A stretch of DNA of 41,200 nt from Lachnospiraceae bacterium (GTDB taxonomy: Bacteria; Bacillota; Clostridia; Lachnospirales; Lachnospiraceae), in contig JAFQZU010000024.1 of NCBI GenBank assembly GCA_017405805.1, positions 1 to 41,200 of the forward strand. The letters are read 5' to 3'. Both the position numbers and the translations under genes were made by a program. The notes under the pieces are model-generated. The model was given only the letters and a program-made list of their open reading frames with translations. It searched no databases and was not told the DNA's origin. Positions 1 to 41,200 of this stretch are shown here, piece after piece (position 1 is the first letter of the stretch; the number at the start of each line of letters is the position of its first letter).

Positions 1-70
1 AAAACTGCCTGTTTGGGATTAGAATAAGTCTTGTTATAATTTTTCATCGCAAGTTAAATTTTAACACAAA

Positions 71-111
71 AAGAAGGACCACAGGCTCTTTATGAACCTG
101 CGGTCCTTCTT
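71..111 (-). terminator. Rho-independent terminator of the first D-2-hydroxyacid dehydrogenase gene
   Basis: A 15-bp stem with one mismatch (left arm 71-85, right arm 97-111) surrounds an 11-base loop. On the minus strand the hairpin is followed by a T-rich run, so it fits the 3' end of the gene whose stop lies at 157. The right arm is also followed by T's on the plus strand, so it may work in both directions. Confidence 0.85.
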
Positions 112-156
112 TTTTGGGCCATTCTTTTTTCACAGCCCCTTACATTTTAATATTCC

Positions 157-1122
157 TTATGCATTCACTACATTCACGGGATGTCCTTCCATAAAGGCCT
201 TGATATTATCCGCCGTGGTCTGCATGATCCGCTCTCTTGCCTCCTTGGTAGCCCAGGAAATATGGGGCGTGATGATGCAGTTCTTTGCGGCAAGGAGCAC
301 ATTGTCGGCTTTTATGGGCTCTGTGGAGACGACGTCCACGGCGGCGGCGGCGATTTTGCCGGAGTTAAGGGCCTCCGCAAGATCCTCTTCTACTACCAGG
401 GGACCGCGGCTGTTGTTGATCAGGATCACGCCGTCCTTCATCTTTGCAATGTTCTCTTTGTTGATGATCCCCTGCGTGGAAGGAAACAGCGGACAGTGCA
501 GGAACACGAAATCCGATCTGCCCAGAAGCTCATCCAGCTCCACATATTCCGCCACGGCCTTTCCCGCTTCCGACTGGAAGGCATCATAGGCAATGACGTT
601 AACATTCATGGCGCGCAGGATTTTTGCGGTATTGACGCCGATCTTTCCCAGACCGATGATACCGGCGGTCTTGCCGGAGACTTCGATCATGGGGAAGTGC
701 CAGTAGCACCAGTCCGCATTGGAAGCCCACTCGCCGGCATGCACGGAATCGCTGTGATGGCCGATGTGGGAGCAGACTTCGAGCAGAAGGCTCACCGCAA
801 ACTGGCTCACATTGTCCGTCCCGTACACAGGTACGTTCAGGACCGGAATCCCTTTTGTCCGGGCGTATTCATAATCCGTCACGTTGTAACCGGTGGCAAG
901 TACCGCAATGGCCTTAAGGTTGGGGCACTTGTCGATAGTCGCCTTGCTGATGGGCGTTTTGTTGATCACCGCGATGTCGGCATCGCCGAGCCGCTCAGCG
1001 ATCAGAGGAGATTCCTCATAAGCAGTCCTGTCATAAACTGTCACTTCACCCAGCGCTTCCAAAGGAGCCCAACTGATATCTCCGGGATTTTCTGTGTATC
1101 CGTCAAGAACAACGATCTTCAT
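157..1122 (-). CDS. D-2-hydroxyacid dehydrogenase (glycerate dehydrogenase/hydroxypyruvate reductase type)
   Basis: This 321-residue protein fits the NAD(P)-dependent D-isomer 2-hydroxyacid dehydrogenase family, which interconverts 2-oxoacids and D-2-hydroxyacids in the cytoplasm. Visible are the Rossmann loop GLGKIG in the middle of the chain, the catalytic Arg in NNSRG, the Glu in the STEP segment and the catalytic His in ITPHISW. Length is normal for the family. The ATG at 1122 has a GGAGG site (complement of 1131-1135) at good spacing. The gene stands alone: a terminator follows it and a promoter-like pair precedes it. Substrate cannot be fixed from sequence; hydroxypyruvate/glycerate, D-lactate/pyruvate or a related pair are possible. 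A second member of the family lies at 10253-11203, on the other side of the flavin cluster. Confidence 0.9.
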   Translation of the reverse strand: MKIVVLDGYTENPGDISWAPLEALGEVTVYDRTAYEESPLIAERLGDADIAVINKTPISKATIDKCPNLKAIAVLATGYNVTDYEYARTKGIPVLNVPVYGTDNVSQFAVSLLLEVCSHIGHHSDSVHAGEWASNADWCYWHFPMIEVSGKTAGIIGLGKIGVNTAKILRAMNVNVIAYDAFQSEAGKAVAEYVELDELLGRSDFVFLHCPLFPSTQGIINKENIAKMKDGVILINNSRGPLVVEEDLAEALNSGKIAAAAVDVVSTEPIKADNVLLAAKNCIITPHISWATKEARERIMQTTADNIKAFMEGHPVNVVNA

Positions 1123-1136
1123 ATGTTCTGCCTCCG

Positions 1137-1154
1137 GTATATGCGGTTATATAC
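1137..1154. promoter_or_regulatory. Operator-like inverted repeat GTATAT-N6-ATATAC
   Basis: Perfect 6-bp arms (1137-1142 and 1149-1154) separated by 6 bases lie directly upstream of the ribosome site of the 157-1122 gene. The position would let a bound repressor block elongation or the start region. No regulator is recognisable next to it, so the role is inferred from symmetry and position only. Confidence 0.35.
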
Positions 1155-1186
1155 GATAGGTGATCTGCTCCATGTAGCTTAGAAAT

Positions 1187-1215
1187 AGGATACATCCTCT
1201 TTCGTCTTATATCAA
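1187..1215 (-). promoter_or_regulatory. Possible sigma-A promoter for the first D-2-hydroxyacid dehydrogenase
   Basis: On the minus strand a TTGATA -35 box (1210-1215) and a TATCCT -10 box (1187-1192) are 17 bases apart, upstream of the start at 1122. It sits just past the 3' end of the NapH-like gene (stop at 1239). Confidence 0.4.
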
Positions 1216-1238
1216 CACTGCTTCCCGAAGCAGCACCT

Positions 1239-2180
1239 CTACCTGACGAGCCGCAGCAACACGCCGAGGCCGAGCAGCAGTACCGCCTTTACTATCACCG
1301 GCAGCATTTCATTTCTCACAAGCTTCCTGTCCCATCGGGTAATGTTTGCTTTCGGACACACCCCGGTGCACTTCTCACACCCGATGCACTCCCCGTTCCG
1401 GAAGCCGTCCTTCTCGAGTTTAATGCCAACCGGGCACTTCATCGAGCATGCCCTGCACCCCTTGATGCAGTTCTCCTCATCCCGCTGCAGAGCCGAAAAA
1501 GGGAACTGCGGAAGCAGTGCGAATATCGCTCCCATCGGGCACAGGAACTGGCAGAAGAACCGCTCTTTGCAGGCCATTCCCACGATGATAGCAGCCAGCA
1601 GGATCCCGCCGATGATATACCCGTTCAGTGTGAACCGGAGGGATGTCAGAAAGGAAAAGACAGACCACGGGTTCCAGTTGTACTGATTTAAGTTTGCGTA
1701 GATCCCCACAGCGCAGGCAGTCACGATCACGGCAAGCACCAGGTATTTGATCATCTGCAGGACCGGGACGAAGCGTTCCGGAATCTGCACCTGCTTCTTT
1801 CGTCTCAGCAGTTTTGTCTGCACGAGTCCCGACAGCCAGTACACGAAGTCTCCCAACGTACCGAAGGCGCACGCAAACCCGCAAAAAAAGCGTCCGAAGA
1901 GGACAGTAAAGCCGGACAGGCCAAGCAGTGCCGCGACAAAGCTGTTGAGTTCCAGCACACTTCCCTCCGACACCGCGAGAAAAATACTTTTCACGCCCGA
2001 AAAGGCCGCCATAAAGGCCCCCGGCATCACGACAAAAAACACAGCCTGCACTGCAGCCCGCAGCAAAGCCATTCGTTTTGCCTCCTGTTTTCTCTTCTGT
2101 GCCGGTGTGATGGATGGCTTTGCCGCTTTAGGTATCCCGCCCCTGTCCTCTTTTCCAACATAAACCGTCTCAGTTCTCAC
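1239..2180 (-). CDS. NapH/NosR-like membrane protein with two 4Fe-4S clusters
   Basis: This 313-residue polytopic membrane protein has about six hydrophobic segments. It carries the paired NosR/NapH/RdxA-type motifs GRFFCGFAC in the first half and FFCQFLCPMG in the second, then a C-terminal ferredoxin-like part with CIKGCRACSMKCP and CIGCEKCTGVCP, enough for two 4Fe-4S clusters, and a final membrane segment. Family members move electrons between the quinone pool and extracytosolic redox partners. The start is a GTG at 2180 that overlaps the end of the upstream FMN-binding gene by 11 bases, so translation is probably coupled. Last gene of the flavin cluster. Inference: it takes electrons from quinol or cytosolic carriers and hands them to the flavin domains outside. 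Confidence 0.85.
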   Translation of the reverse strand: MRTETVYVGKEDRGGIPKAAKPSITPAQKRKQEAKRMALLRAAVQAVFFVVMPGAFMAAFSGVKSIFLAVSEGSVLELNSFVAALLGLSGFTVLFGRFFCGFACAFGTLGDFVYWLSGLVQTKLLRRKKQVQIPERFVPVLQMIKYLVLAVIVTACAVGIYANLNQYNWNPWSVFSFLTSLRFTLNGYIIGGILLAAIIVGMACKERFFCQFLCPMGAIFALLPQFPFSALQRDEENCIKGCRACSMKCPVGIKLEKDGFRNGECIGCEKCTGVCPKANITRWDRKLVRNEMLPVIVKAVLLLGLGVLLRLVR

Positions 2181-2637
2181 TCTTCACCGCCTTATCCAGT
2201 GCGTTGTTGATTGCCTCCAGGATGCCTTTGGAACTGAAGGTGGCCCCGGAGACCGCATCCACATCTGTTGTCTGCCCGCTGACGACCTGCTGCACAAGCG
2301 CTTCTGCCATGGAGAAATACGCAGGATCCTCAGCGTCATGGGACAGGACCCGGATGTCCGTGATCACGTCATATTCCAATGTGACGCTGACCCGGATCGG
2401 ACCGCCGTATCCCTTTCCTTCGCCTTCGTACGTCCCGTCTTCATAGTAAGTTTCGACAGCCTGCCTTCTGGCGTTCTCCAGCTGTATCTCACGGTTGTAC
2501 GCCTCCACCTCTTCAATGGCCGCCTCATTTTCCGCGACGGCGGCTGCGCGCGCCGATGCGACAGACTGATAGCCCCCCAGCACAGCGACAATTGCGGCAA
2601 GTGCTGCAAGCTTCATCATAAAATTCGGATACTTCAT
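2170..2637 (-). CDS. Secreted single-domain FMN-binding protein
   Basis: This 155-residue protein starts with a hydrophobic signal or anchor segment (about residues 7-29) and holds one FMN_bind domain. The motif DAVSGATFSS near the C terminus puts the expected flavin acceptor at Thr133. Domains of this family receive FMN by phosphoester bond to Thr from ApbE outside the cytoplasm and act as one-electron carriers. The ATG overlaps the upstream stop codon (ATGA), and its own end overlaps the NapH-like gene, so the three proteins are probably made together. Inference: it is the membrane-near link between the NapH-like protein and the five-domain carrier. Confidence 0.88.
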   Translation of the reverse strand: MKYPNFMMKLAALAAIVAVLGGYQSVASARAAAVAENEAAIEEVEAYNREIQLENARRQAVETYYEDGTYEGEGKGYGGPIRVSVTLEYDVITDIRVLSHDAEDPAYFSMAEALVQQVVSGQTTDVDAVSGATFSSKGILEAINNALDKAVKSEN

Positions 2638-5063
2638 TCCTCTGCCTCCTCCGGTTCGGGGGCGATCAGGGCAGGCTCCTCTTTCAGCGCCGCTTCCGGT
2701 TCCTCTTCCGGTTCCTCTTCCGGTTCCGCTGCTTCCGGCAATTCCTCCTCCGCGGATTTCACTTCCGGGGCTTCCTCTTCTGCAGGCGCCGCTTCAGGCG
2801 CTTCTTCTGTCACCGGTTCGGGTTCAGGCGCCGCCTCTGTCTCAGACACAGATTCAGGCGCTGCCTCTGTCGCAGATTCGGGTTCAGGCGCTTCCTCTGT
2901 CGCAGATTCGGGTTCGGACGCCGCCTCTGTCTCAGACATAGGTTCACGCGCTGCCTCTTCTGCAGGCGCCGCTTCCGCCTCTATGGCTGCCGTCTTCGTA
3001 TTTGTGGGAGCTATTGGTTTCACGGAAACCGCACCTGCGTTTGTTCCCTCATCTTTTATGAGCGGTTCTTCCGTAACGGCAGGCTCTGTCTCCTGCACTT
3101 CTCTGAGGGGAATTCCGCTGATGATCTCCTCTGCAGCACTTTTGATTGCGTTCGAGGAGTATGTCGCGCCGGTAACCGCATCTGCTTCCGCGCTCTGTTT
3201 CTCAACGATCTGCGCAGGCACACCGGGGTAAACCGTACCGGACCGTTTGCGGCCCTTTACAGCCATATTCAGGTAATAGTCATTGTCCTCCGGGTATTCT
3301 GATTCATCCGTCCCCTTCTCGACGGACACCGTGCGGATCGCACCGTTCTCCACCGTTACAGAAACCAGGATCTCATAGCAGAACTCCTCGCCGTCGTCGC
3401 ACCATGCAGAAGCACTGTAAACGCCGTCCTCGTAAGGTCCTTCAGCCGGTGCATCCCCCGGGTCAGGCTCATCCCCCGGTTCGGGCTCATCCCCCGGTTC
3501 GGGCTCTTTTGCCGCATCCGCAGCCTGCTTCATCGCGTCGCGAATAGCGTCCAGAATGCCTCCCGAACTGAATGTGGCGCCGGAGACCGCGTCCACTTCC
3601 GCGCTCTGGCCTGTCAGCACGACTTTCAAAAGAGACTTTGCCTTATTCAGGAAGGATGGTGTCTCCCCTTCGGCGGTCACGATTTCAAGTCCTGTGATCC
3701 TTCCTTCGGATACCGTCATCTGCACCGTGATCTCGCCGCCGTATCCCTCTCCTGTTCCGGAATAGATTCCGTCCTTAAGCGGCTCGGCAGGATAGACGGG
3801 CTCCTCCTCTTTGGGAGGCTTCCGGACAGGCTCCTCCGCATCCGGCTTTTTGCTTCCCCCGCCGCTGTCCTGCTGTCCTTTGACGGCCGCGGCGGCAAGC
3901 GCTTTTTTGACGGCGTTAATGATCCCGGTCGAGCTGTATGTCGCGCCGGAGACCGCGTCCACGTTTGGGGACCCGCTTTTTCTGATCTCCGTCAGCACGC
4001 CCTTTGCTTTTGCCAGGTACTCCTTTGTCTCATCTGCTGCGCTGACGATCGAAACGCCGGCGATCTTTCCGTTTTTGATCACGACCTTCACTTTGACCGG
4101 TCCGCCAAAACCGTCCGCCGTCCCATAATAGGTCCCGTCTTTGTAAGCGGAAGGCTCCTTGAACTTCACCTCTTTGACGGGCTTTGCCGCAGGTTTTTTT
4201 ACTGTCTGCTGAGATGCGTCCTGCTGTGGCACCTGCAGGGCAGCCGCGTCGGAGGGGTCTGCTGCCGCATTCGACAGCGCGCGTTTAACAGCGTTGATGA
4301 TGCCCGTCGAGCTGTACGTTGCGCCTGAGACCGCGTCCACATTTGGTGTTCCGCTGCTCAGGATCCGGCCGATCACGCCTTCTGCGCTGCTCAGATAAGA
4401 ATCTGATTCATCGGAGGCGCTGACGATGGTGATGTCCGCGATTTTGCCGTCCCGGATGACCACTTCCACTTCGATCGGCCCGCCAAAACCGTCCGCCGTC
4501 CCGTAGTAAGTCCCGTCCTTATAGGCGGCAGGCTCCTCAAAGTCGTCCTGCGAGGTCGTCCCTGCGGGCTCAACTTCGGGCGGCTCCTCATTGTACACTT
4601 CCTCGCCTGTGATCGCATTCTGAATGGCGCCCAGAATCCCGCGCGAACTAAAGGTCGCGCCCGAGACCGCATCCACTTCCCAGGTCTGCGCCTGTATGAC
4701 TGTGTTCACGACTGATCCGGCCAGAGAAAAATAGGGCTCCGTCTCGCCGGGCGCCGACAAAATCTGAATATCCGTGATCTGTCTGTCCTTCACCGTGACC
4801 TGCACCGTGATGAGATCGCCGTAGCCCCTGGAAGCCCCGGTGTACACGCCGTCCTCATAGTTTCCGGTTCCGGCCGGGACAGCCTGCTCCTCCTCCGGCG
4901 ACGTTCGTTTGACCGGCTCTGCGGCTTCGGCCTCCGCAACCAGCGCCAGCCTGGACGGGACCTCCCGGAGCGTAACCTGCGTCTGCGGCAGCATGCCCAT
5001 TACCAGCGACGCCGTGAGTACTGCCGGCAGTAAAAATGATATACTTTTCTTCTCTCTGACCAT
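2634..5063 (-). CDS. Secreted protein with five FMN-binding domains and an acidic C-terminal tail
   Basis: This 809-residue protein begins with a signal or anchor segment (about residues 8-28). Five FMN_bind domains follow, each with a D-A-V-S/T-G-A-T motif; predicted flavin acceptors are Thr137, Thr249, Thr375, Thr497 and Thr634. Domains are 110-140 residues apart and joined by Pro/Lys/Glu linkers. Repeats 2 and 3 are nearly identical over long stretches, a sign of recent internal duplication. After about residue 650 the chain becomes Glu/Pro/Ala repeats with no LPXTG motif. The start has an AGGAAG site. It lies 107 bases after the 1205-residue surface gene and overlaps the next FMN gene by 4 bases. 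Inference: a multi-flavin wire that spans the cell wall. It might stay attached by an uncleaved N-terminal segment. Confidence 0.9.
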   Translation of the reverse strand: MVREKKSISFLLPAVLTASLVMGMLPQTQVTLREVPSRLALVAEAEAAEPVKRTSPEEEQAVPAGTGNYEDGVYTGASRGYGDLITVQVTVKDRQITDIQILSAPGETEPYFSLAGSVVNTVIQAQTWEVDAVSGATFSSRGILGAIQNAITGEEVYNEEPPEVEPAGTTSQDDFEEPAAYKDGTYYGTADGFGGPIEVEVVIRDGKIADITIVSASDESDSYLSSAEGVIGRILSSGTPNVDAVSGATYSSTGIINAVKRALSNAAADPSDAAALQVPQQDASQQTVKKPAAKPVKEVKFKEPSAYKDGTYYGTADGFGGPVKVKVVIKNGKIAGVSIVSAADETKEYLAKAKGVLTEIRKSGSPNVDAVSGATYSSTGIINAVKKALAAAAVKGQQDSGGGSKKPDAEEPVRKPPKEEEPVYPAEPLKDGIYSGTGEGYGGEITVQMTVSEGRITGLEIVTAEGETPSFLNKAKSLLKVVLTGQSAEVDAVSGATFSSGGILDAIRDAMKQAADAAKEPEPGDEPEPGDEPDPGDAPAEGPYEDGVYSASAWCDDGEEFCYEILVSVTVENGAIRTVSVEKGTDESEYPEDNDYYLNMAVKGRKRSGTVYPGVPAQIVEKQSAEADAVTGATYSSNAIKSAAEEIISGIPLREVQETEPAVTEEPLIKDEGTNAGAVSVKPIAPTNTKTAAIEAEAAPAEEAAREPMSETEAASEPESATEEAPEPESATEAAPESVSETEAAPEPEPVTEEAPEAAPAEEEAPEVKSAEEELPEAAEPEEEPEEEPEAALKEEPALIAPEPEEAEE
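2787..2936 (-). repeat. 30-bp tandem repeat coding the acidic tail
   Basis: About five copies of a 10-residue unit of the type S-E/A-T-E-x-A-P/S-E-P-E are coded in tandem within the C-terminal part of the five-domain FMN protein. The DNA copies are similar but not identical, so length variation between strains is likely. Confidence 0.7.
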
Positions 5064-5103
5064 GTTCTGTCTTCCTATCCGTCCTGTAGATATATCGCAC
5101 AGA

Positions 5104-5133
5104 CAGCACGGACGCCTCTTTGTGCCCGTGCTG
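5104..5133. other. Intercistronic hairpin between the surface-protein and five-FMN genes
   Basis: Arms CAGCACGG (5104-5111) and CCGTGCTG (5126-5133) form an 8-bp stem with a 14-base loop. No T-run follows on the minus strand, so a full terminator is unlikely. It could tune read-through or protect mRNA ends. Confidence 0.45.
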
Positions 5134-5170
5134 CCTCATCATGCAAGATTTGGATTTTTATTCCGCTGTC

Positions 5171-8100
5171 TTATTTTTTGATCTTTACCGAACGCTTGGA
5201 GCTCCAGTCGGAGTAGTAATTCTTACCGGACACTCTCTCGTACGCGCGCACCTGTACGTAATAGGTCTTGCCCTTCGTGGCAGCGATCACCTTGGACAGG
5301 GTCTTAGCGTTGACCGTAACAGTCTTTGCACCGCTCATGTTCAGGTTCTGGCTGTAACGGATCTGGTAGCCGGTCGCCTTTGCATTCTTTGTGTAGGTGA
5401 CAGTCATTCTGCCCGCGGCTGTGTTTTTGACGGGAGATACTGTCGGCGCGACCAGACGATAAATACTGACGGTCTTTGAGAGCGTGCTGTAGCCTACATT
5501 CTTCGTGTATGCCATGACCTTGTAGGTGTACTTAGCGCCGTTCTTTGCCTTAACCGCGGTATCCGTAAAGGTCAGGGTGTTCGCATTCGCGATGGTCTTG
5601 ATCAGCGTGCTGCCGCGGTAGATCTTATATCCGGTTGCGCCCTTCCCGACCTTGCTCCAGGTCAGCTTCACGCCGGAAGCCGTATTGGCGGCTTTCACCG
5701 CGGTCGTCGCGCCCGGCACTACCTTGACGGTGATCGTCTTGGAAGCGGCGTTGTAAAGATCTGTCTCCTCACTGGTCACGGTAAACTTAACGATGCCTGC
5801 GCTCCTTGCGGAGATCTTGCCGGTGCTTCCAACGACCGCGACGGATTCGTCCGAAGAAGTAAAAGTCAGTTTCCCTTTTGCTCCCGTGACGGTAAGAGAG
5901 GATTTTGTGCCTGCCACGATCGGGGAAGCCTCTGCTTTGACGCTCAGCTTCTGCTCCTGCTTTGTAAACTCAGCCGAAGTGCCGCGCAGGACATAGTTGT
6001 CACTGCTCAGTGCAACGGTATAGACGGTTCCGACCGTCGGTTCACCGTAATTTTTGGTCGTTCCGGCATTGTTCGTTACGGATCCGGCCGCAATGGTCAC
6101 CTTGCCGTCTTTCACATCGGCAGGTACCGGATCGATCGTATCATCTTCAGTGTCTACGGTAAGGGGCGTCAGATAAATCGTCTCAGAGCCCCTGCCTGCG
6201 GAATAATAAACATTTGCTTTAACATTCTGCGCATCTTCCGGAATACCTGTGATCGTGAGCTCATCGGCATCCGTAAATGCCGCGGTGATCTCACCGGTGT
6301 AAACCTGCATGATCTGCGCGTCCACCGGATAGTCATACACATAGTTTGCATAAGAAGGCGCTGCGCCGTCCGTCAGGTCGCCGTCCTTGACCATGCAGTA
6401 GAAGCGGACGTTGGTGATCTTTTTGCCGTCCAGACCCACCAGCGCATCGGCATTCCAGGCCAGCTGCGTGCCGCGCCAGATCTGGTCCAGGTGATACAGG
6501 CCTGCCTGCGTGCCGTCATCGGCGGTCAGCACGATCGCGCTGACAAGTTTGTCCGAAACTTCCGATGCCGTGACATTCATCTGGACGTCACCCCAGTGTG
6601 AGCCATAAATGACATCCACGTCGGCCGCGCTCATCTGTTCCGCACCGCCTGCCGCGGAGAAGCTGCCGTCCTTGAGTTCCATGTAGGAAGACGGTGCCTC
6701 GTCCAGCAGATAGTAGGAGTATGCAGGCTGTTCCGCAAGTGCTTCATAACCTACCAGTGTCTGGGAGGAAACGCTTCCGTGCCCTGCCGTAGCTGTCACG
6801 ACGCTGCTCTCATCGGTCACCTCATTGCCGCCCAGAGCCTGGATCTCCTCCAGTTTGTCTGCCTTGACCGCCCAGATCACGCCCTGCATCTTGGAGCCGT
6901 TCGCACCGCCTACAGCGTTGCCGGACTCGTCCGCTGTCGTGCCGCTGTGGAAGGCGCCGCCGGCAAAACTGTAGTTGCCTGTCTTGTTGGTGGCAGAGGA
7001 TACCGCGTCGACATCCGCCACGCTCGCTCCGGACGTGCCGTAGAAAGTGCTGTAAGGGATGTTCACCAGCGCGTAAACTGTCTCGTCATAATCAAAAGTC
7101 GTGGTGTACGGCGCATAATTGTCACTCTCGATGGTAACGGTATAGGTCGCCGTGACGAGCTTGTTGACAGAGGTGTCCAGTTCCACTTTTCCGTCTGTCA
7201 CTGCTGCCTGATCAGCATAGGTGTACGTTACACGCTGTCTTCCCGTGCCTTCTGTGCGGGATACGCTGACGCGGGGATTGACGAAGTCATCCAGACCGCC
7301 GGTCAGTTCCACTGATTTCCTGTCCTTGGAAAGTGCCGCTTGTACCAGCCAGTCATAGGATTCTTTCACCTGTATGTCAGCCGACACCGTATTGTATCCC
7401 TTTGCGTAAAGTGTCACGGTGTACGTGCCGGCTTTGAGCTCCGGTTTTTCATTGTGGTACATGGCGGCAAAACGATTGACCTCCGATGCGTTGGATCCCT
7501 TCGAAGTGCCGTTGTTGACCGCGATCTCCACCTTGTTGTAATGGGGGCCCGCCGTCGCGCTCTCGCCGTAGAGATCGACCCACCACACGGCGCCCGCGCT
7601 GTTGGATCCGTCTGAGATCACCGCCGCATAGAGCGCGTTCTTATAATCGGTCCAGACATAGCCGTCCACGGATTCGTCCATGTTGATGACAAATTCGCCG
7701 TCGCCGTAATTGCAGCTGTAGTTATAAGAAGCCGCGGCGACTTCGACGTTGCCGCCCGCGTAAGAATTAGCAGCAGTCGGGTCCTCGTTCAGTTTTATAT
7801 CTTCCAGGATCTCCATCTGCCCTGGAGTCAGTTCTTTCCCGGCGGCCTGCAGAACGGAAGCTTCCACATACTCAGGAGCATCGACATTCACATCCTGCAC
7901 GATCCCGTGGATCCCCTCGTCGTCTCTTGCAATGATTGCAGGGATGTCTCCCGCATGGCGGGAAGCAAAAGCCGTTGCGGAAGTGATCGCGTCGTAATCC
8001 TGGGCCGATGCGTTCACGCCGACTGACTGGTAAAAATCAGAATACCTCTGGATCGCTGTTCCGTAGACCTTCCCTGTCAGCGGCTCCGCCGAATAATATC

Positions 8101-8788
8101 CGATTCCGGTCTCCCCGATCATCGTGAAATCCGCAGCCGCGTGCTCTGTCTCTCCGACCAGCACCTTGATCTCTCCCTCTCCTGCTCCGGAGAAGTCTGC
8201 CCATGCATACTCCCTGCCGGCGATCTCCACCGTATTTGCAGTGATGACCGCAGCGTCAGCGGTGCTTTCCTGCACCGTTTCCACGTCGGCGGACTCGGCT
8301 GTCACGTCCTGCGTCTCACCCTGTGCGGAAGTCTCCGCAGCAGTTTCCGCCTCTGCTGCGGGCTGCTCCTCTTCAGCAGTTTCCGCCTCTTCCTCGGACT
8401 GTTCCTCCTCAGCGGTTTCGGTCTCTGCTGCGGACTGCTTCTCTTCCGTCGTCTCTGCCTCCGCTACGGGCTGTTCCTCTTCAGCTGTCTCCGCCTCCGC
8501 TGCGGGCTGTCCCTCTTCAGCTGTCTCCGCCTCCGCTGCGGGCTGTTCCTGTTCAGCTGTTTCCGCCTCCGCTGCGGGCTGTTCCTCTTCAGCCGTCTCC
8601 GCCTCCGCTGCAGGCTGTTCCTCTCCGGCCGGCTCTTCGGAGATCACTTCGGGCGCCGGCTCCTGCACTTGTTCCGTCACGCCCTCTCCGGTCTCCTCCG
8701 CCGCATTAACGGGGAGCGAAACCGAACCGAGCGTCATCGTGGCAGCAAGCGTCATGGCCAGCAATCTCTGTACATAATTCTTTTTCAT
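5171..8788 (-). CDS. Large secreted surface protein with two S-A-T motif modules, Ig-like and fibronectin III-like domains
   Basis: This 1205-residue protein has a signal peptide ending near VNAAEE (residue 31). Next comes a Glu/Ala/Pro repeat region (residues 56-151). Two similar modules follow, each with a Y-S-x-F-Y segment before a motif that resembles the FMN_bind acceptor site but has Ser for Gly: DAITSAT (Thr272) and DAVSSAT (Thr600). Between and after them lie beta-rich segments that remind me of the Treponema Tp47-type domain family (tentative). Then comes a Big_2-like Ig domain (about 955-1035) and two fibronectin III-like domains up to the C terminus. No LPXTG, SLH or choline-binding repeats are visible. 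It sits between apbE and the FMN carriers and has its own operator-like promoter. Inference: an outer-surface adhesin or acceptor-docking partner. Direct flavin binding is uncertain. Confidence 0.75.
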   Translation of the reverse strand: MKKNYVQRLLAMTLAATMTLGSVSLPVNAAEETGEGVTEQVQEPAPEVISEEPAGEEQPAAEAETAEEEQPAAEAETAEQEQPAAEAETAEEGQPAAEAETAEEEQPVAEAETTEEKQSAAETETAEEEQSEEEAETAEEEQPAAEAETAAETSAQGETQDVTAESADVETVQESTADAAVITANTVEIAGREYAWADFSGAGEGEIKVLVGETEHAAADFTMIGETGIGYYSAEPLTGKVYGTAIQRYSDFYQSVGVNASAQDYDAITSATAFASRHAGDIPAIIARDDEGIHGIVQDVNVDAPEYVEASVLQAAGKELTPGQMEILEDIKLNEDPTAANSYAGGNVEVAAASYNYSCNYGDGEFVINMDESVDGYVWTDYKNALYAAVISDGSNSAGAVWWVDLYGESATAGPHYNKVEIAVNNGTSKGSNASEVNRFAAMYHNEKPELKAGTYTVTLYAKGYNTVSADIQVKESYDWLVQAALSKDRKSVELTGGLDDFVNPRVSVSRTEGTGRQRVTYTYADQAAVTDGKVELDTSVNKLVTATYTVTIESDNYAPYTTTFDYDETVYALVNIPYSTFYGTSGASVADVDAVSSATNKTGNYSFAGGAFHSGTTADESGNAVGGANGSKMQGVIWAVKADKLEEIQALGGNEVTDESSVVTATAGHGSVSSQTLVGYEALAEQPAYSYYLLDEAPSSYMELKDGSFSAAGGAEQMSAADVDVIYGSHWGDVQMNVTASEVSDKLVSAIVLTADDGTQAGLYHLDQIWRGTQLAWNADALVGLDGKKITNVRFYCMVKDGDLTDGAAPSYANYVYDYPVDAQIMQVYTGEITAAFTDADELTITGIPEDAQNVKANVYYSAGRGSETIYLTPLTVDTEDDTIDPVPADVKDGKVTIAAGSVTNNAGTTKNYGEPTVGTVYTVALSSDNYVLRGTSAEFTKQEQKLSVKAEASPIVAGTKSSLTVTGAKGKLTFTSSDESVAVVGSTGKISARSAGIVKFTVTSEETDLYNAASKTITVKVVPGATTAVKAANTASGVKLTWSKVGKGATGYKIYRGSTLIKTIANANTLTFTDTAVKAKNGAKYTYKVMAYTKNVGYSTLSKTVSIYRLVAPTVSPVKNTAAGRMTVTYTKNAKATGYQIRYSQNLNMSGAKTVTVNAKTLSKVIAATKGKTYYVQVRAYERVSGKNYYSDWSSKRSVKIKK
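8336..8623 (-). repeat. 36-bp tandem repeat (8 copies) near the N terminus of the surface protein
   Basis: Eight tandem copies of a 12-residue unit close to EEQPAAEAETAE occupy residues 56-151. Middle copies are the most divergent (K-Q-S-A, E-Q-S-E variants). The unit probably forms an extended acidic spacer after the signal peptide. Such repeats usually vary in copy number. Confidence 0.85.
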
Positions 8789-8849
8789 CTGATGACATCC
8801 CTTCGTTTGTTTTCTGTCCGAAACATTGTATCTAATGCCTCCTGTGCAA

Positions 8850-8863
8850 TTAGCAAGTACTAA
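8850..8863. promoter_or_regulatory. TTAG-N6-CTAA operator-like site, proximal copy at the surface-protein gene
   Basis: TTAG (8850-8853) and CTAA (8860-8863) are spaced exactly 10 bp start to start, upstream of the start at 8788. The same arrangement occurs at 8894-8907 and 10131-10144. The shape fits a dimeric repressor such as a MarR-type protein, but no such gene is in the window. Confidence 0.5.
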
Positions 8864-8883
8864 CTTCAGACTAGATTAGTTTA

Positions 8884-8912
8884 ATTTAACCGGTTAGGAA
8901 TGTCTAATCCAA
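8884..8912 (-). promoter_or_regulatory. Putative promoter of the surface-protein/FMN-carrier unit with operator in the spacer
   Basis: On the minus strand TTGGAT (8907-8912) and TTAAAT (8884-8889) lie 17 bases apart. A TTAG-N6-CTAA inverted repeat (8894-8907) fills the spacer and touches the -35 box, so a bound protein would exclude RNA polymerase. Direction and spacing are seen; function is inferred. Confidence 0.5.
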
Positions 8913-8930
8913 ACAGACATTTATGAAGCC

Positions 8931-10085
8931 TTACTTTTCGATCCAGTGGATTTCCAGCCCGCTGGTAAAACTGTCCTTCAATCCTTCTGTCGCATACAGC
9001 TTTCCCTGCTGATCCATCAGGATCATGTCAAATGCGTCGCTGTGCTCTTCCCAATACTCCTGCGCCCTCTCACGGCCCATCACAAAAACAGATGTCGAAA
9101 GTCCGTCTGCCAGCGTGCCGTCCCCGCTCACCACCGTGGCGGAGATCAGATCCGATTCGGAAGGGTATCCCGTAGACGCATCCAGAATATGGTGATAGAT
9201 CTTTCCGTCCTGCTCAAAATAGCGCTCGTAACCGCCGGAGGTGATCACTGCCTTGTCCTGTGCGGCGACAATTCCGATAAAGTCTTCCGCCTCCACGGCC
9301 TTCGCCTCTTCGCTGCTTTCATCGAGCCATGGAATCGCTCCGTCCTGGGTCGATTCCGGCCTGCGGACCGCGACGCGCCAGTCACTCCCGTCGGGCTTAC
9401 CGCCCACTGCCTGCACATTGCCTCCCAGGTTGATCAGACCTTTGACACTATGCTCCTCAAAGATTTCCGCGGCGCGGCTCGACGCGTACCCTTTCGCGAT
9501 GCCGCCCAGATCGATCTGCACGCCCGCTTTGTCAAACATCACTTTCTTTTGATCATCCGTCAGATGAATGAAGCCGGAATCGACCAACTGCAGTGTCTTT
9601 TCGAGCGCTGCCGGATCGGGGACACGGTATTCCTCAGAGGTGAAGCCCCAGAGTTTTTTGACGGGATAGATGGTGATCTCAAAGGCGCCCTCTGTCTCGT
9701 CGTGGAGCGTCTTCGCTCTCTCTATAAGATAAGCCGTGTCTTCGGAAACGGGCCCGTCGCCGTTTTTGTTTAAGACGCCGATCTCGCTGTCCTCCCGCTC
9801 CGCCGCCAAAAGGGCATCCAGCCGCGTAATCTCCTCAGCCGCCTCCTCCACTGCTTCCTCTGCTTCTTCGCCGTATGCACTCAGTGTCATGTAGGTATCC
9901 ATGGCGAAGATTTCTTTGGTGAGAATTTCGTCTTGTTCCTTCAGTTCCTGCTGTCCGTCTTCGCTGCCGGCGGAAGCAGTCTGCGTCTTTTGCGCTGCCG
10001 CTTCTTCCTGCGATGTTTTGCCGCAGGCGCAGATCATAAGACAGCAGGCCGCAATAAACGTGATAATAATGAATTGTTTTTTCAT
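8931..10085 (-). CDS. apbE: FAD:protein FMN transferase (ApbE family lipoprotein)
   Basis: This 384-residue protein has a lipoprotein signal with a lipobox-like I-C-A-C at residues 18-21, so it should be anchored outside the membrane. It carries the ApbE hallmarks in order: MDTYMTLSAYG, QIDLGGIAKGYASSRA, INLGGNVQAVGG, the SGGYERYFE segment, HHILDASTGYPSES and the metal-binding DGTLADGLSTSVFVMG region. ApbE cleaves FAD and attaches FMN to Thr of S/T-G-A-T motifs. Its substrates are almost certainly the six FMN_bind domains encoded just downstream. Length is normal for Gram-positive lipoprotein members. The start has a GGGATCC-type purine stretch upstream and its promoter holds a TTAG-N6-CTAA element. 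Confidence 0.95.
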   Translation of the reverse strand: MKKQFIIITFIAACCLMICACGKTSQEEAAAQKTQTASAGSEDGQQELKEQDEILTKEIFAMDTYMTLSAYGEEAEEAVEEAAEEITRLDALLAAEREDSEIGVLNKNGDGPVSEDTAYLIERAKTLHDETEGAFEITIYPVKKLWGFTSEEYRVPDPAALEKTLQLVDSGFIHLTDDQKKVMFDKAGVQIDLGGIAKGYASSRAAEIFEEHSVKGLINLGGNVQAVGGKPDGSDWRVAVRRPESTQDGAIPWLDESSEEAKAVEAEDFIGIVAAQDKAVITSGGYERYFEQDGKIYHHILDASTGYPSESDLISATVVSGDGTLADGLSTSVFVMGRERAQEYWEEHSDAFDMILMDQQGKLYATEGLKDSFTSGLEIHWIEK

Positions 10086-10127
10086 AACGGATCCCTTTCT
10101 GCTTTATTTATTGAAAGACACTAATCT

Positions 10128-10155
10128 ATGTTAGCATTATCTAACCGCAAGTCAA
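10128..10155 (-). promoter_or_regulatory. Putative apbE promoter with embedded operator
   Basis: On the minus strand TTGACT (10150-10155) and TAACAT (10128-10133) are 16 bases apart, upstream of apbE. The spacer and the -10 edge hold the perfect repeat GTTAG-N6-CTAAC (10130-10145). A further CTAA at 10121 continues the half-sites at exact 10-bp steps (10121, 10131, 10141), i.e. on one face of the helix. Confidence 0.55.
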
Positions 10156-10205
10156 GAAAAACCTGTTTTCGACTAGAGTATGCAGACGATTAAGTCTCCG
10201 CCATG

Positions 10206-10211
10206 TATAAT
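10206..10211 (+). promoter_or_regulatory. Probable -10 box for the second D-2-hydroxyacid dehydrogenase
   Basis: A perfect TATAAT lies 41 bases before the start at 10253. No good -35 box is seen at 16-18 bases, so an activator or weak promoter is possible. Confidence 0.45.
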
Positions 10212-10252
10212 TAAGTTATGAAATCCATTTTCACAAAGGAGGCCCCGCAGAA

Positions 10253-11203
10253 ATGAACCAGAAAGTAGTTGTTTTGAACGCAGGCAAAATGAACTATGAC
10301 GGCCGTCTCGACTTCTCTGTTCTCTCTCCCGACGTCATCGTATATGAGGACAGCACCCAGGAGGAAATTCTCGAGCGAATCCAGGGCGCTGCCGTCGTTG
10401 TCACAAAGGAACTGCCCGTCCCGGCGGATCTGATCGCGCAGTTTCCGGACAGTGTCAGATGCATTGTGGAAGCCGGCACCGGATACAACAACATTGCCCT
10501 GGACGCCGCAAAAGCGAAGGGTATCCGCGTCTGCAACGTCCCCGCCTACAGCTCGCACCGCGTGGCGCACACCGCTGTCATGATGATGCTCAATCTCTCT
10601 TCCACCATGCAGACCCAGATGAAAATGCTGGCAAAGGGGGACCGCAGCAACTTCACCCGGCATCTTCAGGTTCCTCACGTAGAACTGAACGGCAAAACAC
10701 TCGGCGTCATCGGCTACGGCAATATCGGCCGCCAGGTCATTAAGGTCGGTCAGGCCATGGACATGCATGTCCTGTGCTACACCCGCACACCCCGCACCGG
10801 GATAGAGGGCGTTCGTTTCGTCTCTCTTGAAGAGCTTCTTGCGCAGAGCGATTATATCTCTCTACATTGCCCTCTGACCCCGCAGACCAGGCATCTGATC
10901 TGCGAAGAGACCATCGCTCTGATGAAGCCGACTGCCTTCCTGATCAACACTTCCCGCGGCGCGCTGATCGATGAACCCGTCCTGATCAAAGCTTTGCAGG
11001 ACAACCGTATCGCCGGCGCAGGACTTGACGTGCAGGAGACAGAGCCGCCGGCGCAGGACAATCCTCTCTACACACTCGACAATGTCATCATCACGCCTCA
11101 TATGGGCTGGAAAGGAATGGAGACGCGCCAGCGCCTTGTTGGCGTCGTCGCGGAAGACATCAAAGGCTTCTTTGAAGGAAGAGATGTGAATGTGGTGGGG
11201 TGA
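10253..11203 (+). CDS. D-2-hydroxyacid dehydrogenase (phosphoglycerate/hydroxypyruvate type)
   Basis: This 316-residue member of the D-2-hydroxyacid dehydrogenase family has the NAD loop GYGNIGRQV, the Arg motif INTSRGALID, the Glu in the DVQETEPP segment and the His in ITPHMGW. The ATG at 10253 has an AAAGGAGG site about 10 bases upstream. It is divergent from apbE and ends with its own terminator. Substrate is not certain. It shares architecture, not close identity, with the enzyme at 157-1122. Confidence 0.9.
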   Translation: MNQKVVVLNAGKMNYDGRLDFSVLSPDVIVYEDSTQEEILERIQGAAVVVTKELPVPADLIAQFPDSVRCIVEAGTGYNNIALDAAKAKGIRVCNVPAYSSHRVAHTAVMMMLNLSSTMQTQMKMLAKGDRSNFTRHLQVPHVELNGKTLGVIGYGNIGRQVIKVGQAMDMHVLCYTRTPRTGIEGVRFVSLEELLAQSDYISLHCPLTPQTRHLICEETIALMKPTAFLINTSRGALIDEPVLIKALQDNRIAGAGLDVQETEPPAQDNPLYTLDNVIITPHMGWKGMETRQRLVGVVAEDIKGFFEGRDVNVVG

Positions 11204-11232
11204 TATGGCCTATCATGCCTATTTTTGCTCAT

Positions 11233-11267
11233 CAGAAAAATCCCCGGTGCTGTCGGGGATTTTTCTG
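11233..11267. terminator. Bidirectional terminator between two convergent genes
   Basis: A 14-bp perfect stem (11233-11246 with 11254-11267) of the form CAGAAAAATCCCCG with a 7-base loop. A-rich and T-rich stem ends make it work for both the plus-strand dehydrogenase and the minus-strand gene ending at 11287. Confidence 0.9.
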
Positions 11268-11286
11268 TATCCTATAGGGACTTTGC

Positions 11287-12081
11287 TTATTTTAGAAACT
11301 GCGCGATCAAATTTCTGATCTGCCGAACATTGATTGGAATATTCTGCGTCTCACAGGTCAGTATCAGATTCTCGCCCTGATACACTCTGTTTTGGTTGTA
11401 GGCGGCAATTCTCTGAATAGCCCTGCCAGCATACTCTGGATCATCCATCATTCCCAGATGCTCCCACAAAAACACTTTCCTCAGTCTCACGTTCAGTACC
11501 ATGAAATCGGGATGAATCATCCCGTATCCTTTTAGATGGATTGGATATTCATATCTGTAAGGAATTCCTTCTTTGTCCAGTATATTCGCTATAATCATCT
11601 CCGATTTCGACCGTACACGTAAGCCCCTGTCCGTTACAAGCTCAGGCTCGTTTTTCTTAAATTCCTTTCCTCTAAAAGGCTTATTTACCCATTTTTCCAC
11701 AAACATCTCATCCGTGTCTATGACCGGAATGACCAGTTCCTTTCTCCTATCGTTCAATTGGTCATATATTTGTTCCACCGCACTGTCCGGCGCATTTTTC
11801 AGGTATCCATTTATCGCCTTCAACTCCTTTCTGACAGCTTTCAGCACACGCTCATCATAGTCCTTTTGTGCTAATCTTATGGCAAGTTTTCTACTAGCGT
11901 TTGGTATATATTTTCCAAGCTTATCCTTATTCTCCGTTCTGTGATAATACTGTATTCTTCCTTTGCTGCAGCTGATCCGAAGCGTGCCGGGCGGCACTCG
12001 CTCAAGCTTTTTCACGGTTCTATTTTCAAGGTTTTCAAGATATGCTCTTCTGGCTTCTAACTGCTGCCTGAATTCGCTCAT
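11287..12081 (-). CDS. Hypothetical protein with a PD-(D/E)XK nuclease-like fold
   Basis: This is a protein of about 264 residues. I chose the ATG at 12081 because AGAAAGG precedes it; an in-frame extension up to 12186 lacks a good ribosome site. The N-terminal half is charged and helical. The C-terminal half shows the order K-S-E-M-I-I-A, HPDFMVLN and then F-L-W-E-H, which fits the E/D/E core of restriction-endonuclease-like folds (the usual second-site Lys is not obvious in W-E-H). Proteins like this are common, uncharacterised single genes in Clostridia. No methylase, helicase or toxin partner is adjacent, so a role in DNA cleavage is not shown. Confidence 0.65.
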   Translation of the reverse strand: MSEFRQQLEARRAYLENLENRTVKKLERVPPGTLRISCSKGRIQYYHRTENKDKLGKYIPNASRKLAIRLAQKDYDERVLKAVRKELKAINGYLKNAPDSAVEQIYDQLNDRRKELVIPVIDTDEMFVEKWVNKPFRGKEFKKNEPELVTDRGLRVRSKSEMIIANILDKEGIPYRYEYPIHLKGYGMIHPDFMVLNVRLRKVFLWEHLGMMDDPEYAGRAIQRIAAYNQNRVYQGENLILTCETQNIPINVRQIRNLIAQFLK

Positions 12082-12736
12082 TCTGCGCCTTTCTTGATCA
12101 TGATAATTGACTCTGTACATGCAATCCTTTTGCATTGCAGACTGTAAACAGATACTAATGGAGAAATAACTGAAATTATCCGCCAAAACAAGCTCTATAA
12201 AACCGAATTCTCTCTCTCAAAGCAGATGACTTCTGATAAGAAATCTAAATCGTCCGCTCCCAGAATGGTTTCAAAGGAAAAATACCTCTTAATTCAGCGG
12301 ACGATTATTTCAAATCATCATCCTTCATCTACTGAGGAGACCCATTTATGCAAATTCATTCTTGTTTTTGGCGGATACATAGACCAAATTACCATTTCTC
12401 GTCCGCTCCCAATATCTCGGCTGCCCATTTCATTAACCATTAAGCGGATACCTCCGCAAGTATTCTACTTTTCGTCCGCCGGCAGGAAGCCTTCCTGCGT
12501 CCGCCGCCACGAATTCTCCCCACTCATAATCCCAGGCACACACGTCATACGAGAATTCTACACCTTGCACCGCCTCGCCTCAAGCCATCACCCGAACCAG
12601 CACTCAAAGCCAGCACTCAACCCATCTCTCAAGTCAGCACTCAACCTAGCACTCCGCCCGAAAAGTCACAAAAAGCCGCAGACAGCACTCGCTGCCTGCG
12701 GCTTTCCGAATAAAATCCATATTCAATTCACTTCTC
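12082..12736. repeat. Gene-free region with nested inverted repeats
   Basis: No convincing gene lies here. Outer arms TATCCGCCAAAACAAG (12177-12192) and CTTGTTTTTGGCGGATA (12361-12377) match as inverted repeats with one extra base. Inside lies a second perfect inverted pair AATCGTCCGCT (12248-12258) and AGCGGACGATT (12296-12306). Further copies of TCGTCCGCTCCCA and AGCGGATACC follow near 12399-12450, and short CAGCACTCAA repeats fill about 12599-12655. The pattern suggests a decayed or non-autonomous mobile element (MITE-like), with no target duplication that I can find. Confidence 0.5.
12672..12705 (-). terminator. Terminator of the lactate/menaquinone operon
   Basis: AAAGCCGCAG (12672-12681) pairs with CTGCGGCTTT (12696-12705) around a 14-base loop. 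On the minus strand it follows the polyprenyl synthase stop by about 30 bases and ends in a T-containing stretch. Confidence 0.8.
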
Positions 12737-13717
12737 TCACCTGGAGAGCTTCAGCGCCTCCACCATGGTACGGAAGATCTTGCCCGTCTCACACTCCTGC
12801 AGCGCCCCGATCGCATCGAGTGCCTTCAGAGCGTATGTTTCCATATCGAGCATAGCTTGCGTAAGACCGCCGTTTTTCTTCACGACAAGGCAAAGTTCCG
12901 CTTCATCCGAATCGGAAAAGGTCCCGTCCGACGCCTTTTTCAGAAGACTTTCCACGGCTTCTCTTCCCCGGCCGCCCTTTTCAAGGACGTACAGAACGGG
13001 AAGGGTCATGATGCCGCCCCGAAAGTCTGACTGTGTGGGTTTCCCCTGCTCTCTCTCATCCGAGATGAAATCCAGGATATCGTCGCGGATCTGGAAGAGA
13101 TATCCGAAGTTCTCACCGGCCGCCGAGAGCGCCTCCACATCCGAGGGAGAACATCCGCTCTCGATGGCGCCTGCTTCGCAGGCGAGCCTGCAGAGCGCGG
13201 CTGTTTTGCCGTAGATACTGCGGTAGTACTCCTTGACTGTGGCGCCGGGATTGAACAGGTTATGCATCTGGATGAGTTCTCCGATGCACATGTCCTCAAC
13301 TGCTTTCCCAAACAGATCTCCCACGTCCTCAAAATGATCCGAAAAGAGATGACGGACTATGCGGCTCAGCAGGAGGTCGCCGGCGTAGACGGCCCTGTCC
13401 TTGCCGTATTTGCTCTGAATGGTAGGCTTTCCCCGCCTGAGCGGGGAATCGTCCACAATATCATCATGGATAAGTGAAGCCGCGTGAACCATCTCCACCA
13501 GCGCGGCGAGACGGCAGAGTCTGTCCCGTCTGTCTTCGTACAGGGGACCGCAGCGGGCCGATAGGAGAAGGAGCCTGGGACGAATCCTCTTTCCGCCGGA
13601 GTGGGAGATGTCCGAAAGGACATCTCCCACCTGTGAGGCAGCACCTTCAGATTTCAGATATTCCAGATAGTATTCTTCTACCCGGCTGAGTTCTTGATCA
13701 ATGCTGTTGCTGTTCAC
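12737..13717 (-). CDS. Polyprenyl diphosphate synthase
   Basis: This 326-residue trans-prenyltransferase shows the two Asp-rich motifs that bind the allylic substrate and IPP through magnesium: LIHDDIVDDSPLRRG near residue 85 and FQIRDDILDF near residue 210. It makes a linear prenyl chain. As the last gene of an operon with MenA-like and MenG-like enzymes, it most likely makes the menaquinone side chain (heptaprenyl or similar; chain length cannot be read here). It resembles the catalytic subunit of the Bacillus two-part enzyme, but no small subunit gene is near. It lies 21 bases after the permease gene. Confidence 0.88.
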   Translation of the reverse strand: MNSNSIDQELSRVEEYYLEYLKSEGAASQVGDVLSDISHSGGKRIRPRLLLLSARCGPLYEDRRDRLCRLAALVEMVHAASLIHDDIVDDSPLRRGKPTIQSKYGKDRAVYAGDLLLSRIVRHLFSDHFEDVGDLFGKAVEDMCIGELIQMHNLFNPGATVKEYYRSIYGKTAALCRLACEAGAIESGCSPSDVEALSAAGENFGYLFQIRDDILDFISDEREQGKPTQSDFRGGIMTLPVLYVLEKGGRGREAVESLLKKASDGTFSDSDEAELCLVVKKNGGLTQAMLDMETYALKALDAIGALQECETGKIFRTMVEALKLSR

Positions 13718-13738
13718 AAATTAACCTTCTGCTTCCTC

Positions 13739-15466
13739 TTATGCGTACGGCAGAGCCTCAGGGTTTGCACCCATTGCGATTGCAATGCCCATGACGATGA
13801 TAACGATGATGCAGAAGACCGCGCAAGGAATAACGTTGGTCTTGATGATCTTGCCTTCGTTTCCGTTCGTACCGGTCGTCGCGCACGCGGAGACAACGTT
13901 GTTGACGCAGATCATGTTGCCGATCGCGCCGCCGTTATTCTGCAGTGCAACAATGAGAACGTAAGGAAGTCCGACCATACCTGCCGTCGTGAACTGCAGG
14001 GAGCTGAACAGCGTATTGGAGACCGTGTTGGAACCGGACATGTAAGCGCCCAGAACACCGATGAAGGGTGCCACGACCAGATATGCGCTGCCTGCGATAT
14101 CCGCCAGACCTTTCGCCATCGAGTACAGCATGGAGTAGGAAACGCCTTCCGCTACGCCTGCAGGAATGCTCTCTGCGGGCATGGAGGTGAAACGGAAGAT
14201 ATTAACCATTGCGACACCGAACAGAAGCGCGATCGCTGCGCCCTTAACCTGTGTCAGTGCGCCCTTCCATGCAGTTTTGACGTTCTCACCGTTCATGCCG
14301 TGAAGCGGAATAGTGATCAGTGCTACAAGGATGAAAACAACGCCGGGGCTCCAGAGGATCGCATAGTTCCAGTTGGCGCCGAGGATGACATTGCTCTGGC
14401 CTGTGCCGATGGTGAAGCTCTTCATCGCATCCGCCCAGCCGGGGTTGCCTGCGTTGGTCTCGAAACGCTGTGCGACACGGGTGACCACCAGGATGATGGC
14501 AATCAGGAAGTAAGGGGTCCAGGCCTTGATCAGAGGCATATCACTCTGCTTGGGTTCCGGAACCTTGGTCGTAGCGATCCAGGACTTGTCCCAATTCTCT
14601 TTGCTGTCGAATGTCCACACATCCTTCGGTACAAGAAAGCCCTTTCTGGTCGTGGCAAGGACGATGAACAGCGTGATGATAGCAGCAAGAAGCGAAACCA
14701 GCTCGGGTCCGATAAATGCTGCGATCAGCAGATAGAAGAAGTCGAACACGACAGTGACGAAGATGATGTAAGGGATTACGGGAACGACATCACTGAACTT
14801 CTTGTTTTTGCCGTAGAATTTGCATACAAACCCGACGCCGATGATCAGGATGAAAGCACATCCGATTGCCAGGGTCAGGGCAGACCAGAAGGTCAGTGCC
14901 ATCTTCCATGCATCACCGTTTCCGCCCAGAGCCGCGACAGCATCTTTAACGGTCGCATACGCGGTGTTGGTCGGTGTACCGACTGCGCCAAAACACACAG
15001 GAACCGAGTTGTAGATCAGGGCAACCATTGCCGCGCAAAGAGGCGGGAAGCCGACCGAGATAAGCAGAGGACCTGCCAGAGCGGCGGGCGTACCGAAACC
15101 TGCAGCGCCTTCGATGAACGCACCGAAGATAAATCCGATGATAACTGCCTGCAGTCTTGCGTCAGGCGTAATGCTGCGGAACATGCCGTTGATGGCTGCC
15201 ATAGCACCCGACTGGGACAGCGTGTTCATGATCAGAATAGCGCCGAAGATGATGACAAGAACTTCGAAAGCACTTAAGAAGCCCGTCAGCGTCTGGCCTA
15301 CCGCACTTGTACCGTCCGTGCTGATAACCGGCATCTTCCAGATCGCAATACCGATGATGCATGCAATGATCCATGCGAGCGGCAGAGCTCTTTTAGCAGG
15401 CCAGTTAAACCCGATCATCAAAACTACCGTGACAATAATTGGTATAAAAGCAATTATCGCGTACAT
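13739..15466 (-). CDS. lctP: L-lactate permease (LctP family)
   Basis: This membrane protein of 575 residues has about 12-14 hydrophobic segments and family-typical segments such as [35 protein letters not shown] and [14 protein letters not shown]. LctP/LldP/GlcA proteins import lactate or glycolate with protons. The ATG at 15466 is preferred because AGGGAGG (complement of 15474-15480) precedes it. It is the seventh gene of the operon, next to the lactate oxidation genes, which supports lactate as the substrate. Confidence 0.95.
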
Positions 15467-15613
15467 TACATTACCTCCCTTACTAATGCCTACAACTATT
15501 GCTAACAACAGTTTCCCGCGGTCTCCTCCCTCAGGACATGCCGGGCGGGCATATTCCCTCGGGCGGCTCCCGCTTTATCTTTGTGCCCTCTCAGGCATAA
15601 GATACATCATCGA

Positions 15614-15901
15614 TCATCCCTGCATGTATGTAACACCTGCTCCCCCATAGGGATGATTCCAGCTCTTGACGACTTTTCCGCCGGAGACGACGCGGCAGGT
15701 TCCGCACTCCAGGCATCCTTCATGGGAGAAGGTCACTTCGCCGTTCTCATACTTGTAAAGTCCCGCGGGACATGCAAGCACAACCTTGCGGATCTCCTCC
15801 TCGTTCTTATAGTCTTTGTCGATCTCGATATGAGCATAGCTCTCATCGGTATGAAATACGTTGTAGCCGAGCTTATCGTCTACAGAAACTTTTTTGGCCA
15901 T
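15614..15901 (-). CDS. fixX: FixX-like ferredoxin
   Basis: This 95-residue protein matches the FixX family of small ferredoxins that partner FixC. It has a C-terminal cluster motif with Cys in ACPAGLY, EGCLECGTCR and the conserved first half typical of the family. FixX corresponds to the Fe-S domain of animal ETF:quinone oxidoreductase. It is preceded by GAGAGG and lies 73 bases after fixC. No FixAB/EtfBA genes occur in the window. Confidence 0.9.
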   Translation of the reverse strand: MAKKVSVDDKLGYNVFHTDESYAHIEIDKDYKNEEEIRKVVLACPAGLYKYENGEVTFSHEGCLECGTCRVVSGGKVVKSWNHPYGGAGVTYMQG

Positions 15902-15974
15902 GATTACCTCTCATTCCGGAGCATGCACGCTCCCTCTCTATGCTAATTCGATCACTCCCGGTTCAAAGCGGTTT

Positions 15975-17270
15975 TTACAGTGCGTCGAGCGCGACCATCA
16001 CGAGATCCAGGAGTTTCTGCGCCGTGGTTCTCTTGGCGATCTCATCGACAGCGAACATAGGAAGCGAGACGGGCTTTCTGCCGTCCACGCGGAACAGCTT
16101 GTCCATGATCATATCCGCGATCTCCGGAACGTCATTGAAGATTTCGTGGCGCTCAAGAAGCTTCGGGAAGTTCCTGTACTGCTTCATATCCGTATAGATG
16201 AAGCTGTCCTCGACGAGCTGCTGGTACAGGGACAGTGTTCTGGCGGAGAAGTCACCGGCCTCTTTCGCCTTGATGACCGCCTCAGCCGCCAGTCTTCCGG
16301 ACTCGACCGCGAAGTCCATGCCGCGGACCGCATAGCCCAGGTTCACGACAAAAGCTGCCGCGTCGCCGCAGATCAGCACGCCGTCTGCATAGAGCTTCTC
16401 AGGGATCATGTTGAAGCCGCCCTCCGGCACGAGGTGTGCGGAGTACTCCAGCGGAACGCCGCCCGTGATGAGGGGCTCCACGGAAGGATGATTCTTAAAG
16501 CGCTCCAGCATATCCGGAATGGAGACATCCACGCGGCCGATGTCGCTGCAGGTAGCAACGATACCGATCGAAATGCTGTCCTTATTGGTATACAGGAAGC
16601 CGCCGCCGATATTTCCCAGTGTCGGGTCGCCGGCTACGAGGACTGCGGTGCCCTCGCCGTTTTTGACGTTAAAGCGCTGGTTGATGACTTCCTCGTCCAG
16701 CTGGATGACTTCCTTGCAGCCAACCGCCACCTGGTGCGGCTCCAGCTCCTTCTTGAGCCCGAGCTGCTGGGAGAGAAGGGAGTTCACGCCGTCTGCCAGA
16801 ATGACGACGTCCGCGTACATCTCTTCGCCGCCGGCGTTGATTCCGACGACCTTGCCGTCCTCGATGAGGCATTCGTCAACGCGGATTCCAGGCACCATCA
16901 TGACGCCTGCTTCTTCAGCCTTCTCGGCAAACCACTTGTCGAATTTGCTGCGGAGCACGGAGTAGGATGCCGTTGAATCGTCATCGTCCTTGCCGGAAGC
17001 ATACTCGATATTCAGGGCGCCCGTCTCGGTCATCAGCGCGATCCGCTCCTTGGTGATCTTTCTCTCAAGGGGTGCTTCCTTCGCGAAGCCGGGCATCAGT
17101 TTTTCCATGCTGTGTGTATAAATACGTCCACCGGTTACGTTCTTTGAGCCGCAGAAGTCCCCCCTTTCGATCAGAAGCACTTCCATCTCTGCCTGCGCGA
17201 GACAGTACGCGGCCGTAAGGCCTGCCAGTCCTCCGCCAACAACGATGGCATCAAATTTTTCTTCACTCAT
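15975..17270 (-). CDS. fixC: FixC-like FAD-dependent quinone oxidoreductase
   Basis: This 431-residue flavoprotein begins with the dinucleotide-binding motif GGGLAGLTAAY. It has the GDFCGSKNVTGG segment typical of FixC and a second FAD motif LICGDAAAFV. With FixX it would pass electrons from an electron-transferring flavoprotein, or another donor, to menaquinone at the membrane surface. It starts with a strong GGGGAGG site. Its place between menG and fixX in a lactate operon suggests that it feeds lactate-derived or ETF-derived electrons into the quinone whose synthesis genes are next to it. Confidence 0.9.
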   Translation of the reverse strand: MSEEKFDAIVVGGGLAGLTAAYCLAQAEMEVLLIERGDFCGSKNVTGGRIYTHSMEKLMPGFAKEAPLERKITKERIALMTETGALNIEYASGKDDDDSTASYSVLRSKFDKWFAEKAEEAGVMMVPGIRVDECLIEDGKVVGINAGGEEMYADVVILADGVNSLLSQQLGLKKELEPHQVAVGCKEVIQLDEEVINQRFNVKNGEGTAVLVAGDPTLGNIGGGFLYTNKDSISIGIVATCSDIGRVDVSIPDMLERFKNHPSVEPLITGGVPLEYSAHLVPEGGFNMIPEKLYADGVLICGDAAAFVVNLGYAVRGMDFAVESGRLAAEAVIKAKEAGDFSARTLSLYQQLVEDSFIYTDMKQYRNFPKLLERHEIFNDVPEIADMIMDKLFRVDGRKPVSLPMFAVDEIAKRTTAQKLLDLVMVALDAL

Positions 17271-17310
17271 AATGTCTGCAAACCTCCCCTAACATGGTTC
17301 GTAACACAAG

Positions 17311-18051
17311 TTACAATCTGGTAGTTTCCAAAAGCACGCAGGCGCCCAGCATCCTCTGCCGGATCACGATGTTCCCGAAGCCTGACGCTCTCATCAGCGC
17401 CGCGAGTTCCTTCGGCGAGAGAAACTGCTCGGTTGAATCACTGAGCCATTCGTACTCGCCTCTGTGTGCCTTTCCGCCTCCCAAAAGAGGCATGATCTTC
17501 TGAAAATATAGCCTGTAAAAGGGTTTTACGACCTGCAGCTGCGGGGTGAAGGAGTCGATGCACATGAATGTGCCGCCTCTCTTCAGGACTCTTGCGGTTT
17601 CTTTTAAGACAGCCGCCGTGTCAGCGCAGTTGCGCAGTCCGAAGGAGATGGAAACTGCCTCAAACGATCCGTCGGGGAACGGGATCGCCGCAGCATCTCC
17701 CTTTTTCCAGCGAAGGCCCCGAAGTCCTCGTTTCCTTCCCTTGAGACGGGCCCTGCGCAGCATCGCGGGCGAAAAGTCCAGCCCCGTGATCTCCCAGTCC
17801 GGCCTTCTGCGGGCTATGGAGACCGCTATGTCCCCGGTGCCGGTGCAAAGATCCAGGATCCGCAGCTGCCGGGTGCCCGGAAAATGTTCCTCCGTGCGTC
17901 TGATCAGCCGTTTTACCAGCATCTCTTTCCACCGCGACTGCATTCCGAGACTGATCCGGACGTTCGCACTGTCGTACCCGCCGGCGATCGTCTCAAAAAC
18001 GCGGTAAACCTTCTCCCTTTTCAGTTCTCTCTGTCTTTCCAGTTCATCCAT
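17311..18051 (-). CDS. menG: Demethylmenaquinone methyltransferase (UbiE/MenG family)
   Basis: This SAM-dependent methyltransferase of 246 residues has the family segment AGGYDSANVRISLGMQ, the SAM-binding LDLCTGTGDIA, and FGLRNCADT, with a C-terminal YEWLSDST. The family adds the last methyl group to demethylmenaquinone. I chose the ATG at 18051, which overlaps the menA-like stop. An in-frame TTG at 18078 would add nine residues. Overlap with the menA-like gene suggests coupled translation. Confidence 0.9.
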   Translation of the reverse strand: MDELERQRELKREKVYRVFETIAGGYDSANVRISLGMQSRWKEMLVKRLIRRTEEHFPGTRQLRILDLCTGTGDIAVSIARRRPDWEITGLDFSPAMLRRARLKGRKRGLRGLRWKKGDAAAIPFPDGSFEAVSISFGLRNCADTAAVLKETARVLKRGGTFMCIDSFTPQLQVVKPFYRLYFQKIMPLLGGGKAHRGEYEWLSDSTEQFLSPKELAALMRASGFGNIVIRQRMLGACVLLETTRL

Positions 18052-19018
18052 ACATTCTGAAAATTGCCGTTCCCGCAAAGAGCAGGATGCAGATCGCCAT
18101 TCCCTGTACGTTCGCTTTCAGGATCCCCTTCATCTGCAGGATCCGGGTCTCCTGCGAGACCGGCGAGCGGAGCAGAAACCGGAATGCGCTCCTGTAGGCG
18201 GCTGCCATGAGGAGCACGCCGGCCGCGCCGGCTGCCGGGCCCAGCGAAAACGCAAAAAGTACGATCGCGGCCATCCATATTGCGACCAATACACGATACA
18301 GGATTACCGCCCTTTCCCTTCCCAGCAGGCAGGACAGCGTCCTGCGTCCCGCGCGAAGGTCCTTTTCGATATCGCATGTGTTGTTGGTCATCATGATCAG
18401 GCCGATCCCCAGTATAAAGGGGATGCACCACGGCAGGATCTCCGGATGGATCTCCCCCGTAACGGCGGCTGTGATTCCCAGAGGAATGAGCCCTCCCATC
18501 ACCGTTCCCGATACCAGCTCCCCGAGGGGAAGACTGCTCACCGGAAGCGGGCCTGCGGAGTACAGCACTACTGCGAGTGCCCCGACGATGCCGACCAGGA
18601 TCGGCGCCGGTCCTCTCAGAACTGCGAATATACAGCCGATCACGGCTGCTGCTGCAAGAAAGACGATGCCGAGCGCAAGGGCCCTGGACGGTGCCAGATC
18701 GGAGTAGACCAGAATGGAGTCCGACTCCTCAACCTGATCCTCTGCCGTGTCCGTTCCCTTCACGAAGTCAATGTAATCGTTAAACGTATTGACCGCCGCC
18801 TGCATCAACAGGCACGCCGCAAAAAGAGCGGCCGCCGCAGGCAGTGTGAGCGGAAATCCCCGGGATGCGCAGTACACAAGTCCGAAGATCGCCGGTCCCG
18901 CCGATGCGGGGAAGGTGTGGGGGGCCGCCAGTCCGACCGCCATGCGGGCTGTCAGCCGGCCCCTTCTTTCCTCCTCAGGCAGTTTGCCTTTCCTGTATTG
19001 TGCTGCAGTAATATTCAC
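18044..19018 (-). CDS. menA: DHNA prenyltransferase (MenA/UbiA family)
   Basis: This 324-residue polytopic membrane protein has the two Asp-rich motifs of UbiA-type prenyltransferases: NTFNDYIDFVKGTD and NNTCDIEKDLRAGRRTL. MenA joins 1,4-dihydroxy-2-naphthoate to a polyprenyl diphosphate. The start is taken as GTG at 19018, four bases past the lutBA stop. An ATG at 18943 is an alternative. Genes for making the naphthoate head group are absent from the window, so they lie elsewhere or the head group is imported. Confidence 0.88.
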   Translation of the reverse strand: MNITAAQYRKGKLPEEERRGRLTARMAVGLAAPHTFPASAGPAIFGLVYCASRGFPLTLPAAAALFAACLLMQAAVNTFNDYIDFVKGTDTAEDQVEESDSILVYSDLAPSRALALGIVFLAAAAVIGCIFAVLRGPAPILVGIVGALAVVLYSAGPLPVSSLPLGELVSGTVMGGLIPLGITAAVTGEIHPEILPWCIPFILGIGLIMMTNNTCDIEKDLRAGRRTLSCLLGRERAVILYRVLVAIWMAAIVLFAFSLGPAAGAAGVLLMAAAYRSAFRFLLRSPVSQETRILQMKGILKANVQGMAICILLFAGTAIFRMYG

Positions 19019-19021
19019 AGC

Positions 19022-21178
19022 TTACATGAGCCCTCTCTTCTCTGCGATGATCACGGCGGTATGCTTGACCTCCATCGGGATGTCTCTCGCATCCAGTCCG
19101 CCGCTGATCTGCATCATGCAGCCGGGGCAGTCGACGGCGACCATATCGGCGCCTGTCTCTTTGATATGCTCGATCTTCTTGGCGAGGATCGGGGAAGCCA
19201 CTTCGGGGAACTTGATGCTGTATGTGCCGCCGAAGCCGCAGCATACGTCGCTTTCCTTCATCTCGGTGATCTTGATTCCCTTGGTGTGGGAAAGCAGCTC
19301 TCTCTGTTCCGCGAACACGCCCATGCTCCTCTTGAGGTGGCAGGAGTCATGATACGTGATGTTGATCTCCTTGTCGTCGCCCTCGTCCGCGAGACCGCCG
19401 AGCATATGGAAGAGTTTGCAGAAGTCATAGGACTTGTCGCCCAGTTCCTTCGCCTTCTCATAGTACTCCGGATCATCCTTGAGCAGTTCCTGATACTCAC
19501 GCAGCTGATGCGTGCAGGTAGGGCATGCGGAGACGATGTAATCGTAATTTCCCGCATCCATGGCGTCGACGTTGAGCTTGGCCGTCTTGACGGCGTTTTC
19601 CACGTCGCCCATGTAGGTCGCGGGCGCGCCGCAGCAGGACTGGCCCATGGGCATATCCACCAGATATCCGATGGAGTTGAGATCCTTGATGACCGCTTTG
19701 GCCGTGTCGATATAGACGAAATCGAGGAGGCATCCGGTAAAGATCGCGATCTTGCCCTTCGGGTTCGGGACATCCTGACGAATGGTCGGGAACACATCCC
19801 TGAACGGTACCTGTGCGATCTTGGGAAGGCTTCTCCCCTCGGACATGCCGGAGAGGAACATCGGAAGATGCCTCATCATCGGTGCGCCGTCCATAAAGGC
19901 GGGCTGTGCGACGGAAGCGATCCTCAGCATGGAGTGGAACAGCTTTCTGTCGCTGACCGCATCCAGTGCGAATTTATAAGTCGGATTCGGATGAAGCCTC
20001 GTGCTTCTCTCACGCAGCTTCATGATCATCTCCGGAATGTGGAGACCGCCGCCGCAGACCTCTTTGCAGCGTCCGCACTGCAGGCAGATATTCTGGATCT
20101 GCTCCGCGCGCTCCTCCGAGACGAGGAAGTGCGACAGGATCGTTCCGATACCGCCGGTGTATACGTTACTGCCGTATACGTGGCCGCCCAGCAGGGAGAA
20201 TGCGGGACATACGTCCAGACATGCGCCGCAGCGGATGCAGTCGTAAACTTCACGGAAGGTCTCGTCCGCAAGGATCTCTCTTCTGCCCGGATCGTCCAGG
20301 ATCACGCAGTAGAATTCCTTGGGTGCCTTCTCGTCGGTCTCTTTGTCAAGACATACCTCTGTCGCGCCGGTATACAGGGACAGATACGCGGTCAGTCTCT
20401 GTGCCGTGCCGTTGCGGGGCAGCGCCTTGAAGATATAGCGCGCATCGCTCAGGCTCTTGACGAATTTCTCGATACCGAACACATACAGGTGGATCTTGGG
20501 AAGGGTTCCGACCATACGGCCGTTTCCTTCGTTGGTCATGGTGAAGACCGTGCCGGTCTCTGCCACTGCCACGTTCGCGCCGGAAATACCCATATCCGCA
20601 TGGGTGAATTTCTCTCTCATCACCTTTCTGGCCGTCTTGACTTCCTCGGCGATGATCGGCTCGTTCTTCTCTTTGGTATAATCCGTGAACAGATCCGCGA
20701 CCTGCTCCTTGTTCAGGTGCAGGGCAGGCATGACCATATGTACGGGCGTGTTGCCCTCAAGCGCGATGATGAACTCGCCGAGGTCCGTCTCCTGGACCAG
20801 AACGCCGTCCTCTCCGAGGACCTTGTTCATGTGCAGTTCTTCCGACGCCATCGATTTGGATTTTACGATGGTCTGCACGCCTTTTTCCTTAACCAGTTTG
20901 CGGATATAATCCATCGCCTCGTCCGTGCTGCCCGCATGGAAGACGTGGCCGCCGCGCGCCGTGCAGTTCTTTGTGAACTCCTCGATCATCTCATCGACGT
21001 GCTCCGCGGCATATCCTTTTACTCTGCGGATATTGTCCCTTGTTTCCTCGAAATCAACGCCGTCATAGGATTTCAGACGTCTCTCGGGATAGGTCTCGCA
21101 GAATTTTCCGAGCGTCCTGCTGAGCGTAGTATTGCGCAGAGCGGACTGTATTTCCTGCTTTAAAGCTTCATTTGCCAT
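19022..21178 (-). CDS. Lactate utilisation LutB-LutA fusion protein
   Basis: This 718-residue protein joins what are two proteins in Bacillus. The N-terminal part is a LUD domain, followed by two 4Fe-4S motifs, CIRCGACLDVCP and CLQCGRCKEVCGG (LutB/LldF part). The C-terminal part has two CCG domains with SCCGAP and VCCGFGG (LutA/LldE part). With LutC it oxidises L-lactate to pyruvate without NAD and passes electrons towards the quinone pool. Similar fusions occur in lactate loci of Desulfovibrio. The ATG is preceded by GAGGAGGAAAGGGG. It follows lutC by 24 bases and precedes menA by 3 bases, tying the dehydrogenase directly to quinone synthesis. Confidence 0.92.
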   Translation of the reverse strand: MANEALKQEIQSALRNTTLSRTLGKFCETYPERRLKSYDGVDFEETRDNIRRVKGYAAEHVDEMIEEFTKNCTARGGHVFHAGSTDEAMDYIRKLVKEKGVQTIVKSKSMASEELHMNKVLGEDGVLVQETDLGEFIIALEGNTPVHMVMPALHLNKEQVADLFTDYTKEKNEPIIAEEVKTARKVMREKFTHADMGISGANVAVAETGTVFTMTNEGNGRMVGTLPKIHLYVFGIEKFVKSLSDARYIFKALPRNGTAQRLTAYLSLYTGATEVCLDKETDEKAPKEFYCVILDDPGRREILADETFREVYDCIRCGACLDVCPAFSLLGGHVYGSNVYTGGIGTILSHFLVSEERAEQIQNICLQCGRCKEVCGGGLHIPEMIMKLRERSTRLHPNPTYKFALDAVSDRKLFHSMLRIASVAQPAFMDGAPMMRHLPMFLSGMSEGRSLPKIAQVPFRDVFPTIRQDVPNPKGKIAIFTGCLLDFVYIDTAKAVIKDLNSIGYLVDMPMGQSCCGAPATYMGDVENAVKTAKLNVDAMDAGNYDYIVSACPTCTHQLREYQELLKDDPEYYEKAKELGDKSYDFCKLFHMLGGLADEGDDKEINITYHDSCHLKRSMGVFAEQRELLSHTKGIKITEMKESDVCCGFGGTYSIKFPEVASPILAKKIEHIKETGADMVAVDCPGCMMQISGGLDARDIPMEVKHTAVIIAEKRGLM

Positions 21179-21202
21179 AACTTCGCCCCTTTCCTCCTCT
21201 CA

Positions 21203-21751
21203 TCAGATGTCCGCGATCACAACGATCGAAAGCTTGAGCGGACCGTGCACGCCGACCGTGCTGACGCATTCAATATCCGCTGTACGGCTGGGTCCCGTAA
21301 TAAAACCGACAAAAGAAGGCAGCTCCTTCATAGCGCAGAGCTGATCGAACATCGCGTCGTAATCCTCGACGATGGAGGACAGTTTCACGATGCCGATATA
21401 GTATTCCGACATGCCCGCGACGAGGCGGCTATCAATGTTATCCCCGAGCTGAAGTACACTTCCGAGATCCGCGATCCCGCACTGTACCTCACAGATACCT
21501 CCCTTTGCAGTTTCTGAATGCAGGCGGATGTGATCCGTGTAAACGGTGATTCCGGCTTTTTCCAACGCGTCCTTCACTCCGATCTCATTGACCAGAGGAG
21601 ATTCTACAAGACACGCATCGCCGATTCCCGCTTCCTTGTATGCCTTCACGATTACATCTGCGGCTTCCCCGACCGAACAGAGCCAGCTGTTTCCATTCAC
21701 GGCCTGCAGATTCTTATCGAACCGTTCATACAAACCATCTGCAGCTCCCAT
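21203..21751 (-). CDS. lutC: Lactate utilisation protein C (LUD domain)
   Basis: This 182-residue protein is a LUD-domain protein of the LutC/LldG type, with the GITVYTDHI, GICEVQCGIADLGS and VGFITGPSRTADIE segments. The last is the typical C-terminal signature of the family. It is the first gene of the operon, with an AAGGAG site before the ATG at 21751. It works in a complex with the LutBA fusion. Confidence 0.92.
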   Translation of the reverse strand: MGAADGLYERFDKNLQAVNGNSWLCSVGEAADVIVKAYKEAGIGDACLVESPLVNEIGVKDALEKAGITVYTDHIRLHSETAKGGICEVQCGIADLGSVLQLGDNIDSRLVAGMSEYYIGIVKLSSIVEDYDAMFDQLCAMKELPSFVGFITGPSRTADIECVSTVGVHGPLKLSIVVIADI

Positions 21752-21796
21752 ATCGCACTCCTTTCCTTACACTCAAAAAAATAAACTACACTATAC

Positions 21797-21825
21797 ATAA
21801 TAGTGCAGTTTTCAACAAGTTTCAA
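21797..21825 (-). promoter_or_regulatory. Probable promoter of the lactate/menaquinone operon
   Basis: On the minus strand TTGAAA (21820-21825) and TATTAT (21797-21802) are exactly 17 bases apart, 46 bases upstream of the lutC start, within an AT-rich stretch. No terminator is visible between the ArsA-like gene ending at 21968 and this promoter. Confidence 0.6.
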
Positions 21826-21863
21826 TGTTTCAATCTGTATTGTTTTGGTGAAAATACATTATA

Positions 21864-21879
21864 GTTCAAAAAAATGAAC
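21864..21879. promoter_or_regulatory. Operator-like inverted repeat upstream of the lactate operon promoter
   Basis: GTTCA and TGAAC arms are separated by six A's, about 40 bases upstream of the -35 box. A palindromic TACATGTA (21887-21894) lies just beyond. Possible activator or GntR/LutR-like site; no regulator gene is adjacent. Confidence 0.35.
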
Positions 21880-21967
21880 AATATTTTACATGTATTTTGC
21901 ACATAAGCCCGGCAGTATTATTGTTATTTTTTTGACCAACCAATTTTCATGAATTCAATTATTCAAC

Positions 21968-23149
21968 TCAGCGGCCGCTTCCGTAAGCAAACCCGACCCG
22001 CAGAATCTGTCCGTCATACTCCCACCCGGTCAGACTTCTTCCCGCAGCATTGTCGGGAAGGTGGAAGCGTCTCGATTCGTTTCGGACCGTGAGCAGAAGA
22101 TCCCCCTCGTCCTTTTCGATCGCGATCTCAGCTGCGGAAGCGCCCGGCAGACGGATCTGTATATACCAGGTCCCGTCCGAGGGATCCCGCTCCATCGTAT
22201 AGACCTCTTCCATGGGAAAGATCTGCGCGGGATCGGTGCTGCCGTACAGGGCTTCCGCAGCTGCCGCGAGCATCTTCAGGCCGCGGATCTCCCTTTCCTG
22301 CAGCGGAAGGCGGAACATTTGCAAGCCGGAAAAATGCTCTGCCGCCTGTCCCATATATCTGTCCTGCAGGGCGCCGTACCCGGCAAAGTCTCCCCTCAGC
22401 GCCTCCTCCGGCCAGATCCGGTTCATGTACACCGCGTCCACGCCGTAATCGAAAGCGCTCAGCCACATATAGCTGCGTGCGGCCTCCCGGACCACGATCT
22501 GCTCGGGCGTCATCACGATCCGAAGGGTCGTCCTGCTGCGGTCCGTCAGGATCTCATGCAATACGCTCAGTCTCTTCACCAGTTTGTCCAGTTCCGTAAA
22601 AACAGCGTCCCTGGGCTTAGGCACCTCCGTCCGCCTGGAGATCAGTCCGCCGAAAGCACTCGTGATGCTTCTCAGAAGCGGCATGACCTTGTCCGACAGC
22701 ACGCGCAGCTGTTCCGGGTAGCGAAGGAGCGACAGCGTCTCCCCCGTGGGGGCGCAGTCCACGATCAGCACGTCGTACGCGTCTTCCTCGACGATCTCCA
22801 GGATCCGGAGAAGGGAGGCCAGTTCCTCCAGACCGGGAAACAGGAGCACCTCCTCCGCGTCGATCTGCCCTCTTTGCTTCTCGTCCAGGATCTGCCGAAG
22901 ATATCCCCTGACTTCGCCAAAAGCCTTCTCGCTCTCCTTTGCCATATCCACTTCCAGCGCGTCCAGACCGTCCGCGGCGCGCGTGATCTGCGCCCCGACA
23001 GGGATCTCCAGGCAGTCCGCCAGGGAATGTGCCTGATCCGTGCTCATAACCAGTGTCTTTTTCCCCTGCTGCGCGGTGCGGAGCGCGGTCGCGGCGGCGA
23101 TGCTGGTCTTGCCGGTGCCGCCTTTTCCTGTAAACAGAATGATTCTCAT
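21968..23149 (-). CDS. ArsA/Get3-family ATPase with C-terminal Hsp20-like domain (first of pair)
   Basis: This protein of 393 residues carries the deviant P-loop GKGGTGKTS, the DQAHSLAD switch segment and DCAPTGETLSLL, all signs of the ArsA/GET3 class. The last 75 residues form a beta-rich alpha-crystallin-like domain (IQIRLPGASAAEI, LLLTVRNE). I chose the ATG at 23149 because it directly precedes MRIILFTGKGG and has an AAAGGA site. Upstream in-frame codons run through a tandem repeat and are probably not translated. The CxxC of Get3 and arsenite efflux genes are absent, so arsenic resistance is unlikely. Pairs like this may form heterodimers that deliver or protect membrane proteins (inference). 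Confidence 0.82.
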   Translation of the reverse strand: MRIILFTGKGGTGKTSIAAATALRTAQQGKKTLVMSTDQAHSLADCLEIPVGAQITRAADGLDALEVDMAKESEKAFGEVRGYLRQILDEKQRGQIDAEEVLLFPGLEELASLLRILEIVEEDAYDVLIVDCAPTGETLSLLRYPEQLRVLSDKVMPLLRSITSAFGGLISRRTEVPKPRDAVFTELDKLVKRLSVLHEILTDRSRTTLRIVMTPEQIVVREAARSYMWLSAFDYGVDAVYMNRIWPEEALRGDFAGYGALQDRYMGQAAEHFSGLQMFRLPLQEREIRGLKMLAAAAEALYGSTDPAQIFPMEEVYTMERDPSDGTWYIQIRLPGASAAEIAIEKDEGDLLLTVRNESRRFHLPDNAAGRSLTGWEYDGQILRVGFAYGSGR

Positions 23150-23184
23150 GGAGAAGTCCTTTCCGGATGCTGCTGTCAAGTACT

Positions 23185-23270
23185 GGTATCTGTGCGTGCT
23201 GTCCTCGGGCGCGGTATCTGTGCGTGCTGTCCCCGCGCGGTATCTGTGCACATTGTCCCCGCAGGTATAT
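23185..23270. repeat. Degenerate tandem repeat between the two ArsA-like genes
   Basis: Copies starting at 23185, 23213 and 23239 share GGTATCTGTGC, followed by GTGCTGTCC or a close variant; a fourth, partial copy starts at 23264. Periods are 28, 26 and 25 bases. The array fills most of the gap between the genes and overlaps the far 3' end of the upstream one. Confidence 0.75.
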
Positions 23271-24484
23271 CACTGCGCCCCGGCGGGCAGAAAGAGAACT
23301 GTGAGGGCATCCTTTTCACGTCTTACTTCTTTGATGTCCATCTGCCGCAGTACATCCGGCAGCGGAATCCGTCGCAGGCAGTTTCCCGCCCGGATATCGA
23401 GGTCCCGTCCGAAGCGGGCGACCTCGGGTCCTCCGTCATCCTCGCCCGCAGAGGCGCCGCTGCCGTCCGCCGCAAGGCCCGGGAGCGCGACGCGAAGACG
23501 GTATCCGTCCCCTTCCGCTTCATAGGTCTCACCCGCGTCCCCGTCTGCCGCGGCAAAAAGTTCGTCCGGCCCCGGAAGCTCGGCGCACAGTTCCATGAGG
23601 GCCTGCCTGCCGCAGATCTCCGTCTCGTGCCAGCGGATCTTTGTGATCGGGATCTGTGAGAAGACCCGTTCCAGCTCGTCGATATATTCTCTCTGGATCT
23701 CTCTCCAGCGGGCCATAAAGGCATTGCCCTGCTGCTCCCCGATTACGCGGTTGATAAATACGCGCCCGACGTGATAGCCGTAGAGATTGAGATACATATA
23801 CGTCCGCTTCGTCTCCTCCACGACCATTTTTTCCGGAATACAGACGATCCGCACGCCTGTCACGGCGGGATCCCGCAGGATGCCCTGGAGCGCGTTCAAT
23901 TCTTTAAACAGGTCGGAGAATTCGTCCATCGCGCCGCCGTCCGGGAGCTGGACCTTGAACAGGGTTCCCGATACCGGGCGCAGGATCCTTGTCATCGCCT
24001 TTCCCACCGGAAAAAACTTTTCTATATACCAGGACAGCATCTCCGGAAGGCGAAGAAGGGACAGCGTCTCGCCGGAAGGCGCGCAGTCCACGAAGATGCG
24101 GCGGTAGGTTCCCTCCTCATAGATCTTTTTGATCTTCAGCAGCGAAAACAGGTCTTCAAAGCCCGGTACCATGAAGCGGCCGGCGGCGTCGGGAACGCTT
24201 TTTTTGCCGGAAAGCATCTCCAGTACAGCGCGGTTGACCTGGGGAAATTCCTCCTGCATGATCCGGAGGGGATCCAGCTCCAGAATATCCAGGTTCTCTT
24301 CGATCCGGGTCAGTCTGCCGCCCGTTTCCACCTCAAAAATGTCACCGAGATTGTGGGCCATGTCGGCGCTCACAAGGAGCGTTCGGTCGCCCATGCGCGC
24401 GCTTGTCAGTGCGTGGGCGCTGATCAGGCTCGTCTTGCCTACGCCGCCCTTTCCCGTAAATATCATGATCGTACTGCCGTTCAT
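23270..24484 (-). CDS. ArsA/Get3-family ATPase with C-terminal Hsp20-like domain (second of pair)
   Basis: This 404-residue paralogue of the previous gene has the P-loop GKGGVGKTS, ADMAHNLGD and DCAPSGETLSLLRLPE. Its C-terminal domain begins near GYRLRVALPGL and contains an acidic, glycine-rich insertion (about residues 345-358). It starts 18 bases after the VanX-like gene with an AAAGGGG site. Two divergent ATPases in series suggest a hetero-oligomer. Client proteins are unknown. Confidence 0.82.
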   Translation of the reverse strand: MNGSTIMIFTGKGGVGKTSLISAHALTSARMGDRTLLVSADMAHNLGDIFEVETGGRLTRIEENLDILELDPLRIMQEEFPQVNRAVLEMLSGKKSVPDAAGRFMVPGFEDLFSLLKIKKIYEEGTYRRIFVDCAPSGETLSLLRLPEMLSWYIEKFFPVGKAMTRILRPVSGTLFKVQLPDGGAMDEFSDLFKELNALQGILRDPAVTGVRIVCIPEKMVVEETKRTYMYLNLYGYHVGRVFINRVIGEQQGNAFMARWREIQREYIDELERVFSQIPITKIRWHETEICGRQALMELCAELPGPDELFAAADGDAGETYEAEGDGYRLRVALPGLAADGSGASAGEDDGGPEVARFGRDLDIRAGNCLRRIPLPDVLRQMDIKEVRREKDALTVLFLPAGAQ

Positions 24485-24502
24485 CTCCGACCTGCCCCTT
24501 TC

Positions 24503-25162
24503 TTACCGCATCAGGATATCTGCTGTGACCGGAAAATCAAAATAGGTGTCCGGAAACGGCTCGTCCCTGAGGGTAAAATGCCACCACTCACAGTCGATCG
24601 GCGCAAACCCGTTCTTCACCATCAGATCCTGCAGGAACATCCTGTTTTCGTACTGCTCCGGGGTTATTCCCCTGTAGTCGGGGTGCGACACCTCGCTGAA
24701 ATGGTCGAAGGCGCTCCCCATGTCCACTTCCTTCCCGCTCGTCATATCCAGAAGCGTCAGGTCGATCGTACTCCCCCTGCTGTGACTGGACTGGTTTGCG
24801 ATATAGCCCTTTTCAAAGAGCTCCTGCTTCTGAAGATCCGGATAGAAAAAGGGCTTCATGCGCTGGTCCAGGTCGTCGACGCCCCACATCACGAAATGAC
24901 GCACGGCGGAGACAGGTCTGTAGGCGTCAAAAACCTTCAGCCTGTACCCCATCACATTCGCTTTATTGCTGACCTCCAGAAGGGCGCGGGCCGCCTCCTT
25001 GGTCGTGACGGCGCACGGCTGCTCGTAGCCGTTGATGCGTTCCCCCACAAAGTTAAATGTGGAATAGTAGCGCATTTCCTGTACGATCCCGGGTACAAGA
25101 TCCGAGAGCAGGACAAAATCGGAAACATCATTTACCGTATCTTTATAGTGATCTCTGACCAT
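24503..25162 (-). CDS. D-alanyl-D-alanine dipeptidase (VanX/DdpX-like, M15D)
   Basis: This protein of 219 residues matches the zinc dipeptidase family: VFDAYRPVSAVRHF, SSHSRGSTIDLTL with the first zinc ligands His and Asp, and CEWWHFTL with the catalytic Glu and third ligand. The ATG at 25162 is preferred over a GTG at 25174 because GGAGGT lies about ten bases upstream of the former. No signal peptide is seen, as in VanX. No vanA/vanB-type ligase, vanH or vanRS is near, so a role in D-Ala-D-Ala or dipeptide turnover is more likely than vancomycin resistance. Confidence 0.88.
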   Translation of the reverse strand: MVRDHYKDTVNDVSDFVLLSDLVPGIVQEMRYYSTFNFVGERINGYEQPCAVTTKEAARALLEVSNKANVMGYRLKVFDAYRPVSAVRHFVMWGVDDLDQRMKPFFYPDLQKQELFEKGYIANQSSHSRGSTIDLTLLDMTSGKEVDMGSAFDHFSEVSHPDYRGITPEQYENRMFLQDLMVKNGFAPIDCEWWHFTLRDEPFPDTYFDFPVTADILMR

Positions 25163-25215
25163 CGCACGCCACACCTCCGACCTGCATATTGTAGCATAAA
25201 ATGACGGTATATAAA

Positions 25216-25247
25216 AAGGAGGCAGGGCGTCGCTTCCCTGCCTCCCA
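25216..25247 (-). terminator. Terminator of the S41-like lipoprotein gene
   Basis: GGAGGCAGGG and CCCTGCCTCC form a perfect 10-bp stem around an 8- to 12-base loop just past the stop at 25270. On the minus strand it is followed by a T-containing stretch. Confidence 0.75.
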
Positions 25248-25269
25248 TATACCTGTCCGCCGTTTACTT

Positions 25270-27549
25270 TTATTGCGCCGGCGCCTCGCCTGTTTCTGCA
25301 GGCATCTCACCTTCTTCGACCGGTATCTCGCTGATCGCGGTAAACAGCTGTCCCAGAAGATCCGAGATCACCTGGTCCGGCTGGATGTCTCCCGTCTGTT
25401 CACCCTCAGGCTGCGCATACACAGCTTCTGTCTCACCGTCTTTGCAGCGGTGCACCGCATCCGCAATGCCCTCCGCATCAAACCACGGCACATTCTTCAC
25501 ATCGAGGATGGTAGGCATCATATTGTAATCCAGGGTGGTCGCTTTCTCGTCCGAAACAAACGTGCCCGCGTCATCTCCCTGCTGCGTACCGAGCTTGAGC
25601 ATGCCGGAATAGACGGCGCAGCGCCCGAACGCGTCGATGAAGGGTGCCACGACACAGTCGCCGCCGCCCGGATTCGTTCCGATCACCTTGGCAAGCCCTT
25701 CCTTCTGCGCGAAGTAAGGAAGTGCATTGGCGCAGGAATAGGAAGAACCGCTGCACATAATGAAGAAGTCATACTGTCCGCAGTACCCGTCCGCATCATC
25801 CGCGACGCCGTCGAGGTTGGTGTCCACGTGGTACCACTCTTCCCTGTAGCTCTCCGACACGAGATCCCGGTTCGTGAAGCACACCTCGCCGTCCGGCGAG
25901 AGGAAGCCGAGAATGGAGACCAGTCCGGTCGCACTTCCGCCGCCATTGTTGGACAGATTGATGACAACGTTCTTCACTTCTTCATGCTGCCCGATCTCCT
26001 CGAAGCACTTATGGAAGAAGGCGAAGCTGCTCTCTTCCTCATCCTCTTCCCTGATCGGATCGATATAGTAGGAAGGCATCCTCTTCGTCGAATCATCCTT
26101 GAACTGCTCAAAGTAGATCACTGCCGTATCACCGGAGAAATCAATTCTTCTGTCGCCGTAATCCTGCGGCTTATTGGCAGAGAGGAATGTGAGCCAGATA
26201 TAGAGCGGCGCGACTTCAGGGAGCTTGAGCCCCTTCTCAAGAAGCGCACCGATAATGACGTCCGCCTGCATCTCTTCGGGGGTCTTGGCCGTTTCCTCTG
26301 CCTCTTCGAAGATCTCTTTTCCGGCATCCGATTCCTTTATCTCGTCAGCAATGCCTCCCACTTCGGAGGCGCTGGGCTCTTCCAGTTCGCCAAAAACAGT
26401 CTGCATTCCAAGCAGCGCGTCATGTCCCGAATCAAACAGATAGTAGAACAGCATCGCCTCTGCCGTCGTTGCCGCCGTAATGTCGGTCGAGCAGAGCGCT
26501 TCCTTGGCGTTCATCCTAGTGAAGTAATCGTCAAAAGTCGTGATGTTCTTTTCTTCCTTATGCCCGAAAGTCAGATCCATCAGCAGGCAGATGGAATAAT
26601 AGCCATACTCCGCATACGCCTTGGTCATCTCTGTCTTTTCGCTGAAGGGCCCGCTGTACACAGCCTTGACATAAGGGCTGTCCTTGGCACCGGGATGGAG
26701 TTTCTGATCGGAAGCAAAATCCGTCGCTTCGAGGGCGTTGAAGTAATCTTTACCATTGTAGGCCAGGCAGTTGGACATCCTGATGCTGCCGAATACGTTC
26801 TGCAGCGCAAGGAAAGGCATCAGGATATCATCCTCGTACGGAATGACGGGGAGATGATACGCTCCGAGCGAGACCGAAAGGGGCTTTGCATCCGTCTGCG
26901 TGGACGCATTTTTCACGGAGGGCGTCACAACGTTGAACTCCGACCTGTCGACGACGCCGCCGTCCACGGTTTCGCATGCCCTGAAGCGCGAAGGATTGTC
27001 GATGGTGATCGTATCCGAAGCCGGATCGATCACGGTCTGCGAACCGTTCATATCCACCTTCATGACGCCGTTTTCCACAGAGATCTTTTCCTTGCCCTCA
27101 AGAAGCAGATGCAGGAAAGCGGACGCCGAGATAAAAGGCACATCCTCATATCCCTTCACGCCATAGGTGGTGATCGTATAATAATTACCCAGCGACAGCG
27201 TCGGATACAGCCTGCTGTCCTCCCATGTGACTGAGATATCCGAGGCCGGTATCTCATTCGCAGCCGTCGCTGCGGTATCCACAGGCGTGCTCTTCTCTGC
27301 CGGCGCATTCTCTTCTGCAGCCGTCTTCTCTTCTGCAGCTTCATCAGCGGCAGCCTTCTCTTCCTCTGCCGGTGCCTCAGCCTCGGCGGTTTCGTCTGTT
27401 CCGGCAGCCTCTTCTTCCGCAGCCTCTTCCGCTGTCTCCTCTGCCGGTGCGCTATCCGTCTTGGCTGCGCCTGTACTGCCTCCGCAGGCCACAGCAGTAG
27501 AGAGCATCACCAGCGACAGTCCAAAACAAATCAGTTTTTTCAACCGCAT
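25270..27549 (-). CDS. Lipoprotein with a C-terminal S41-like (tail-specific protease) domain
   Basis: This 759-residue protein has a lipoprotein signal (V-A-C-G-G, Cys22) and an Ala/Glu-rich linker to about residue 100. A beta-rich region follows. The C-terminal half looks like an S41 peptidase: NVVINLSNNGGGSATG, then CSGSSYSCANALPYF with the likely nucleophilic Ser, and GGGDCVVAPF. A repeat-free middle segment (about 280-470) is not recognised. No PDZ domain is obvious. It stands alone with its own terminator. Substrate is unknown. The identification rests on the order of these motifs, and the catalytic Lys is not placed with certainty. Confidence 0.7.
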   Translation of the reverse strand: MRLKKLICFGLSLVMLSTAVACGGSTGAAKTDSAPAEETAEEAAEEEAAGTDETAEAEAPAEEEKAAADEAAEEKTAAEENAPAEKSTPVDTAATAANEIPASDISVTWEDSRLYPTLSLGNYYTITTYGVKGYEDVPFISASAFLHLLLEGKEKISVENGVMKVDMNGSQTVIDPASDTITIDNPSRFRACETVDGGVVDRSEFNVVTPSVKNASTQTDAKPLSVSLGAYHLPVIPYEDDILMPFLALQNVFGSIRMSNCLAYNGKDYFNALEATDFASDQKLHPGAKDSPYVKAVYSGPFSEKTEMTKAYAEYGYYSICLLMDLTFGHKEEKNITTFDDYFTRMNAKEALCSTDITAATTAEAMLFYYLFDSGHDALLGMQTVFGELEEPSASEVGGIADEIKESDAGKEIFEEAEETAKTPEEMQADVIIGALLEKGLKLPEVAPLYIWLTFLSANKPQDYGDRRIDFSGDTAVIYFEQFKDDSTKRMPSYYIDPIREEDEEESSFAFFHKCFEEIGQHEEVKNVVINLSNNGGGSATGLVSILGFLSPDGEVCFTNRDLVSESYREEWYHVDTNLDGVADDADGYCGQYDFFIMCSGSSYSCANALPYFAQKEGLAKVIGTNPGGGDCVVAPFIDAFGRCAVYSGMLKLGTQQGDDAGTFVSDEKATTLDYNMMPTILDVKNVPWFDAEGIADAVHRCKDGETEAVYAQPEGEQTGDIQPDQVISDLLGQLFTAISEIPVEEGEMPAETGEAPAQ

Positions 27550-27576
27550 TCATAACCTCCCTTCAAGAAACCATGA

Positions 27577-27582
27577 ATTATA
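27577..27582 (-). promoter_or_regulatory. -10 box of the S41-like lipoprotein gene
   Basis: A perfect TATAAT on the minus strand lies about 28 bases before the start at 27549. The -35 region (TGAAGG at 18 bases) is weak. AGGGAGGTT forms the ribosome site next to the ATG. Confidence 0.4.
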
Positions 27583-27638
27583 CGTCATAATTTTACCACA
27601 CCTTCAGGCGGTATACCATGTTGCGTGAAACCTCAAAA

Positions 27639-27666
27639 CGGGGGCTGTGAAAAATCACAGCCCCCG
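27639..27666 (-). terminator. Terminator after the 78-residue gene
   Basis: A 12-bp perfect stem CGGGGGCTGTGA with TCACAGCCCCCG and a 4-base loop lies 38 bases past the stop at 27704. Confidence 0.85.
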
Positions 27667-27703
27667 GCACACGCAGCCTATGCGATCTGTATCCGCATCC
27701 GGA

Positions 27704-27940
27704 TCAGACTATGTACCTGTGATACTCATACCCCTGTTTCCAGGCCAGATACTTGGCGCTTCTCGCCGTCACCTCCGCATAATAGCCGGTCAGACGGCTG
27801 TTGTACTCGATCTGGTCCAGGCTCCTCTTCATCTTTTCCATCTGATAGCGGTCGTATTCCATACTGCTTGCATACTCAAGAAACGTCTTCTGAGCGGCTG
27901 TACTGCTTATCACTGCGGTCCCTGCATTCTTCTTAGTCAT
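27704..27940 (-). CDS. 78-residue protein of unknown function
   Basis: This small protein begins with an excellent ribosome site (GGGAGGGCAGGGAG) at 27940 and ends before a strong terminator, so it is probably real. It is rich in Tyr, Lys and Glu, has no membrane segment and no Cys, and its middle looks helical (MEYDRYQMEKMKRSL). It lies 83 bases after the Cys-repeat membrane protein on the same strand; a promoter-like pair in that gap means it may also be transcribed alone. I do not recognise the family. Confidence 0.65.
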   Translation of the reverse strand: MTKKNAGTAVISSTAAQKTFLEYASSMEYDRYQMEKMKRSLDQIEYNSRLTGYYAEVTARSAKYLAWKQGYEYHRYIV

Positions 27941-27989
27941 CTCCCTGCCCTCCCTTTGTTATGAGGTCTTTCCTTTCGATGATCTAGTC

Positions 27990-28018
27990 ATAATGAATGC
28001 CGGGTGCCTTTTTGTTAA
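27990..28018 (-). promoter_or_regulatory. Possible promoter of the 78-residue gene
   Basis: On the minus strand TTAACA (28013-28018) and CATTAT (27990-27995) lie 17 bases apart, about 50 bases upstream of the start at 27940 and just after the stop of the upstream gene. Confidence 0.4.
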
Positions 28019-28023
28019 TCGTA

Positions 28024-29361
28024 TCAGTAACGCTTTACCTTCACCCTCCCTCTGTGGATGCTGTCCCGGAAGAATTCCTTGACCGAACAGCCCGCGCGGC
28101 CGGAAGAAGCACATGCGCATGCACAGGCACAGCTGGAAGCGCAGGCGCAGCTGGAAGCGCAGGAGGATGCGCAGGAGGAAGCACAGGAAGAGCGCGGCCG
28201 CGAGCCGCCGGAATGGCGGGGGCCTCCGTGTCGGTGACGTCCGCCAAAAGAGTGATACACCGGCACATTGACCACATTGACATGGATGTACGTATTGGGA
28301 GAATCACCGTAGCGATAGGTTCCGTTTCTGCTGTATTTCTCCGGCTTGATCAGGTCCTTCTCCTCGACGATTTCTTTGCTCTTGATCATGCTGCGCCCGC
28401 AGTAAGGGCAGTCGTCGCGTCCCTCTTCGCGGGCCGCGCCGCAGCTGGGACAGTTATCGTAATACTCGATCTTGGTGCGGGTGATCTTCTTCTCCGTGGC
28501 CGGTTCATCGTACGAATCGCTGCCGAAGCCAAGCCCGCCGGCAAGCCAGCGGAAGAATCTGACCAATGCCAGAATGGGCATGACGAAAAAGATGATCAGC
28601 ACAAACAGGCCGCCGATCACGGCGCCCCAGTCTTCTTCGTCTTCATAATAAGTGCTTCCGCCGCTCTGGGAAGAACTTCCCTCTGCCTGCCGGTCGACGG
28701 AAAAGGCAAAGGCGTCATTGGGATAGGCCACCGTAATATTGTAGCGCTGCCCCGCTCCGAGAGAGGCGGAGAAGACCAGATATCCGTTATCCTGTACGCA
28801 GTCAGGCTGCCATGCTCCGGCATGCTCCGCATTCCACCGGATGGTCAGATCCTTGACTTCGATCCCGTCAAACCAGGCCGGGGTATAGGCGAAGACCGTC
28901 TCTCCCTCCACGTACCGGTCGATCTGGTACATGTGATCCTGGACAAAGGAAAACTCAAAGCTCGCCACTTCATCCGCATAATAATCGCGGTCCAGATAGA
29001 CATGCAGGGCGGAACCCTTGTCCTCGATCCTGCTGATATTGTCTCCCAGGGCCGTGACTTCGGAGTGGTGGCTGTTGGGAACGCCGATATTCACCCATGA
29101 CAGCGGACCATACTCCTTATCGTCCAGCACCTTCCAGTCTATGTGGTAGGTCATCCGGAGCGAGGCGTCCTCCTGCACGTCCACGGTGATGATAAAATGT
29201 TCGATCTCATCCGTGGGGGACGCCGCTCTTGCCGGCATGACAAAGAGAAGCGGAAGAACCAGAAGGAATACGGTCAGGATAGCCGCCATGAAAAAGGCGA
29301 TCCCTTTCTTTTGGAAAAAGTCGTTTCTTGATGCGGAAATATTAAAGACAGTATTTCTCAT
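28024..29361 (-). CDS. Membrane-anchored protein with zinc ribbon and Cys-Ala-Ser-Ser repeat tail (likely radical SAM substrate)
   Basis: This protein of about 445 residues starts at the ATG at 29361 (GAGGAGGT upstream), which overlaps the stop codon of the radical SAM gene by one base. It has a signal segment (about residues 20-45), an extracytosolic beta-rich part that recalls DUF2207-like proteins, and a membrane segment (about 240-265). A CPSCG...CPYCG zinc-ribbon-like pair follows, then a His/Gly/Arg-rich stretch. The tail holds ten Cys, four in exact CASS repeats, then shorter AC steps. A basic C terminus (KVKRY) follows. Inference: the repeat tail is the target of the coupled radical SAM enzyme, giving thioether or similar links. 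Direct metal binding is an alternative. Confidence 0.7.
   Translation of the reverse strand: MRNTVFNISASRNDFFQKKGIAFFMAAILTVFLLVLPLLFVMPARAASPTDEIEHFIITVDVQEDASLRMTYHIDWKVLDDKEYGPLSWVNIGVPNSHHSEVTALGDNISRIEDKGSALHVYLDRDYYADEVASFEFSFVQDHMYQIDRYVEGETVFAYTPAWFDGIEVKDLTIRWNAEHAGAWQPDCVQDNGYLVFSASLGAGQRYNITVAYPNDAFAFSVDRQAEGSSSQSGGSTYYEDEEDWGAVIGGLFVLIIFFVMPILALVRFFRWLAGGLGFGSDSYDEPATEKKITRTKIEYYDNCPSCGAAREEGRDDCPYCGRSMIKSKEIVEEKDLIKPEKYSRNGTYRYGDSPNTYIHVNVVNVPVYHSFGGRHRHGGPRHSGGSRPRSSCASSCASSCASSCACASSCACACACASSGRAGCSVKEFFRDSIHRGRVKVKRY
28101..28196 (-). repeat. Short coding repeats of the CASS tail
   Basis: Codon-level repeats of about 12 bases (Ser-Cys-Ala-Ser) and 6 bases (Ala-Cys) are seen in tandem. 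Different synonymous codons are used, so selection for the amino acid pattern is likely, not just recent slippage. Confidence 0.6.
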
Positions 29362-30758
29362 CAGCAGTACCTCCTCAGCGGGCATTCCCCTGTCAGCTGC
29401 GCGGAAAAATCCCTGCGGGTCCGGCATTCGCTGCTTTCCCAGATCGTCTTCCAGTCATCTGTGAGCATATTTCCCAAGGGCCGGTCAGAGAGCCAGCTCT
29501 GGCAGGGCACCACGTTCCCGCCGGGCGTGACGGCCATGTTGGACAGGCAGGCGCCGCAGGACGGCGAAGGAATATTCAGTTCCTCAAACACCTGCTCATC
29601 GAGCCATCCCGGCGACGTGAAGGCGATCTCCATCCCGTTTTCGTGACAGTATGCGACGGCGCGGCGCAGGATCTCCTCCAATTCTTCGCTTGAAAGCTGA
29701 AGCGCCTCCGACTCTGCGCCCGCGGCGCTCCCCGTCGTAATGAGGCCGGAGCAGGTCACATAGATGACGCCGAGTTCGTGAAGAAATTCCAGCGTCTTGT
29801 CATACCCGCGGTTGAGTGTGCAGAGCGGCGTGTTGATGCTCACGGAAAGCCCCTGTGCCACCGCGTTCTTTATTCCCTCCAGCGTCTCCTCATACCGCGC
29901 GGCGCCGACCAGGCGGTTGTGGACCTCCGGATCGATATCGTAGAAGGTGATCTGCACGCTGTCCAGCTCAGCCTCCCGGAGTTTCCTGCAATACTCCGGC
30001 GTCAGGCGGATCCCGTTGGTGTTGATGCGGGAAATAAACCACCTCGCATAATGGACAAGCTCCGGAAGGTCCTCCCGCATGGTGGGTTCACCCCCCGTGA
30101 AGGTCACCTGCGGGATACCGGCTTCGCGGCACTTGTCGAGGATCGCTTTCCAGTCCTCCGTGGACAGTTCGCCCTCATCGGAGAGCTTCTGTCCGGCGGC
30201 ATAGCAGTGCACACACTTCTGGTTGCAGTGCCATCTGCCGTCCTTGGTCATAGCGCTGACCATCAGATCCATGCGGTGGGGCGCCTGCATATAGGGCGCA
30301 TAAGCGCCTATGTTCATGTAATGCACTTCCGTCGTCACTTCCTCACGGTAAGCGATCTGGCTGATCGTCGTGTAGATGGTATCGATATCCTCCTCCAGAC
30401 GCTTTTTGGAGAGGACGGGAACGATCTTCCGGACATGATTGGCGGTGCGGTTCAGAATGTTCCGGATATCCGCTTCCCCGATCTCTTTTCCGTCATAGCG
30501 GTTGGTCTCCCGGATGAGCTCTGCCAGGATCACCGCCCAGATAAAATTGACCGGCAAGATGTCCGTCCCGTTGATAATGGCTATGCTCGGACTGAACCCG
30601 TCTTCCTCTTCCTTTGGAGGAATCAGATGGATGCGGATCACTCCGGGTCCGTCGGGATTGAGTGTCGTGTGGAGCACTTCGCTGAACGTGGTCTCCATAT
30701 ACGATTTCAGATTGCGGACCGTTTTCGTGTTTCGGAATAGAAAGGGTATTTTTGTCAT
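29361..30758 (-). CDS. Radical SAM/SPASM-domain protein (peptide maturase type)
   Basis: This 465-residue protein has a long N-terminal part (1-165) that may bind the substrate, then the radical SAM motif CNQKCVHC (Cys178, Cys182, Cys185), the TFTGGEPTMRED loop and a C-terminal SPASM-like part with CGACLSNMAVTPGGNVVPC and a Cys-x-x-x-x-x-Cys end (ECPLRRYC). SPASM enzymes often modify peptides or proteins with extra Fe-S clusters. An AGAGAGG site precedes the ATG. The downstream gene overlaps its stop by one base, so the two products are probably made in a fixed ratio. Best guess: it modifies the Cys-repeat tail of that product. Confidence 0.88.
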   Translation of the reverse strand: MTKIPFLFRNTKTVRNLKSYMETTFSEVLHTTLNPDGPGVIRIHLIPPKEEEDGFSPSIAIINGTDILPVNFIWAVILAELIRETNRYDGKEIGEADIRNILNRTANHVRKIVPVLSKKRLEEDIDTIYTTISQIAYREEVTTEVHYMNIGAYAPYMQAPHRMDLMVSAMTKDGRWHCNQKCVHCYAAGQKLSDEGELSTEDWKAILDKCREAGIPQVTFTGGEPTMREDLPELVHYARWFISRINTNGIRLTPEYCRKLREAELDSVQITFYDIDPEVHNRLVGAARYEETLEGIKNAVAQGLSVSINTPLCTLNRGYDKTLEFLHELGVIYVTCSGLITTGSAAGAESEALQLSSEELEEILRRAVAYCHENGMEIAFTSPGWLDEQVFEELNIPSPSCGACLSNMAVTPGGNVVPCQSWLSDRPLGNMLTDDWKTIWESSECRTRRDFSAQLTGECPLRRYC

Positions 30759-30810
30759 GGCATCCTCTCTGCCCCGTGCCGGGCTGAATATGGTCGATTA
30801 CCTGACTTTC

Positions 30811-30819
30811 ATTATAACA
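30811..30819 (-). promoter_or_regulatory. Extended -10 promoter of the radical SAM pair
   Basis: TGTTATAAT on the minus strand matches the extended -10 consensus TGnTATAAT, about 50 bases before the radical SAM start. No -35 box is needed for this type. Confidence 0.5.
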
Positions 30820-30865
30820 TATCTCCGTTATGCGGGGTCTCCGTATACACGCTCCTGCCGGCAGA

Positions 30866-31528
30866 TCACCAGCACTTATGTCCGGAAGCCGCCTCGAAGT
30901 TATATTTCACGATCCCCAAGTCGATCCCGGTCATCGCACCCCTTCCTGCTGTGATCACGGGCCTCTCCCCGTCGAGTGCGATAAAGAACTTCTGCTGATT
31001 GATCGCTGTCGGCGCCATCATGGCCGCTTTCACGCCGTTCCGGAACCAGGCCGGCATGTCCTCTTCGGGAACGCCGCAGATCTTTGAGAGCGGTTTGGAT
31101 CTGTGCTTCTGCCCCTGGTTCTCCCCGTAGCCAATGGCGATGACGCACACCAGCTTCTCGCCCGGATCCCTTGCCGCCTTGCACTTCCCGCGTCCGTAGG
31201 TGCCGGCGACCCAGCAGGTGTTGAGCCCCATCATCTGCGCGGCAATGACGATCTTCTGCCCGTAATATCCTCCCCGCTCATCCAGGTCCTCAAGTTCCTT
31301 CGGTCCTACGACCGCTATATAGTTGTTCGCATTTCTGAACTTCCCGTAATGCGCGAGGAAGGTGTCGAAGCACTCCGGATCGTCCACAATCAGCTGCATA
31401 TGCAGTCCGCTCTCCTCGTTGCATTCCCGGATCAGTTCATCCAGCTTTTCCTTCAGATCCTCCGCAATCGGCTCCGCCTTGTACTGGCGGACGCTGTGTC
31501 TTTCCCTGATTGCTTCCCTGATATCCAT
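30866..31528 (-). CDS. Nitroreductase-family FMN protein
   Basis: This 220-residue protein has the nitroreductase opening RERHSVRQY and segments LDERGGYYGQKIVIAAQMMGLNTCW (middle) and MMAPTAINQQKF near the C terminus, which contact FMN and NAD(P)H. The family reduces nitro groups, quinones or flavins in the cytoplasm. The ATG has a GGAGGG site. It lies upstream of the radical SAM gene on the same strand, but a 100-base gap with a promoter separates them. Substrate unknown. Confidence 0.88.
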   Translation of the reverse strand: MDIREAIRERHSVRQYKAEPIAEDLKEKLDELIRECNEESGLHMQLIVDDPECFDTFLAHYGKFRNANNYIAVVGPKELEDLDERGGYYGQKIVIAAQMMGLNTCWVAGTYGRGKCKAARDPGEKLVCVIAIGYGENQGQKHRSKPLSKICGVPEEDMPAWFRNGVKAAMMAPTAINQQKFFIALDGERPVITAGRGAMTGIDLGIVKYNFEAASGHKCW

Positions 31529-31609
31529 GCTATCCCTCCTGTCTGGCTAAACATATCACACTTCCATGTTAACAGCCGCAGAACAGGAAAACAACTCTGT
31601 CGGACCGCT

Positions 31610-31717
31610 TCAGTCTTCGTCACACATGAAATCCGCATACTCTCCTTCACTGGCAAAGAGCATGTACTGACCGTTCACATATCCCATATACCCGTTTCCC
31701 GTAAGATATCCTTTCAT
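31610..31717 (-). CDS. 35-residue micro-protein (MKGY...NGYMGYVNGQYMLF type)
   Basis: A short open frame from ATG at 31717 to TGA at 31610 codes 35 residues with a Gly/Tyr-rich first half (NGYMGYVNGQYMLF) and an acidic end (CDED). AAAAGGAGG sits seven bases before the start. I have the impression of similar tiny proteins in many Clostridia, which would make it a conserved family of unknown function; this is memory, not a search. It lies about 80 bases upstream of the nitroreductase. Confidence 0.65.
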   Translation of the reverse strand: MKGYLTGNGYMGYVNGQYMLFASEGEYADFMCDED

Positions 31718-31850
31718 TTCACAGCCTCCTTTTGCTCTGCCGGGCCTGTACCCGAAACCGTTTCTTTATTCTTTACGATCCCAGTATAAAGGGAGGCTGT
31801 GTACCAAAAAACGCCCTGAGGTCATACTCTTATCCTGCCGCTGAACGTGC

Positions 31851-31856
31851 TATACT
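31851..31856 (+). promoter_or_regulatory. -10 box of the WYL regulator gene
   Basis: TATACT lies 74 bases before the start. The -35 region (TTATCC at 15 bases) is weak, so confidence is limited. Confidence 0.35.
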
Positions 31857-31929
31857 GACTGTATCAGACAGACGCCGGCATAAGACCGCCGCCCTCTGAA
31901 CTCTTTATGAAAACTGCGCGGGAGGGACC

Positions 31930-32931
31930 ATGTCACCCAGAGGAAGAAAAGGGGAAAACCAGAAACTGAAGATGCTGTACCTGGCGAAGATCTTCTCGGA
32001 AGAGACGGACGATCAGCACGGGCTGACCATCTCCGGGATCCAGGCAAAGCTCGCTGCCTGCGGCGTGAACGCGGACCGCAAGACCCTCTACCTGGATCTG
32101 GAGGAGCTGCGGCATTTCGGTATGGATATCGTCGTCAATAAAGAGGGGAGCCGGTATTTTTACGCACTCGGAGAGAGGGATTTTGAATTGTCCGAGCTCA
32201 AGCTCCTGGTGGATTCCGTCCAGTCCTCCAGGTTTCTCACGGACAGAAAATCTCAGAAACTGATCAAAAAGCTGGAGGGGCTCGTCAGCAGATACGAAGC
32301 CGGGAAGCTCCAGCGGCAGGTCGTGCTCTCAGGCCGCGTCAAAACCATGAACGAGAGCATCTACTACAACGTCGACAAGCTCCACGAGGCCATCGGGCGC
32401 GGGAAGCAGATCCGTTTCAAGTACTATCAGTGGAATGTGAAAAAAGAGATGGAACTGAGAAAGAACGGCGAGTGGTACCGTGTGAGCCCGTGGGCCCTGA
32501 TGTGGCACAATGAGAACTACTATCTCGTCGCCTACGATCCGGCAGACAAAAAGATCAAACATTACCGCGTGGACAAGATGATCCGGATCACTCCGGCCGA
32601 TGAAGACAGGGAAGGCGCTGAGGCGTTCAAAGCTTTTGACGCGGCCAGTTATGCGAAGAGCCTCTTCGGCATGTTCGGCGGCGAGGAGACCAGGGTGACG
32701 CTGGAGGCGGAGAACGGGCTGGCCGGCATCCTGATCGACCGCTTCGGAAAGGACATTCCCCTGGTCGCGATCGATCCCGGGCACTTCAGGACGGTCGTCA
32801 GCGTCGCCGTCAGCAGTCAGTTCCTGAGCTGGATCATGGCGCTCGGGGAAGGGATCCGGATCACTTCCCCTGACCACGTCGCGGCGCGGATGCGGGAGGA
32901 GGCGGAACGGCTCCTGCGGCAGTACCGCTGA
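31930..32931 (+). CDS. WYL-domain transcriptional regulator
   Basis: This 333-residue protein has an N-terminal winged-helix part (about 12-65), a connecting helical part and a WYL domain (about 140-215, with WYRVSPWALMW and YYLVAYD), then the C-terminal WCX extension. WYL regulators bind small ligands or nucleic acid and often repress or activate nearby genes. GGGAGGG precedes the ATG. Its target cannot be told; the convergent lipoprotein gene ends six bases away. Confidence 0.9.
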   Translation: MSPRGRKGENQKLKMLYLAKIFSEETDDQHGLTISGIQAKLAACGVNADRKTLYLDLEELRHFGMDIVVNKEGSRYFYALGERDFELSELKLLVDSVQSSRFLTDRKSQKLIKKLEGLVSRYEAGKLQRQVVLSGRVKTMNESIYYNVDKLHEAIGRGKQIRFKYYQWNVKKEMELRKNGEWYRVSPWALMWHNENYYLVAYDPADKKIKHYRVDKMIRITPADEDREGAEAFKAFDAASYAKSLFGMFGGEETRVTLEAENGLAGILIDRFGKDIPLVAIDPGHFRTVVSVAVSSQFLSWIMALGEGIRITSPDHVAARMREEAERLLRQYR

Positions 32932-32936
32932 CAGGA

Positions 32937-34130
32937 TCAATCCCTGTATTCCTCCCAGCTGACCTCTCCCACATAGAACAGGCCGTCTTCCTTCACGCCG
33001 TGATACTGCGCCTTTTCCGCGCGGTTCTCGGCGGCGATCCACATCCTGTAGTCCGGATCTCCCGACTTTTTCGCGTCATATTCCCACAGCCTGACGCCTT
33101 CGGGCAGATCCGGTATATTCATCAGGATATAGAAACCGACCTTTCCGTATTCGTCGATCTGCTCCCTCACTCTCTGTGAAAAAACAGCCCGGTACACGGC
33201 TGCCTCCGGATCCGCCAGGACCATCCGCTCCTCATGCCGTCTGTCATGCTTCAGATACCCGCCGTTCTTGTTCTCCTCGGCGTCGACGGGCAGCGCCTCG
33301 TATCCGGCGTCCAGAATCGCCTGCAGGTCTTTCGCTCTGCCCCATTCCTCTACGCGTATGTCTCCCGGCTCCAGAACAAAGTTGCTGACGTCGCTGCAGA
33401 CCTCTATGCCCGGCGCCGCTTCTATATATATGCTTTCAAACCACCGGAGACCTTTCTCCAGATCAAACTGCGCGATGGCGCGAACGTCCGGATCGTTCTT
33501 CCGGAACGATCTCTGATCCGGGTCAGGCAGTCCGCTCTCCTGATCCGCCTTCACCACGACCAGTTCCGCAAAGGCCTTTTCCAAAAAGGGAGCGACTGCT
33601 TCCCGAAAGGCTTCCGCCCTTTCTTTGAATCCGGCTTCGCGCATCACGAGCGTAAAGTCCTGCAGGACGATCTTCTCCTCTTTGCAGTAAGCCCGTATAT
33701 CCCCGTCATAAAAGGCCGTAAAGACTGCCTCGTCAAAAGACTCCATCCCCGTCCGGTTAAAGCTGTAGGAGGACACCTTCACGTCCTCCCCCGCCGCAAG
33801 GACAGCCGGCTCCACGACCTCTTCCCCGAGCGCCTTCGTGATCTCTTCGGCCTGTCTGTTGTCGGCGTAATATTCCTCCGAATCATTCCAGTAGACCATG
33901 GCGCCGTCGCTCATCTCATAGGCGCGGTCCTTGACGCCGATAAAGCCGAACAAGCCGCTGTTTCCGGCCTTAAAGCTGTCGGTCACGGTCTCTTTACCGC
34001 CGTACTTGTCCCGGTAATAGCGCTGGGCGCCCCGCTCCGCCTTCCTGTAATGGGCGCTGTTCCCGCATCCGGTCAAAAGAGCGGCGCACAGGAGCACGAA
34101 AGCCGCGGCATATCCGGTGCCCTTCCTCAT
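32937..34130 (-). CDS. Putative lipoprotein of unknown function
   Basis: This 397-residue protein starts with a lipoprotein signal and lipobox LLTGC (Cys22). The remainder is hydrophilic, with many Asp/Glu/Tyr and no recognised domain or repeat. It has an AGGAGAAA site before the ATG. It converges on the WYL gene with a gap of only five bases and no terminator. I cannot assign a function. Confidence 0.65.
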   Translation of the reverse strand: MRKGTGYAAAFVLLCAALLTGCGNSAHYRKAERGAQRYYRDKYGGKETVTDSFKAGNSGLFGFIGVKDRAYEMSDGAMVYWNDSEEYYADNRQAEEITKALGEEVVEPAVLAAGEDVKVSSYSFNRTGMESFDEAVFTAFYDGDIRAYCKEEKIVLQDFTLVMREAGFKERAEAFREAVAPFLEKAFAELVVVKADQESGLPDPDQRSFRKNDPDVRAIAQFDLEKGLRWFESIYIEAAPGIEVCSDVSNFVLEPGDIRVEEWGRAKDLQAILDAGYEALPVDAEENKNGGYLKHDRRHEERMVLADPEAAVYRAVFSQRVREQIDEYGKVGFYILMNIPDLPEGVRLWEYDAKKSGDPDYRMWIAAENRAEKAQYHGVKEDGLFYVGEVSWEEYRD

Positions 34131-34202
34131 TTGACGTTTCTCCTTTCATTTTACGGAACTTGCCAGAGGCTTACCATCATCCTACCACAAATATCCGTTT
34201 TT

Positions 34203-34230
34203 TTGACAATCCCCCTATAAGGGCTATAAT
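34203..34230 (+). promoter_or_regulatory. Promoter of the NhaC-type antiporter gene
   Basis: TTGACA (34203-34208) and TATAAT (34225-34230) are both consensus, 16 bases apart. The spacer holds CCCTATAAGGG, a nearly symmetric element that could be an operator. Confidence 0.75.
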
Positions 34231-34270
34231 AAAAAGGTATCACCAAATGTTCCACCAAAGGAGGCACCAA

Positions 34271-35668
34271 ATGCCTGAAAACAATCCCAAAAAGCCAAAT
34301 CCTTTCGCTCTGCTCCCCATTCTTCTCTTCCTGATCCTCTATCTGGGAAACGGTATTTACTTCGAATATATCAACCCGACGGAAGGCCAGATGGGGTTCT
34401 ACGTCGTCTCGGTCGTCCTGGCCTTTTCCATCTCGCTAATCGCGGCTTTCTTCCAGAACACGAATATGTCTTTTGACGAAAAAATAAAGATCTGCGCCCA
34501 GGGTATCGGCGACGAGAACATCGTCATCATGCTCTTCATCTTCCTGATGGCCGGCGCCTTCTCCGGGATCGCGGGCGAGGCCGGCGGCGCTTCCAGCACA
34601 GCGAACCTGCTCCTGAACGTCATACCGGGCAAATTTGCCGTCCCCGGGCTCTTCCTCATCTCCTGCCTGATCTCCATGGCCATGGGCACCAGCGTCGGAA
34701 CCATTTCCGTCCTTACTCCCATCGCCTGCGCCGTATCGCAGAACGGCGGCCTGTCGCTTCCCTTCTGCGTGGGCATCGTCGTGGGCGGCGCCATGTTCGG
34801 CGACAACCTCTCCTTTATCTCCGACACGACCATCGCCGCGACCAAAACGCAGGGCGTCGAGATGAAGGACAAATTTTACACCAACATGAAGATTGCCTTA
34901 CCGGCTGCTGCGATCACACTTCTGATCACGGTCATCTACGCCATCTTCGGCCCCAGGGTTAATATCGGCACCTTCGAGTACAACCTCTGGCAGGCCATCC
35001 CTTACTTCATCGTGCTGGCGCTCTCCATCGCGGGCATCAACGTCTTCATCGTCCTGATGGCGGGCATCGTCCTCTTCGCGCTGGTCGGTATCTTCACCGG
35101 ATCCCTTACCTATGCGACTGCCCTGGCCTCCATGGGAAACGGCATCAGCGGCATGTTCGAGACCATGATCGTGACCATCCTTGTAGCATCCATTGCAGCA
35201 CTGATGAAGGAGAACGGCGGCTTTGAGGCCATCCTGGCCATGATCCGCTCCAGGGCGGACAGCAAAAAGGGCGGCATGTTCGGCATTGCCTTCCTCACCG
35301 CCTTCATGGATATCGCGACGGCCAACAACACAGTGGCCATCGTCATCGCTGCCCCCATCGCCCGCGACATCAGCCGCGAATACAACGTGGAGCCCCGCAA
35401 GACCGCTTCGCTTCTGGACACCTGCTCCTGCATCATGCAGGGCATCATCCCCTACGGCGCGCAGCTCCTCGTCGCGGCCAACATCGCGAAGATCACCAGC
35501 GTCTCCATGATCCCCTGCCTGATCTATCCCTTCGTGCTGGCAGTGTTCGTGGTGCTCTCCATCCTTAAGGAGACCGGCGGCGGTCCAGTGAAGCAGCCCG
35601 CCGCACCTGCCCAGCCCGCCGCACCTGCCCCGGCAGAGCCTGCGGAAGGTTCTGTCACGGAGGAATAA
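34271..35668 (+). CDS. NhaC-family Na+/H+ antiporter-like transporter
   Basis: This membrane protein of 465 residues has about 11-12 hydrophobic segments and NhaC-family segments such as GTSVGTISVLTPIA, GGAMFGDNLSFISDTTIAATKTQG and DTCSCIMQGIIPYGAQ. The family exchanges sodium, or sometimes malate/lactate with sodium-lactate or substrates, for protons. The ATG at 34271 has AAAGGAGG just upstream; a longer in-frame form from 34160 would include the promoter and is rejected. The C-terminal end is an Ala/Pro-rich tail. It is monocistronic. Confidence 0.88.
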   Translation: MPENNPKKPNPFALLPILLFLILYLGNGIYFEYINPTEGQMGFYVVSVVLAFSISLIAAFFQNTNMSFDEKIKICAQGIGDENIVIMLFIFLMAGAFSGIAGEAGGASSTANLLLNVIPGKFAVPGLFLISCLISMAMGTSVGTISVLTPIACAVSQNGGLSLPFCVGIVVGGAMFGDNLSFISDTTIAATKTQGVEMKDKFYTNMKIALPAAAITLLITVIYAIFGPRVNIGTFEYNLWQAIPYFIVLALSIAGINVFIVLMAGIVLFALVGIFTGSLTYATALASMGNGISGMFETMIVTILVASIAALMKENGGFEAILAMIRSRADSKKGGMFGIAFLTAFMDIATANNTVAIVIAAPIARDISREYNVEPRKTASLLDTCSCIMQGIIPYGAQLLVAANIAKITSVSMIPCLIYPFVLAVFVVLSILKETGGGPVKQPAAPAQPAAPAPAEPAEGSVTEE

Positions 35669-36018
35669 CGTCCTGTTTTTGAAGATGCTTAAAAGGGGGC
35701 GCCGCATTTGAGTGAGACATTCCCGACTGGGCGGCTGGATCCTGCATTTGAGTGGGACAGATTTCCTGCGGCAAGCTTGGATTTACCGACCACATGGGCA
35801 GATTTCCTATTTTGAGTGGTGTTTTTTTATAAGCTTTTCCAATCAAAATAGAAGGACAATTCGTTTGAGTGGTGAATTTAGCCTGAATGTCCCGACTGAA
35901 TTAAAGAATTTGAAATATGAGTGGTATGGATTTACAAAAAGTCCCGACCGGATCAAGAAATCTCATATTTGAGTGGAAAAAGCTCAGAAAGGCCCCGATC
36001 AAAACCCATACAATTCGT
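35669..36018. repeat. Degenerate ~52-bp repeats with TTTGAGTGG cores
   Basis: TTTGAGTG(G) or a close form occurs at 35707, 35747, 35811, 35864, 35916 and 35968, and TTTAGTGGG at 36020. The last five are 51-53 bases apart. Between them a second shared element, TCCCGAC(C/T)G or CCCCGATC, recurs. Copies have decayed too far for a CRISPR and no gene is apparent. Confidence 0.55.
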
Positions 36019-36120
36019 ATTTAGTGGGACCAAAAGTTTAGTGGGACCACGAGTTTATTGGAACCAAAAGTTTAGTGGGACCACGAGTTTATTGGGACTA
36101 AGAGTTTATTAGGACCAACA
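36019..36120. repeat. Six-copy tandem repeat of exactly 17 bp
   Basis: Units start at 36019, 36036, 36053, 36070, 36087 and 36104, each close to GTTTAGTGGGACCACGA, alternating with a GTTTATTGG form. The period is constant. It directly adjoins the terminator at 36125. Confidence 0.9.
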
Positions 36121-36124
36121 GCAA

Positions 36125-36153
36125 GGCTGCCGCATTTTTCAAATGCGGCAGCC
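36125..36153. terminator. Strong bidirectional terminator
   Basis: GGCTGCCGCATTT (36125-36137) pairs perfectly with AAATGCGGCAGCC (36141-36153) around a 3-base loop. A T-run follows on the plus strand. It closes the PfkB gene on the minus strand (stop at 36163) and the plus-strand region. Confidence 0.9.
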
Positions 36154-36162
36154 CCCTTTTTC

Positions 36163-37110
36163 TCAACCCAATCTCTCCATAACCTGCTCCACGCTCTTCA
36201 CGCCGTCCGTCGCCCCCACCGCTTCCACCGAGCAGGAAGCTGCCGCAGAGGCAAAAGCCGCGCAGCGTTCCGGAGGCCAGCCTTCGCTGAGACCATACAG
36301 AAAGCCGCCGGCAAAAGTATCCCCCGCCCCGGTGGTATCAACGCAGTGCACGCCCGCGACAGCGGGAAATTTCGTGACGGAAATCTCCCCGTCCTCCTTC
36401 CCGCGGACGGCCATGACCGCCCCGTCCCCGCCGCACTTTACGATCGAGATCCGGGCGCCCGCCTCTGCGAACATGCGCGCACTGACAGCCGGATCCTCCT
36501 GTCCCGTTAGCCGCGCGGCCTCCTCATCGTTGGGCGTGAACACATCCAGATACGGCATCAGGCACCGGATGTCCTCCAGTGTCTCCCCCTTCTTGGGATT
36601 GACCACATCCGCCGTCAGGATCCTTCCCGATTCTTTGATCTCCCGGAACAGGATCTCCATCCTTTCGATCGTAAGCGCCGTCGAGATAAAAATGCTGGCA
36701 AAGCTTACGATCGGCGCCGCTTTTTCCAGTTCCGGCCTGATATCGTCAAGGTCCAGCCGCCGCACACAGCTCCTCGGGCTGACTAGGATCTGTCTCTGCC
36801 CGTTCTCTTCCACAAAGATCAGATTGACGCCGGTCGGCACATCCTCCCGCACTGCGATACTGTCCACGGACACATGACTCTGCTCGAGATGGTGCAGGAT
36901 CATCCTGCCCGCATCGTCGTCCCCGAGGAGACTGATGAGCTGGACTTTTTTGCCGAGCTTAGCGAGTACACACGCTTCGTTGAGGGCGTCGCCCCCGTAG
37001 GAAAGCTTGATGCTCTCCGGTTTCTGCGTGGACGTATAGAAAACATGCTCGTCGACCGGCGAGGCAAGTACATCGATCAGCGCGGGGCCGATCACGGTTA
37101 CATCATACAT
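36163..37110 (-). CDS. PfkB-family carbohydrate kinase
   Basis: This 315-residue kinase has the two PfkB signatures: GGDALNEACVLAKLG in the first part and DTTGAGDTFAGGF near residue 255 with the catalytic Asp. The family phosphorylates sugars, nucleosides or related compounds. The substrate cannot be read; ribose, a nucleoside or a keto-sugar acid are open. It lies 15 bases after the MATE gene, on the same strand, so they may be co-transcribed. Confidence 0.9.
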   Translation of the reverse strand: MYDVTVIGPALIDVLASPVDEHVFYTSTQKPESIKLSYGGDALNEACVLAKLGKKVQLISLLGDDDAGRMILHHLEQSHVSVDSIAVREDVPTGVNLIFVEENGQRQILVSPRSCVRRLDLDDIRPELEKAAPIVSFASIFISTALTIERMEILFREIKESGRILTADVVNPKKGETLEDIRCLMPYLDVFTPNDEEAARLTGQEDPAVSARMFAEAGARISIVKCGGDGAVMAVRGKEDGEISVTKFPAVAGVHCVDTTGAGDTFAGGFLYGLSEGWPPERCAAFASAAASCSVEAVGATDGVKSVEQVMERLG

Positions 37111-37125
37111 AATTGGTACATCTCC

Positions 37126-38517
37126 CTATCTCGTGAGCTTTCGGATCCACTTGTAACTGCGGACGCGCAAAAATACCGGAAGCCCCTTAAAAATCTGATC
37201 CGACTGGATGGCCAGCACCACGAGCGGCACCGGCAGCTGCCAGACGAAGGCACTCATAAAGGAAAGCGGCATCACGATCCCCCACACGCTGATCGTGTTG
37301 AGGAGCAGGGTAAAGCGTGTATCGCCGCTCCCGCGCAGGATCCCGTTGCAGACGGGCATCTGATAGGACATGCCCACCATGACGAAGCACAGGACCAGGA
37401 TGATCTGGTTTGCCAGAAACAGCGCGTTGTCGCTGAGATTGTACAGACTCAGCAGAGGGCCTCTGAGCAGAAAGAGCAGGAAGGCCAGCACGATGCCGAT
37501 ACACAGATCGATCACTTCCAGCGTGCGGGCATCCGAGCGGATCCGCTTCATGTCGCCTCTGCCCACCGTCTGGCCCATCATGACGCCGGAGGCCGAGGAC
37601 ATGGCACTCACGATCACTTTCAGATACTGGTAAAAGGTCATGGCCACAGAGTTGGCCGCGATGGCGTCGGGGGCGTCTTTTCCGGGTAAGTGCCCCAGAA
37701 TGGCCGTCTGCAGCGGCACGGAGACCGCCCAGATCATCCCCATGAGCAGGACCGGTATGGCCACCCTGATAAAGTCTCCGCCCAGCTCTCTGTCCGACGC
37801 AAGAATGTTCTCCGAGAACAGCTCCAGCCGCTTCTCCTTCCGCTTCGCATACGTGAAAATGATCGCCAGCTCCAGGAGCCTTGCGACCAGCGTGCCGATG
37901 GCCGCGCCACGGATCCCCATCTCCGGAAAGCCGAACTTACCGAAGATCAGCACATAGTTGATGCCCATATTTACGACCAGGGACACCACGGAAATATAAA
38001 AGGAAATATTGACCGTTCCCACACACCGCAGCGCCGCCATGAAGACGTTGGTCGCAATGAAGGGAATAAAGGTATACTTGAGGATCCGCAGATAGGCTAC
38101 GCCTTCCGCGACGATCGCCGCGTCCTCCGTAAACAAACCCAGAATCCCGGCGGGTGCGATGAAGCAGGCAGCGAGAAAGAGGGCACCCGCGATACACCCG
38201 AACTTCAGGGCGTGGCCGGTGATCCTCCTCACGGGGGACTTCCTGCCCTGCCCCCAGTACTGGGAAGAAAGAATGATCTGGGCGTCACACAGCGCGATCG
38301 TCATCTGCTGCACCAGAAAGAAGATCTGGTTGACGATCGCGGCGCCCGAGAGCGCCGTCTGGGAGTACATGCCCATCATGATGTTGTCTGCCATGTTGAC
38401 GCTGTAAGCGACAAGGTTCTGCAGCCCTACCATAATAAATATGGAAAACAGGTTTCTATACCACCCGCGCTCTTTCGTAAAAAAAGGTTCTTTGGCGTTA
38501 CGCACAGATTTTCCCAT
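37126..38517 (-). CDS. MATE-family efflux transporter
   Basis: This 463-residue protein has 12 hydrophobic segments in two similar halves, typical of MATE multidrug and metabolite exporters driven by sodium or protons. Family-typical segments are VNMADNIMMGMYSQTALSGA near the start and SVAMTFYQYLKVIVSAMSSASGVMMGQTVG in the second half (quoted in part). The ribosome site is weak. Co-transcription with the PfkB gene is possible; export of a related sugar or nucleoside is only a guess. Confidence 0.9.
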   Translation of the reverse strand: MGKSVRNAKEPFFTKERGWYRNLFSIFIMVGLQNLVAYSVNMADNIMMGMYSQTALSGAAIVNQIFFLVQQMTIALCDAQIILSSQYWGQGRKSPVRRITGHALKFGCIAGALFLAACFIAPAGILGLFTEDAAIVAEGVAYLRILKYTFIPFIATNVFMAALRCVGTVNISFYISVVSLVVNMGINYVLIFGKFGFPEMGIRGAAIGTLVARLLELAIIFTYAKRKEKRLELFSENILASDRELGGDFIRVAIPVLLMGMIWAVSVPLQTAILGHLPGKDAPDAIAANSVAMTFYQYLKVIVSAMSSASGVMMGQTVGRGDMKRIRSDARTLEVIDLCIGIVLAFLLFLLRGPLLSLYNLSDNALFLANQIILVLCFVMVGMSYQMPVCNGILRGSGDTRFTLLLNTISVWGIVMPLSFMSAFVWQLPVPLVVLAIQSDQIFKGLPVFLRVRSYKWIRKLTR

Positions 38518-38561
38518 TTTTATGAAACCACTCTTTCCCCGGATAAATGATCTGCCAAAAC

Positions 38562-38597
38562 AAGTCCCGCCGTCACGTCGTTGTGACAGCGGGACTT
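38562..38597 (-). terminator. Terminator of the inositol gene cluster
   Basis: AAGTCCCGC pairs with GCGGGACTT, with an inner GTCAC/GTGAC stem. It lies 34 bases past the iolG-like stop. Confidence 0.85.
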
Positions 38598-38630
38598 AGC
38601 GCATTACTGACTATTCAGATATTGCAGTGA

Positions 38631-39653
38631 TCATGCCTCGATCTCGGAAAGCTTAACAGGTCTGCCTTCCTTCAGGGAGATCTTTGCAGCCTTCGCGATG
38701 CGAACGGGCTCCAGACCATCCTTGCCGCCTACGGGGATCTCAGCGCCGTTCAGGCAGCTGTCCACGAACGCCTTGGTCTCAGCGACGAATGCGTCGTTGT
38801 AGCGCTCCAGGAAGAAGTAGGTGGGCTTTGCGGAGCAGACAGTCTCAGCAGTGCTGATATAAGCCTCGTTCTCGAGGTGGTTGTTGTCCTGCACAGCGCC
38901 CTTCTCGCAGAGCACTTCGACTCTCTGGTCATAGCCGTAAGGGGCCTGACGGCAGTTGTCGATCACGCCGATGGCGCCGTTCTCGAACTTAAGGGTAACG
39001 ATCGCGGTGTCGACGTCGTCATACTCAGCGTAGCCGGGATCCGTGAGGACTGTGCCGGTCGCGGAAACTTCCGTAACATCGCTGCCTGCGAGGTAGCGGA
39101 CCATATCGAAGTCATGGATCATCATATCCATGAAGATACCGCCGGAAACCTTGACATAGGACATAGGCGGGCCTGCGGGATCGCGGGAGCAGACTTTGAC
39201 GACATAGGGCTTGCCGAGCTTGCCGGAAGCGACTACGTCACGGACTGCCTTGTGGCTTCTGTCAAAACGGCGGACGAAACCGACCTGCAGCTTCACACCT
39301 GCCTTCTCAACTGCTGCCAGCGCCTCTTTGATCTTTGCGATATCCGTTGCGATGGGCTTCTCGCAGAAGATGTGCTTGCCGGCTGCTGCAGCCTGCATCA
39401 TGAAATCAGCGTGAGTGTCGGTGGAGGAGCAGATGAACACTGCGTCCACGTCAGCTGCTGCGAAAACGTCAGCGGGATCCTTTGTGCAGCGCTCGATGCC
39501 GATGCTCTTTGCCCACTCTTCCATCTCCTCATTGAGGAAAGGATCCGCGAGGATAACTACCTCTGCGTCCGGAATGAAATTCTGAACGTTCGTGCCGTGA
39601 AGCTTACCGATACGTCCGCCGCCAAGAAGGCCGATTCTAAGCTTTTTTGCCAT
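38631..39653 (-). CDS. iolG: Inositol 2-dehydrogenase (Gfo/Idh/MocA family, IolG type)
   Basis: This 340-residue NAD-dependent dehydrogenase has GLLGGGRIGKLHG at the start, the catalytic motif CEKPIA near residue 94 and the IolG-typical GFVRRFDRSHK, SRDPAGPP and SGGIFMDMMIHDFDM. It would oxidise myo-inositol (or scyllo/chiro-inositol) to the inosose. I chose ATG 39653 with an AAGGAG site. It is at the 3' end of a run with an iron alcohol dehydrogenase and iolE, which supports inositol breakdown. Confidence 0.88.
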   Translation of the reverse strand: MAKKLRIGLLGGGRIGKLHGTNVQNFIPDAEVVILADPFLNEEMEEWAKSIGIERCTKDPADVFAAADVDAVFICSSTDTHADFMMQAAAAGKHIFCEKPIATDIAKIKEALAAVEKAGVKLQVGFVRRFDRSHKAVRDVVASGKLGKPYVVKVCSRDPAGPPMSYVKVSGGIFMDMMIHDFDMVRYLAGSDVTEVSATGTVLTDPGYAEYDDVDTAIVTLKFENGAIGVIDNCRQAPYGYDQRVEVLCEKGAVQDNNHLENEAYISTAETVCSAKPTYFFLERYNDAFVAETKAFVDSCLNGAEIPVGGKDGLEPVRIAKAAKISLKEGRPVKLSEIEA

Positions 39654-39689
39654 GATGTTACTCCTTTTTGATATATTGATGAACTGCAA

Positions 39690-40844
39690 TTAATCCCAAA
39701 GCGCTTTGTACATCGCGACGATCTCTTCCTTGGTAGCGATGCGCTGCGTGGTCTGCGGGCTGCCGCTGGCGAGCGCGTCGTCTGCCATCTTGTCGATCGC
39801 TGCGAAGAATTTCTCTCTGTCGACGCCGAACTTCTCGAGCGTAGGGATCTCCATCTCGTCGACGAGGGAGATGACCTTCTCCTGGAACTTCAGAGCTGCC
39901 GTCTTGTCATCGTCATCCGCCGTAGCAACGCCGATGGTCCTGCCGAGGGTTCCGAAACGCTCATATGTGCCGGGCACCATGAAGGGCAGGCAGACCTTGA
40001 TCAGCATAGAGTTCGCGGTGCCGTGCGGCACGTGGAACAGAGCGCCGATCGGGCGGCTCATGCCGTGGATCAGAGTCGTGGAGGAGTTCGTGAAGCAGAT
40101 GCCTGCCTCGAGGGCTGCGATGGACATCTGGACTCTTGCAGCCATATCCTTGCCGTCGTGATAGCAGGTAGGAAGGTTGTCAACGATGCGCTTGACAGCG
40201 GAAAGGCCGAAGGTATCGGACAGAGGCTGCGCCTTGCGGGAGGTGTAGCCCTCCATGCAGTGGCAAAGAGCATCCAGACCGGTATTGGCAGTGACGAACT
40301 TGGGCGCGGTCATGGTGAACTGGGGATCGATGACTGCGAGCACCGGAACGATGCTCTTGCCGATCAGGTTCATCTTGACCTGCTTCTCGGTATCCGCAAT
40401 GATCGTGGTCTGCGTCGCCTCAGAGCCGGTGCCTGCGGTCGTGGGGATCGCGCACATGGGAGCGACGTCGACATCGAGCGGTCTGCCCATGTAGTCAGCG
40501 ATCTTGCCGCCGCCTGCCGCGACAACAGCGATGGCCTTCATGGTATCGATGCAGCTGCCGCCGCCAAGCGCTACCATGTAGTCACAGCCTTCCTCTTTGA
40601 AGACCTTGAGACCGGCCTCTACCATAACATCAGTGGGCTCGCCGGTGATATCCGAGAAAACAGCGTACGCTGCGTTCTGGCTCTTGAACATATCCTCGAC
40701 CTTGCCGGCGTTGCCGAGCTGGATCATCATGGGATCTGTTACGAGCAGTGCCTTTTTGCCAAGGCCGCAGATCGCTGCCGCAGCTTCCGTAAGAGAATTC
40801 TCACCAGTAAAAATCTGTCCGGGAATTACAAAATTTCTTGCCAT
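39690..40844 (-). CDS. Iron-containing alcohol dehydrogenase
   Basis: This 384-residue protein matches the group III iron-dependent alcohol dehydrogenases, with GGGSCIDTMKAIAV in the nucleotide-binding part, TTAGTGSEAT, and the metal-binding HCMEGY and HGMSRPIGALFHVPHG. Members reduce aldehydes with NAD(P)H. Between iolE and iolG-like genes it may reduce an aldehyde from inositol breakdown such as malonic semialdehyde (inference). AAAGGA precedes the ATG at 40844. Confidence 0.92.
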   Translation of the reverse strand: MARNFVIPGQIFTGENSLTEAAAAICGLGKKALLVTDPMMIQLGNAGKVEDMFKSQNAAYAVFSDITGEPTDVMVEAGLKVFKEEGCDYMVALGGGSCIDTMKAIAVVAAGGGKIADYMGRPLDVDVAPMCAIPTTAGTGSEATQTTIIADTEKQVKMNLIGKSIVPVLAVIDPQFTMTAPKFVTANTGLDALCHCMEGYTSRKAQPLSDTFGLSAVKRIVDNLPTCYHDGKDMAARVQMSIAALEAGICFTNSSTTLIHGMSRPIGALFHVPHGTANSMLIKVCLPFMVPGTYERFGTLGRTIGVATADDDDKTAALKFQEKVISLVDEMEIPTLEKFGVDREKFFAAIDKMADDALASGSPQTTQRIATKEEIVAMYKALWD

Positions 40845-40862
40845 GTCGATTTTTTCCTTTCT

Positions 40863-40894
40863 GAGAGGGAGGGCGCCGCGCGCCGCTGCCTCTC
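40863..40894. other. GC-rich intercistronic hairpin
   Basis: GAGAGG (40863-40868) pairs with CCTCTC (40889-40894), with an inner GGCGC/GCGCC stem. No T-run follows, so it is more likely an mRNA-processing or stability element between iolE and the alcohol dehydrogenase gene. Confidence 0.5.
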
Positions 40895-40917
40895 ATCTGA
40901 TCGTTTTTAACGGAGAA

Positions 40918-41200
40918 TTAAAGTCCAGTGTGCTCCGCGATGTACTTTCTTGCCTTCAGAGCGTACTCAAAAGGATTTGCAAGCGCGGGATCCTGCTCGG
41001 CCTCAACAACGACCCAGCCTTCATAACCTGCGTTCTGGATGATCTGGAAGATCGGCTCGAAGTCGACGTCGCCGTCGCCGGGAACCGTGAACGTGCCCTT
41101 GCGGACGCCTTCAAGGAAGCTCCACTTGTTGGCGCGTGCCTCAGCTACGACGCTGCGGCGAAGGTCCTTGAGGTGGATGTGGCGTGTACGGCCGATATAT
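40918..41200 (-). CDS. iolE: Inosose dehydratase (IolE type), C-terminal part, cut by the window edge
   Basis: The last 93 residues and the TAA stop (40918-40920) of a gene whose 5' part lies past the window end. Visible are RHIHLKDLR with a metal ligand His, [21 protein letters not shown] and [10 protein letters not shown], all typical of the IolE family, which dehydrates scyllo-inosose in the xylose-isomerase-like TIM-barrel fold. Placement next to the iolG-like gene agrees. Confidence 0.88.

Follow-up and report, generated by a model that had tools for sequence, protein, structure and literature searches.

A radical SAM gene (P0002) and the gene for a membrane protein with a cysteine-rich C-terminal tail (P0001) make up a two-gene module that is conserved in Clostridia of the gut and rumen. 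We analysed the pair in a stretch of 41,200 nucleotides from a Lachnospiraceae bacterium (the window), and its features are collected in Table 1. The best explanation of the data as a whole, to which we assign a probability of roughly 75%, is a module of an enzyme and its membrane-protein substrate, in which the cysteine array of the substrate would be altered in place. Since both occur together so regularly across genomes, P0002 very probably remodels the tail of P0001, in agreement with an earlier sequence-only reading that had named the tail as the target. A literature search that covered few subscription journals and no preprints returned no recognised description of the pair.

Pairing of the enzyme with the cysteine tail

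The stop codon of P0002 and the start codon of P0001 were found to share base 29361 within the sequence TGATG, confirming the one-base overlap noted previously. The AGGAGG element and the TGA stop were kept in all 27 gene junctions of the genus (L001-L027).

Both genes, whole or partial, were present in 29 of 99 relatives, and neither rose above threshold in the other 70. The target was detected in 29 and the enzyme in 28 (E<=1e-60), in the same genomes except G027, where only the last 75 enzyme residues were seen, at a contig edge. Among 299 genomes of the family, all 24 strong tail matches had an adjoining enzyme, and nearly all of these 24 genomes belonged to different genera. An order-level sample showed the pairing in 9/9 cases besides the window. 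The tail gene lay downstream of the enzyme in 73 of the closest 80 enzyme loci in public genomes, a set that overlaps partly with the 99 relatives (some assemblies are identical), and at the remaining seven the contig ended 361-1256 bases past the enzyme. One public record with the pair is that of the strain Sarcina sp. DSM 11001 (L056). The pair also occurred in several other families of the class. At class level, a tail passed E<=6.2e-6 in 11 genomes and all 11 carried the enzyme, eight at the same locus; in two (G880, G917) contig ends split the pair, and in one (G996) transposase genes separated the enzyme from a target lacking its start, so that none of the three was an orphan tail. The search proposed earlier for tail homologues without an enzyme thus yielded none at family or class level. 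Weak profile matches in G541, G902, G910, G936, G1043, G349, G189 and G267 were dismissed as chance or zinc-ribbon matches. In one genome (G044), the enzyme is truncated and, through a probable deletion, runs into the tail out of frame, which is probably co-decay of the two genes.

Table 1. Features in the window (all rows with a strand are on the minus strand).
Feature	Positions	Strand	Basis or remark
Radical SAM gene P0002	29361..30758	-	465 aa; orthologues adjoin tail genes
P0002 N-terminal region, aa 1-170	30249..30758	-	conserved in alignment A3; no convincing Pfam match
CxxxCxxC motif, C178/C182/C185	30204..30227	-	52/52 rows of alignment A6
Invariant C336	29751..29753	-	52/52 rows of A6; Asn in third variant
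Twitch/SPASM region, C401, C404, C419, C459	29382..29558	-	Cys conservation in A6
AGGAGG, ribosome-binding site of P0001	29370..29375	-	within P0002 RRY codons, near gene end
TGATG stop/start overlap	29359..29363	-	26/27 genus loci (L001-L027); L017 differs
Membrane-protein gene P0001	28024..29361	-	445 aa
TM1 or signal peptide, ~aa 20-42	29236..29304	-	hydropathy peak; ARA-A motif then follows
DUF2207-like ectodomain, aa 46-225	28687..29226	-	profile-profile comparison with DUF2207
TM2, ~aa 245-271	28549..28629	-	hydropathy peak
Zinc ribbon CPxC...CxxC, aa 304-321	28399..28452	-	sub-threshold PF13240 match, E 0.0015
Cys array and cap, aa 393-425 (CASS/CA units, GRAGC)	28087..28185	-	comparison of 115 tails
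Conserved tail end, SVKEFF...	28027..28086	-	K[DE][FL] in 113/115 tails, RGY in 2
S41-type lipoprotein peptidase gene	25270-27549		
M15 dipeptidase gene	24503-25174		

The membrane protein and its cysteine array

Hydropathy peaks and the CPxC...CxxC motif bore out the description of P0001 as a membrane protein of 445 residues with a zinc ribbon, and a loose pattern found the ribbon in 98/115 relatives. Positive residues follow TM2, and the C terminus is therefore probably inside; the cysteine tail would probably be cytosolic, as judged from hydropathy and the positive-inside rule. A single hhalign comparison, as opposed to a database search, of the ectodomain with 16 DUF2207 members gave 95.9% (E 5e-9), and by this measure the ectodomain is a distant DUF2207 relative. 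The DUF2207 model PF09972 was matched at E<=0.01 by 9/50 P0001 homologues (best E among the 50, 1.7e-4), and P0001 itself scored 13.9 bits, below the Pfam gathering score of 24.4. No match to DUF2207_C was found in P0001, and TIGR04222 was absent from an NCBIfam search that gave two other models only, both weak.

The last 53 residues of P0001 hold ten cysteines, all within residues 393-425; this span of 33 residues matches the ten in about 35 counted before, and none of 100,000 shuffles of P0001 gave ten cysteines within 33 residues. The strict C-A-S-S periodicity ascribed to the tail proved wrong, as steps of four and two residues are mixed, in the order CASS x3, CACASS, CACACACASS and GRAGC. 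Across 115 distinct tails, chosen by a pattern that already demands two C-[AV] steps, the residue next after 882 array cysteines was Ala in 867 and Val in 15, and the preceding residue was not fixed (A 523, S 333, G 23, H 3). CASS copy number, which the sequence-only reading had suggested checking, was variable among relatives while the gene pair was kept, and the CACACA..GRAGC core was nearly invariant. In the 24-codon core of 61 relatives of the SS type, synonymous codon differences numbered 22,690 against 1,480 others (pairwise counts). Because synonymous differences dominate, the tail is conserved as protein and not as slipped DNA, and this codon variety ruled out DNA slippage as the origin of the array. 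On the enzyme tree, tail types SS and GG needed one change each (47/52 rows labelled).

Two more pairings of a radical SAM enzyme with a cysteine tail were found. The second variant belongs to another genus; here DUF2207 proteins whose tails read CSSCGGG adjoin a different radical SAM enzyme, whose gene was present in 8/8 loci with the tail read and also at L221; no radical SAM gene was seen in the loci of Cys-free DUF2207 proteins from five genomes of the same genus. In the third variant, the cysteine tail is tied to its own radical SAM enzyme, and neither the GRAGC cap nor C336 (here Asn) is present. As CSSCGGG breaks the Cys-Ala rule and the third variant lacks cap and C336, the cap and the alanine may serve recognition or reflect family history, not chemistry. 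A Cys-rich tail was seen in only one (L194) of 21 DUF2207 loci, and the 20 tails visible in a set of 28 were all free of cysteine.

The enzyme and its possible chemistry

P0002 matched PF04055 (91.9 bits) and the SPASM family PF13186 (31.1 bits), and both families matched all 52 enzyme homologues of alignment A6 (E<=1). The SPASM label given earlier therefore stands as far as PF13186 is concerned, but the conserved cysteine pattern looks twitch-type, presumably with one cluster, as against the seven cysteines of a full SPASM domain. C401, C419 and C459 occurred in 52/52 rows and C404 in 51/52; Gly replaces C404 in L025, which lies outside A6. C336 is a candidate cluster ligand or catalytic cysteine. 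The N-terminal 170 residues possibly adopt a leader-binding (RRE-like) fold; PqqD/RRE models gave no match for the enzyme homologues among the 25 of 51 Pfam families listed. None of the best 25 NCBIfam matches of P0002 reached its cut-off (TIGR04133, 89.5 bits against 425), and TIGR04340, NF038107 and SbtM were absent from these 25 families. SkfB was the best of 14 matches in a PDB search (E 5.8e-18), with 5wgg and 5v1q, which we take to be CteB and SuiB, further down. A phage origin was rejected, as the best segments in a viral-contig scan (12 loci) showed only 24-35% identity, which is generic radical SAM similarity.

We propose that P0002 acts in the cytosol as a radical SAM enzyme of twitch/SPASM type and that P0001 is its protein substrate, with the DUF2207-like domain extracytoplasmic and the C-terminal tail cytosolic. 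P0002 would bind the cap GRAGCS-x-K-[DE]-F and then move along the Cys-Ala array, altering many cysteines in place, and the modified tail would stay attached to the membrane protein, with no cleavage, export or antibiotic use. As to the chemistry, we tentatively favour a thioether of one kind or another, with the Cys sulfur bonded to carbon, at slightly under even odds. The bond may form at the alpha carbon of the residue (Ala or Val) after each array cysteine, which would produce a ladder of thiomorpholinone rings, each six-membered. This ring is known singly in enteropeptins, and to our knowledge a ring between a cysteine and its neighbour has been described singly and never as a ladder. The modified tail may have some function in the cell envelope, conceivably by giving the protein a cytosolic element that is rigid, resistant to oxidation or able to bind metal, an assignment we make with low confidence. 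Counting against the proposal as a whole, known sactisynthases use short precursors. A broader version, in which radical SAM enzymes have repeatedly and separately hardened or functionalised the low-complexity, Cys-bearing tails of DUF2207-type membrane proteins, and every Cys-Ala step here becomes a thiomorpholinone ring in a genetically encoded ladder of variable length that faces the cytosol, as protein modification and not a RiPP pathway, strikes us as doubtful.

Alternatively, the array cysteines could be converted to thiooxazoles or similar heterocycles (4 Da lost per Cys), yielding a metal-chelating tail. We consider this unlikely, since thiooxazole formation uses the cysteine and the preceding residue, whereas the fixed residue in the array comes after it. 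SbtM, the radical SAM precedent, was not among the best 25 families of P0002, although the second-variant enzyme reached 147 bits with the SbtM model, whose cut-off is 350. A copper link was rejected, as CopA and CsoR genes adjoin the second variant at a single locus (G178) and were missing from the other examined loci of that genus. Further precedent comes from MNIO enzymes in bufferins. A review describes a thiooxazole in the product of a radical SAM-SPASM enzyme, and a close parallel is offered by TIGR04222 membrane proteins, which have Cys-dotted C-terminal tails and MNIO partners.

Plain metal binding is another conceivable function of the Cys-Ala array. The tail would then bind metal or Fe-S clusters in unmodified form, and the enzyme would have some other target and stay nearby for the sake of co-regulation or Fe-S sensing, in agreement with the metal binding of CxC arrays and zinc ribbons in general. 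This reading is made quite improbable by the regular co-occurrence with the enzyme, by the second and third enzymes each tied to a cysteine tail, and by the Cys-free DUF2207 proteins of the second-variant genus that lack a radical SAM enzyme; moreover, metal binding does not need an alanine fixed after each cysteine.

The alternation of two residues and the invariant extra cysteine C336 would suit an epimerase inverting Ala (or Cys), which would leave alternate D and L residues in the tail. Peptide epimerases use a critical cysteine, EpeE has two Fe-S clusters and the PoyD epimerisation pattern is 1,3. We nevertheless regard epimerisation as a poor candidate, since a cysteine at every other place would be needless, and C336, which is Asn in the third variant, may be a cluster ligand.

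ORFs of 100 aa or more around the 80 public loci were grouped, with the pair and its antisense frames set aside. Other ORF groups occurred in at most eight loci at scattered distances, leaving no larger conserved operon, and no exporter, protease or immunity gene was conserved, in support of the view that an antibiotic role is unlikely. Sporadic neighbours, at varying distance and strand, included an ABC-type ATPase (8/80) and a MATE-like transporter (4/80). The assertion that no protease lies nearby was incorrect for the window, which holds the S41-type peptidase and M15 dipeptidase genes; neither was among the neighbour groups recurring in at least four of the 80 loci. That the tail is a hidden RiPP, a signal or bacteriocin set free by cleavage, is very improbable: it resembles a Cys-rich core, and in the window a protease gene lies close by, as the ATPase and transporter do sporadically elsewhere, but no exporter or other gene of at least 100 aa recurs in more than eight of 80 loci, and a zinc ribbon, a TM segment and an ectodomain precede the core, with 14-40 residues beyond the last cysteine (115 tails).

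Comparison with known systems

Research on radical SAM/SPASM enzymes has dealt mostly with the formation of small peptide products, and the conserved pair points to the use of such enzymology on a membrane-resident protein. With a substrate that is simple, repetitive and naturally variable in length, the chemistry should be easy to test. P0002 resembles the sacti- and ranthipeptide maturases SkfB, CteB, SuiB and PapB in its radical SAM core, auxiliary-cluster domain and adjoining Cys-rich target. In contrast to those systems, the target is the tail of a 445-residue membrane protein and not a short leader/core precursor, and the pair lacks a conserved exporter, protease or immunity gene. The enzymes of the NCBIfam Cys-repeat systems ACGX (TIGR04340) and CefB (NF038107), and of TIGR04133/TIGR04134 with a lipoprotein, compared by name, are called after repeat or envelope partners. 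P0001 is distantly related to DUF2207 (PF09972) through its ectodomain, but falls below the cut-off and has no DUF2207_C match, and the DUF2207 tails examined mostly lack cysteine; the pair could offer a first handle on DUF2207-type envelope proteins.

QhpD is described as a radical SAM thioether maker outside RiPP biosynthesis and acts on an enzyme subunit, QhpC, the small subunit (about 9 kDa) of quinohemoprotein amine dehydrogenase. It differs in its Fe-S clusters, of which it reportedly has several and likely three, and QhpC has no Cys-Ala array. TIGR04222 proteins are membrane proteins whose C-terminal tail is of low complexity and contains cysteine, and an oxidative enzyme is often encoded alongside. 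They differ in that the partner is an MNIO rather than a radical SAM enzyme and the tails are predicted to be periplasmic; more than a quarter lack a C-proximal cysteine, and the partner is not universal. Taken with this parallel, the P0002/P0001 pair suggests that enzymatic change of the cysteine tails of membrane proteins may be a general and little-noticed device.

A radical SAM gene and its membrane protein partner

The stop codon of the radical SAM enzyme gene (P0002) and the start codon of the neighbouring membrane protein gene (P0001) had base 29361 in common. P0002 matched the Pfam families Radical_SAM (91.9 bits) and SPASM (31.1 bits), and scored below the curated cut-off for all of the best 25 of 67 NCBIfam families matched at E<=1, with NirJ2 at the top (109.3 bits; cut-off 500). 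Comparison of the enzyme profile with PDB sequences gave 14 chains at E<=0.001, SkfB being first (E 5.8e-18), followed by tetraether synthase, PqqE, BtrN, MoaA, 5wgg (which we take to be CteB), cytosylglucuronate decarboxylase, 5v1q (presumably SuiB), another Fe-S radical SAM protein and anSME. On aligning 52 enzyme sequences picked for spread, C178, C182, C185, C336, C401, C419 and C459 were found in 52/52 rows and C404 in 51/52, and an enzyme outside the alignment (L025) carried Gly at 404. C404-x9-G-x4-C419 matches the twitch domain pattern. Residues 1-170 gave no convincing match among the best 25 of 51 Pfam families; a putative RRE is possible in this region.

Hydropathy placed two hydrophobic segments in P0001 (residues ~20-42 and ~245-271), followed by a zinc ribbon (residues 304-321) and ten Cys in residues 393-425. 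The order TM1, ectodomain, TM2 and the positive residues that follow TM2 would place the tail in the cytosol, the enzyme's own compartment. By profile comparison, the ectodomain is a remote relative of DUF2207 (PF09972): hhalign of the P0001 family against 16 DUF2207 members gave 95.9% (E 5e-9), and PF09972 was matched at E<=0.01 by 9 of 50 P0001 homologues (best 1.7e-4).

Coordinates of the gene pair, related pairings and other features
Feature	Location	Strand
P0002, radical SAM enzyme, 465 aa	window 29361-30758	-
P0001, membrane protein, 445 aa	window 28024-29361	-
ORF of 78 aa	window 27704-27940	-
NapH-like, RnfG/PplA-like (FMN-binding) and ApbE matches	window 1239-10085	-
LdhH; two tandem ArsA/Get3-type ATPases	window 19022-21178 and 21968-24484	-
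Truncated enzyme joined to tail (G044)	L028:531-1701	
Two tail proteins, single enzyme gene (G923)	L171:727-2666	
Two tail proteins, one radical SAM gene	L124:38-1327 and 2877-4151	
DUF2207 protein with CSSCGGG tail and P0003-type radical SAM	L207:4438-7163; L209-L216	
Third pairing, membrane protein ending CACACACACASSGGCT and radical SAM gene	L266:160-2851; L267:169-2858	

Co-occurrence of the two genes and their neighbourhood

Of 99 relatives in a genus-level set, 29 had a match to the target, and 28 of these also had one to the enzyme (E<=1e-60). The remaining one, G027, has the target and, at a contig end, a C-terminal enzyme fragment of 75 residues, and both genes are thus at least partly present in 29/99; neither was above threshold in the other 70. 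The TGATG overlap was retained in 26 of 27 genus loci. G044 retains nothing but an enzyme cut short near residue 322 and running into the tail in another frame; this is probably a remnant in which both genes were lost together, and either a real deletion or assembly could explain the join.

Thirteen matches were obtained in 392 genomes of the order (three weak zinc-ribbon matches, the window and nine others), and the enzyme lay upstream of the tail gene in 9/9, the window excluded. The tail profile matched 25 of 299 genomes of the family, nearly all from different genera; one weak match was dropped, and the enzyme directly preceded the tail gene in all 24 retained, including the window. Among 391 genomes of the class, four of 15 matches were weak and dropped, and 8 of the 11 kept (including the window) had the enzyme at the same locus; contig ends split the genes in G880 and G917, and transposase genes lie between them in G996. 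A search of public genome contigs gave at least 510 stretches with similarity to the enzyme (E<=1e-3), some of them perhaps from other radical SAM families. The tail gene was next in 73 of the best 80, a count not independent of that from the relatives since several assemblies are common to both sets; the other seven loci stop 361-1256 bases past the enzyme. Two tail proteins precede a single enzyme gene in G923, and L124 has a second, divergent tail gene; the tail genes of these two loci are thus arranged divergently or in tandem.

When ORFs of >=100 aa in these best 80 loci were grouped, the pair formed groups of 70 and 69 members and its antisense frames two groups (12 and 10 loci); no further group exceeded 8 loci. 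The small groups, named by sequence reading, lay at scattered distances, some on both strands; they included an ABC-type ATPase and a regulator-like family in 8 loci each, as well as a MATE-like transporter in 4. The S41 lipoprotein peptidase and M15 dipeptidase that follow the pair in the window were absent from the recurrent groups.

Just downstream of the pair is a 78-aa ORF without a Pfam or NCBIfam match. Elsewhere in the window, NapH-like, RnfG/PplA-like and ApbE matches, all under curated cut-offs, may mark a gene cluster for flavin-based electron transfer, and a quinone-type L-lactate dehydrogenase large subunit (LdhH, above cut-off) and ArsA/Get3-type ATPases are encoded.

Constraint on the Cys array and its proposed modification

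Ten Cys within 33 residues were seen in 0 of 100,000 shuffles of P0001. From the fetched loci we selected 118 ORFs by two C-[AV] steps followed by G-x-[AV]-G-C, giving 115 distinct tails, which include the frameshifted gene of L026 and some genes cut by contig ends. The 882 array Cys, i.e. those before the final Cys of the GRAGC cap, were followed by Ala (867) or Val (15), which the selection pattern explains for at most two Cys per tail, and were preceded by A (523), S (333), G (23) or H (3). Spacings were 2 (515), 4 (207), 5 (43) and 3 (2) residues. In 115/115 tails the last array Cys and the final Cys were 8 residues apart. The final Cys was followed by S (96), T (18) or I (1); including it, tails had 5 to 11 Cys. 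L162 has Tyr at one array Cys position, and GRVGC replaces GRAGC in two tails. Core codon differences, as pairwise counts of non-independent events, were 22,690 synonymous against 1,480 nonsynonymous in 61 SS-type tails, and 16,868 against 4,460 in 54 GG-type tails. The two types required one change each on the enzyme tree (52 rows, 47 labelled; bootstrap unsettled).

The pairing, the tail constraint and the lack of another conserved gene in the best 80 loci are established, and co-loss is probable. We infer that P0002 alters the array Cys of the P0001 tail in place. That Ala or Val is fixed after Cys, whereas the position before Cys varies more, suggests that the following residue takes part in a bond or in recognition. 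Conversion of array Cys to thiooxazole is a rival chemistry, drawn from passages of PMC11002830 and a table in PMC12452194, as is epimerisation in the array, drawn from PMC8326336; plain metal binding by the array is a further alternative. Among ORFs of >=100 aa in the best 80 loci no exporter or immunity gene is conserved, in keeping with a product that stays in the cell.

Related pairings and known systems

One of 21 DUF2207 loci in the order had a Cys-rich tail, of CSSCGGG repeats, directly followed by the gene of a different radical SAM enzyme (P0003; nearest NCBIfam models ACGX and SbtM, 147 bits, cut-offs 400 and 350). Within this genus, the DUF2207 protein had a match in 12 of 29 genomes. 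A P0003-type enzyme was next door in 8/8 loci in which a Cys tail was read (L209-L216) and also in L221; no P0003-like match was found in loci of Cys-free DUF2207 proteins (L218, L219, L222-L228; five genomes, same genus) or within L220, whose protein has two Cys. One further genus (G286) had the pairing with a two-Cys tail, and P0003 was matched at E<=1e-60 in 2 of 165 family genomes. Across 28 DUF2207 loci of the class, the 20 visible tails had no Cys and no locus had a radical SAM-like ORF.

A third pairing, in 2 of 164 genomes with the window not counted (G1090 and G1208; another family, same phylum), joins a membrane protein ending CACACACACASSGGCT to a following radical SAM gene. Its enzyme has more SPASM-type cysteines and aligned with P0002 (hhalign 34% identity, 370 columns, E 1.6e-46). 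The membrane protein aligned with the P0001 family (98.4%, E 6.4e-15) and weakly with DUF2207 proper (39.2%). Both being related to P0002/P0001, this pairing is therefore a distant branch of the first; the P0003 pairing is the more independent.

We recognised no paper describing the P0001/P0002 pair in a literature without most subscription journals. By function, TIGR04222 membrane proteins form the nearest system: according to PMC12452194, MNIO enzymes are proposed to act on their Cys-dotted C-terminal tails. That paper never mentions DUF2207 or SPASM, and radical SAM appears in two of its references only. Radical SAM RiPP pathway mapping reported precursors with repeats, for instance TVGG or Asp-Cys (PMC9062424), and sactipeptides are treated in PMC8172795. 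Radical SAM modification of Cys-rich sequence is already known in peptides; new here would be its shift to the tail of a membrane protein.
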